Below are positions 1-64,000 of a stretch of DNA of 64,000 nt, one piece after another (position 1 is the stretch's first letter; every line of letters starts with the position of its first letter). A program made the translations under genes and the position numbers. This DNA comes from Paralvinella palmiformis. Its lineage: Eukaryota; Annelida; Polychaeta; Terebellida; Alvinellidae. The notes below the pieces were generated by a model. It saw nothing but the letters and a program-made list of their open reading frames with translations, ran no database searches and was not told the origin of the DNA. The stretch spans positions 887,501-951,500 of the forward strand of contig JAODUP010000127.1 of NCBI GenBank assembly GCA_025642065.1, given 5' to 3'.

Positions 1-1038
1 AAGGTGATGGTGTTCTTTGTCTTATCTTAAGTGAATATTAATATTTAATGTAGGCATAAATCAACTGGAAATGAGCACAATTCTCGAATGACAACAGATG
101 GCACAGTTCACGGCATTCATTTTGGAAAAAATATGGAAACTTACAACTTTCTGCAACACTACAATTATATTGATTGTAGACATTATGGTTACAATTGACA
201 AGTACAATTATTAATTACATTTAGGTTCATAGTCAAGAGTTTATTTCCAGTCAACAATTTACAAAATCTTACAGATATGAACTACAAGGTTTGTACTGTA
301 ATTTACACAGCTCTGCATATTAAAAATATTTTTTAACTTTTTATAAAATGTCTTAATACTATTAAATTTTATTCGAAAATTTTGTGTATTTCCGTTTTTA
401 CTCTGCATCCACTGAAGATAGTAATCATAGCAATTAGAATATGTAAATTATTGTTATCAGCAGTTATTGACACGTACAGTATAAACCACATGGATGTCAA
501 AATGATCAAGTACCCATGCAGTGACACCTGACTTAAATATCGAGCACAAACATGGCACTAATTTGGTGGGCGTTTTGTTAATCAAGGCATTTTTAGCTTG
601 TCTTTACATATAACATATAACTTTGGTATAATCGAAGCCCAAACTAAAAGATTAAGTCTACTTTTGATGATAAATAATGATAATAATAATAATTTTTCTA
701 GTCATTAAGAGGCAGGGAATGATATTTTATTATGACATCTGCTGTTGCACATCACCTGTGGTGGGCATTACTTTAACGAGTGATTACTAGTTAACACTAA
801 TACAGTCTACTTTAAATAAGTCTGACGTTTCATATCTCGTCATTATTTACCTGGGATGGTTTGTTGTTGCTGTATCATAACGCACAATTGTTTGTTGAAA
901 GTGTTATGTCATAATGTAGCTGTGTTTAAATAAAACGCCTGATTTTAGCTAATAGTCATTGACCTGAAGATGTCAAATTTGAGACCAACAATAGTAGTAT
1001 GTTGTTTGTAATAAAATATATCAGCCTCTAGCTGTTAG

Positions 1039-1071
<33 letters not shown>

Positions 1072-2253
1072 CCATTTTTCCTGTAGACTTAGCATAAGTG
1101 AAGTATGAATGAATCTTTCAAGCTCAAAAAGCTGTCTGAGTCTATTATCCTATGACTACTGAGATAGATACAACCCATATTGTCAATCTGTAAATGTAAA
1201 TGTTGCTGTTTTACGGCCACTTTTGTGCACAAGGTAGAACCAATGGGCTGAGCGACGTCCAAAGGTAATGAGATGAAGTGAAAGATGAACATAGCCTGGC
1301 TGGTGTTTGAACCAAGGTGCTATAGATCTATGGCCAACCATGCTACCAGTTAGACCAGAGAGGCGCCCCTTATTGTCAATCTGAATGATGATGTTAAATG
1401 TCTTACTGTATAATTATAACTGTGTTTAAATTTTAATAATGAGGAGGGGGATCTATATGAAGATACAATTATTATAGATCATACAAATGGCCGCTAAAAC
1501 CTTGCTTCAAATGGAATTATTGTACTACACGATGATTGTATGTGCCTTGAATGATAATAATTATGTTCCTTGGCACAGTTATTTGTCTTCTCTGCATGTT
1601 TATTTCTATTTTACATTACCTGCCATGACACACACGCGCGTGCACACACACACACGCACACACACACACACACATCTGCCTAGGCTGATGGGAGAAGAAT
1701 CAGAACATGCAGAAAATGATAAGATCCAGTGAAATATTAACTTTGGTCTGTAAATATTTACTTTGCTTGGCGTAGACTAGGCATAGAACTGCTCTGTTAA
1801 TATCTAAGTTAACTTACAAATATATATCCCCCCACCTATGATTAGCACTGCAAGAACTCTACTTAAAATAATTACCCGGTGTATACTGTTCACTTTTCCT
1901 ACTTTGCAGTTAATAAGGTCCATTTTTATACTTTTCGTCCTATAAAGTAAATGAGTCTAACATATGTAGCCTACAATGGACACAATAATATGGTTTAATC
2001 GTATATTTACAAGTTTGTTAGCAACTATATCCTGATGTCTTATACCAAAATCACAGCCAGTTTATTTCATATTTATTTCACATCAATGTTTACACCATAA
2101 ACCCGCACCTAGCTGACATAATTGTCTGCAGTAAACAACTTCACCGGATAGACTTGTCACGAGCACGATGTTTAAACAGTAGATCTGGAGACAGAAGTTT
2201 GCGAGTCTGATTATTTTCATTATGGTAACAATATATTGTTTATCTGTTGACAG
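1..2253 (+). other. RUFY intron sequence
   Basis: No exon can be supported here. It contains a (TA)n tract at 1037-1066, a SINE at 1191-1370 on the minus strand and a CA-rich tract at 1627-1674. A very short RUFY exon could be missed by eye. Confidence 0.5.
1191..1370 (-). mobile_element. tRNA-derived SINE, family 1
   Basis: Read on the minus strand it starts GGGGCGCCTCT, has a decayed tRNA-like head, then the body shared with the copies at 16222, 22801, 46901 and 52092. Perfect 13-bp target-site duplication TATTGTCAATCTG at 1178-1190 and 1371-1383. Confidence 0.85.
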
Positions 2254-2380
2254 ATCCAAGTTACGTGTGGAAGATATGAAGGAGGTTCAGCAGGCTCTGA
2301 AAGAGGCTCAGTGGGCCGATGACAGGGAGGTTACTCACTGTAAGCAATGTGAAAAAGCATTCTCTGTCTCTAGGAGAAAG
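2254..2380 (+). CDS. RUFY1/2: RUFY penultimate coding exon
   Basis: Acceptor TGTTGACAG just before 2254 and donor AAG/GTATGTG after 2380. The first base completes a codon split by the upstream intron. It encodes the end of the coiled coil, WADD and the first FYVE zinc-binding cysteine pair. Confidence 0.87.
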
Positions 2381-3326
2381 GTATGTGTAGATGCTTTATG
2401 GCCTAATGTTTATAAAAACTCTTACCTGAATGGTAGTTTATACGTTGGCTTTATGTGGTTATCTATATTGCCAGCTAAACTTTCAGATGAGCTATTTGTA
2501 ATGTTTCATTTTTTTCATTTGAAAGACAAATGGTAAATTCCCTTTCAACTGTATATTTGTTATGAAACTGTTAGAAATTTGTACCGGTAGTGGTTTGCTG
2601 TAGAAATTAATTTTAAAGCTATTCACAATTCATTCCGAGCTTTTATTTAAAGGTTTCCATAATAATAAGATGATTTGGGTAGAATGATCTTACCGATGAC
2701 TAAATCGATCAGATCTTGTTGGTCTCAGGTTTTGCGATGCCTATATTGTGATACCTATATTGTGACACGGATGTTTATATCACAATATTTATGATGCCTA
2801 TATTGCAATACTCCCAACGCCTGTATTGTGATATTTCTGATAGCTATATTGTGATATCTCTGATGCTTATATTGAAATTACTCTTATCTGTATTTTGCAA
2901 TACCTCTGATGCCGATATTATGATACCCTCGATGCTTGTATTGTGATACCTATATTATGAAACCTCTGATGCTTATATTCCGATAATCATATAACTCTGA
3001 TGCCGATATTGTGATATAAACTAAAATGCTTGTATTGTTCAAGTTATCTTTCTTCATGGGGCAACAGACCTCTGACCAATACTCATCATAGAAAGTCAAT
3101 GGGAGTTTATAAGACGATTGATGAATGTGCAGTCTTTAAGAATAACACCTACAATGTGCTTGATGGACTTTTGTTTTGAATTTTCCAGCATCACTGCCGA
3201 AACTGCGGAGATATTTATTGTAATGAGTGTTCCGACCAGAAAATGCCTCTGCCTTCGTCGGCACGACCAGTTCGAGTTTGTGATTCCTGTCAGACGCTGT
3301 TGCTGCGACGTTACTCAGCTAACTGA
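2254..3326 (+). CDS. RUFY1/2: RUFY1/2-type RUN and FYVE domain protein, 3' end (partial gene)
   Basis: C-terminal end of a RUN/FYVE endosomal effector. RUFY proteins bind small GTPases through the N-terminal RUN and coiled-coil regions and PI3P on early endosomes through a C-terminal FYVE finger. Two coding exons are visible, 2254-2380 and 3189-3326, joined in phase 0. The first opens inside a codon, ends the coiled coil ([14 protein letters not shown]) and gives the WxxD motif plus the first zinc pair (HCKQCEKAF). The second gives the HHCRNCG core, the next pairs (CNEC, CDSC), the RVC motif and the RUFY-typical end in [10 protein letters not shown], then TGA. RRK from exon one plus HHCR from exon two rebuilds the PI3P-binding R(R/K)HHCR signature, so the finger looks intact. 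RUN domain and most of the coiled coil lie off the left edge. RUFY1 versus RUFY2 cannot be separated from this part alone. Confidence 0.9.
2735..3035. repeat. degenerate minisatellite in the last RUFY intron
   Basis: About a dozen imperfect copies of a unit of roughly 22-25 bp, core CTGATGCYTATATTGTGATA, running through the intron up to about 150 bp before the FYVE exon. Confidence 0.75.
3189..3326 (+). CDS. RUFY1/2: RUFY last coding exon (FYVE core and stop)
   Basis: Acceptor TTTTCCAG precedes CAT CAC TGC. The exon is 45 codons plus TGA and supplies the remaining zinc ligands. The longer open frame that overlaps it in another register is a shadow. Confidence 0.9.
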
Positions 3327-4021
3327 AATCTCTCAAAACGCCTTCCCTGCGACACATATTCAGGTTTTTCTATGGCTGGATGGAGATGTTGACCATTTTC
3401 TTACACGAATCTACTGACCTCCAGAGTGATAAGGATTTTTAACTAAAGTACTATTTTACATAATGGAGTATCACTGCAATGATTTTTGCGGCTTTTCTTT
3501 TTATCACCTAAACCTGCCTTCGTTTAAGATGTTTGATATATTTTTTTTGGTGTTTATCGGTTTCATTGTTGAGTGGATGTAGTAAAATTGGCGTCATTTG
3601 AGAAATGGCTGAGTGTCTTTGTGTATCCAGTACAGCATTTAACTGTTAAGTAACAAATGTTAATTATTTTATTGATTCGATTAGCTATTTCAGTGTTTTA
3701 GTACCGTGGCAATTCTGCAGCTTCATGAATATATCCGACAAATTGGACAGAAGAGGCATTTATTTGGCAAATATTCCATTCGTTCGAGCTTGATATTTAA
3801 GATCCTGTGGTGGTTATTTTTAAAGCAATGTTTACTCGTTCAGTTACCTGGATGGTGTCAGTTAGACCGACGGCTACAGGTGGTGATTAATTGATGGATG
3901 TTGCTGTTGTTTGTGCAAACACAAGTTTTATGCCACATGTTCCATTCAGTATAATCCTGTATTGTGTGGCCTTTCTATAAATTTGTTATCGTGTTTGATA
4001 AAGGAATGGATGTGTACATGG

Positions 4022-4470
4022 ACACAAATACACACACACACGCACACACACACGCGATGCTAGTTTACATCCAAGCAACAATATTAATTTATTATATCAA
4101 ATACCAGATTGTGTATCCTTTTATTTTGTGCATACTTCTGTCTTAGTATTTTTCATCTGTAGTATGTCCTTTTGTATAAAACTACTGACAAATCATAACG
4201 TTTCTATGTCCTGTATTAACAGCAGCATATCAAGTCTTTGTTTAACTTCCAGTTTTGATTTTGGTTCGTCCAGAGAACTCTCAAGCAACTAATGCTTCAT
4301 GTGAAGCTTTATATTCTACAACGTCAGAGGTTTTCAGTTATGCGCACAAATACACACACACACACAAATACTAGTTTACACTCAAGTAACAATATTAATT
4401 TATAATATCAAATACCACATTGTGTATCCTTTTATTTTGTGCATACTTCATATTTTCATCTGTAGCATGT
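4022..4470 (+). repeat. tandem segmental duplication in the RUFY 3' UTR
   Basis: Copy 1 (about 4022-4168) and copy 2 (about 4343-4470) share a CA-rich start, CTAGTTTACA, then CAACAATATTAATTTAT and GTGTATCCTTTTATTTTGTG. They lie about 320 bp apart with about 175 bp of unrelated spacer. Confidence 0.75.
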
Positions 4471-5293
4471 ATGAGACAACTAACTGTAGGAATAACACGA
4501 TGAGCGAGAGATATTGTCGCATCACCAGATAAAGGTTTCTACAAACTGATATACACGATATTTTGTGTGCCTTGCAGAAATCAAATGACGCATACAAATT
4601 AACCAGCTATTCTATCTGTGCTTTTCGGGAAATTTGAAGAAATGCTGTTTGCTTATACACACAATTATCATGGAATGGAGAGTCTGTCGTGGAATTTTGA
4701 GATAAGATTGATGAATATGATCCCCTGTATTGCTCATCTTATATTTGGGGTTTGTTTCTCCACCTTGACTCTGTGCACATCACAGAATTATCACAAACAA
4801 TCATTACAAATACAGCCTGTCCTACAAGGCAAAGTCTCCGTCTACTAAGTGGTGTCCACTTAATCATGCGCATGATAAACAGGTGTGTGAATGTGCATTG
4901 TCAGCATCGCCAGTTTACCTTAGGTATTCATTCTGCTTGGTGCTTTACGTGTAGGGCATATCTTTCAGGTGATATTTGCTTCCGTTCTGATTTGTGTGTG
5001 TGTGCGTGCGTGTGATAGGCTAGACGTTAACTGCCCACACACAAAATCCCATTTAATCATATAACATCACTGAACGTGGTGTGTGACCATTCTAGTCTCA
5101 CAAATCTGTCGTGGTGCAGCAGTCATTCTTCAGATAAATGATCATCAGGAAGATGTGATGCTGATTAGAGAGAGTGAACTGTTCTTTGTGTGTGAAGTAT
5201 TTAAGCTGAAACTATGTTAAAACAAGGTGAACAATGTGAACACAAGGACATTGTTAAACTGTATATTTGTTTTGTATAGTCACTTATGATACA

Positions 5294-5299
5294 AATAAA
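5294..5299 (+). terminator. candidate polyadenylation signal AATAAA for RUFY
   Basis: Canonical hexamer in the sequence ACAAATAAAACAT. It is a candidate only; AT-rich DNA gives such hexamers by chance. Confidence 0.35.
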
Positions 5300-5300
5300 A

Positions 5301-8300
5301 CATACTGGTGAAATGCTTCTAAAATAAGTTTATTATTCTGTGTTTGTGTCTTCATCCTCAACATGGTGCACTGTAAATGGTGCGAGTTGATTCAATCTGA
5401 TACCCAGCATATAACATTGCATGTACAGATATATCAAAAATTGTACTTGGACTTTGGTAATATAGTGGTATATTTACAATTCACAATTTCATATAGTCAC
5501 ATACAGCAGCATTAATGATCTAAATAAATTGAGGTTTGGGTCAGTCGATGTTTATGCTTTAATAAATGCCTAGAAACCATAACAATTGGCATATTCCATG
5601 AACATTGTTGAAGACGACGTTAATTATGATAAACTCTCACGATGTCCCTTTCTATTGAAGTATTATGCTTTCAATAATCTCCCATTTATATTTGTTTCCT
5701 CAGTACTTTATTGTGTTATTTCCAAAGAGGACATTAAATGCACGAAAACCATCTCATAATCTTAAATTGCTTAAATGTAAACAAAATGTCTCATATTTGG
5801 GGCATTTTGTAGTGACCAATATGAGACAGAGGATAAACATATATTTTTATGTGCGTAAATGTAAAACTGTTTAATGGCCAGTTTTGATCACGTAGTTGAT
5901 TAAATGGGCAAACTGGCCTACAAAGATAAATGAAGCAAGGTTGATGAAAAAAACACCCTTCAGACATAGCCAGACCATAGTTTGAACCAAAGAGCTAGAG
6001 GATTGTGGCTAACCACCCTAACAGTTAGGCCATGGAGATATCCTTTTTTTATGTGAATTTGATGTGGGACAGCGGATTCTAGTAAATACATTTCCGTGTA
6101 TTATATAAAGCCAACAGAAGTAGTAGAGTATATGCCACTTTAATCAAGTAATAAACAACATCTTATCCGAAAGCCGACATCCACGCCCGGGGTTTGAATC
6201 TCAATGATACATGTATCTAGGAGATGTTTCATTTAATCATCCGTCTTACTTAATTAGGGGTAACTAATACCGAAGCTAAACTAAACAAAATAAAAACCCA
6301 CCCAGATACACTCACTATTTTGACACCACGGAGTAGTAAGTCATCACTGCAGAGATTCATAACTTGAAAGAAACTGCACCCATCAGAAATTATTGCTATG
6401 GTCCAGAAACACCAGTTCACCGAGCTGTAAATGAATGCCTGGTACATGTGGAAGCATGCAACAGTATTTTATAGGAATTCTCTTTGCTTAAATAATTACA
6501 ACATACTCAATGTCCCTGAGTAGGTGAGACTGTATGCACAACAATGATTCACCAAATGCAGGTCGTGGTTCTGGAGGTATTATATTAGGTCTCCCCCAAA
6601 GATTCAAATGATGTTATGTTATAAAATAAGTTAATAACAAATAAAATCAGTTATGCATCCATTACAAAGACAAATATTATCCCTGTCTGTGGTAATCCTG
6701 TATCTATCAGTACACAAATGGTTTAAAAACTAAAATTACATATCAGCAGTGTTGGAAATAAGAGCCAGCCTGGGTACCCGGGGCTGACACTTCTTGACCC
6801 GGGCGTACATCTTTCTATAGTTGCCGGCCTGGTGGTCCAGCTGATATTTAAACTATTCTACATTTCGCACAACAAATAAAATGGTTAAAATAATAAGAAA
6901 TAATAATTTATTCAATGAGCAAACCCAGATTTTATTTGTCATTTTCAAAATGTTTTTTCCTGCAAATGTAGGCGGAGGTGAACTGGAGTCTCATCACGTG
7001 TGCACAGAAGTTGTTGTGTTTATGTTTTACACATGCTCTTGGTGACATCTGAAGGGTTGAAGGACACCAAACAGTGTTTGAAATATTTATTTAGAGAAGC
7101 TTTGTAAATAAAGCTTCATCTTCTAACATAGAATAGTCTAATTTTTCTAAAAATGCCAGGAATATATTCTTAAAAAACAACTCCAAATCAACAACACTAC
7201 TGGTAGTAAAGGTGGGAATGTTGCAATAAAATGCTTAACCTTAAATCCTCAACAAACACTGACCAGATTGTCATTCACCGTACATAATTTCCACACACAG
7301 TACACAAAGGTTAATAAAACACAACATATTTGACGATAAAAAGAAACAAACATCAACAGTATAAGCCGACAAGCAGTTTGCTTTATAATAACTATAAGTC
7401 TGATGGCAATTTGTCTTTAAAGTATTTATCGATGAATAAGTGCTACCCAAGATTGCACGACAAAATACACCGATCGACTTGAGTGTGGGTGTGTAAATAA
7501 ACAACTATACTGACCTGTAAAAACTTAAGATGTGATCCTCAACACACCAATGACATAAATCATGCCAGTGCCTTTTGGATAAATAATCCAAGGCAGACTA
7601 TTCAACATAATTATATTTTTTAAAGATGTACCATTCAAATATTTTCTGTAAGAATGTATTAGTACAATCTGATATATCTGTTTATATCAGTAAATTTAAA
7701 TTTATGTTTGTAATGTTATGGACAGACGTGCCATATTCTGTTGCATTTTGAGATCTCTCTTTCAATTGTGCAATGGATGGGATACTAATAAAAACATACA
7801 CAATAAGATTTAACAATATTAATTAAAACAGAATCATGATTCTTCTCTCCGTTTTGATATTCATTTCATGACAAATCCACTAACCAACCTGATGAATCAG
7901 ACAAATGCTGGCTATAAAAATTAAGACTTGATGAATTAATTTTTGATAATAAATATATTGGTTATAATTAAAAATATAACACTACAACATATGGCCTATA
8001 AAGCAACCAAGCTCAATCAAGGTATTTATTTATTTAAATGCAATTGAAACTAGTCTGAATCACCACCACATATCACACATCTGTCAAAAAGATAGGGATT
8101 TTCAAATACGATTGTGCAGATGTCTTTACATAACATTTGTTTGAAAACTCATATTAGTGTCGAAATTCCCACATCCACATCTTGTTTGTGACTTTCAATA
8201 TCTAAAATGATTTTTTTCTAAACCGACAAATCGCTACTTTCTCCTTCGGGTGGAAAATATTATGCAGAGCGACGTAGATAAAATGTTTATTACCAAAATA

Positions 8301-8330
8301 ACAGATCAGTTATAGAAATATTTATTTGTA
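5301..8330. other. intergenic region between RUFY and TFAM (convergent 3' ends)
   Basis: No gene supported. AT-rich sequence with the diverged SINE at 5866-6043 and a short GC-richer patch near 6765-6845 (TACCCGGGGCTGAC, GACCCGGGCG) that looks like transposon debris. Small open frames here have no recognisable motif. Confidence 0.4.
5866..6043 (-). mobile_element. old, diverged SINE family 1 copy
   Basis: Recognisable pieces in order on the plus strand: TAAATGGGC, AAACACCCTTCAGACATAGCC, then CTAACAGTTAGGCCATGGAGA, matching the family body and tRNA-like head. No clear target duplication. Confidence 0.55.
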
Positions 8331-8336
8331 TATTGT
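8331..8336 (-). terminator. candidate TFAM polyadenylation signal
   Basis: TTTATT on the plus strand (AATAAA on the minus), about 370 nt past the TFAM stop. A second candidate is at 8286-8291. Chance matches are common in this AT-rich DNA. Confidence 0.3.
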
Positions 8337-8704
8337 CCGAGATCATCTCTAGTCATGAGGCTGAGAAACTAACAGCGACGTTCTATATTCTGCCTGCCAC
8401 TACTAGATTCTGTATTTAACCGAAACTAAACAAATACATTTGTGCATATCAGTGTATAACATTATTGTACCAGTTAACAGTTATATTTGTTTTTGTAGAA
8501 TGAAGAGCAGAACTAATGTTACTGTGCTAAGTACACAGAACAAAACCCATTCAATCAATTTGTGCCAAAAATAAGAACAAATCTTATTTGAATCAATCCA
8601 TCATTGATGAAATATTTGGAAGAATTTGCCATATTGCTAATCAGATATTCATTAATTTAAACTTATTTTCTACCACAAAAACACCAATAAATCCCATCTT
8701 GACA

Positions 8705-9043
8705 TTATTCTTCTCTCATCCAGGATTCATCACCTTGTGATGATGAAGTCTTTTTTGTCTTTTTGCTACTAGTACGTTTTGAACTAGATTTGGACTTTTC
8801 AGTCTTTTTAGAAGTTAGTTTCTTAGCAGTAACCTTCTTCGCAGTCTTCTTCTTCTTCTTCGCTGCTTTTTTCTTCTTGGGGGCAGCCTTCTTCTTTAAA
8901 TTTGAAACTTTCTTCTTTCGTAATTTAGGAGGCTTATAACCTCTGACCAGTTCTGGGTGGCCCTCCACCTGCATACGTTCCTCCCATGCCTTCATTTCAG
9001 CCTCATATTTATCTCGGTCTGCTTTAGCTCTTTCAGCGTAAGG
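8705..9043 (-). CDS. TFAM: TFAM exon 7: end of HMG box 2 and lysine-rich tail
   Basis: Acceptor CTACCTTTCAG on the minus strand, then CCT TAC GCT (P203-Y-A). It encodes the third helix of box 2, WEERMQVEGHPELVRG, then the lysine-rich tail and TAA at 8705-8707. 339 nt, phase 0. Confidence 0.9.
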   Translation of the reverse strand, partial: PYAERAKADRDKYEAEMKAWEERMQVEGHPELVRGYKPPKLRKKKVSNLKKKAAPKKKKAAKKKKKTAKKVTAKKLTSKKTEKSKSSSKRTSSKKTKKTSSSQGDESWMREE

Positions 9044-9065
9044 CTGAAAGGTAGTGAGAAATGAG

Positions 9066-9105
<40 letters not shown>

Positions 9106-12100
9106 ATTAACCTAAACTAATCAAAAGAAATATAATTTTACAAATATTTTCTACAATTTCTTCAAAATATCACAGATCTAATTACCTCTTTTTCATGTTC
9201 TGTCATCACTTGCCATTCCTGAGCTACCTGCTTCACAAAGACCTGAATGATAAACAAAATCTTATATATCTAAACAGGACATACAACAAAATTAAAAAAT
9301 CTCTCAACTATTTAATGAAGCATTATTTGGATCTAAAAACAAGAACCACATGGCAGCAGACTGAAGAATAGTTGAAACCAGTTCATTCTGGATCATTTGT
9401 GCACATCAGTGTATAACATTATTGTAAAACTGAAAATTTGTATCACGTAAAATAAATCAGTGAATTAAACAATTATTTTATTGCTACGAAGGCCACAAAA
9501 TGCAAGTTTAATTTCCAGAAATAATGACTTTACTTAAACTCAGCGACAAGAATATTGTAAATGATGATCCCCTAATTAGCAATATGGTCTATGAATTTGA
9601 CCTTTTAAAAACAAAAAATCATGTTGCAATTTGTCTGAAAGTGTGATTTGTAAATAACGTACATGGATTTGTGTTCATTTTACTCAGATATCTGTGAATT
9701 CAAATACTTTACACAGACTTACACATTTAAAAAGTTTTAGAACATTACCATCAGCCTTTTCAGTAGAGAATAGAGTAGATGACCACTTACAAAAAGTAGG
9801 CAGTAGTTCACTTGTGGTGGCCTGTAAAAAAATGGATAAGGGGGGGGGGGTGAAGGGCTGGTAGTGGGGTAGGGGTAATCACACTAACACAGTAGTGGGC
9901 CTTCTCCACTGGAAGGGTGGGTTAGGGGCTCTCTCCTGAAAAAGTTGGGGAAAATTGAGTATTTGGTGCATTCTAGGCCATTTTTTCACCAAAACCAAAG
10001 TAGCCGACCAATTTGTTGCCCATAAAATAGGCAACAAGGGACTGTAAAATAGACAACGTATAGTGTTGGATGTCAGGTGCTATTGAAAAGGCTGACCACT
10101 CACCAGTTTATCTTAAAGATGAGAAGACAGTCTACTCACCTCTTAAAAATAATAAAATCAGCAAGAATACGATAGTATTTATTGTATTTGTATGTATTAC
10201 AATCTTATTACGTATGTATTTTGCTTTAGAGTAAGTCCCAAATATTAATTTTAATCAACTGTTCATCACAAAATATTTAATCTCTCTTTAAACAACAAGC
10301 AAATGTTCCAGACTGATTTTTTAAATATTCATCCAATATTAGATTATGGTGGCACTAGTAAATTCAAATGTTTTTCCTAAAATAATATCACATATACTTG
10401 TGTATAAGAATAACTAGTGGATAAGACTAATTGTATTTATAATTATGTCAGAAATTTTAATTACTTCTCTTTTCACTTTCATATCAAATGATTAACAACC
10501 TCATGCCAAAAGAATTATTAATGAAATACCTAACAAATTGAATCAAATAAAAAAAGCACCAAAAGGAGAGTGAATCCACTCAATTTAGAAGTTGTGAGAA
10601 TTCATTTTCAGGTATGACTTAATCAGCTAAATCGTTTAGTAAATTAAGTCAATTCTGCAGTATTTGGTGTTTTTACAACCTAACATGTTCCCTCTGAAAA
10701 TACATGATCATGTGATGTTCTGTTAGTTGCACCAACCAGAGATAGAATGAATAGCTATATATGAAACATGACATATGATATAACTGTGTCAGTGATCATG
10801 TTATGCGGCAGTGTACAGACAGTCATTAGTGTACATTTCTTCCGATGATAGTTTGGTTTGTTCATCAATAAATTCCATCAAATATTTTCCACTTTGGTTT
10901 TTATATAAGACAAATAGTCTTTCGTCTAATAAATTCTACCAGTACTTCTTTGACTTACCCATGAGTATATATAGTAAGGACAAAATAATGATCAATATTC
11001 AAAGTCAAATAGATTTTCTGGAACCATCATTAGAGTAGCATTATTCTGGACAAAACTAGTTTATACTATATTCATTTGTTTCAGTAATTAAACAGATTAA
11101 AAATAAAAAAATGATAATATTTGTATATTATGAAAAGTGTTGGTTGATTAGTTTGTTTAACTTTGGCACTGGCCACATCTGGCACACATGACCAGGAGAT
11201 AACTCCCTTGGGAAAACACAAGACGGAGTAAGATTTGAACCAGCAACCCGAAAGTTTACAACACAATGCTCTAACTACTGTACCATCAAAGGGTCCCATT
11301 ATGTAAAAGGCAAATATACCTTAATTACCTTATTTTTGCTCATTACTTATTTTTTTATGTATAAAATTATATAAAATAAATGTTCAGTTTGTATAAATAT
11401 TTTGAGTCTTGCTAGTTACAACAAGCAATTCCTTTAGACCCTCAGTGGTGATATAACTATTCAGTTTAGCCTTTTCCTTCAAATAATCTGAATACACCTG
11501 TCTTACATCTTACCTTAAAGGGACAGTCCACCCTCAGAAAATATTTTTTAAATACGTAATGCTTAGAACAGTAACCAAAACAATTCCACAATAATAATCA
11601 TGAAATATACCTGATATCATAGATATAGGGAAATAATCCAAATTACTGGAGGGCCGCCATTACGGCTGCACCGGAAACCATATTCAAAGGTGGGAAGGAG
11701 AAAACTGAAATGCTCAGTTGTCACACAGGTCCTCCTAGACTGATGTAGATTATAAACCTCTTGAGCATTAATATCTGAGCCATTTTGAATCATATTCCTC
11801 TCGTAAGGTTATTCTGGCTCAAACTGATATGGTTGTATATCATTTATGACATAATTTTAACAAAATAATGCCATTTAGTTCTGGAATAATTCTTTGCTCA
11901 CACTCGTTTACATGCTATTGTATGGCTCTACAGACTTCAGGACAACCGGATATCCATTCAGGAGCTTCCGGTCTCTGTCTAACTTCAAATGGTGGTACTC
12001 ACAGGTCATTAAAAGTCGATTAATCAGCACTTTGAACTGGATTATTTAATGTGTGGGTGATTGTTTACACATTTTGACATTATTTATGATATTTGTGAGT

Positions 12101-15100
12101 ATAGCTGTATTAGTACACAGAATTTGAAATGAAGGTGGACTATCCCTTTAAAATCCAACCCCAAGACGAATTCTAACCCTAACTCGAAGACTGATTAGTG
12201 GCACCTAAATGAGGGTTACTTTCTTTATCTTATTATAAAATCATACAATAAAGGAATAAATCCTGCTTTTTAAATGAAAGATCTGTAGAGATAAATAAAT
12301 TAGGCATTTTCTAAGATGGAAGATAAATTTGAAACAAAATATATATTGAAATATGCTTTATTTTGAAATGAAATTTGCTTTATTTTTAAACCAGATTGGA
12401 ACAGAATCTTCCTTTCAAAAAGTGGAAATTCACTTATATCTAAATTCACATATAAATTCTCTTACAGTTATTGGTGTAGTTCCACGATTCTTCATCTGTG
12501 ATGCATAATATATCACAAAGGCACCCCTTGGTTTCTTTGGCTTATTCAAAGACTTCAATTTCTGTTCAAGGAAAAAGACCAATAAAATATACACTGACAC
12601 ACATGTAGCATACAGCAACTGAGATAAATATGATGTTTCTGTGCGGTATCTTCCCTAACTAGGAATGGTGATATGGAATTATATGACAGGTTAGTTTTTA
12701 ATACAAGTTCAGTTAGGTTAAGAGTTATTAATAATAATTGATTTCAATGGTTACAAATTAATAAATGGACAATGATGCTTCATTCCTGACAATGAAAACT
12801 TTGTTACATTAAAATGACATACCTAACAGAATAAGTATGATTTCTTTAGTTAATTTATTACAATTTTCACATGTTACTGTGTTCAGCTGATACAAGGAAT
12901 ATTCAGTTAGTGAGATCAGGGAAAACATTCAGATGATGATCAGGATATGAATTGGTTAAAATAGTTCGAATGAATAAACAAATAATAGAGCAGAAGATAA
13001 TGTCTACCTCAATTGAAATTATAGTCTTGTAACACAACAATTACCTCAGCCCACAGCGTGCATGTTTTGAATTAAGTAATATACAGCATATATTTCAATA
13101 ATGAAACCTTCTTTACAACTTCCTCCCTAATTATTGACGTGTGTTTGAAAAGAGGAAAATGTGCTCCCTATTTGAAGGTAGTCAATAGTTCTGGTCAAGA
13201 TAAATTTATATCTTCATCTGAATGTTGAATAAAACATTTTAATAGAACACCGATGAACTGCTAACTTCTATTAAATTAATTATAACTACCTGAGTGATTC
13301 CCTAATTCTATCCTACATATATTTTGGGATGGTCTTCCATGATGTCAACAGTTGTTTGACATGTACTGGCCTGTCAAATTCCACAAGTGATTTAGTCTGG
13401 CAGAATATCACATAAATAAAAGAAAATGCTCATGTCTAATTTAAAATTCTTGCTGGGAGAAATGGAGAGATAGTCACATTATATATTAACGCCAATAAAA
13501 TTTTACCATCACCCAGCTCATCTTCATTTTGATATGAAACAGTATTAGAAATTCAATCCAGGCAGGAACAGTTTTATTACGTAGGCCAAAATAAGGATGA
13601 AGCATGTGCCTGTATTGCATTAGTCCCGTATCTTTTCAATAATTGTTGATATTTTAATAATTGTCTTTTATTCCTATCAGGTACAAAAAATACAATAACT
13701 TCATGTTGTTGTTGTTGAGTTATTTACCCACAGTGCCAGCCACACTGGTCATATGGCTGAGGGGCGAATCTTGAGGAAACCAATCCTACAAACACAGCTA
13801 TAAGCTGGATCTGAACCCAAAACCTGGACGTTTGCAGTGCAGTGCCTTAGAGCCACTGTGCCATCGGAGTGTCCACAACAACTTAATGTAAATCCCAGTC
13901 AGATGACTGAACACTAAATTACAATTTTCATTTATGCCTTAATGAGATAAAAATAAAGTTGGAATTGGTATATCACAAAGCTGTCTGTGAAATTAGCAAT
14001 TTCTCTGCTAACTTCATCAAACTGAAATCTGTAGCTTACCCGTTTTGTTTTAATTGCTAGCTTCTTTTTGCGTTTTAAAGCGGTATTGTGCTTTAACTGC
14101 TCCTTTTCTACATCCGAAAGGTTTGCCATAAAGGTATCATAGTCTTGTTTATATGTCTCCTTGTTCAAACGGAATATTTCTCTGTATCGCTGAAAAGAGA
14201 ATCCCATAAATAGATTTTTAGTTCATAAGTTACTGTCACTGACACATCAGTGCCATAAACACATTATTACAGTTCATCTGTCTCTAAGCAAGCATGTCTC
14301 AATATCCACTGCTGTACCAAGTTATGCAATAAAAGTTGACTTGTCCAGAGTTTGAAAAAAGTGCTAGCCCATTAGCCCTGGGCTAATAGAAATACTTGGG
14401 GTTAGTAGAATATGTGTATTAAAATATGTGTATTGAAGAAGTTTCTGTACACTCACAAGAAGCTGGTGCCATTAATGGTCACAATTGATTTTCTGGGTTG
14501 CATACAAAATGAACTGTCATGCAACCACGTGTATGAAGCCCTGTGATTGGCTGCTTCACGTCCTGTTTACATATTTTGGCCAATGACAAATCATCTTATA
14601 AATTTTCCAGGGGGATGTAGACCCAGGGTTCATACACATTTGGACATCTCAGATTCCAGGACTTTCCAATGTCAAATTCAAGGACCTTTTCAATGAATTC
14701 ACAAACTTTTAAGGTACAAAGATACACCCATATTCCAGAAGAAGTGTAACGACTGAATTCCAGTAAGCTTATGATTAGAAATATAGATCTACATGTCCAA
14801 ATTCCAGGACTTTCAAGGACCTCTACAAAAATTCCAGGACTTTCCAGGGCTAGAATCCAAATTTTCAAATTCAAGGACTTACCAGGTTTTCAAGGACCTG
14901 TGCGAACCCTGCCCCCTACCATAACCTCGGACCTCACTGCACTCACCTGAGTGGCATTCACTGCACTCACTTGCTAATTTTCGGGCTAGTGAAACTTCAC
15001 AAGTACTAATAGATTTTACAGTCCTTTAGCCCAGTGGGCTTGAAAATGAATTTCTTATTTTCCAGGTTTTCAAGGATGCGTGGGAACCCTGCATGCAATA

Positions 15101-17463
15101 CAGTACAGCCTTGCACAATGAAATGGATAGATAGTTATGTCACAGCTGACCTTACTCTGTACCAGCATATTAAGGGTACAGCTTAGTAAATGTTTGAACG
15201 GCCAATTTAGCCTACCACATGCACAAAAGTCGTCATAAAAATCAATCATTATAATCATCATCAATAAATGCTTGAACACTAGTCAAGCATCAGGATCTCA
15301 TCCAATCAACCTCCTCCAGTAGGTGCAAGTTAGCACTGTCAGGAATAATAATATACTTTGACCAAATCTTTCCCTTAAAGAGGAAAGTTGCTACCAGAAC
15401 CTCTCACTATGATAAAATAATAATAATAATACAACAAAGATTTATAAATCACCAGATTCAATAAACTCTTCTCAGGAGCTGTACACAATAACTAAAGAAA
15501 GGGGCATAATAAGTAGCAAACAAAGAATAACTCTTGTTCCAATCTTCACAGTTTTCTTCCACCGTAGTTATTAACAGGGTCCATACACTACCACGTGTAT
15601 AGTTTTCCAGGAATTTCCAAATATCTACTTTTCCAGGATCCTATCAATATTTTCCAGGAGAATTTTGACAACTGATTAATGGATGCCATTTTATATGTGA
15701 ATGTAAGACAATAAGTATATGCAAAGATCCACAAATATCTAGAATCTTATTTTGCATCAATGATTCAGTATAATGTAGGTACACCGCAAATCTTATTACA
15801 TCAGAAACCGTAAGTACCAAACTTACTCATTTTTGCTTTTATTAAACATGCTTAATAGAAAGGATATTCCTTTTAATGGAGTCCCAAAAATTCTTAATTT
15901 ATATTCATTAATCTTTTAATGATTGAACTTTTTCATTAAGTTTGATTGTTAAGTCTGCTAACTCTTGACTTTTATCTTTGGCTGTTCTAAGATTGTTCGA
16001 TTTTGTAATAAAGCTGAGAATTCGAGTGGTTTCAGCCTTTTCAGCAAATTCATCTGCAGGCTTGGCTAATGCAACAATGTCAGTCGAGGGTTTTTCCCTC
16101 CTTTTTTATATCATGAATGACAGTGCTAATTAATTTCCTCAACAAGTAGCATACACCGACCTGGGCGCTTCGGGAAAGAGGTAACCCGAGGGAATGCGAG
16201 GACAGACATCACAGAGCATTGTGGGCGCCTCAATTGTCTGGTAGCGTGTTGCATCACAGATCGCTACCACATGAGTTCGAATCTCGGTGTGGGCATATCT
16301 GAAGGGTATTTCATCTTTGACTTTGCTTCATTACCAATGGAGGTCGCTTGACCCATTTAGCCTACCATATGCACAAACGTGGCTGTAAAACAACAATCAT
16401 CAATCACAGAACATTGCTGGCAGTGACAATCCATATTTCCGGCTCCGACCTCTCACAACCTCTTTCGTGGCCGCCAATGCTATATAGATTCCCAGTATTT
16501 TCCATATATGATGTCACTCAGAAAAACAAAACCAGGGAAAGAGCGACATCATGTTTGGAATACCAGGCTTCAAGGCTGCACCAAATAAAATAATCAGCTA
16601 TGCATGCTACTTGTTAGTTCTAAACTCCCAGCTTGATAAGCTGGAGATTTCAAAATGGTTAGGGTGAATTTCAGGGGGATTTTCCAGGGGTGTATTGAGT
16701 TTTCCATGACTTTCCAGGAGTAGTATTAAAATCAATTATATTCCAGGAATTCCAGGATGCATGCAAACCCTGTGTTAATAAAAAAAATGAATGTGCAAAC
16801 CCTACAAATGCATTTGTGCAGGGGATGCACAATAAATATATGGCATAAATAAAAATAATGACAATTATAATGTACTAAAAACATCTATATCAAAATCTCT
16901 AATCTCCGACAGATTTGGGAAAATTTGCATACAACTGCATATATATTATTATAACTGTTATTATGCAGTTACGAGCAAAAGAATAAATTCATCGATCAGA
17001 CTCAAAAAGCACAAAGGGGGTTTTGTACAGGATGATACCTGTAAGCATCTGTTTGTCAGACTTTATTTATGAAAATGAAAGAAATTGATTCAAGACCAAC
17101 AACAAAGCTGCAGTCAACTATGAAATTACATAAACGACCCAGTACCATTTAAATTTTGAAAAGTATACTCCAACATTTTGCATTTCTCCCAAGAGAAGAG
17201 GCAAGTAATTGTGACAACCTGTTTCAGGATAACCCAATCCTACACTTTCACAAAAGTAAAACCCATATAAATTTTGATGTTGCCTAGCCATCTTAAAACA
17301 AACTGGAAAAATATACAATTTTTATTACCATTTATGAAGGTTCTTACAAACAGATAAAAAAAGACTGGAAATAAAAAATAAAAACACCATAAATTTGACA
17401 AATGCTATCAAAAAGCCCCCCAAAGATATTTGAATCTCACTCGCTTGCTTGCTCTTTCTTTCT

Positions 17464-17498
<35 letters not shown>

Positions 17499-20400
17499 TC
17501 TTACATCTTTTTCCGTTTCTGGTAATTCTCTCCACATCTGACCTAACTGTTTGCCAATTTGGGCAGTAGAAGCACCTGCAAGTAAAAGTTAGTATTAGTA
17601 ATGAGGTTTGATATTTTCCATACACATATAACTCCCACATATCACAGCTTGACCACTGTAACAAAGCAATTGTCAATTACAGTATGAAAGCTTCATATAT
17701 ATATATATATATATAGTAAATAGTGCTGGAGTGTAATTACGAAGCTTTTACCAGCCTGTAAAACATGGTTCATGCAGAGGGAGGAAAATATTTTATAGGA
17801 TTTTTCAGGGGTATGATGGTTGGGTTTCCATTGCAATTTTTTTTTATTCTCCATATTTCAATGCCAGACAACACACCAAAAACAGAAATCAGTAAACCAA
17901 ATTATGTGTGACTTATTAGTGGCTGATTGTAAACTGATGAGTTATGAAAGTAGAATGACTCCATGGATTTTGGGATATTTCAGAGTATTTTACATTTTTA
18001 GCCAAAAGTAATTAACAAAAGTTGAGTTTTTTAACCTTGATGCTAAGGAAAATAAATCCCTGAAATACAGACACAAACTGGATTTAGACCCACAACTTAG
18101 AAGTTTACAGTGCAGTGCTCTAACCACTGTGCTGTCAAATTACGTAACTCAGCTTGTGTTAAGGTTTAACAAGTAGAAATTCTGGCAATTTCTTTCAGGA
18201 GCAACATGCTTTAGTCAACATTATATATTATTATCTAAACTCAAAAAAATGCAGTGCATGACAAATGATAGTCTATTTGTTTGGGTTACTATAGCATAGT
18301 TACATTTTGTCAACAGCCATGTGGGTAGCAAACATGCAAGTGATTAAAAATATGAAAGTTTTTTATGTATGTATAAAATCAAGAATGTACAACAAATATA
18401 TATGAGCATATAAAAACAAAACCATTGTACCATTAAGGAGCTAGTATAGCTAAGACTAACCAATGTATATGTGTGTGTATGTGTGTGCATGGAAGCATAA
18501 GTGATACATACCTGGTTGAGTATTCAAAATATGAGGTCGTTTTTCTATGGCAAACAACAAAAACACTGGAACAGGTGGCTTAGGGGGCTCAATCTTCCTC
18601 TCAGTTGAAAGGCTGTATAACAGCCAGGTACTTGGTGTTTGTATTTTAGGAAGAGGTTTTTTAGTGTGGCTCCCAGTCACTGGGATCCCACTCATACCAA
18701 TCATACCATGCGCTGATCTCCTATAAATATAACAGTGAATGGTAAATACTTTTGAAACATTTGTTTAGGCCTGAACCATTAGTGACAAATTATGTAATCA
18801 TTATTGGTCATCAAAACAAAACCTGTCACCATCACGATCATCTAACATATGAATGCGCAATGTAAATTGTAATCTGTTGTGTGCATGTGTGTTATTTTGA
18901 TACTGGAAAGATAAGGTTTAATTATGCATCAGTGATCTTGGTGAAAAGCCAGTATTCAAGGTAATGGTGCAAAAATAAGTTGGCCCACAATAAAGAATAA
19001 TACACATTTACTGAATTACCATCAAAGCAGGCATGCTTATTAAAAAGATATTCTTGGTTAGATTTATTGCCTTACTTTATATTCAGTCAACAATTTTGTT
19101 CATGGAAGAATATCACTGCACATCTTCAATCAATTATAGCAATTAGCATCAGAGACTTAGAGAACTAATCGAAATTATTTACAAGCAACCAAAATTGTTA
19201 TCAGATCAGTTTGGCTGATTGTTGTTTACAATGTTAATGTACTGGAAATCATATGAAGTTAACGTGACAGTGTTATCATAATGATATTAACTCTCCCCAT
19301 TGCCAAACAAAAATGGTCAATTAATTGGACATTATATAACATATATATATTGCTGATAGGCTATCAGCAATAATCTAGAACATCTACAATGATACAGTAT
19401 TTGCTAAATAAATGACAACACTGCAGCTCTAAATGTAGACTGTACTGCTCCTGTTATTGCTAAAAAATGATCATCTATACTTTCATAATCATAGGCAGAC
19501 GTGTGATATCAACAGAATTTGCATCATCCAAAATAACATAAGTGAGCGTTTATAATTTTATCAAGCTGTCCAATCAATGAAGTCTCAACTGCTAAATAAC
19601 ACCAGATGGCGCTGTCAATTGGCCCATATCAGTACATACATCGTGGCAAGGCCTTTCATGCTACCGAGTGCAATAGAGACATGCAATACGCAGACACCTG
19701 TGTGAACCCAAAACTCACTGTTTGGTGAAATGTTTTTGCTATCTTAGTATTGAAACACAAATTCTCAAACCCTAGTAGAGGTATTGGGGAAGTCCCACTT
19801 GATTCTATAGAAAATATGGGATACTGCTTATAAGCGGTGGGAAATGGTGTAATTAATAGTTCTAATTTTCAGATATTATTAAATTACTATAGATTATAGA
19901 CAAAAATCATGTCAGGTGACACCAAGGAAATATTATTTTCTGGGAGATTTCCAGGATAAAATTACCATTTTCCAGGACAATGCATACAACATTTTAAGTG
20001 TAATAAATCGAGATACGTGCGATAAAGAATGGCATATTTATTCAATGTATGATTTATTATTGACATTTTATATGGTACAGCCTCCTCCTCACCTCTTCTA
20101 ACTGTCTGATCTCACACTTTTATTCATAATTTAACAAACATGGGATATCAAGACGTTTAGTGGTCTCAAGTGTTGGGATTATTTTTTATTAACAAAATAA
20201 ATGGTATATACATACACTATTTATTTTATTAATCCAAGGCTATTCAAATCCAACTGTCTTTCAGTGTCAATGGCGAACTACTGAACAGATGAAGCATAAA
20301 TAGTGAAAACGAATGTACCAATACTCTTTTTCTTCAATCGAAGGTTTTTTGGGGGATCTAAGTGGATCTTAATGATTGTTGATGGGTTGGAAGATGAAGT

Positions 20401-23400
20401 CATTCCCAAGATTCTCTATTAATATGACTGCAATATCTTTATTATAAAAAAATTGGCAGATTAAATAACATTTAATGCAATCTAACACTGTCTCTATGGT
20501 TCGGTCATCACTTCCACTGCCATGTCGTAGTCATACTGATGAAAGTCAAAGTCATCATCTGTCACGTAGTAAAGTTTCATCCTCATCTCCCAAAAGGTAC
20601 TCCTCAATCAAACTGTCTAGCCCATTTCATTCGAATTAAGTAACTCTGTCACGTTGAACTCCATTTTCTCTTGATCTTGGTAACTAACTAGGTCAGTGGT
20701 CACCCATAGGAAGCACAAGATGTGCATGCATACATACATTCATTCATTCATTCAGAACAATGGGAAATGCTTCTGGTGACCCCATTTTATTTATACAGAT
20801 AGCCCTGTGAGTGGTTCTATTCCAAACATCCTGGAAGCCAGGGAACGTATATATTAGCATAAATATGACCATATATGAAATGCTGATGCATCATCATACA
20901 CAATGAAATCTCAGAATTGAAAAATTTCCGATTTTTTCACAAACTCAGCATTTTAATGTAAAACAAATTTTACCAACATCCAACAATTTTTAGATGAGTC
21001 ACGCATATATATATATATATATATATCAATATCAGACATATTAAGTCTCTTGGTTTTGCCTGGAGCCTCCTGGTTTTGAACTACCATCTCCCATTTTTAA
21101 TGAAACACAAACAAAAAATATCTAACTTGATCAAGCTTGGTGTGGAATAATTTATTTTATTTTGGCCTATGTAATGTCTCGCGTGTTTTTCTGGGTCAAC
21201 AGAAACTATCCAAACTATGTCTGCTATAGCTCACGAGTTCTTATTTGCTGCGTGATCACGACCCGTATGACGAATAGTGCAGCTAAGGAAGGTCATCAGC
21301 CTTACTCAATTTGTGATTGGCTGCTTTTAGCCATGCATGTCCGCCACGTTTTATAGGGAGATAGAACTGAGGGTTTGTTCCAGAAACTATGTCGAGGCAT
21401 TCAAACAAAGTACAAGACAGAGTGGAAGAACAATTTGCAAGTCGCAGTGACAAGGGACCAACATTTGCATATTGTATAGTTTGCACATTAATGTTTCGTA
21501 TGGGGAACAAATTTACTTGTACACCACCACACAAGTACAGCTGGCCACGTTGCACTGATGAAAGCTACAAAATCTCAGTTTTTATAAAGTGCAATAATTT
21601 AACATTGTATGTTTTACATGGAACATGGACATTTTCTACTTCATCAATGGTAATTATTATAATATTCCAATTTATATATAGAAGCCTGATTTTCTGAGAC
21701 CCTCAGATTTAGGTATAAAAGCCTGATTTTCTGAGACCATCTGATTTATGTATAAAAGCAAGGTATGGTTTTAAGAATGCCTGCTCGTTTAGCAACCATG
21801 TGGCAATAAAATGTCATGCAGTTATTTCATAATTATCATATTATTGTGTAGCAAAATTATATGTTGTTGTGATAATAAAATTTAATAGATATTATATATA
21901 CCTCTGTATATAGATATATGAACAAATAAATTATGAAAACAGAGAATTACTTGAAATTGTTTAAACAGTCTTCTTCCTGTTTCAAAACAGGCCAGGCAGT
22001 ATCAAAATGGGAAGCGGACCGATTCAACAATTTCAAAAATATATGGTTTTCAGAAATTATTTTTACCATATATACTTGCGTATAAGTAATTTTTTTGGGT
22101 AGTGAAAAGGGAGTTCTCAGAAGCACGACTTATATGCCGGTGATATTTCCTACCAGCTGAAGGAAAGATGTTTTCAGCCATCCTTAACACACAACACTAT
22201 AGAATTCAACCCAATAAGAGTCGGAATAAAATTATCACATCGCTGCCTACTAATCCATTATTATTAAATAAATAACACTTTTCACCAAAATGTTTTTGGG
22301 ATCTCACAAACATGCCGGTCTTTATGTAATAATACTGATAGTCATGCACTGTTAACTACCAGTACCTTCAGATGTGCTGTGAAACAATGAATTAATAACA
22401 CTTGCCAATTGAACTTACATTTACAAGCAGGCATGTTTGTGTGAGTGATAGTTGGATCAAAATCCCCACATCTTTGCTCACTAGTCTTATTCTTAGTCAA
22501 TAAATTAAGATTTATTTTCACCAAACTGTTATTTGGATTTCATATACATGCCAGTCTATATGGGTTAACTTTTTCCCGAATGACGACAATGATTCGGATT
22601 TTAAGCCAATACTTGACCTCGACTTATATGGTGAGCATATGCCTGAGGAAAGAATTATAGGGTCAAAAGTTGACCTTGACTTATCTGCCGGGTTGACTTA
22701 TACACGAGTATATACAGTAAACATATTATATATACATATATAAATGTATACAAACACATGCAAAAATAATAAATTCATTTTACAGAATGGTGCATGATCA
22801 ATGATGATGATTGGTGTTTTACGCCACTTTTGTGCACATGGTAGGCTAAATGGGCCGAGCAACCTCCAAAGGTAATGAAGCGAAGTCGAAGATGAAACAA
22901 CCTTCAGATATACCCAGACTGAGATTCGAACATGGGTGGTTGTGATTTGTGGTCCAACATGCTACTGCTAGACCATGGAGGCGCCCCGATGCACAATCAA
23001 ATTTATCATGATGATCTGATCATTCTGATGCTGTACTAAATCAAGTGGTTGTGAAATGGGCTACCCATCTTACAACCACAAGGCTTGTGGTGTGGTTGCA
23101 AAACAGGAAGGTCCCATTTTAAAACTGGCAGGGTTGTGAAACAGGTCAGTACAGTATCACCAAGCATGTGTGTACAGTATTCCTTTGATGTGGTCACCAC
23201 ATTTGTAAGTGTTCATAATTCTAATAATAACAATGCTGTGTCTGACGATGGGTCAAGATAAGAGTTGGGATACTGGTGCTAATCATGTACGTTTTGAGTT
23301 GGTAATGGACAAAGCTTGAAATGGGCCAAGTTGACTCAATCATCCTCTAAACCAAACCCCTGAATCCAAGTCATATGAATTAAATGACCACCTGTGGTTA

Positions 23401-24073
23401 CAAATTCGTATAGTTTTTTAAATATATAATTACATACTTTACTATGTATAAGCCTAGCCCTAGGACTTTAGTAGACCCTCTAATTACAAGGTTACTCACA
23501 CAAAAGTTAAACTGTAAAACCAAAATTACATTTAGGCTGTTGTTACGTATCTGAGCATTGCAAATGTGTTCGTTGGTGATAAAGGTCCGAGCACTCTGTG
23601 TTCCTGGTGCTCATACGCAGAATAGCAAGCCGAGCATCAGAATCGTGTTTGTTAATGATCAGGATCCAAGCATTCAGCATCTGACCCATGCATCATCAAT
23701 ATTATTATACATCTGAGCAATTTCGTGAATGTTTTTAATTTTTCATCTGCTCGCATCAGTTTCAGAGATTTATAAGAAACGCATTATTTTATGGTTCCCG
23801 CAACCAAGGAAATATTATTTTCTACACTGACTATACTATTTATTCACTTTAAAAAATTCTAAGTGCGGTTTTTACAAAGGCAGTATTTTTTCCACGAGAT
23901 TGTGTCAAATTCAAGGACATTTCAAGGACCGGGAAAATGAATTTGTTATAGTACAGGTTTTCTAGGACACCTGGGGCTGGGAACCCCGATTATTTGTAAA
24001 GCCGCACGACTGTTCTATCGATCGTCTGTTTCTTTGATTTTCATTTGTACCTCTTCAAAATTATCAAAAGCAT
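8705..24073 (-). CDS. TFAM: mitochondrial transcription factor A, two HMG boxes and lysine-rich tail
   Basis: Packages mitochondrial DNA into nucleoids and activates mitochondrial promoters; acts in the matrix. Seven exons in minus-strand order: 24073-24051, 18720-18512, 17575-17505, 14189-14040, 12561-12466, 9242-9186, 9043-8705. All junctions agree in phase and the sum is 945 nt (314 aa). HMG box 1 spans about residues 53-118 (PPKPPVPVFLLFAIEKRPH, then MWRELPETEKD). A basic linker ends LAIKTKR. HMG box 2 spans about 157-222 (NKPKKPRGAFVIYYASQMK, EWQVMTEHEKEPYAERAK). Next comes EMKAWEERMQ, matching the conserved TFAM element after box 2. Residues 239-314 are a tail with 30 lysines in 76 residues, ending in an acidic cap; human TFAM has only about 25 residues here. 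The first exon (MLLIILKRRS) is the least certain part. Confidence 0.88.
9186..9242 (-). CDS. TFAM: TFAM exon 6
   Basis: 57-nt exon between ATCATTCAG and donor GAG/GTAAT. Encodes VFVKQVAQEWQVMTEHEKE, the second helix of HMG box 2. Too short to show up as an open frame, but both junctions are in phase 0. Confidence 0.9.
9866..10092 (+). repeat. dispersed repeat, copy 1
   Basis: Closely matches 29280-29509 in the same orientation. Shared landmarks: CACACTAACACAGTAGTG, GAGTATTTGGT, GGGACTGTAAAATAGACAAC and ATTGAAAAGGC. It has no recognised coding content, tRNA head or inverted ends. Confidence 0.75.
11150..11297 (-). mobile_element. tRNA-derived SINE, family 2
   Basis: Minus-strand reading: GGGACCCTTTGATGGTACAG, a tRNA-like A-box region, then GGGTTGCTGGTTCAAATC as B-box region, then the body with CCAAGGGAGTTATCTCC. 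Related copies at 13706, 18044, 46748, 56199 and 57812. Confidence 0.7.
11515..12151. mobile_element. piggyBac-like non-autonomous element (MITE)
   Basis: Ends are TTAAAGGGACAGTCCACC at left and the inverse of TTAAAGGGATAGTCCACC at right, one mismatch over 18 bp. TTAA at both ends (11515-11518 and 12148-12151) is the target-site choice of piggyBac-type elements. About 630 bp inside, with no ORF for a transposase. Confidence 0.75.
12466..12561 (-). CDS. TFAM: TFAM exon 5: start of HMG box 2
   Basis: 96 nt; acceptor CTTGAACAG and donor ACT/GTAAGAG. Encodes KLKSLNKPKKPRGAF and then IYYASQMKNRGTTPIT. Confidence 0.92.
12562..14039 (-). other. TFAM intron 4
   Basis: No exon seen. AT-rich; the only recognisable object is the SINE family 2 copy at 13706-13873. 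Confidence 0.6.
13706..13873 (-). mobile_element. tRNA-derived SINE, family 2 (best copy)
   Basis: On the minus strand: ACTCCGATGGCACAGTGGCT (good A box TGGCACAGTGG), TTTTGGGTTCAGATCC (B box), then the body ending in ACTCAACAACAACAAC. The ACA-rich tail marks the 3' end. Confidence 0.8.
14040..14189 (-). CDS. TFAM: TFAM exon 4: end of box 1 and basic linker
   Basis: 150 nt; acceptor TTCTCTTTTCAG and donor CGG/GTAAGC. Encodes RYREIFRLNKETYKQDYDTF, then an acidic-basic helix and KRKKKLAIKTKR. This matches the inter-box linker of TFAM. Confidence 0.9.
14634..14911. mobile_element. CAGGGTTC-ended short element (MITE-like), copy 1
   Basis: Left end CAGGGTTCATACACATT; right end is the inverse of CAGGGTTCGCACAGGTCC. 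The interior is full of TTCCAGGACTTTCCA-like and TTCAAGGACC-like motifs. No clean target duplication was found. A related right-end fragment lies at about 15060-15092. Confidence 0.6.
15908..16104 (-). pseudogene. C-terminal remnant of a transposon-borne protein
   Basis: Minus-strand frame of about 65 codons, ending in TAA at 15910-15908. It reads ALAKPADEFAEKAETTRIL, then KSNNLRTAKDKSQELADL and LNEKVQSLKD, a charged coiled-coil-like tail with normal amino-acid composition. It has no start and lies inside the 15575-16772 element, so it is probably a relic of that element's coding region. I cannot name the family. Confidence 0.4.
16222..16403 (+). mobile_element. tRNA-derived SINE, family 1
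   Basis: Starts TGGGCGCCTC, B box GAGTTCGAATCTC, body GACTTTGCTTCATTACC, end CAACAATCATCAA. Target duplication TCACAGAGCATTG (16209-16221) and TCACAGAACATTG (16404-16416), one mismatch in 13. Confidence 0.85.
17464..17500. repeat. (CT)n(CA)n microsatellite
   Basis: Lies just inside TFAM intron 3, 5 bp from the end of exon 3. Confidence 0.9.
17505..17575 (-). CDS. TFAM: TFAM exon 3: HMG box 1 middle
   Basis: 71 nt; acceptor TTTTACTTGCAG and donor GAT/GTAAGATG. The first two bases complete Gly78. Encodes ASTAQIGKQLGQMWRELPE then TEKD. A CT/CA microsatellite starts just inside the downstream intron. Confidence 0.9.
17576..18511 (-). other. TFAM intron 2
   Basis: Contains a (TA)n tract (17694-17715) and a truncated SINE family 2 copy (18044-18138). 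No other feature seen. Confidence 0.6.
18044..18138 (-). mobile_element. truncated SINE, family 2
   Basis: Plus strand shows GAAAATAAATCCCTGAAATAC, then GTTTACAGTGCAGTGCTCTA and ACCACTGTGCTGTCAAAT: head and part of body only. Confidence 0.65.
18512..18720 (-). CDS. TFAM: TFAM exon 2: presequence end and start of HMG box 1
   Basis: 209 nt; acceptor ATATTTATAG and donor CCAG/GTATGTA. Encodes a region rich in S, T, K and P, typical of a mitochondrial leader, then PPKPPVPVFLLFAIEKRPH. The frame stays open upstream of the first ATG of this exon to the acceptor, which is why a separate exon 1 is proposed. Confidence 0.82.
21679..21760. repeat. two tandem copies of a ~40-bp unit
   Basis: GCCTGATTTTCTGAGACC occurs twice, followed by an ATCTGATTTA-like stretch and GTATAAAAG. 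Confidence 0.7.
22064..22719. mobile_element. non-autonomous DNA transposon with TATAC...GTATAAGT ends
   Basis: Left end TACCATATATACTTGCGTAT (then AAGT); the right end read inward on the minus strand is TACTGTATATACTCGTGTAT (then AAGT). About 24 bp with four mismatches. Subterminal CGACTTATATGCCGG and GACTTATCTGCCGGG are also related. About 656 bp, no transposase ORF, superfamily not assigned. Confidence 0.65.
22801..22987 (-). mobile_element. tRNA-derived SINE, family 1
   Basis: Minus strand: GGGGCGCCTCCATGGTCTAG, then GTTCGAATCTCAG, then the full body to the CATCATCAT tail. Probable imperfect target duplication (TGCATGATCAA before, TGCACAATCAA after). Confidence 0.8.
24051..24073 (-). CDS. 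TFAM: TFAM exon 1 (proposed start, MLLIILKR)
   Basis: ATG at 24073-24071 on the minus strand, then seven codons and two bases before donor AG/GTACAA. The phase fits exon 2 exactly and gives MLLIILKRRSAHG, a hydrophobic-basic start suited to mitochondrial import. It sits just downstream of a CpG-containing promoter-like patch. The short exon and the moderate donor make this a proposal; the alternative start is the ATG of MIGMSG in exon 2. Confidence 0.5.
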
Positions 24074-24240
24074 CTTCTACTTTCAACCCAAATATAATTA
24101 GTAGACTACATGCTCGGCCGCCATATTTGAGCGGAAGAAATAGCAAACGAGGAATAATTGGCGCATGCACATTGAGTGCTCGGACCTATAACCCTGAGGT
24201 AGTGTTCCGATGTTCGGATACGTAACCACTTCGTTACATT
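24074..24240 (-). promoter_or_regulatory. TFAM: probable TFAM promoter and 5' UTR
   Basis: The only CpG-richer patch in its neighbourhood. On the minus strand it holds an NRF-1-like near-palindrome (GTGCATGCGCC), an ETS-like element (CTTCCGC, the GGAAG core reversed) and a YY1-like AATATGGCGGCC. The last ATG opens an 8-codon upstream ORF at 24124-24098 (MAAEHVVY, stop). NRF-1 and GABP control TFAM in mammals; using the same factors here is inference. Confidence 0.45.
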
Positions 24241-25388
24241 TATTATCGCTCATATACTCATCTCAGAATAAGACAAAGTTACTGCAATACGTAATGCCAT
24301 GCTAATTCTTGATAACAGTCATATTTATGGAATACATAAAAACTAATATTTATCACACCTGAAACATGTCTGACTAATTCTTGTTGAGATTTTCAAAAAC
24401 AAAATCCCTCCCAACGAGGTCATACTGCATAAGCTCGACCAAGAACGTGATATTTCCAATTTGTTAATTAAATAAAACAAAGTTGTTCTACTTGTAAGCG
24501 TTAGATCTATGTTTTATAAGATACATCAAAAACACAGTGTACAAAAGGAATATGTCATGATAAAATGTGGTATAATATGAGAATGATTGAAATTAGTGCA
24601 TGTAGTAGAGTATATTATAGTAGAGTCTATATATATCTATACTAGATCTACTACTCCAAGGATAGTAGATCTATTTATTTTCATTTACAGAATTTGAGTT
24701 GTTATGATTAAATATACTAATTATACAAAGTTCACACTAGAAACAAGTTTTCGTGTGTTAGTCTTTTAGAACAACAAACATTGTCAAGCAATAAAAACAA
24801 GCAGTAGGTCGAAAATGAAACAACAATACATATTGCATTCTCTTAATATAGGATGTAATATTAAGATTTTCGAGTATAGATATTATATACATCTATATAA
24901 ACAGAATATTTTAGTAATGACGTGACAAAAATATGATTTGGTGGTGGGTGACATCCTCTTCAGCATTTGCAATACGGAAATTTATGAAGATAGCACTTTG
25001 GTGAAATACTCCCGCACTCTTGATGAGGGATCCTTAAATGTTTCACTATATTACGTATGTTTGTAAACGTTCAGACATTTCATGTTTTCAATATTTATTT
25101 TATAAATATATTAAATTAAATATATATCTCCTATCTGAGTTCATAGTTTTATCTTTTATTATATTAAGACAAAGATACTTAGCCGCAACCCACGCAAAAT
25201 ATTTACATGTAGAAAGGGTCCCTCTGACGTCAACATTTATGCTGATGTGACAGACCCTTTAGACTAGTAGGCAGGTGTGGTAGTTACATATATGTAATAT
25301 TTTTATTTTCTTTGAGTTATATACTTACGTCTACTGTTTTGTTACACAAAATAGAGAAATAACCAGTGTAACACACCTACTTCGAGAT
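24241..25388. promoter_or_regulatory. TFAM-CPE divergent intergenic region with full CRE near CPE
   Basis: Between TFAM exon 1 and the CPE start, with no ORF of note. A perfect palindromic cAMP response element TGACGTCA lies at 25225-25232, about 157 bp before the CPE ATG. It sits in an imperfect inverted repeat whose arms are AAAGGGTC and GACCCTTT, with a half-site-like TGATGTGAC in the other arm. Function is inferred. Confidence 0.4.
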
Positions 25389-25623
25389 ATGAACGTCATT
25401 CCCCTGCTGTTGGCCCTTGGCCTATGCTATACAGGGTCAATATGTAAGGGATTTGAGATTGCCCATCATCACAATTATGAAGAAATGCTACAAGTGATGG
25501 AAGATGTGGCTGAAAAATGTCCAAATATTACATATCTGTACAGCATTGGAGAAACAGCTGGGAATAAAGGCAGAGAATTGGTTGTCATTGTCTTGTCTGA
25601 TAATCCTGAGAAGCATGAAGTTG
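25389..25623 (+). CDS. CPE: CPE exon 1: signal peptide and start of catalytic domain
   Basis: ATG after [24 protein letters not shown] is the signal core, followed by the [12 protein letters not shown] start of the M14 domain. Donor GTTG/GTGAGT, phase 1. Confidence 0.95.
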
Positions 25624-26624
25624 GTGAGTAGTTCTACTAAATAGTAAATTATAAATAGCAGTGTAACTTGTTTATTCAGTCTTGCTTAATTAGTGTGCGT
25701 CCATGCTATTACACTCCCACGCCCGCACAGGCTACAGCCATCCATATGGTAATTTGTGTGAGCAGTTGATTATCATTGAATGATGAATAATATTATTTTA
25801 TCTAGAAAACATAAATTTCATTCCAACCATATACTTTAATGAGAAATAAGACTGTTGCCAGGTTGACTATTTGTTAATTTCACTTCTCTTCTGCTGATTG
25901 AATTAGTAAATTGTGATTCTAGGGAATATTTTTAAAACATGGTACTTTAAACCTCCAGATTGTAAGCTCTAATCTAACTCGTGTACTTATATTTGTGGAT
26001 GTTCCTTTGGAAATTGTTATGAACTATCTGAAAGACCACCAATAAAACTACAGAAACCACTTACTATTTCCCTTTCATAATTGAAATAGAATGCCAATAT
26101 ATATTTCAATTATGATTCAAATCACAATTTATTATGCATTTATCTTTCAAAATTTTAAAGTAACAAGGTGTTTTTAAAACAAAAACTGATAGATAAATTG
26201 GGAATATAGACATAAGGAAGTTTAATGTCATAATTCTTCTTTGGTAATTAGTCCTGATATAATATGGCCACTATTAATAACATATTTACAGCTGATAAAG
26301 TAATTCTTTATTTTCTTAGAAATTTATTTTCATATTATTATCAAGAAAACAGTTTTATATAATATAAATCTATTGACCCATGATAATTTATTTATTTTTC
26401 TCTCATCATGCTTAAATATTGCCTAAGTGTGTTAAAAAATTTCTGTATTTAATTTAAAAATGTTGCTATATAATATAAATATTTATTTACATAATAATTT
26501 ATATATCAGTGAATATAACTAACATTAAACTATGCATTAAAAATCATTTATTACTTGTTGAAACATTTACAGACAAGATATAGCTGCCATTAACAATGCT
26601 TAATTCAAATGGATCAGCTCTTTT

Positions 26625-26666
<42 letters not shown>

Positions 26667-29600
26667 ATATATATATATATAAGCAGTGCAATGTGTTATC
26701 AGAAGTTCTCAAAACCAATCAGCACAATGCATACCTGAGAATACAGTCCAGACATGGGATCAGTCCAATTTCAGAATTGGAATTGGTTGTCAATTCCAGC
26801 ATTGGATTTGATTATTTAAAAAAAATGAATTGGAATTGATAAATTATATTTGGAATTGAAGTTTCCTGCAAAAAAATTTAATCTACAAATTAATTCATCA
26901 TTTAATTTTTTAATTCACAAACATTTCTCCCATGACAATCCTACTTAGAATATATACTTCTTGGAGTCTGTATTCCAAGTAGGTACTCAGAGTACCTACT
27001 CATTGTATAAAGTAGTAGGTAAAATGAGTCTGTAAAAAATGGAATTGGAATTGATACATTTGGAATTGGATAAATTTGAATTGGAATTGACAAAATTGAA
27101 ATGACCCCATGTCTGGTATACACTCTTCTGATAATGTTTAATCAAATTTTACCCTGGTAGTGTTTATCTTAGCAGCAATAATGTACCGGATGGACAAGTT
27201 TATGATAAAAATATTATTGTGTTAGTCAGAGTTGTTTGATTTAAATCATTTGATATAACTTATTGAATTAAATCTTGATTTAAATTATGATTTAAATCAC
27301 TGCAATAAAATTTTTTTTATTATGTTTTATTGATTTGTTCCGACTAACCGGTAATTTAATTTTTATGATTATTTCATTTATTGTTATTGATTAAATACAA
27401 AAATTATATCTTAAAATTGTTATTTAAAATCAATCATTGCTCGATAATTACTTTTGGATATATTTATTATTAAATTGCAAATAAATTTCAACACCATGTC
27501 TATAGTCATACTATCAGTGACAATTCTCAGAAGTCTATAGTTGGGTCATCTTGGGAGATCAAAACAATAGAAGGTGTTAAGTGAAGCCACACTGGTTCAG
27601 TTTTGTAAATTGAATTAATTTAGGGATGATCCAACACATGAGGTCACATTTTTTTCTATGCATTTAGGGGATCATTGAGTTAATATTAAGTTCTTGGTAT
27701 TTAGCCAATATAGGCATATAAGGGGTAAACATACACAAAGATTCACTATTGATAGTTATCTCATACTGAATACATATCAGAAACAAATTCTGACTCTGCA
27801 ACTTTGAGGTTATAGTATTATGTATTTTATCACTAAATATTGATACTCATCAAATTCACAATGTCTGGCAGAAAACGGGATGGTGTGTGGTTATGCTTTG
27901 ATAAGACTAAAGTTGTGCAGAAAGCAATATGTTATTGCCAGTATAAAAACAAATCATGATGTTTTCCAACCCAGGTGTTAGTTAAGGTGAATTCTTTTAG
28001 GCTTGCTTGTATTTGTCCTAGAGTCGCACCAAGGTCTTCACAACTAACCCATTCAAGCAGAACCTGGCTGTATTAATAATATTAGTCTTTACAACTCATA
28101 AATGGTTATAGTCTTTCATGTCTCGAATGAAGATTGATTTGGTAATTAGTACTTGTTTAGTGCATTATTGATATTTAAAACTAGATAATGTTGTTTACTC
28201 CTTTATGTTGCATCTGTTCTAGTTGTCTTTCATTAAAATCCTGTTGGTTCGGTTCAACACTCAAAAGAATTTTGTTATGCTTTCCTATGTGAGCAGTGGC
28301 ATTATCAAATATAACGACCATAAAAGAATAATGAGAAAATTTTAATAATTAAATGAAGGGAAACATTTTCTATATTAAAATTATTCATATTTTCTAGTAT
28401 TTTACCAATAATTCAGTTTAACAAGGCAAACAAATATCATATTGTAATGCCACAAAGTGTAATAACAAATGCTTAGTTTTCAAAATGTTATGGAAAAGAG
28501 GATCATAGATTTTGACAGACGTTCAGGGAAGGAAAAGATCTACATTGTTGCTTTTGCTTTATATGATGTGCAACTTGGTTAGCTTGAATTTGATTTCTAG
28601 TTAAAAGCTTGTATGAAAGTGTTTAAATTATAACTAAGTTAGAAGTATTATTTAGTTAAACATTTATTGTTAGATCACTTAACAGGCCTGTAGAAATATT
28701 CTTACATAAGCCTGGCATGAAAATCACTAGATGCGGCACTATAAAACTACCTGCTTACTTGGTGACACATTATTTTGTATTCTGTTACAACAATGTACAA
28801 ATTTCAAAACAGCATGCAGGGTTCAAATTTAATGCTATCAAGGTAAATATAAACAATACAGGATGAACATATTCTCAGCTCTCTTGTGAGTGCTTATTTC
28901 TGGCAGTAGGCCTAGTCTCTACTAGTATGTTGTGAAACTGGCTACAAAATATCTGCCAGTTGAGAATTTCTGATTTGAGCAGATCAGTATTGCACATTCA
29001 ATTGCTATTCCAACCGACATTAGATACATATAGCGCTGTGAAACAAGGGTATAACTCAATTGACTGTTATATGTTTTGTTCTGTTTTCTTGAGTACATGC
29101 TATCAGTGTTTAAATGTGATGTCATATGGAAGACAGTGAATGGTAGGCATCCTTCTCTTGCCAAGAAACCAGTAAGGAACCATACAAATGATGACCTTTC
29201 CAAGATCATTTGCCACAGCATTGCTGGAGGGAGGTGTGGATGCAGGGAGGGTAGTGGTGGTGATGAAGAGCTGTCTGCGGGGTAGTGGTAGTCACACTAA
29301 CACAGTAGTGATCCTTCTCCATTGGAAGGGGGGACGTTAGGGCTCTCCCCTGAAAAAAAAATGGGGAAATGGAGTATTTGGTACATTCTAGGCCACTTTT
29401 TCGCCAAAATCCAAGTAGCCGAACAATTTCCTGCTGATAAAATAGATGACGAGGGACTGTAAAATAGACAACATATAGCGTTGGATGTCGGCTGCTTATT
29501 GAAAAGGCGGTGTATGGGGAAATAATCATTAATGTGTGCGATATAGCCGTGAGTGAGTGGGATGTATGCATCAGACATAAAAATGATTATTAGTCTAGTT

Positions 29601-32600
29601 TGGGGGGCAATCTAGTTGCCATTGTTTTGTTGGCATTACGTGCATTTAAATGGTTAGATATGGTTTGCATTTATAATACGGCCTGCTTGAAAAAATAGCT
29701 GCTAATGTTAATGAATTGATAAAAAACGAATCCATGCCAATCATTAGTAGATAATACAGGACCTTTGTTAGCCGTTTTGATTTGCTACAATGTTGTGTAC
29801 ACAGGCTAAGCATTATAATTTGTAAGCCATATGATGTTAATTTGTGTAATGGTAGGTGTAAAAGTATTACGTCACAAAGACTTGTTTTGCAAATTTATTT
29901 TTGCATAGCAACAGCTGCTAGGGAAGTTTTATCATTTATTTTGGTTCATCCATATGTCATCTGCAAAGGTTATCATCTTAATACAATGTGGAGCTATCTC
30001 GAGCATCAAGGTGTTATTTTTCTAATTATGTATTCGGTATTTTCTGTAGCTGCGTTATATGGGGAAAATGTTTCTGGTGTTTAGATGACATCTGTGAGCT
30101 GTGGTTAAGTTTATATTTGCCGGTTGATAAATATTTTGTAGTTCTACTCATCACCGAAAAGCAAAAATGTATGGAAAGGTTTCTGTGTTGTACACTCAGG
30201 GTTGATTAGTAGGAAGTTCACCTCAAATGTATATTACCTACTTTTCAGGAGAGCCAGAGTTTAAGTATGTGGCCAACATGCATGGGAATGAGGTGGTTGG
30301 TAGAGAACTGGTCCTTGATATGATCGTTTATTTGTGTGATCAGTATAACAGAGGCAACAAGACCATACAGAAGTTGATTGATACAACTCGAATCCATATC
30401 ATGCCTTCTATGAATCCTGATGGCTGGGAGAAAGCTGATGGGAATCAAGTAACTATAATAGTCTTCAGTTAATGCTGTTGACACTGTATTTATGCATCAT
30501 TTATAAATTAAATACAATAACATCTATCTGTTTTACATTTACTTTAAGCAGATTAAGGCTTGTCAACATCAAGAGAAGCTTTACTTTAAGTTAGAAGACA
30601 GTAAAGAATATACTCTAGTAGTTATTATAATATTTTTTTTATCTTTCCACGTTGTACTCTTAGCTTGTTTATGCAGTCTATCATTTTTTGTTCTTCCTAT
30701 TGTTTGTTTATAGGCAGGAAAAGACTGGTTAGTGGGTCGCAGTAATGCCAACAATGTGGATCTGAACAGGAATTTCCCTGATCTCGATTACAAGATTTAT
30801 CATGACCAGTCCAAGAACAATCATCTCGACTTTCAATACAGTCCAGTGGTATGTCTGCCCAAATTTGGTTTTAGTACGTTACCTAGCAGAACTAAATCTG
30901 TAAATGGGAATTGTACGAGAAACAGATAATATCAACATCAGTGTGATACCGGTGTTAGGAAGTGTTCACTAGGTTACATAAATTAAAGTATGAATAGATA
31001 CCATATACTGAAATGCTTTGAATGCTTTATGTTTACTTGTAGCAGAGTGCTATACAAGATTGAAAAAAAGGCATAACAAATTAATCATTTAGAACTATTG
31101 TCAACTCGTTGGTGTCAGGGTTGTAATATATTTTAGCAAAAGTATCAGGTGAAGACTAAATATTATGCAATAGTTGAATGGTGAATTATTAACTTTTGCC
31201 ATGTATGTGTTTTATATTTGTGAAGTTATTGTGTCTAAACCTTTTATTTCGCTGACAGTTTCAACCTGAGACTATGGCAGTGATGGATTGGATCATCAAC
31301 ACGCCCTTTGTCTTGTCTGCTAACCTTCACGGAGGCGATCTGGTGGCTAACTACCCATACGATGAGAGCCGCAGTGGAAATAAGCAGGACTATGCCAAGA
31401 GCCCAGATGATAACACCTTTGTGTAAGTTGTGGCTGATTATTCAGGTGACTGAATGGCAGAGAAGAATGAAAGAGCTGCCAATCTTTATGCCTCTTTTTC
31501 TTTATGAACCCATTGGTGAACTCATCCATTATAAAAGTGTCTTGTCAGACATCAGGATTTCTGTCTATTATGTGCCATGAAGAACTGTACATATGATTAA
31601 CAGAGAAATGAAAATAAGGTTTGATTATGTAGATCTTTACATTGGTGGTAAAGTCCTTAAACATTTCAGAAGACACTCATCACCCTGAGGATAATGGTTT
31701 TGGAGCAATTTATTACGAGATCTCATGCAGTAAACATTCTAAACACATCTGTATTAAGAGTAATAAATTGTTCGCTTTTAAATAATGTTTTACAAATGGA
31801 CCACTCAGTTCTCCATCCCTATGCATCTTAATGTTCCTGCTCATTGGTCAGATGCCTTAGTACACAGTAAGGATATTTTTCTAAAAGCTGTGAAAAGGAT
31901 GGATGGATGAATGTTGTTTAATGACGCATCAGCACAATTTAGGCCATTCAGTGTCTTAGAACAAAAACTGTGGAAAGATTACATATTGTTTTATGTTTAG
32001 GTATCTGGCTGAGTCTTATGCTGAAAATCACAAGGAGATGAGTGAATCACATGAACCATGTGAGCCTATGGATGAGGGAGATGACTTCGGTGAAAAGGGA
32101 GGAATTACAAATGGTGCCGAATGGTACTCTGTTTCTGGAGGTATGCTTTTAAATGACATACAGCAACAGCTATCCTTTTTACCCTGTTTCCCCCTAATCT
32201 GAAAGGATTGACCTTGTTTTAGCTGATATAATTGTTTTAAAATATTTATGAACTGGTGTTAATGTATGAGGGTGCTTTGGTGAAAAGCAGTGCTCAAAAT
32301 TATGACCTGGTTTCTACTACTCTTGCTATTTATGACCTGTTAATCTAACTGATTATAGATCCCTATTTAAGAATTAAATTTTACTTTCATATGAGATATG
32401 AGATGCAAGATTGTAATTTTCTCATTTTCAAACACAATAGTTGGCACTATTCTTAAAATCTTTCAATGTGAGTTTAAATTTACAGTTTATTAACATAAAA
32501 ACTATGTCCTAACTGACTTGTCTCAGCTTCATGTCTAATGTGTAAATGTACTTAAATTATATCCGCTACTGCAGGAATGCAAGACTTCAACTACTTGGCT

Positions 32601-35600
32601 AGTAACTGCTTTGAGATCACACTTGAACTTGGATGTGAGAAGTTTCCACCAGCCTCTGATTTGCCAAAGTACTGGGATGATAACAAAAACGCTCTGATTG
32701 AATACATCTGGCAGGTTAGTGTCAAAAGTAGCATTGTATGATGTGTTTTGTGTGTCTACTGCAGTATTTGGTTCTTCGTCTGGAATAATAATGATGAGTA
32801 GACATTTTTTATATCATATTCACATGAACATGGAGTAACTGAGCCTAATCCCCGAATATTAAAGGGCAGTCACGTGCAATAGTTGGTATCTCACTGTTAT
32901 GTTGATTTCCAGGTTGCAAGATTAAGGCCTATTGTTGACTTTGGCTGTAGGATAGTTAATGTTTCAATAAAATGATAAACAAAGAAATTGTTCCCTATTG
33001 CTAATATCAGTATAAGTTCATAATACAGAATGTATTCCATTCATTAGTAATTTGTATGAACCAGGGGGCGTTCATTATGTAACGGAATTGAAAGCGTATT
33101 ATAATAATAATAATCTAGCTTTATCTTTGAACAAAGCAGTCACTTACTCTGCTAACATTAAAAGTCAGTAATATAGAAGGTGCTTTGTTCATCAATAATT
33201 TGCTTAAAGCAGGGGAGGGGGGGGGTGTTCAACAAGTGTCAAACCTGACAAAAGTGGATTTCCAGGAAACATTCTTATGTTTAAATCATAATTAACTGTG
33301 CACAAACACTTTTGTTGAATAATATTATGGTCAGTCATGTTTTCTAAAAGAAAATGGATGCTGATTATTCAGTCTTATTCAGACCTGTTTGCTGTTTGTT
33401 ATGTTTGATATTCAGTTGCCATCTATGACATTACTGTGTTTTTATCCAAATTATGATTTTAGGCAAGGGTACTGATCTGAATGATTTTATAACCTAAAGT
33501 TTTGGGCCAATTCTCAGTCTTGAGCCGTTAACACAATTTTGTTCACCATTTTACAGAATGTTATAACCTAATTTATGGCTACAGTCTCTGGCTTATTGGT
33601 AAAACTGTCATATGTAACTGCAATAGGATCAATCGGCCATCTGCTTATAATTCCATAACATCTGGTGCATAACATATTTCTGTGCAATATTGATTACAGT
33701 ATCACCAAAATGGAAAAGAAATTCTATACATGATTGTAATTACATATCTTAGATGGCTTCTGATGGCTCCTTTCTGTATACATAATAATATAAGTGCCTC
33801 AAATGTCCTGTACACAAACCCTGTTATTTATAAGTCCCTCAAATGTCCTGTACACAAACCCTGTTATTCATAGGCCCCTCAAATGTCCTGTACACAAACC
33901 CTGTTATTTATATATTTCTGTGATAAATAGCTCACCTCAGTTCTTCATAGTTAAACAAGAGTTTAAACAAAGGGCTCATAAAGAGAATGCCTACTTGTCG
34001 ATATCCTCATTTAATTTTATTCTTGGACAACTCCCAAGAGAGGCACCTATTAGCTATATGCTCCAGGTGTGACCAACACTAATGCTAAACAAATAACTTA
34101 TACATTTCTTGTACAACTAGCTGTAGAATTATTTTTCATCATATTTCATAATTTGTGCTATTTATTTAGTCATGTAACACTTGTTGAAGGTGATTACATT
34201 AAAACTGATTCAGATGTGTTTATTGATTATGCGCCTCACCCACTTCATGTGGTGGCCATAATGACTTCTTTATTATCACTGGTTTCACTCCTGACAGGTA
34301 ATCAAACAAGTATTTATTTTGTTCATCATACCATAATGTGAACAGGATGCTCAGAGCAGGTGTAGACTAATGATGACTTCACAGCTTAGCTGTATATAAC
34401 CAAGTGTAAATGTTATATAATACTAATAATAATAACTTCTATAGCGCCAATATCCTCGAAAAGAATCGAGCTCAGTGACGCACCTAGTACAGGGATTGGC
34501 AATACAATACAAAATATACTGAATGTCATTACACCTTATTCTGCATCAGTTATATAAAGCAGCCATAGCATAATGGCTAATATTGTTAGGTCTGGTGTGT
34601 GTGTGTGTATCCTGTCTGTGTTAGCTGAGTTGATGGTTAAAGCCACACCTAAAGAATGCTTTCATAACATCCTGCTGACAAATGTCAACGTTTTGTTTTT
34701 ACACACTATTTTGTATTATTAGGCTCTCTGTTGTCAGTCATGTGCTGTTAGGAAGCAACTACTCAGATTATTCCCGTCAGTTGTCTTCATTATTTTAAAG
34801 TCTGTGTAATAGAAAATACTAAATTTGATATGATCTTTTTAAAGTGTTTTATCGCCTATGAGATTTAGTATTTACATCATGTATTAATACAGCAAGACTC
34901 TATTCTGATACCAGTGTGATATATTTGCTAACGTTTGATGTAAATATAAATTATAAGACTAACTAGAAACTTAAGGCACATGCAATTAAAAAAGGTTTTC
35001 ACAACCAGCATCAGTTGTCATGTTTGGGCTGATTTTATTATCCGCTTTTTGTTGTTGTCGGTTTAATTGGAGGTAATAGAGTTTTACATATATTTTGATA
35101 TATGTACTGAAATATGTCTTTTGTTTTCTATTCAACTAGAGATCATTCAGTCACAATTCAGTAGGATTTAAATACATCCAGAAAACGTCTGTGTGTGTAT
35201 TTATTATATGTAACAATAACATAAAACCCCCAAAACACACTGATATGCACAGAGCTAATAAATCAGTCATGCCATTCTCCTTTTTGATGAAAAAGCTATA
35301 ACGCAGAGAATCAGGTAATCTTTTTTATCTCTTGCTTCTCAAGGGGAATCTCAGAATTGGTCTAGTTTCACATTGGCCCCACATCTGTGGCTATTCTTCC
35401 ACAGTGCCTAAAGCATCCACAGTGCTGGTCTAATCATGATGGAATGTATTGTGTATTCATAATGTTCTGGTGGTTGTGATTGATGATTTTAATGTAAATT
35501 TAGAGTTTTCACAACTGTAAAGTGTTTAAATGATAAATGTCACTACTGACCAGTCCACCAGGAAATAAGTTACTCATCTACAGAACTCTGAACAGTCCAC

Positions 35601-38437
35601 AAATCTATGGTGGACTAGTGTCGAAATGTCATATTAAATACATTTCAGATGTAGTGTGGCTGTGTATGCTTGGTTTAGCCACCAAAGTTCATTGAGAATC
35701 AGAATTATAAAGAACAATATTTTATGTTGTTTACCTTACACTACAATGTGATCAGCTGGATATAGTTCAGAATTGTGATGTAGCTAATTCTTAATCTCCA
35801 ATTCCACATAAAATAAGTTATTTATTTTCACAACGAGTCGGAGAAAAAAGGACATCATGCACGTCACGTTGGAGATTACTTTTTTTAACTCAACCATTAG
35901 AAACTCCATTTATGTTTGCCAACCAAACTAGTATATCTTCATCACTTCATCTGTATTTGTTTTATAAGTAAATTAGCGTAATAATATTCACCATCTATCT
36001 TTCTTATTCAGACACACATTGGGGTTAAGGGTGTGGTGGCTGATGAGAATAACAACCCTATTGCCGATGCTGTCATCAAAGTAACTAACCTAACCGGTGG
36101 ACAGAACAAATACATCAACCATGATATTACCACAGGTAGGTGATAATCTACACCGATGTGTTATTAAGAGGTTGCTAATGACCTGCAAATGTTTTTAACG
36201 AGATGGGGCCCTACAAATCAACAAGTTTGTTTCATCAGAGGTGTTTTGCGAGACTAAGCTTCGATATTACTGTTTCCATTATGGTTAATGTTAGAGCTGA
36301 ATGACTGGTTTATCTCCAGTCCTTTAGATATTGTTCATCAACTATTGGAGTCCATCTGCATTCATTTCCACCAAGAATCACCCATTGACAGTGCTGTCAT
36401 TATATACCTTTCTTGATATACCTTTCTAATTTTTTGTACTTTTTTTAACCAAGATTTAAAGCATAAATTTGGGATTTATGTATTAAGTATCATTTTTAAA
36501 TATCAAATATTGTAGGTAATATATCAAACCATTATATTTTATTTCGTTTATTTGTGCTGCACTTTCATAGCTGCATGCATAAATTATCCATTTAACATGT
36601 GCTTGCTACATAGTTTTTCTAAAGTTGTTTTAAGTGTCCATGTTATGATTATCCAAATGATAAAATGCTATGCAATTATCATTTGATACTTTTTTAAATT
36701 TAAAAGAAATGTATACTTTTTTGATCAGAATTCATACTTTCTTAAAGAATTCAGGATGGCAGCACTACATTGGCCATATATCAGTACGACATCAATATGA
36801 CCAATGTCTACATTAAATAAAGCACACATACATACCTTACCAACTTTTTTTTTGTATCCACTAGCCCATCATCTGTTATAAACATATAATTATTGCTGTT
36901 TTCTCTTATTTTGTGTTTTGTTGTTGTGATGTTGCGCAGCAAGACATCAACAAGTTGGACAGAATTTGTAGCTGTATTTTGTTTACAATATTTGAAAGCT
37001 TGTTACTGACTTGAAACATTACTAATAGATACAACTACATATTTTCATATCTGAAAATTAACTGACCACTAATGATTGTTTTAGAAATAAATTGAGTTGT
37101 GTTTTAGTTTCACATTGTGAGGAATGTAAGTGAAATTGAATTATGGCCATTGAAAATTGTTACAGGTAGCTAGTCATTTACCAAAACTGAGTGCACACTT
37201 TTGTTTGAAATGGTGAAATAATACAAATAAGTGATTTCTTTTAATTTTTATTGGTCCTTTACAGGGATAATTTTATTTTATTTTGTTATGAAAGACAAGA
37301 AAAGACAACAAAATTGACTGTATGCACTCTATGTATAAGTAACTGCCATCTAATTACATCATTATGGTTATCTTAATAATAAGTGTAATTAGTATACTTT
37401 CAAATGTTATAGTTATTATAGTACTATAACAGTTTTTAAATTGGCAGTTTATTTACATTTGTTTCGATTATAAACCTTCTTAATATTACGTTGGTGAAAC
37501 TCAAATGAGATGTAATTAAATTCTACGTAAGTTGAACAGCTGAAGCTTACCCGGTAATATTTCTGATTTCAGGTCAGCAGGGTGATTACTGGCGCCTTCT
37601 GGTGCCTGGCCAGTATGAGGTGAAAGCCTGTGCTGCACCAAAGTATAAATGTGTTGGTAAGATGGTAACTATCACCAACCCAAGACACACCGAAGCTCAA
37701 GTTGTCAACTTCATCTTGCCTGCAGCCACAGCCAAATCCCAGAAGAGAGAGAAATTTGTCAACGAAAACCAAGTTTTTAACACTGCTGAGGTAAATCATG
37801 TCACTTTAATAAACTGATTAATATTTTCTGTCTGATCTCACCTCCACTTACGAAATATGTATATAGACTATCTGTCTGCTATCAAGAACTGAAACATTGT
37901 TACAGATCTGTGTGTGTGTGTGTGTGTGTATTTGTGTGTATGAGTGGATGAGTGAGTGATATAAATTAATCAGTGATTGATGATGATGATGATTGATGTT
38001 TTACTGCCACTTATGTGCACAAGGTAGGCTAGATGGGCCAAGCTAGCTCCAAAGGTAATGAAGCGATGTCAGAGATGAAACACCCTTGAATTTAATGACC
38101 CATCGGCATATAAACAATGTTTGAGCTTCTTTCTGCAACATGACATACGTCCTGTGGGCAGTTTAACTGAAATACTTACAATCTTAGATCCCAAAGTGAC
38201 CCTTCTGTGACACGCTTCAGTTTATAGAAAACCTCATTGCCAACTTTGGTTAAATTACCCAGAAACATATTTTTGGTTGCTAGGTCTGAAACAGAAGCTC
38301 TTGATGTGAGTGTATTATCTTTTATTCATCTTATTTTCACTTTCACGTTTCAGAAAGCGAATGAGGAGGCAGACTATGAGAGGATGGCCGAGCTAAAAGA
38401 GTTGTTGGCTGCCTATCTGAAAGGTAGAACCAACTAA
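25389..38437 (+). CDS. CPE: carboxypeptidase E (prohormone-processing metallocarboxypeptidase)
   Basis: Zinc carboxypeptidase of the M14 N/E subfamily. It removes C-terminal Lys/Arg from prohormone intermediates in secretory granules. Nine exons: 25389-25623, 30249-30448, 30714-30848, 31259-31422, 32001-32140, 32575-32714, 36012-36135, 37573-37790, 38354-38437. All junctions are phase-consistent, total 1440 nt (479 aa; human CPE 476). Signal peptide about residues 1-20. Zinc ligands H90 and E93 in [11 protein letters not shown], and H214 in [16 protein letters not shown]. Substrate site N163-R164 in DLNRNFPD. Catalytic E309 in [11 protein letters not shown]. Transthyretin-like domain about 339-450. 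The C terminus is an amphipathic charged helix ([19 protein letters not shown]), as in CPE. N-glycosylation sequons at N46 and N115. [18 protein letters not shown] and SPDD favour CPE over CPN or CPM. No RRR pro-site is obvious. Confidence 0.95.
26627..26680. repeat. (CA)n(TA)n microsatellite
   Basis: Uninterrupted CA run followed by a TA run, just upstream of the hAT-like MITE. Confidence 0.95.
26748..27116. mobile_element. hAT-like MITE
   Basis: Left end CCAGACATGGGATCAGTCCA; right end is the inverse of CCAGACATGGGGTCATTTCA. Flanks AATACAGT (26740-26747) and TATACACT (27117-27124) fit an 8-bp target duplication with two mismatches. The interior is rich in GGAATTG on both arms. 369 bp, no transposase. 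Confidence 0.75.
29280..29509 (+). repeat. dispersed repeat, copy 2
   Basis: Matches 9866-10092. The antisense open frames of about 120 and 93 codons here come from this repeat and have no recognisable motif. Confidence 0.75.
30249..30448 (+). CDS. CPE: CPE exon 2: first zinc ligands
   Basis: Acceptor CTTTTCAG. Encodes [15 protein letters not shown], then [15 protein letters not shown]. Donor CAA/GTAACT, phase 0. Confidence 0.93.
30714..30848 (+). CDS. CPE: CPE exon 3: substrate-binding NRNFPD
   Basis: Acceptor TTGTTTATAG. Encodes [20 protein letters not shown] and the PDLD following. Donor GTG/GTATGT, phase 0. The segment after YHDQSKNNH is shorter than in human CPE. Confidence 0.92.
31259..31422 (+). 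CDS. CPE: CPE exon 4: third zinc ligand
   Basis: Acceptor TTCGCTGACAG. Encodes [12 protein letters not shown] and [20 protein letters not shown]. Donor TTTGT/GTAAGT, phase 2. Confidence 0.94.
32001..32140 (+). CDS. CPE: CPE exon 5
   Basis: Acceptor TTATGTTTAG. Encodes [20 protein letters not shown], then [14 protein letters not shown]. Donor GGAG/GTATGC, phase 1. Confidence 0.93.
32575..32714 (+). CDS. CPE: CPE exon 6: catalytic glutamate
   Basis: Acceptor CTACTGCAG. Encodes [20 protein letters not shown], with the catalytic Glu in ELGCEK, up to YIWQ. Donor CAG/GTTAGT. Confidence 0.95.
32715..36011 (+). other. CPE intron 6
   Basis: 3.3 kb. Contains a triple 40-bp repeat (33791-33910) and an (AAT)n-associated fragment at about 34418-34510 with TATAGCGCCAATATC. 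No exon seen. Confidence 0.6.
33791..33910. repeat. three tandem copies of a 40-bp unit
   Basis: Nearly identical copies start at 33791, 33831 and 33871. Each contains CCTCAAATGTCCTGTACACA and CCCTGTTATT. Confidence 0.95.
36012..36135 (+). CDS. CPE: CPE exon 7: transthyretin-like domain, first part
   Basis: Acceptor TTCTTATTCAG. Encodes [20 protein letters not shown] and the next strands. Donor ACAG/GTAGGT, phase 1. Confidence 0.93.
36136..37572 (+). other. CPE intron 7
   Basis: AT-rich, with no repeat family or exon recognised. Confidence 0.55.
37573..37790 (+). CDS. CPE: CPE exon 8: transthyretin-like domain, second part
   Basis: Acceptor CTGATTTCAG. Encodes [20 protein letters not shown] and a basic stretch AKSQKREK. 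Donor GAG/GTAAAT, phase 0. Confidence 0.93.
37979..38098 (-). mobile_element. 5'-truncated SINE, family 1
   Basis: In CPE intron 8. Minus strand keeps only the body and CATCATCATC tail; the tRNA-like head is missing. Confidence 0.8.
38354..38437 (+). CDS. CPE: CPE exon 9: C-terminal amphipathic helix and stop
   Basis: Acceptor TCACGTTTCAG. Encodes [20 protein letters not shown] and the end YLKGRTN, then TAA. The matching helix in vertebrate CPE mediates pH-dependent membrane binding and sorting. Confidence 0.92.
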   Translation, partial: KANEEADYERMAELKELLAAYLKGRTN

Positions 38438-38642
38438 ATGGTTCACGGAAGTCGGCTACAGACATAGAAAACTGATGCATTTATTTGATCCAGCACGCTA
38501 CTTACTTCATGATTTGATGGAGCTTGCTTTTCTTTGTACTGCAGTAACTGATATATCTGTAATCAATTTATTAGAATATTTTTTTTGTGTGCATTTTTCA
38601 ATCGTGAACAAACTGGCATAAATTCTTATCTTTTTTAGCTAC

Positions 38643-38645
<3 letters not shown>

Positions 38646-38686
<41 letters not shown>
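38646..38686. repeat. (TA)n microsatellite
   Basis: About 20 uninterrupted dinucleotides, about 210 bp after the CPE stop. Confidence 0.95.
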
Positions 38687-38687
<1 letters not shown>

Positions 38688-39073
38688 CGATCAGTGGTGT
38701 GGGACATTCCAGTGGGTGAAAGTTATAATTTCGTTCTGTCACTTTCGATCTCATTCTTGGATTTCATTATTGGAAATTTTTTCATGGCCGAATGCCAGTG
38801 GTGGAAGAAAAATATTTATCAGCCGTATGCTCACTGGTTTCTTAGCTATCTGACCTTTGTCCATTTTTGGCGAAGGTCGATGGTATGTGTAACTGATGTA
38901 GATTTAGGTTGTGGTGTCTGATATTATATGTATATTGTGATGTTTGTATTACGTATCAACTTGTGACAGTATATTTTCTTTTATTATTCTGCTTTGAATC
39001 GGTGAAAAATCAGACGGATTTTATGATTCTCCATTTATAACTTGTTTCATATATCTTATCTTAAATACTAATT

Positions 39074-39115
39074 ATATACACACACACGCCTATGTATAGA
39101 GATATATACATACAT

Positions 39116-39160
<45 letters not shown>
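39074..39160. repeat. compound CA/TA microsatellite
   Basis: CA runs, an ATAC-rich interruption, then a long AT run. Confidence 0.9.
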
Positions 39161-39162
<2 letters not shown>

Positions 39163-40449
39163 CTAATTGGACATTGGTAAGTCATTTTTGGGAACATGCA
39201 ATACAAGGTCAGGGGTTAATGTATGACTCTGTTGATACTGAAATGAATCTCAGTGTGAATCAATTTGTTTATATGTGTTTGTAATACTTTGTATGTTTAC
39301 AATTATGTATGTATGTTTTGTGAACCCATAAATGTGCTTGCATGTGCACACCCACCCACCCGCACAATGTCACATACATGCACACACATGCATACTTGTA
39401 TATGACCAACAAAACGTTTTCTTGGAGTACCTCCTTACAGGCAAGTTATATGATGGTGAAATTATGTGACAAATCTTGTAATTCAGTCTTTGGTGGGATT
39501 TTACCAATTTTCACTTGTAATATTTATTTATTGTTATTTGCTAATGTTTTGTGATCTGTTTGAAGGGGTATTTTCTCTTTGTTGTTATCATTTGTTATTA
39601 CATACAATTAAAGACATACTTGGCCAACTCGTTATAGACAATAAGAAATGATGTGGATTTCTTTCAAATTTCTTTTTATCATATTGGTGAATTTAGGTTC
39701 AAACAGGACAATTCAACATTATTGATTGCCAGTTGTGTGGTTTATGATAACGTGTCTGCAATTGGATTCCAGTGTATTGTGTGAAAACAAATTGTGTTGT
39801 TTTGTTGTTCGGGTAGAATCCCCAGGCTGTCACTTATTCGGCACAGCCTCTACAAATTATGTCACAGCTGATGATGTATAACAGCTGGCCGAGTCTGAAG
39901 TATCTCCCTCCCCCACTACTCGTGCTGTGAGTGTTATTGTATGGATTGATTGTTGTTCTAAGACAAATGAAATATTGTACAGTTCAGGCTGCACTGGTTG
40001 CAGCATCTTTCTGTTCATACAAGCATGTTGAGACCAGAGTCGTAGTTCAGTGAATGCAATTAATCCTCCTAGTCTTACATTGGCTAACAGAAGCCAGCAT
40101 TGATTCATTGAATGATTTGTGATATCGATGTTATGTATTATTGTATGTGATGTTTTTAGTGCAATGAAATGTCGCCACTACTCTTCCCACCTACTTTTTA
40201 TCACAGTTCACAGTTAGTTCTATCATATTTCAGTTATAATCATGGCATTGCTTAAAATTTGAGAAATGACTAGCCTTTTTGGGTTTGGTTATTTCCAGTC
40301 TTTCTCGAAAACCATTTGATTCAGTGGTGTTCAATAGTTCGTACACTGCAGAAACATAAATTCTGATTGCTGAACAGGATTGAATCAAACTACAATCTCT
40401 CAGTGAATATATGTTTAGTTACTATATTAGTTAAGGCCCTCGTTGTTTT

Positions 40450-40467
40450 TACACACACACACACACA

Positions 40468-40502
<35 letters not shown>

Positions 40503-40512
40503 CACACACACA
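40450..40512. repeat. compound (CA)n(GA)n(CAGA)n(CA)n microsatellite
   Basis: Four simple repeats in succession. Confidence 0.95.
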
Positions 40513-40880
40513 GTGCCAGTATAAAATGTGATTTAGTTGGCAGTTGATATTTATCATTTGTATGTTTGCATATGCAGGTATTGGCATTTTTAATTTAGTG
40601 ATATTGTCTATCGTAAGATATACTAGTTTTCTGAATTAGATTACCACGAAGAATCTTGTACTAGTATAAATCACTCACTTCTCAAACACACACATATATA
40701 TATATGATGGTGTACATTGCATTTATTAAAGAAGAACAATCAGGGTTTCTTAATTTGACATTGAAACAGCTGCACCAATTAAAACTTGTATTTGATGTAT
40801 CTTATTGGCAAAGTACTAAATTACAACGGCATTGACTTAGTGGTGTTCAAAAATGGTTGTATTGTTGTATGGAAATAAAT

Positions 40881-43388
40881 GTCATTCCTGCAGAATTGTG
40901 TATGAGCATTGACTGGTTTTGTTGTCGTGCCAACTTTTGGTCTGGTAATTTATTGTTGTTAAATGTTTCTCCGTTGTTTGTCAGTCAATCCTAATCCAGC
41001 TGGATTATGATTTTTTCACGCAACGTCTGCACACAGATTCTTCGGAACACTTCGATGCTCCCAATTTATAAAAGGAGACAGCGCCATGCACCGCAGACCT
41101 ATGTGCTGTTGTTTGCTGGATGTCGCATCCATCAAAATAATTATTCATCTTAATCACACCTTTCCCCCAGAAAGTACGCTATTGGCCACATACGCCAGGT
41201 GAGATAAGCGGCGAAGTTAAACAAAGCGCGCAGTCACTAAATATCCGGAAAACATCAAAAGATATAAAGAAATATCATGCAGATTCAAGGAAAGCGCATC
41301 ATCCGTTTCTGGTACTGTATAGATAAATTATACTGATAGTAGCATCAGTAACAGAAAATATCACGTAGAACAATTCCAGAACTCGCTTGGCATCTTTGTT
41401 ATATGTAATACAACGTCATACAATGGTAAAATATTTGAAACGATTTTTTGTTGTTGTTTATCACAAGAGCCATTTTTATATTGTGTTAAAGATAACGTAA
41501 TAATAGTAGATCAATACACCAAAAATTATTTTGCAAAGATACCCTGAGTGCTAACGGTTGTCCCATTAGAGATAATGCATGCATATTATAGATACTTTGT
41601 TGCTCATGGTGTCCAGTGACGTTATCATACAAGACTTGGTGATGGCATGTTTATACAGATAACAACCAGGTTTATCAGCCGTACAATATCATACAGCCAT
41701 TCGTACAGCTACAGTTAAAGCAAAACTGGAAAAGGAGAAATTATTATTATTATATACCATATTTATATAGCACTCTTTTCATCAACTATATCATGTTCAA
41801 AAGTACTTTACAATACAAGATATATAAACGTAAAATGTTAAAATGACATGGAATAATATATATTAAATGTAAAATAAAATATTACAATATAGTGGTGATT
41901 AATTTTTTTGACGTAATAGTATGATTAAAAAAAGACAAATAAAATAAACTAAACTTAATCAACTAAATTAAATCGTTATAAAATACTGATATAACAATAT
42001 ATCGAACTGCTATTAACTAGGAGATAAAAATAGAATATAAACATGTTATATATACACATTATTAAGAATGACTAGATTTGTTCAATGGCTATAGTGAACT
42101 AGAAAATAATGTGTTTTTAAAGTTTTTTGAAAGTCTCTGTTGTCTTAGATTCTCTAATATCGGCAGGCAGTCCATTCCAGAGACTGGGTGCTGCATAACT
42201 AAAACATCTGTTGCCAATGCTGTGGTCTGCCTTTTAGGTACTACGAATAGTTGTGTATTATAATAACAAATGCAGAAATTGATCTCATGTTAACAAGCTC
42301 GTGTCAAAGAGAACAATTCACTTGAAAGCTTTTCGGGCTCTTACAGGATAAATTCCTTTCTAGCCCACCTTGTCGTTATGGTTGATTGTTTTGCCATCAG
42401 GGCATTAATCAAGTCGATGCTTCCAATGCTTCCGGTCTCTGAACTATCTTTTAATTCATAGTCGCTTAATTGAAGTAAGTAGGCCGTTATTAATAGTTAG
42501 GTTTGACAGCTTAATATCACACACTGGATATAATGTGGCACTGAGAAACGCAGAATCACCTTACACTACTCTTTTATCGCTCATTTAGATATACATTTGC
42601 TGGACTACTGCAATTCTATTTTGATTTATTATGATGCCAAACGTTTCTACCAGAATGATTACACAATAATATAATCTGTAACTGACTAGATAAGGATGAA
42701 GAAATGCTGATACAAGAAATCTCAATCAAAGACCCCCCCCCCGCCTAGTAGCTTCCTACAACATCAAATATAACGCAGCGATTCTATGTCCAAAACTCGC
42801 AGGATGTTACATTATGTATGATATATTAATATTCATATTGGCTAGCTGTTGACCAGTAAACTTATTTCAACTTGGTACTTTTTGGTTTCGAATTGATGTA
42901 TTACGTTGCATCCTTTTGGTTGTTTTAAGTTTACAATCCGACAATGGCGGCCATAGTTTTGGTTTAGCTTCTAGGATCTTATTGAAGCCTTTAATAAAAT
43001 TGCGCTATTTTGAATAACGATAAGATTTGAATCTGTGAAATGTTCTTGCCAAGGTGAACTGACATATGAAGAACATTCAATGTCATATTATAATCCAGGT
43101 ACGTGTTAATTTAAGTCGTCTTTTATATCTAGCTAGCAATATGTTACTGTCTTGCGTTAATTACTTTCGAATTGACTTGCTGGAAATAACCACTCCATAT
43201 AGTCCGTTTGGGGCTTGAAACACAGGTAATGCCAATCTGTGTACACCGCGGTACTAGTTAGGTCACACAGGGAACCTATATAGCTACGTGAAACATGACC
43301 ATATATATCTTCCAAGTTTGATACCTCGTGAGATTCATATCGATAAACTGTAAAAAATTATATTTTGAAAAACATTTTCGACGAAGTA

Positions 43389-43433
<45 letters not shown>

Positions 43434-44310
43434 CCCTTGAGCAAATTAGAAATGCACACAAAGCATCTAAATTTGACTTCAGTCGTAAATCAGTACACGT
43501 GATGCTAGTCAATTTACAGGGTTTTTCTTTTTTCTATTTTGATCAATCTTTATAATTCTATTTATTGTTTATATTAAATTTGTAAGATCAAAGTACCCTG
43601 TGGCCACATAACCAGGCGACTTCATTAAATCACGGTACGGCCATACCACCCCCCCTCCTTACGTCATTAATTGTTTATAAAAGCCTTGACGTAGGTAACC
43701 CCGTTTTGACCTAAACCAGATATAATCCATTAAAAATACATTTTTAAATGTTTTAATGCGTTTTCGTTTATTTAAATTTTTTTTGTCTTCTATTATTAAT
43801 TTATTAATTTCACGTCTTTTTATTATGACCTAGGTATGTGACGTAGCTGAGTGACAGAACGTCGATTGTAATAACGTTCGCCTAAATGAAATTTACTCAA
43901 GTGGTTGTAAAGGCGAATTTGACGTAGGCCGAACTGTTTATGTATGTACGTTTTCAAAAATGTGAGAAATGCTGGATGAGTTCTAAAAATCCAGGATATA
44001 ACTGCAGGATATGTGAATGATTGATGACGCATTTTCCGGATTATTGAAAGAGAATTCCGGATCGCGTATGTTTGAGTGATAAACAAAATGATTTAACAAC
44101 GTTTTTCTTATTGACGTATTAGCTCAGTACGTAGTGAATAAGGCGGTTTACAATTTCATATTAAACCGATTATTTTAACCGAATCTGACATAATTCCTCT
44201 AACTGAACGAGTACGTCGGAATATTTGAACTCTCGTTATACCCAACTTGCGTCGACATCTTTTAACACCAACTGTACGAAGAGAAAAAGTAAATAAAAAC
44301 GAATCAAGCT
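40881..44310. other. intergenic region between CPE and gene A
   Basis: No gene established. It contains a possible TATA-plus-first-exon arrangement at 41067-41198 (see findings). A degenerate dispersed repeat at about 41740-42260 has landmarks TTATATAGCACTCTTTTCAT and GCAGGCAGTCCATTCCAGAG and seems to be a common invertebrate repeat type. There is an (AT)n tract at 43391-43431. The short open frame at 42078-42263 falls in that repeat. Confidence 0.4.
43391..43431. repeat. (AT)n microsatellite
   Basis: Uninterrupted run of about 20 dinucleotides. The antisense and sense YIYIYI open frames are artefacts of it. Confidence 0.95.
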
Positions 44311-44316
44311 TTTAAT
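44311..44316 (-). terminator. candidate polyadenylation signal of gene A
   Basis: ATTAAA variant on the minus strand, 84 nt past the stop. No AATAAA was seen closer. Confidence 0.3.
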
Positions 44317-44399
44317 GACCATTTACTTATCACACGGCGGCTTTACATCAAATTATCTGAAAACGAAGGCATCGCTGTAACTAAAACCATCCCGGCCCG

Positions 44400-44797
44400 C
44401 TAGGACTTTACCGGCCCAGACAACAATATCCAGGTGTGTATCTGATCCAGAAGCTCACTGGAGCAGTCTTCAGAGGCCAGCACGACCTCGAAGTGTGGCA
44501 TGATGTCTCTGTCTTGCAGGCACGACAACGGTATGTTCTTAGAGTATATGTCATCTCTTACCACTTCCATCGGTAGCAGGTATCTGATCGAGTAGTTATC
44601 CAATCTCGGTATGGGCACCTGGAGTAGACCGCGGCATGATACGTAGAACTTATGCATGACGTCACTTTTCGGTACCGTCAGCAGAAGAGTGGCATGATGG
44701 ATATCGCCGAACACGTAGAATTTGCCTATCCTCTTACAAGTCGTATCCGGATGGTGACGGAACGAGCCCTTTACGTGCCATTTCCGGATCGTGTGGA
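44400..44797 (-). CDS. gene A exon 2: four-cysteine core and stop
   Basis: Acceptor TCAATTTTCAG, then TC completing Leu77 and CAC ACG ATC. 131 further codons and a stop. Clear homology to gene B exon 2 over its whole length. Confidence 0.88.
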
Positions 44798-47700
44798 CTG
44801 AAAATTGACAAGCGGCGAAGGTGATAAGCATTTGCAATGGACACGTGAAGAATATAAGTTGTTGATTGGGATAAGCAATATGTTAGGGTGTCTGCACTAT
44901 GCATGGATGTCCCAATTCCGGACAGCCCAAAGTTCCAATAGCCTGGTATATGTCGTATAATGCTTTGTCCTGTTTTGGAAAGATAATTATTGCTGGGGGT
45001 TTTCGGACACTTTTGTCCATATATTGGGCTAAATGGGACGAGTTATCTCGAAAAGCAATGCAGCAAAGTGATGGGATGAAAAACCCTTCAGACCTAGCCC
45101 GGGTCTAGTGTGAACCCATATGCTAGAGGTTTGAGAGTAACCACGCTACCAGTTCAGCCACGGAGACAAAAAAGAACGCGTGTCTAACGATGAGATATTT
45201 GCTAGACCACGGAGGCGCCCCTCGAACTGTTGAGAGAGAGAGAGAGAGGGATGTATTTTATGTGTCACCAGGTAGCGAATTGCGATTTCCTTAAAGCTGA
45301 CGAGTGTGTGTACAAGTCTTTGCACTAATGGTATATTAGGATGCAAATTAAATTTAGATCAAAACTACATAAGAACATTACTTAAGTGTATTAAAGATAA
45401 CGAATTCCCTGTGTACCTAATCATCGTTAGTTTTGTGGATATCTGGAGTAAAATCTAAAATACTTCCAGCCTCCACAACTCCATTGTACATTGTACTATT
45501 ACTTCGTACATCTAATACAAGGGTTTATACCTTTTGTGAGCTTTTGTAATATCCATGGGGCAGTTTGACACATATAGCTGTCAGCATCCCGTGTTATAAT
45601 AATACTGATACTTATTGTTGTTATTGGTTTTAGAATGGAATATTCCAACTTATTCCTTTCCATGACATCGTTCCTATAGCCCAAGGTTACGAAATAAAGT
45701 CCACATTATTTCAACATGGACAGAAAGTATTTATTTCGTCACAGATGCGACGAGGAAAGGAACAATCAATCAAGTCGTGGAAGGCTCAAGAGTATACACA
45801 GACTATCACCGAAAGCATAAACAGCCTTTTATTGGGAGGGCTTCCTGGAAATGGCGTCAGCTTCAGCAAAAGTCGTCTATTTTCGTAGAGGGTCACGAAT
45901 ATGCAAATCAATATAACTTCCATATGTGCTTATCACAACATAACATAAGCACTGATAGACAGAAAATTATATTCATGCGGGGGGGGGGTGTCTTCTGACG
46001 AATTTGTTGAGTGAAAGCGTGAATAAATCATATAATATAAATATATATTTGGATATAGGTTAGTGACGATTAATGTTCTCTATATAGCGTTTCGAAATTC
46101 TACCCACGAAGGTCCCCTACACCAGCAGAGGCGTCTAAAGCTCTGAGCAGACAGAAAAACGTGTTCGATGAAGACTGTCATCTTCAGAGTCCGAAGCTAA
46201 CCTGTCTATGACGCTGAATGAACCATCATCTTCTCAAATATTAAGCCATATCATTTTATCAAACTCTTACCATTATTTGTGTGTGTCAAACGCTCAATTT
46301 TGTTTTCTTCGAATTTGGGATTTTTCTGTGTCTTCGAAATTCTTCTTAACAAAAAACACTGGTAAAGCACAATGGTAACGAATCCCCCTGGACAATATGT
46401 CCTGTGGGATAATATGTCCTGCAGGATAATATTTCCCGCAGGACAAAATTCCGTGGAACAATATTCTTGTATTTTGAAAACAATGGTAATTGCTCGTAAT
46501 ATGTTTATATTATTTATTAAAGGTCAGATAAATTTGTTTAACTAGAGGTGGTTTTTATGTGCAAGATAGACGAATGGTAAAAGGGTTATAAACCGAGAAA
46601 GGTTATAAACGCCATATTGAGGTATCTATCAGGGTAATTGTGTGTGACATCTGTTTACTCAAAATATATTGCTCACAACCGTTTGCGTTCATCAAGTGAT
46701 CACGTTGACAGTTAACTTTAAACCGAGGTGCACGAATTGTTACATGTGAGAGGCGTCTGCATCAGGAAATAAATCCCACAAACGCAGGAACATAAGCCGG
46801 ATTCGAACCAACAACCATGAAATTTGTAGCGCCGTGCTCTAATCACTGTGCCAATACCCCCCCCCCCCTCAGATAACTCGACAATGACACGACTATTTAG
46901 ATGATGATGATTGATGTTTTACGGCCACTTTTGTGAACAAGGTAGGCTAAATGGGCCGAGCAACCTCCAAAGGTAATGAAACGAAGTCAAAGATGAAACA
47001 ACCTTCAGATATGCCCACGCCGAGATTTGAACACGGGTGGTAGTGATCTGTAGTCCAACACGCTACCGCTAGACTACGGATGCGCCCAACATGACTATTT
47101 AGAATATTCACGATTAGATTTATATGTCGCTCATATTCATAATAAATCTTTACACCATCATTTGAGGAAGCACTACAATAGGACACGGAGTGGTTCAATG
47201 GATTATATAAAATGCTGATTTATCGCCGTATTTTCATATGTTCCTTCAGCTTCCGTTCACTGACATTTAGCTGGAACATGATGTAGATTAAATAGACGAA
47301 ACATAATGTGCAATGTAACACTTAGGTTTCGGAACTTGTACTTAAAATGGGAATCTGATAAAAATGCAAAATGCACTCGATGATAGTTTAGAGCAGTTGG
47401 TTCGCCTTGCAAACTGTGCTCAATGGCCACTTGAGATTAGAATAATAAAGTAATAGCTAAAGAAGGAAACGTCCACGAAGGAAACTTCCGAAAAAAAATG
47501 ATCCGGATTAATACTAACCCCTTTCATCGACCGTCTGCCGTGGTGACAATATGGCGGCAAGATGGAAATAAAAACAACACGTGACTTGACACTTACGTGG
47601 CAGCTCGAAGTAGGTACCATCTCGTAACGTCTTCCGGTGTTCTATCTCCAGCGCGGATCGATCGCGAGACATCAGGATCGCCTTATCTTCGTCGTCGTCA

Positions 47701-47825
47701 TCGGGATCGGTGAGCAGGCCCGTACTTAGTCCGACAGTGGCACAGACCCGGGTCTGTCGCCACGACACAATGAACACCAAGATCAGCGTGGCCAGATGGC
47801 GATTGAAGCTGTTGGAGAGGAACAT
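44400..47825 (-). CDS. gene A: unrecognised secreted four-cysteine protein, paralogue of gene B
   Basis: Two exons, 47825-47597 and 44797-44400, joined in phase 1, give 208 aa. Start ATG at 47825-47823; the frame extends four codons upstream without another ATG. Residues 9-21 (RHLATLILVFIVS) look like a signal peptide, followed by an acidic run (DPDDDDED) and GTYFELPL. The mature core starts RKWHVKG and has cysteines at 97, 131, 169 and 188. Gene B shares spacing C-x(32-33)-C-x(37-38)-C-x(18-21)-C, plus WHV(K/H)G, SCLQ(D/Q)(R/K)D, FxEV and a C-terminal SGP. Alternating hydrophobic stretches suggest a beta-rich, disulfide-linked extracellular domain. I do not recognise the family. Codons are more GC-rich than in TFAM or CPE. 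Function unknown; a secreted ligand or defence protein is conjecture. Confidence 0.8.
44991..45167 (-). mobile_element. diverged SINE, family 1
   Basis: Plus strand shows CACTTTTGTCCATATATTGG, GGGCTAAATGGGACGAG, AACCCTTCAGACCTAGCC and CCACGCTACCAGTTCAGCCA. A separate 23-bp head piece (GCTAGACCACGGAGGCGCCC) follows at 45200-45222. Confidence 0.7.
46386..46475. repeat. degenerate ~17-bp tandem repeat with palindromic core
   Basis: Four to five copies around GGATAATATGTCCTGCA, joined at the palindrome TCCTGCAGGA. Confidence 0.65.
46748..46868 (-). mobile_element. SINE, family 2, truncated
   Basis: Plus strand shows GCATCAGGAAATAAATCCCA, then GGATTCGAACCAACAACC and TGCTCTAATCACTGTGCC. A C-homopolymer replaces the extreme 5' end. 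Confidence 0.7.
46901..47088 (-). mobile_element. full-length SINE, family 1
   Basis: Minus strand starts GGGCGCATCCGTAGTCTAGC, with B box GTTCAAATCTC and full body. Target duplication ACACGACTATTTAG (46887-46900) and ACATGACTATTTAG (47089-47102), one mismatch in 14. Confidence 0.9.
47597..47825 (-). CDS. gene A exon 1: signal peptide and N-terminal region
   Basis: Donor CCAC/GTAAGTG on the minus strand, phase 1. It encodes residues 1-76 and one base of the split codon 77. A plus-strand open frame of 143 codons crossing this region is antisense. Confidence 0.8.
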
Positions 47826-47865
47826 GGTGACGCTCAAAGTGTATCCAGAACGACTCAGTCATACA

Positions 47866-47872
47866 TTATATA
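47866..47872 (-). promoter_or_regulatory. TATA box of gene A
   Basis: TATATAA in CGCTCTATATAATG on the minus strand, about 41 bp before the ATG, leaving a very short 5' UTR. Confidence 0.55.
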
Positions 47873-48515
47873 GAGCGAAGCAGCTTTTTGGTCCGGCTCG
47901 GGTGGTACGTATTTTTTTCATCGTCTGGTCGCATTCCGTGCAAATCCCTCGCCAACGGTCGAGCCACTTCGCCAGTTATTATCATGTCGTAAATTGCAAA
48001 GTTGTCCGAACGGGCAGATCGGCGGAAAGTTGTTATTTCGCGAAAAAATTAAATGTTTTGCTCCCCGTACCCATCATATCGGTCTGGATCGTTAGGGCGT
48101 CCCTGTTGGCAAAACTTCTTTCCGTGAGACAGTTTATATAACAGTGTCTACGCCTTAACAGACAGACACACAACTATTATTTCGTTGCTTCGCCTATCGT
48201 CTTTTGTTCTTTCGGTTACATATTTTTCCACTGGCTCTTTGTCCCCACGCAACTCTCTTTCTCGCTCTATCTCTCACTATCTATCTATCTATATATCTAT
48301 CTGGGTATCTATCTGTCTCTCTGGATTTTGTCCAATGATATCTTAAACCGTCTACAAGCCATCTATAAATGAGGAATACGGAGGTGGAGAAAATAACGCA
48401 GTTTACTCTAATTGCATAGCATTCGTATGAATCAGGCCATTGCCCTACTGATTTGAAAGCTTTCCGGTCTGGACCCTACAAATATCAGTTATCGGATTAG
48501 GTAACGCCCTGGAAA

Positions 48516-48517
<2 letters not shown>

Positions 48518-48556
<39 letters not shown>
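48518..48556. repeat. (TA)n microsatellite
   Basis: Uninterrupted TA run. Confidence 0.95.
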
Positions 48557-48561
<5 letters not shown>

Positions 48562-50591
48562 GAGTTTGTAGGCAGGCTTTGTATCAAGGTAGCAACAGAT
48601 ATTTAAATACAAATGGATGGAATTTAGCACCTACAAATCTCTTTGAAAGCGATTCTTATATAAGTTCAAGTTATCGAAGTCGATGTGATTAGAAATACTA
48701 ACTTAGTGCAACTTATTTACGTAACGTAAATGATTTCAATAAAGTATTTTTTGTCGTAATTTTTCGATAATAGACTGTAAATTAGCTGATATTTCGGGGA
48801 TGTTGACATTCCGAGTCGACACCAGCTAGCAGTGGTTCGTCATCGATTTTGAACGCTAATATTAAAGGTTGGAAATGGTGACAGAAAAAAACCCAGGCCA
48901 TATATTAAATGTTAAGTAAGCTATGCAGACTTTATACGTAATTCAATTTTTACAATATTTTGTCATATGATGAAGTAATCCTTATCATATTGATGATGAT
49001 GATGGTGGTGATAACGATGATGATGATGCCAATCGTGTTGTCGCGTGACTTTATTCCGAGCGCAACACTTACTCTTTCCGGTCAGAAAGACGTAAACAAT
49101 CCAGAACAAACACTCATCAACACAATTTCGGCTATAAGTTCGCAGTGACCGAAGGAAACGCGATGCTCGTATCGGGAGTTACCCGACCCGGAAGAAACGC
49201 CCCTATTGTGCCGTTCAGTTAATCGAGATCATATTCGAATAAGCGGACAGCAGACGATGGCTGGGTTCGGGTTGTTTTTTCAGCAGTCTAGACGCACCAA
49301 GAGGCAAACACGTGCGTCCAATTATATCGCGTTACGTAACAAGCATAATGTCGGGATGAGACGCCCACCAGGCCTTATTTCTGGACATCGACGAATACGG
49401 TAATTACGAAGGATGTTAAAACTGGATAATAGCCAGAAGCGGCCCCAAATGTGAGGGTGACAACTGCCCGGAAGCGCGGCTCATTCGCGTCATCAACGGC
49501 TCGTCTAATTGCGGCTTTCGGACGCTGATTAAGGCTTCGACCCCGTGCCATCGATTGATTACCGGTCTGGTTCGTCGTTTTACGCTGTCTAGACGACACA
49601 AACACACAGGAGACAACACGCCCCCTGGTGGAGCTTTTAAAGCTAACCCGCAGAAAACATCGTCCCGTGTAGGACAAACCACGCACAACCGAGCCCTCCA
49701 CAGTTCTCGATCCGAAGTGTTAATATAGATCCCAAAGGCGGAGTTTATTTCGTGATAATAACATAGCACGGAAGTATTTGACTAAAGGTCAACTTCGACA
49801 GGTATGTCGTTAACTGCGTTAGGTGCATACTTATCACCACCCGACAGTTGGATGATACCGTGTGACACTTTGTGTACTTTAAAGTCGATTTTAATGAATG
49901 TTTGTGGTACGATCTATAACAGTTATACCTCGGACTTACGGCCAGACTTAATAAGGACAACGTCAGAGCCGTTCGAAGGCATTAATTGGCTGAAGTGTCA
50001 AATATATGAATGGCTGAGAGAGAAACGTGCCTCGAACTCGACTATTTTCCAACTCGAACATACATCACTGCTATTATGAATAATAAATTCGCGTATAAAA
50101 TAACCTAATAGCACGTGTGCAGATGATCGAGTTTTATTTATTTGAATTTTTGGGGGGTGGATGCGTCACGTACAGCAACTTTGAAGCCACTTCATCCCAG
50201 TTACCTATTTCGCTTAGGAAATGTATCACCGATGTAACATTTCGCTAAAATGTAAACTTTGCAACCTCCATTCCATCCGTCGTTTTTAAACCTATTTTTG
50301 GTAGGTCATGCAGAAGCCAGAAAGGGCGAACGTCCTCGTTTAAGAAAACGACGCAATCTCTGATCCACACTTAATTGTCGTAAAAATAACTCCACACGCA
50401 GAAGAGAAGAACGAAGAACGAAGAAAAAACCGCCAACAAGCACAAGCCTTCAAGGGGCGCCAAACGACTGTTATTACACCGAGACTACGACGACGAGGCA
50501 ACGAGAGAACTACTTGCCGAATGAATATCGGTATTTTGTGGAGTTTTGTTGCGCGCGTTGAGAACGGCAAGGCACCAAACATCGGTTCGGG

Positions 50592-50598
50592 TATAAAG
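50592..50598 (+). promoter_or_regulatory. TATA box of gene B
   Basis: TATAAAG in CGGGTATAAAGAGGCC, 62 bp before the ATG at 50654. A CCAAT-like GCCAATCAG follows at once. Confidence 0.6.
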
Positions 50599-50653
50599 AG
50601 GCCAATCAGAGCCGGCAGATGCGAAGACTGAAGGGAACGTCTGCTCAGCAACC

Positions 50654-50846
50654 ATGTACTCGGAGAGTGGCATCGAAGCGCATCAGGTCAGGTGCGTCAA
50701 AGCACTGATCGTCTCGTTGTTGGTCGTCTCTCGTCTCGGGGCGGCCGGAGGACATTTGGCGATGTCGCAGAACGCCAGCCGTCTGGAGAACGTGCTCAAG
50801 ATGCCGTTATGGCACCTGAACAGCGGCCAGAGGTTTCATCTGCCAG
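50654..50846 (+). CDS. gene B exon 1: signal peptide and N-terminal region
   Basis: ATG in AGCAACCATGTAC. Donor CCAG/GTAGGT, phase 1, after FHLP, the same position as the intron in gene A. Confidence 0.8.
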
Positions 50847-52293
50847 GTAGGTGAAATCCGTTTCGGGGTGGGTGTGAGCGTGTGTGTGGGAGGCGGACTT
50901 TTGGAGTAGCCCTCGTCACGGGCGGATCCGTAGGATATTTTAGCTGCTGATGGTGCATGAATTGGAAATTACAATAGTTATATTCTACCCCCCAAAAAAA
51001 TGCCTTCAAAACGCAAACAGCCACCTAGACCTCCATCGACCCAAATTATGGTAATTGAACCAAGAATAAAACTATTGTACCCGTCCAGATTTCAATTCGT
51101 GAGAGTAGAAGTAATGAATTCTATTATGTATATAAGAAATTTCAAGTCGCTAACAGGAAAGTTACATAATTATTATAAAGAATATACATTGCATCTATAT
51201 GATTCATTTTTTCTCGTCGGTTACCTGAGGGGAATATTATTTATTAGTGATGACAACTTTAAGCTCATATCTAACAACAATTCAACCGCCTCAATTAAGT
51301 TATTAATTTGACGACTGAGTCAGCTAATAAATGTAATTCTCGTGTGCTCATCGTATTGTCCATTATCCCATTAGTGTCAAATAGATCTGAAATGGCTTAT
51401 CAATGGGATTAAATGTTAAATCTGACCTGAACCTGGCATACAGTAAGACCATCAGGTATCGTTAGTAATAATCTAGAAAATAGTAGGTCACCTGGCTATC
51501 GGTGAGGTATCATTATCGAAGACATAGACAACAGTAGATAACCTGGCTATTCGAAAGGTATTATTATCAAGTAGATAATAACAGGTAACATGGTTATCGG
51601 TGAGATGATGATGATTGATGTTTTACAGCCACTTTTGTGCACAAGGTAGGCTAAATGGGCCCGGTTATCGGTGAGGTACCATTGTCAAATAGACAATAAT
51701 AGGTAACCCGGGTATCGACGAGGCATGTCTCGACGTCATCAACTAACACCGATAGTAACTTTGATCGATTGTTCTTCTTTAATGCAAAGTCTCTCTTCTG
51801 TCAAAAGTATCTTTTAATCATGTATATCTAGAAATTATAATCAAATGAAGCCTTTTCGTGTTTACCTCCGTACATGTTAAACCCAGAAGCTATGGTGTTG
51901 AATGGAGATATTTCGTTTACATGTTTATTAAATTTTGATAATCTAATAATCTAAGTCAAAATGCCAAGAGAAGATTAATGTTTACGTCTCAAATATCACC
52001 AGTCTGGATTATGTCTCCTGATGATAGCCCAGAACATCAATATGTAAAAGTAATTTCTTTATACAATAAGCAGTGTCTCCTTAGACATTGCGGGGCGCCT
52101 CCGTGGTCTAGCGGTAGCGTGTTGGACTACATATCACTACCATCCGTGTTCGAATCTCGGTGTAAGCAGATCTGAAGGTTGTTTCATCTTTGACTTCGCT
52201 TCATTACATTTGGAGGTCGCTCGGCCCATTTAGCCTACCATGTGCACAAAAGTGGCCGTAAAACATCAATCATCATCATCATCCTTAGACATT

Positions 52294-52359
<66 letters not shown>

Positions 52360-52772
52360 CACACACACATATATATATATATATATAAACATACACGTGC
52401 GCTCGCTTGTAAGCGCCACTCAGCGAAAACTACGAGTACGCCCACGCGCACCTTCTTCGTCTATATTATTAAACGTTTTAGGTGTTAGCCTGACAACATT
52501 CTCACCTCACCACAATTGAATAATTGTAGCTGGATCGTTTACTCGTCGCTAGGCATCAGGTAAAAATACGCACGGTATTAACGGAAAACATGCCCGTACC
52601 TTATTCTACTACACGTGCCGTGGTTTATTTACACAAAACAAAACATCAACCTTTTCTAGATTATAAAATTTTATTAGCAAAACTACAAGTACTAAACACC
52701 AGCGTTTTATTCCATTTTGGCTTGGTTTATGATCTTGGTAATATACTAGTCAGCTTTCTCTCTCCGTGTTTT

Positions 52773-52809
<37 letters not shown>

Positions 52810-55800
52810 CCTGATTTGAAAACCAAAACATTACTACATACTCTGGATGTTGATCAGATCAATGAACTTAAGAGTACTGGCTTTTTTTTATTATTAGAGG
52901 TAATCCGTACACATAGCCATTGATCAATCAGTATGCCGGACTAAAAAACATACAGATTTAACCAGCTATATTTTATGCAGAACCGTTTTATTATTTATAT
53001 GTTTACAGTTGTCGTAAACCCAATCAAGTTCTTCACCTACAGAAATAAATAATTACTTGATGACACGATAGTGTATCATAAAGATGGGTCCATTTTGAGA
53101 CAACTAATATTGTCAATCTAAAGGTGATATTCGGTATATATGGTACAGACATACATCAAATTGAACTACATCGGTGATATTACTGTTAATATAATTTCTA
53201 TGAGCCAAGTAGCCACGTTATATATATATATATATATAAACATTCAAAGAATAAAAACAAATAATCATTTCGACATGAATGATTTTTCGGATATTAAGTG
53301 TCCAGCGTTTTTTCAACTTTCACATAGATTTGCTCTAAAAATGGTCAGAAAACGCAGAATGTTACGTTTTGTCTCTTGTTTCGTAAACAAATAGATCAAG
53401 AGCTATAAATACATACGGGTTAGTGTGAGGCAATTTTGCCACGGGTAATATCTACATATTTTACTAATACGTCATATAAAACCATGTGAACGCGGAGTAA
53501 TTTTAATTTCGAACTTTATTTGCATCTTCAACAAAATAAACTAACGCATAATAATTAAGTTTGCTTTAAATAAAATGGGAGTTGTCATAAATTATTTAAT
53601 TTAAAGTTGCACAAGAAATGTCATCATGTAGGAGCAGATTCAATATATTAATTTAAAACAATGTCGCGTATTCCTTGTATTTATTTTTGTAAAACTTATG
53701 ATTCGGACAATCCCGAGCGGACAAAATGAAACTGTTTGATTGGTCTACAGAAAAGCATATTATACGGAGTATGTTCCGTTTAAATATTATACCAATATAT
53801 TAATTAAATTGTTTTACACTTTAGATCTTATTCGGCTCAAAACCGTATACAATAAGTATTAAAAAATCTCTCCCAGAAGTTGTTCAAATCCAATTAGACG
53901 GAGTAAACGTAGTTGACTCACATAATACCAGATCAAATAGAGACGAACTATAACTTATCTGTTTATAATATAATAAAAAAATTGCGTGATTCGTGTGCTA
54001 TAAAACTGTGGAATAATATGGATATACATTTCGAAGTAAATATAACGTAACAAGCAATTATTTTATTCTTTATCAGATGCACTACCAAACGATTCTAACC
54101 ACCAACTATCATATTTCCATTAAAATGCACCTTAAATACTTAACTTTCGAAATTTCACGAGCCATTGCTAGTGTGTACTACACTCGCTAGGGGTTATTAT
54201 GTGACGTCATCTTTGCCAAATAACACGTAGTGCCACAGCTTTTGACCTATTGACAGACAAAATGTCAGGTTCCGACGACCATTTTGACATTCTCAGGTAT
54301 ATCAAGCCCTACACTTTTGAACCACTAGCGAAAAAGGTCACAGACAGTATTAATTGTGAACAATTAGCTGCAGCAAGTGCATAAGTAGACCCAGAGCAAC
54401 AACCTGTGCCGCCTACACCGGGCCCCGGTCCACAACAAGAGTTGGAATGGTGTGTATTTGTTTGTGTTGATAGAAGTATAATTGATAAGTCAGCCCACTG
54501 GCCCTGAATGCGAATATTTCCCTCTCCCTATCGCATAACTTCATTTAAAATAAAGTGGTATTTGTCTATACACGGGAGCCCGTTGGATGCATTGGGCTCT
54601 CCCATACGTGGCCTATACTGGTCTATACAGGAATGTGCCGCCCTCGGTCTGTCTTTGTAGCCATTTTATTTGTAATTTTCTGGTGTGTTTTTTGTTTCGG
54701 GTCGGGTTTTGACGGCACTTACACGTCGGATATAATCATTGGTACCTGATGTATGTTTCTTTGCACAATTGTATGCGACACAATAAACCATTTTATATGT
54801 TTAATAAAGACAATATAGAACACGTAACACAGGTTAAGCAAGGCCACGTAGAGTGTTTGGGCGTCTTTGTTTGGCAAAGAGGATGTCACATTCCAAAGTT
54901 TTCCGAAGATTCTCGATTAAAATTTCGGCCATGTGAGATGCTAGCAAAGCAAGTTTTAAAACCACTGTAACTTTATTTCTAGGAAAAAATTTAATATATC
55001 TCTGACTGAAATTGATTTTAATATATAACACTAACATTTTGAATAATTTTGGAAACCTTTTCCTGTGACCTTTAATAGTTTTTTTTCTTTTTTGTTGTTG
55101 AGAAAAAGTTGAAAGGTGTTTATTTAGATAATAACATTGCAGATTGACTAATTCATCTTCATCCTCGTTCTTTGCAATTAATAAAGTTAAACATATCATG
55201 CCAAAAAGACACTTAAATACACTTTATTACTCTCTTATATGTCCATACTTAACTTATGGCATTATATTGTGGGGAGCAGCATCTCATGTTCATTTATCAA
55301 AATTGATCATAATGAAAATAAAAAGTGTCAGAATCATTACAGGAGCACATTATAGGGCACATACAACACCAATATTCAAACACCTCCACTTTCTCAAATT
55401 AGTAGACTTATATCAATTACAAGTTAACAAATATGTACTATCATTTCTTAAGGCCTTATTGCCATCTTCGTTAAAACACATATTTACTTTATCACAAAAT
55501 CAACATGGCCACAATACCAGACACTCGACAGCATACAAATTAATGGTGCAGAAAACACGCACCTTGGCTGCGTGCATCATCCAAATGGGTCCTCAAACAT
55601 GGAACCTTTTACCGTATGATATCTACATGTGCACCTCATTACTCATATCTTGTGCGAGTTTCTCATCCAGATTTAAACGATCCACATTGGAGGGCTACGA
55701 TGACTTATCCTATTTTTTCGCCCAGGTATTCATGGCGCTACATATTATTTTAATGAGTGGGATAGAGTTATGGGGAATACACCAGGGCGGCAGCACCAGA

Positions 55801-56986
55801 TTAACGGAATAAATCAGTACTTATTAAGTAAAATTGACTACATCTTACATTCAGTTGTAGAATGGCTCCAACTAAAATTATAACTATAAAAGTATAGACA
55901 AATACGATTTAATTACGTCCAGTGGAGCCAGACAGTCTCTTGTAGACTCTTTTCTACATCTGTGACCTGTATTATTGTATTTATAATTTACTTCTGTTCA
56001 TGAATCTTTACCTTAGTATGTCAGCATATATTATATATATATATATATATATATAGTTCAGAAAATAAGTCATTCATTCATTCAGCGGGGTTATTTTATT
56101 TCATAATCAATTTATGTTATTTTCAAAGTATACCCCATTTAAAAATCTTGCCCCATATAAGTTTATGTATATTATTATTATTATATGTTTCATATATGAG
56201 TTGAGTTATTTAGCCTCAGTGCTGGTCATATCTGAGATATATGGTCGAGAGGCGACTCGATAAGGAGACAAATCCCACTAACACAAGTATAAGCAGGATT
56301 CGAAACAACAACCTGGAGGTTTGTAGCGCAGTGCTCTAACAACTCTACTATCGGAGCGCCCATATATCAAACTAAATGTGTAAGTTTTATTCGAATAATA
56401 ACGTTAATAATAACATTAATAATAATAATAATGATAAAAATAAAATATTATTAATAATAATAATAATATCACAACCATCACCGCTAACAACAACAACAAC
56501 AACACTAATAAAATTAATTACAAAGTAGAAGACAATAGATGATTAATTAATTAACGGATGTTTTAATTTCTATTTGATAATTATACGTTTTATTTGTTGT
56601 TGGAGCTTCCCAAAATAGACATACATTGTATCAGACTATCCTCCATTGTTTCTCAAACATTAAATAGCCATTTTGTGTTGGACTTATAGATATGTGTCCT
56701 GGGAATTGCTCGATTCCGGATTATTTTGATGGAATATCACTGTTAACTGACTGAACGTATCCGGATTAAATGGCTTCCATTTGTAAAAAATAATAATAAT
56801 AATAACGATGACAACGACAACAACCAAAATAAAAACAACAACAACAATAAAAACCTAACAACGACGATAAAATAACAAATATTACAGAGCACACACACAC
56901 ACATGCGCGCGCACACTCCCACCCACACACACACAAATATACACACACAGAGAGAGACACACACACACAACACAGTGGTCAGAGCA

Positions 56987-57020
<34 letters not shown>

Positions 57021-58175
57021 TACACACACACACACACAACACAGTGGTCATACAAATTTTGATAATTATCATCGATATTGTTTAGTTGATTCGGAAGTTA
57101 AAACTCTTTATCTATAATAATATTTTGATTGACACAAATAACATCATCTTATGATAGTTATACCAAAACATGACATTTACGTGTACGATATGATTCTGTA
57201 TATCTATATACAGCGATTCTTATATAGTCGGAATCAGATTAATCAGACAATTTATTTGATATGAAATCAATTCATAATCGTCTAACAAGGCTTAGCTAGC
57301 GTCTTTTACGGCTACACCCTACAATTTTAGGTTGATGAACGGTTGATGATGATTGATGTTTTATGGTCACCGTTTGTGCATATAATAGACTAAATGGGCG
57401 GTGGCTGTTGATGATGATGATTGATGTTTTATGGTCACCTTTTGTGCACGTGATAGGCTAAATGGGCCGTCGCTGTTGAATGCAACTGGATGATAAAGTA
57501 CTACTGAATGTTACATGACAAATACCAAAACTGTATTGTCATTAAAAGGTGCAGAATTTGCAACGGAATATCCCCAGTTGAAATGTTTTTCTTCTGAATA
57601 TAGTCTTAAAATAATAATGTAAATCTTTGGGTCATTCAGTAAAAGAGAATTTAAATATTTTAACAATATTGTCGTCTTAAACGCGATTGTGTTGGACGTT
57701 TATGAGAATCGTTGTTATAATCAACAACAGAAATGCCAAATGGCAACGGAATTAGTTATCATTGTTATTCGGTAACCAAAAGATTATATCCGGACTTAAA
57801 GTCATCTACGTGGGGCGCTCATATGGCAAAGTGCTTAGAGTGCTGCGCCGCAAACTTCTAGTGTTTTGGTTCGAATTCCACTCGCACCTGTATTTGTAGG
57901 ATGTTTCCTCGGCTATAAAAGACTCGGGTATGACATGCGCCGATCCTAAATAACTCAAATCCACTCAATTCAAGTCAACCACGGAAATTAAATCTTATAA
58001 GAGCTTACTGCAAAAATAGGTTTATATTCAAAGGGAGAGCTAATTAAATCTGGATCACGTGATCAACATTCTAGCAGATACTGAGTGATGGATGGTGAGT
58101 AATAAGCGGATTATAGCATTAAACAACAACAACAACAACAATGGTTAAAATCTCAGGAATATGAACATCGACAAA

Positions 58176-58216
<41 letters not shown>

Positions 58217-60079
58217 GTATGTAACGTTAATAACATGTTCTCACTAGCAGGAGCCACTCAAGGGAGTTTCCTAGTTATATACCCAAAAGATGTATCTAAA
58301 ATACAATTAAATATTTGAATGATCAACATACGTAACCAACTGCGAACAGGCGAGTTAAAAAAACCCACACATTTTAACATTTCAAGAGACGACCCACTTC
58401 TAATCTCTACGGGCAACCTATTTCAGAAAGTAAGCGCTGCGACAATAAACGCACAATTACTCTATGACTTGAGCAGAGACACAGGCACCTGCAATAATAT
58501 CTGAATCGATGACCTTTGAAATTTAGGGATGGTATTACAATTGACGGGATTTCACATATATACTCAGGTGCATCACTATTGATAGATTTATAAGTTGGTA
58601 GCAAAATATTGAAATGGATGCGCTATCTATTTGGTGTCATCTCCTCGATCACTTCTGAACTCCGGACACCAAGGGAGTCGGGAACATCAGATTACGGGAA
58701 GTTCGTTTTAAGTTCGTATTACAACAAATATAAACTTGCTCATAGCCTAGCTGCACGGAACTATTTTACCCACATCTTGTTGCCGCCTTCTTGTAACCTG
58801 GGAAGGTTTACATAAGATCAATCAACAAAGAAAACACATACAAATATTGAAGAAATTAAAAACTACAGGTTGTTTGTATATCTATTTGAGCACTTCTCAT
58901 ACGTTTCCCTATATCATGCCATGCCATTGTCAATGTCCGGTTTCGTTACGACACTACAGCTTTGTATTTTCGTAATTGCGCATGCGCGAGAAAGACCAAT
59001 ACGGACACTAGCCACGGTTTCGTTTCGTAATTATCCTGAAGCTGAACCACAATCTAGGCTATGGCAAACAATCTGTATATGATTATAAACTGGTATCGTT
59101 ATTTTAATTTATTTACCAATAATTGTTCACGTCCACAGATAACAGAACATCTTTGACAAAATGAGACCGAACTAAGTCGGACTGGGGAGTTCAGGCTCAT
59201 TTTGTTCACAATCGATAGCAATTCTATGTAACAAAACCAGGCTGCGGAGCTTATTGTTCATTATGCGCTTTATTTTGTTCGCAGTGAATGGCGATCGTAT
59301 GTAACAAAATCGGACTGGAAAAATCTGTGACAGCTAGACTAGTGTAAATGACAAAACTAGACTGATCGAGAAAGCCACACCCATTTCGTGCACGGGAGAG
59401 AGAGAAAGTAATTCTTTAATCTACTTACAACGTGAATTTGTTTATATATATATATATAACATATCATAGAAGGGCATTATTTTGATTTGTGTAGGGCAGT
59501 TTAATTGTTCACAAATTTTTTTAAACTATTATTTTTGTTTTCTCTGGTTTTCATCGACTTCTGGTCAGTGTCAGTGAAGCGAGCTTCACCCTGTAAGATT
59601 TTTAAAACTTTAATACAAATAAATGCACTAAACAGGTGTGCTGATGGTCAATGAAGAAAGAAAATGCCGTCAATTTGTTGATAATTTCAGTACGGTTTTA
59701 GGTAAAAATCCATCAAACATGCAAGAGTATTAAAGGAACATAATACAAAATAAGACCGTGACATACTGCATCAAACTCAGTTACAAATGCATATATACTA
59801 AAATACAGAATTAGTCGTATTTGTTTGTGATTATATGTATTCCATAGATTAATCACATTTGTAAGAATCTAACTATGCTTTCTCGTAATTAAACTAGCCA
59901 TAAACTGCACTCAATATTTATTTACTTGACAATACATTTTTTCGTTTCAGTTTATGAGAAAACTAAACACACATAATACGAAGAAACCTGGGGTGGGGTT
60001 TTTTTTTTGGATATAAGTGATGCCACCTGTATTCATGAAACGTGGTTACTGTATATGGCAAAGATAACACAACACAACA

Positions 60080-60143
<64 letters not shown>

Positions 60144-62163
60144 AAACATACTTAATTTTACAATATACAAACTTTCCCGTGGCTTTCCAGATCCCCAAAA
60201 GAAAATAAACATCTAGATTAGCAAAGTAATAATAATACTAAACCTTTGAATTCTTGCATTAGAGAGGTCCAAAATCGGTTAGGGGGGAAGAATGGAGCTC
60301 GTATAGATAGATATACTGTGTTGATATGAAATAACATAAAATATTAATTAATATTAAGGTGTAAAATTAAACGTTTATCGAATGAGTTGTAATAGAAGCT
60401 GATAAATGTTTACATAACATCGAATACATATTACGGCATAGGTATATACACGAAATATTTATATAACATCGAATACATATTACGTCTGATGAAAGGAATG
60501 CTACACGAGATCTATTAACATAAATAAATAAATAAATATTGTTATTAAACAATTTGCTGCACACACCTGTTTCGAATTAATTCCGTGCTTACAATTGACA
60601 ATTGGTGTTTGTATTCATTTCAATTGCGCCATCTTCTGTAATAGAATCGTCGTGGTTGAAAACATGACGTCTAAAAATTGAGGTGAACGGCAAATTCCAA
60701 TTTCCATACTTATTGATTTGCAAAACCACCAATTGTTAACGTGGCCTTTTTTGTATTAAACTGGTAAAGTCCGTTTTACGATTTAGGAAGTTTCAAAAAG
60801 TTTGGAGGCGAAAAAGAAACAACACTTCGATGACCAATCATTCGGTTCAGGTGTTTATCGACGATGGTATACGAATTTATATCTTCAACAGTTCACATTT
60901 TGCTATACGAGAAGCCGCCATGTTGAATCGACGCCTGACTTCCGGTTAATAATGCAGCTTGGAAATATGCTCGTATGTGTCGGTTTTCAGGTTGGAGTTC
61001 AGGAGTTAGCATTTCGAATAAACATATAGAAAAATACGCAGAAAAAAACACGTCCTTAATAATATTGCTAAGGAAAACATTTCAGGTTGAATCAATTTTA
61101 TTTTCTAGCCATCTGATTCACGTATAAGTATACCATCAGGTTTTTAGGTACACTCACTCTATGGCGTTGCCAACTTATTTAAATAGTCGCCGAAAATATT
61201 AATTAAAATACGGTGAAGAAGTTTTCTTCGATGAATGTTAATTGTTGAACCGAAAAAAATGTTTGTCAATATTTATAAACGCATAAAGCAATAAGAGTTC
61301 CACTGCCGCTCGCGATACATCAAACCATAGTTACGTCATCAGCGAAAAAAATTGAATATTATTTCAATCGATTAACACCATAATTTTGGAAAGCTGACAG
61401 AAATCTGAAATATAAAATAACTGGATGGTATTTAACGTTTTAATTAATCAATCAACGAATAACATATTTACCATTTCTTGTCGTCACCTCGTTTAGGTAT
61501 CTGTCGGTACACTTATTACGCGATATATTATAGATCCTTATACTTATAAGTATTAGAAACATCTACAGCATCATCATAAAGTCGTTTGTCATTCATTCAC
61601 GGGTTCTCTGAATTAAAAAAAGGGTAGCTTTAATCTACATATCATAGGACACAACAATATACCTGTTTTTGTTTTCTATTCGTGTCCCATCCGTTTATAA
61701 TAATAATAATAATAATTTAGCTGTTGTCATCTCGTTGTTATTTTTTTCCATTGATCCAGGTAGGACAATTATGAATTGGCACGTCCACGGTACCCTGACG
61801 TCAAACACCGGAGACGATTGTCTCGCTGTAGGCATGTTTCACGTATCGGGTCATATCTTATTCGCCGAACTCGTGCTGGCCATTCCCGTCGGCCCAAATC
61901 ACGCGCTGAGCGCCAGATGCTCGGATTCGGATCCGTTCTTCGCCGTGACCCGGGTCCGATATTACACCTATCTGCCGCTCCTGCCGCGAGAGCTACACGG
62001 CAGGGACGTCTACAAGACGCCGCTGCCCCGCAGCTGTCTCCAACAGAAGGATCTGCTCTTCTTCCTCGAAGTAACGGTGAAGGCTCTTCGCCCGGCCGAC
62101 TGCCATCCGGCCTTCTTCCGGCACATATCACCGTGGGCGTTGGTCTCCGGCCCGATTGAATAA
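50654..62163 (+). CDS. gene B: unrecognised secreted four-cysteine protein, paralogue of gene A
   Basis: Two exons, 50654-50846 and 61760-62163, joined in phase 1 across a 10.9-kb intron, give 198 aa. Residues 16-30 (KALIVSLLVVSRLGA) form a signal-peptide core after a charged 15-residue lead; a type II anchor is possible. A likely mature start is near GGHLAMSQNAS, which has an NAS sequon. The junction region SGQRFHLPGRTIMNWHVHG matches gene A at GTYFELPLHTIRKWHVKG. Core cysteines are 85, 118, 157 and 179, spaced as in gene A. Other shared spots: RDVY/DDIY, PLPRSCLQQKD/IPLSCLQDRD, and C-terminal VSGPIE/LSGPVKS. Exon 2 is strikingly GC- and CpG-rich compared with its surroundings. Family and function unknown. 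Confidence 0.82.
51465..51725. repeat. degenerate ~60-bp minisatellite
   Basis: Imperfect units contain GGCTATCGGTGAGGTATCAT and AGACAACAGTAGGTAACCTGG-like segments; four to five units are recognisable. Interrupted at 51605-51662 by a SINE fragment. Confidence 0.7.
51605..51662 (-). mobile_element. 5'-truncated SINE, family 1
   Basis: Only the 3' third of the body and its CATCATCATC tail remain. It is flanked by GGTTATCGGTGAG at 51592-51604 and 51663-51675, which may be a target duplication or two units of the host minisatellite. Confidence 0.8.
52092..52282 (+). mobile_element. full-length tRNA-derived SINE, family 1 (reference copy)
   Basis: GGGGCGCCTCCGTGGTCTAG start, A box TGGTCTAGCGG, B box GTTCGAATCTCGG, body, then CATCAATCATCATCATCAT. 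Perfect 13-bp target duplication CCTTAGACATTGC at 52079-52091 and 52283-52295. Confidence 0.93.
52295..52386. repeat. (CA)n(TA)n microsatellite
   Basis: Long CA run starting in the right-hand target duplication of the SINE, then TA. Both strands give spurious HTHTHT/CVCVCV frames. Confidence 0.95.
52774..52808. repeat. (GT)n microsatellite
   Basis: Uninterrupted GT run. Confidence 0.95.
54262..54450 (+). pseudogene. P2X7-like zinc-domain protein fragment, interrupted
   Basis: ATG then MSGSDDHFDILRYIKPYTFE, PLAKK and a short helix. There is an in-frame TAA at 54382-54384, then the same frame resumes as VDPEQQPVPPTPGPGPQQEL and EWC. FDI-PY-FEP followed by an EWC start is, from memory, how the many invertebrate proteins annotated P2X purinoceptor 7-like begin before their cysteine-rich zinc domain. 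That domain is not found intact here, although 54583-54650 has weakly similar words. Probably a dead or truncated copy. Confidence 0.4.
55144..55812 (+). pseudogene. non-LTR retrotransposon reverse transcriptase, 3' fragment
   Basis: 222-codon open frame. KVKHIMPKRHLNTLYYSLIC, PYLTYGIILWG and LHFLKLVDLYQLQVNKYV match the thumb/C-terminal part of jockey/CR1-type reverse transcriptases, ending with QHGHNTRHS and MGPQTWNLLPYDI. The catalytic FADD region and the endonuclease are absent, so it is a 5'-truncated dead copy. Homology runs from about 55160 to 55690. Confidence 0.8.
56199..56361 (-). mobile_element. tRNA-derived SINE, family 2
   Basis: Minus strand begins GGGCGCTCCGATAGTAGAGT, then GTTGTTTCGAATCC as B-box region, then the body with ACCAGCACTGAGGCTAAATA. 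Confidence 0.78.
56888..57036. repeat. CA-rich compound microsatellite
   Basis: Long CA/GA/CG-containing tract. AACACAGTGGTCA occurs twice in it (near 56968 and 57038), showing internal duplication. Confidence 0.9.
57345..57469 (-). mobile_element. two tandem truncated SINE family 1 tails
   Basis: 57345-57399 and 57409-57469 each hold TGATGATTGATGTTTTATGG through TAAATGGGC, and each is followed by a GTGGCTGTTGA-like word. They form a tandem of about 65 bp made from the 3' end of the SINE. Confidence 0.7.
57812..57977 (+). mobile_element. tRNA-derived SINE, family 2
   Basis: GGGGCGCTCATATGGCAAAG start, B box GGTTCGAATTCC, body to CTAAATAACTCAAATCCACT. Confidence 0.75.
58160..58216. repeat. 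(TTA)n microsatellite
   Basis: About 17 trinucleotide units. Confidence 0.95.
59155..59375. repeat. degenerate tandem repeat
   Basis: Three to four loose copies of a unit of about 60-90 bp containing TGTAACAAAAYCGGACTG and CATTTTGTTC. Confidence 0.5.
60080..60141. repeat. (CA)n(TA)n microsatellite
   Basis: CA run then TA run, uninterrupted. Confidence 0.95.
60412..60485. repeat. 22-bp direct repeat
   Basis: ATAACATCGAATACATATTA(CG) occurs twice, about 50 bp apart. Confidence 0.8.
61760..62163 (+). CDS. gene B exon 2: four-cysteine core and stop
   Basis: Acceptor TTCCATTGATCCAG, then GT completing Gly65 and AGG ACA ATT. 133 codons and TAA. The ATG in RTIMNW is internal, because gene A aligns across it. 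Antisense and shifted frames over this exon are shadows of its high GC. Confidence 0.88.
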
Positions 62164-62560
62164 CTACGGCGAATCGTTAGCTCCGTGTGTTTGTCGCGTT
62201 TCTCTGTGTACCTGGTCGCGAATGTGCGCGCATTTAGTTGGCGCGAACTCAATGCTATAATTGACTGATTACTGCAGTGCGGTATGATCATACAAAAAAA
62301 TCCATATACAAATTGTGCGTGCTTGCTTGTTGCGTGAATTAAGAGTGTGTGCCGCTGCCGTTGTTGTCGTTTTTGTTGGTTAAGTAATCTGCCTAAAACA
62401 GTCGGAATTATCATGACGCCAGAACGCCTTAAGTAGGTACCGAGCTCATCTGAGAATCATAACGTTCGGTATTGGTAGTGAAGGTTTGATAATGTGGTAT
62501 CGTCATCGTTTGGTGTTGGCTGAATTTTGTTTACAAACGATGATCAAGTTAATGCTAGTC

Positions 62561-62566
62561 AATAAA
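62561..62566 (+). terminator. candidate polyadenylation signal of gene B
   Basis: AATAAA in GTCAATAAACAATT, about 400 nt past the stop, just before a SINE. Confidence 0.45.
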
Positions 62567-62618
62567 CAATTATTAGTATTAATTGAAGTTTTAACGTTTT
62601 CTTCTTGAAGTGTAGAAT

Positions 62619-62883
62619 CGCCTCTATATGGCTTAGTGGGCAAGAGCGAGTGAATTTCTTACTCATGGTCATGCTGTGAGGGAGGTCGGAGGTTCGAATC
62701 CCGCCCGTCGCATTATAGTAGGAGGAGTTTTTCATCCAACCAGGGAACTGACAAGGTTTTTTTTAAAGGTGAAACAATAAATTTCAGACCATATGCATCT
62801 TCCTCATTTGAGGTAGCTAAGTCACGTAAAATAACTCCCATTTCGGCTATTATTATTATTGTTATTATTATTATTATTATTGA
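62619..62883 (+). mobile_element. tRNA-derived SINE, family 3
   Basis: Perfect A box TGGCTTAGTGG at 62629-62639 and B box GGTTCGAATCC at 62691-62701. The 62-bp spacing suggests a Leu/Ser-type (long variable arm) tRNA parent. About 160 bp of body follow, then an (ATT)n tail at about 62847-62881. It is not a functional tRNA: the acceptor stem does not close. Confidence 0.7.
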
Positions 62884-62927
62884 TGCAGAATGAAAATAAA
62901 ACCAATCAAAGCAACAACATTGAAACA

Positions 62928-62998
62928 AGTGCACACACACTCTCACGCGCGCGCTCACACACAGGCGCTCACACACACACGCTCATACACACACACAC

Positions 62999-63031
<33 letters not shown>
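62928..63031. repeat. CA-rich and (TA)n compound microsatellite
   Basis: CA/CG-containing tract followed by a TA run. Confidence 0.9.
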
Positions 63032-63032
<1 letters not shown>

Positions 63033-64000
63033 TTATATCATTATAATCATATTTATTAATATCAACAATACTGCCAACTGATAATCAATGAAAGAGGACC
63101 TAGAAAAACTTTAAATTGCCACTAGAACAAGTTAAATGAAGAATAAATTCTATATATACTTTTAAACAGCAAAACTGCACACATATAATTTGTTAACATA
63201 AGTAATATTTCAGCACATTTTCCAATAACATTTTACGATAGATAACATTTTAAAACAGATTTCTTGTAAACAGATTGTTTATAAATCTGCATATGTCAAA
63301 GATAGCTGTCATTCGAATTGCTGAGAATTTAGTGGAAAGAAAGTATATCCGTATTATACTACATTCGTTCTTGGAGCCAAACTAATCACACACAATATTG
63401 TTAGATTAATATAGGGAGATATACCTGAGGGTGGTGTGGTATGTTTGAAAAATACATATAATTGTCGCTAATTAAACTAAATCACCAGACTTACACTTAT
63501 TACACTTGTAGAGTATTGAAACTGGCCTAAAAGAACTGAAAACTAAAACAGAAATTAATCAGATTTTATTAAATAATTACTATGTAGTAAGAACTCAATA
63601 TTGTCCATGTTAATTGATTGTATAATTAAAAGAAATGCTTAATTATTTTAATGATTTATGCAACGCCTGTTACTGATAAAGTTTTAATCTGAATTGTCGC
63701 GATACGATCTGTACGAGCCACATAATTGTACATTTAAACTGATAATCAGGCAAAGTTTAATCATTTCGGCCACCCCCCAAAATGGGACACTGCTAACTTA
63801 ATTTATTTTACATTGAGCTAAATTATTCACCTCTTATCTTACAATTTTACTATTTCACTGTCTCTTAGGTCAATGGTCTAATCATTCAAATCTAATTCCA
63901 TCTTGACTTAACAAACTCACTGTTAATTGTCCTCGTTTGGTCGCATCTCCACCATTTTCAGTTGGTATGCCGTAGATCTAAGACAGGTAAGTTAACTTCT
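63032..64000. other. right-hand flank
   Basis: AT-rich, with no ORF, repeat family or RNA gene recognised. Confidence 0.5.

Follow-up and report, generated by a model that had tools for sequence, protein, structure and literature searches.

A head-to-head gene pair in the annelid Paralvinella palmiformis: diverged paralogues of an unclassified, predicted secreted protein family

The stretch of DNA analysed here (the window; 64,000 nucleotides of contig JAODUP010000127.1, positions 887,501 to 951,500, from the Paralvinella palmiformis assembly GCA_025642065.1) carries two short genes, A and B, and raises the question of what kind of protein they encode and whether both copies are functional. 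We favour, at roughly even chances, the reading that A and B are functional paralogues of an unclassified and apparently lineage-restricted secreted family with an extracellular binding domain. The P. palmiformis genome paper is doi 10.1093/molbev/msad172, as cited in PMC12403961. A literature search covering titles and the starts of abstracts found no published work on this family. The pair offers two experimentally tractable genes from an unclassified secreted family of a vent animal, and for one of them, gene B, the protein search retrieved no named record. Secreted genes restricted to one taxon are common among animals, and the interest of the pair is moderate, barring a demonstrated function or a new fold.

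The original prediction of head-to-head genes for proteins of 208 and 198 aa was confirmed, with gene A on the minus strand, gene B on the plus strand and both products translated from two exons each without internal stops. The coding part of gene A exon 1 (47597..47825, minus strand) is an open frame that runs from the start codon through a putative signal peptide and an acidic linker to YFELP and ends at a GTAAGT donor, with an in-frame stop 12 codons 5' of the start codon. A phase 1 intron of 2799 bases (44798..47596, minus strand; GTAAGT...TTTTCAG) separates it from exon 2 (44400..44797, minus strand), which encodes a four-cysteine domain, predicted to be beta-rich, and the stop codon. This exon is homologous to exon 2 of gene B and its residues are those of the P. 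palmiformis hypothetical protein LSH36_127g09006 from HTIRK to the end. The coding part of gene B exon 1 (50654..50846, plus strand) is likewise an open frame, with a start codon, putative signal peptide and linker to RFHLP, and ends at a GTAGGT donor. It is followed by a phase 1 intron of 10913 bases that is rich in repeats (50847..61759, plus strand; GTAGGT...GATCCAG) and by exon 2 (61760..62163, plus strand), again a four-cysteine domain predicted to be beta-rich and a stop codon, with two relatives in protein databases (P0001, 80% identical; P0002, 66–67% identical). All donors and acceptors of both genes are canonical, and as both introns fall after the first codon base past a common F-x-L-P, they are phase 1 and lie at a homologous residue.

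Upstream of each gene lies a TATA box, TATATAA in gene A (47866..47872, minus strand), with the start codon 47 bases downstream, and TATAAAG in gene B (50592..50598, plus strand), with the start codon 62 bases downstream. The two start codons are approximately 2.8 kb apart, a long distance for a classical bidirectional promoter, and the genes could possibly have enhancers in common. Candidate polyadenylation signals (AATAAA) were located 578 bases beyond the final sense codon of gene A (43819..43824, minus strand), a weak candidate in AT-rich sequence with others nearby, and 400 bases past that of gene B (62561..62566, plus strand), also weak.

Matches between the two gene regions by BLASTN fell outside the exons only and look like interspersed repeats common to both. 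Copies of an interspersed repeat of 188 bases with 92.6% identity, which by eye appears tRNA-derived (SINE-like), were observed at 46900-47087 (minus strand) and 52093-52280 (plus strand); within the window ARAGORN detected no tRNA genes. The intron of gene B contains a long open frame (55135-55812, plus strand) that looks by eye like the final part of a polymerase from a non-LTR retrotransposon, with no Pfam match at E ≤ 0.01. Elsewhere in the window, an open frame at 25284-25631 (plus strand) with a signal-like start matched part of a zinc carboxypeptidase (M14) at a Pfam E of 8.1e-5, slightly above the curated cut-off, and probably represents the first exon of a secreted carboxypeptidase. 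A partial FYVE zinc finger was matched at 2183-2536 (plus strand; E 5.9e-4, below the curated cut-off), and a lysine-rich frame at 8705-9103 (minus strand) resembles by eye the end of an HMG-box protein, with no Pfam match at E ≤ 0.01.

Among 263 candidates in a protein search, gene A had a single relative at E ≤ 1, LSH36_127g09006 (P0003), which is the deposited model of gene A itself, with an identical exon 1 to ELP and an identical exon 2 from HTIRK. The original prediction had supposed a mollusc, and this identity corrects it: the gene is that of an annelid (Terebellida, Alvinellidae). The deposited model is 234 aa long, since its exon 1 extends 26 codons into the intron as drawn here, with a changed junction residue. 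It counts as coding 78 bases (47519-47596, minus strand) that have no counterpart in gene B. The absence of an insert at the homologous position of gene B, together with the GTAAGT donor, favours the shorter exon-1 end over the deposited one, as judged from sequence.

Homology between A and B was clear. By BLASTP, in which the A protein was a 204-aa form, 51 of 165 columns were identical (31%; E 9e-20), and the inverted, strongly diverged duplicate pair that had been proposed is supported. The claim that the two align along their mature length held in part. The exon 2 domain aligned solidly, with a local score of 171 compared to a mean of 27.7 for 500 shuffles (s.d. 4.9, maximum 50), whereas the linker after the signal aligned weakly (score 26; shuffles mean 15.7, s.d. 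2.9, maximum 29). Exon 1 alone gave no clear significance (score 26; shuffles mean 20.6, s.d. 4.1, maximum 49). Four cysteines are common to the two domains. Across the 128 exon 2 columns, identity at the three codon positions was 41%, 62% and 26%, compared to 25%, 26% and 28% under random pairing. With third positions at chance and second positions kept, silent sites are saturated and the two genes look both old and constrained, the pattern that purifying selection on an ancient duplicate pair should leave; dS is undefined. Third-position G+C was 0.67 in A and 0.72 in B, and the whole window has 35% G+C. Our confidence in the family relationship and in its constraint is high.

Homologues elsewhere, which the original prediction had counted as support, were found for gene B. 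Its protein search returned two relatives at E ≤ 1 (204 candidates), P0001 (80%), on a 552-base contig (ENA), and P0002 (66%), on a 1059-base contig (JGI), and no record identical to B. Both contain the exon 2 part alone, P0002 carries a fifth cysteine, and their short contigs suggest an environmental origin. They are of the B type, sharing 104/130 and 84/126 residues with B compared to 38/126 and 42/122 with A, and this closeness suggests that the duplication that gave A and B is older than the divergence of the B-type sequences. When the four domain sequences were aligned, 122 columns were free of gaps and 32 of these were invariant, the four cysteines among them, and a further 41 columns were invariant across the three B-type sequences and different in A.

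Searching the animal's own 594-Mb genome with A exon 2 gave two loci at E ≤ 0.001 (three candidates), A and B themselves, and no further copy above chance lay in 30 kb of flanking contig (20 kb after and 10 kb before the window). A profile of five sequences, searched at E ≤ 10, added nothing to the three database proteins already named (6550 candidates), and scans of bacterial/archaeal and viral contigs gave 27 and 93 pattern matches with no relatives among them by tblastn. Since the protein search relies on shared exact words, and distant relatives may escape it, restriction of the family to one lineage is apparent rather than established. That one or both genes are decaying or non-expressed copies is highly improbable. 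Such decay would fit the missing record for B and the other exon-1 end of the deposited gene A model, and is opposed by the intact frames, matching splice sites and putative promoters, by second codon positions kept against saturated third positions, and by the close relatives of B on other contigs.

The original prediction could match the domain to no named family, and the profile searches bear this out: Pfam returned no family at E ≤ 10 for A, B, P0001, P0002, P0003 or their consensus, and NCBIfam profiles returned none for single proteins, alignments or consensus. Against PDB sequences nothing exceeded chance, with one chance-level row (E 1.1), and a profile match to TNF-like ligands (PF00229) was absent. 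Hydropathy peaks at residues 11-22 in A and 14-25 in B mark a short N-terminal hydrophobic core, and to that extent the proposed N-terminal signals are supported. The AlphaFold2 models (A, pLDDT 76.5, pTM 0.71; B, pLDDT 82.9, pTM 0.80) predict an all-beta fold with a few short helices, in agreement with the single compact C-terminal domain proposed for each protein, and in both genes the stop codon follows shortly behind the final long strand of the model. Foldseek gave no match at E 0.001 for either model, and a viral structure library yielded 0 of 1425 matches at E ≤ 0.001. Among the matches listed, the structural neighbours were mostly carbohydrate-enzyme beta domains or TGF-beta-family prodomains; the VIA-align rows listed for A and B are mostly beta-sandwich domains by fold class.

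These carbohydrate-enzyme neighbours raise the idea of a lectin-like, carbohydrate-binding jelly roll acting as a mucus, tube or immune lectin. On the predicted models we regard this as unlikely: the rows concerned have Z of 5.4-7.7, the jelly roll is a common arrangement, and no Pfam family was matched by sequence, profiles of CBM35, CBM6 and CBM32 included (E ≤ 10).

A divergent netrin-like (NTR/TIMP) module serving as a protease or ligand inhibitor, which we hold to be very unlikely, drew its support from alignments to TIMP-2. Residues 51-126 of P0001 aligned in a register that brings C89 opposite C72 and lines up the I-x-P-W motif, with a score reached by 10 of 3000 shuffles, and the best TIMP-2 alignment of P0002 ends in that same register. 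TIMP-2 z-scores rose to 3.4 for B and 4.2 for P0001, and the hhalign scores against TIMP-2 and against TIMP-2/3 were reached by 0 of 60 and 1 of 60 column shuffles, respectively. The best alignment of B, however, was in a different register (68/3000 shuffles), and the scores of P0002 (595/3000) and A (801/3000, in a third register) were at chance level, while every score against TIMP-3 and C3 was reached by at least 109 of 1000 shuffles. The hhalign match covered 17-18 columns in the register of B and not that of P0001, at a probability of 3%, and the positive control of TIMP against C3 was equally weak (3.8%). Furthermore, the domain has neither the N-terminal CXC nor the last cysteine of TIMP, Pfam matches to the TIMP/netrin-like profiles (PF00965, PF01759) were absent at E ≤ 10, and the comparison was made after the motif had been noticed. 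NTR/TIMP structures were absent among the fold matches listed, an absence that decides nothing, and for the OB-fold comparison the all-beta models had no significant match to any solved fold. With registers that disagree among P0001/P0002, B/hhalign and A, and with a powerless control, we rejected a TIMP/NTR filing.

The other group of structural neighbours prompts the idea that the domain is an arm domain split off from a TGF-beta-superfamily prodomain, lacking the growth factor and perhaps serving as a soluble ligand carrier or trap. The arm domains of pro-activin A, pro-TGF-beta1, BMP9 and BMP10 were, for A and B alike, some of the closest solved structures in the matches listed, but equal structural scores went to unrelated proteins in the same lists. 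An hhalign comparison with six prodomain sequences scored 11.8, indistinguishable from 100 column shuffles (mean 11.4, s.d. 2.0, maximum 18.6), although TGF-beta2/3 against BMP9/10, run as a positive control, was detected at a probability of 80%. Pairwise z-scores between the domain and the prodomains ranged from -1.5 to 2.3, and PF00688 was absent from the Pfam matches at E ≤ 10. By sequence, therefore, a TGF-beta prodomain was unsupported at the available sensitivity, with hhalign at the level of its shuffled controls, and we consider this origin very unlikely.

We thus return to A and B as functional paralogues of an unclassified secreted family. From the hydrophobic N-terminus, the four invariant cysteines and the stop after the last strand, we infer secretion, two disulfides and a binding role. 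Each protein would lose a cleaved signal peptide, leaving a short linker followed by a single all-beta domain of jelly-roll-like form, some 130 residues long, in which the four conserved cysteines probably form two disulfides, although their pairing is conjectural. The domain may act as a stable scaffold whose loops contact an extracellular ligand, perhaps a glycan or some other secreted protein. After the old inverted duplication, the binding faces of the two copies would have diverged. The TATA-box promoters would be consistent with regulated, tissue-restricted expression. We give this binding mechanism about one chance in two. Paired partners, defence factors and reproductive proteins, the roles put forward in the original prediction, are conjectural. 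A more specific version, in which A and B form an alvinellid- or terebelliform-restricted family of secreted jelly rolls, perhaps a detached growth-factor latency domain, and act as a co-regulated head-to-head pair at the worm surface, each member binding its partner's ligand or both sharing one, is offered as speculation with very little chance of being right.

The domain of A and B can be set beside three known systems. The predicted all-beta arrangement is similar to the jelly rolls of CBM35, CBM6 and CBM32, while a sequence match to these modules is absent. TIMP and netrin-like domains are characterized by an N-terminal CXC and six conserved cysteines, whereas A and B have four invariant cysteines and no CXC. 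TGF-beta prodomains precede a cystine-knot growth factor, whereas the frames of A and B, as read, stop right after the domain.
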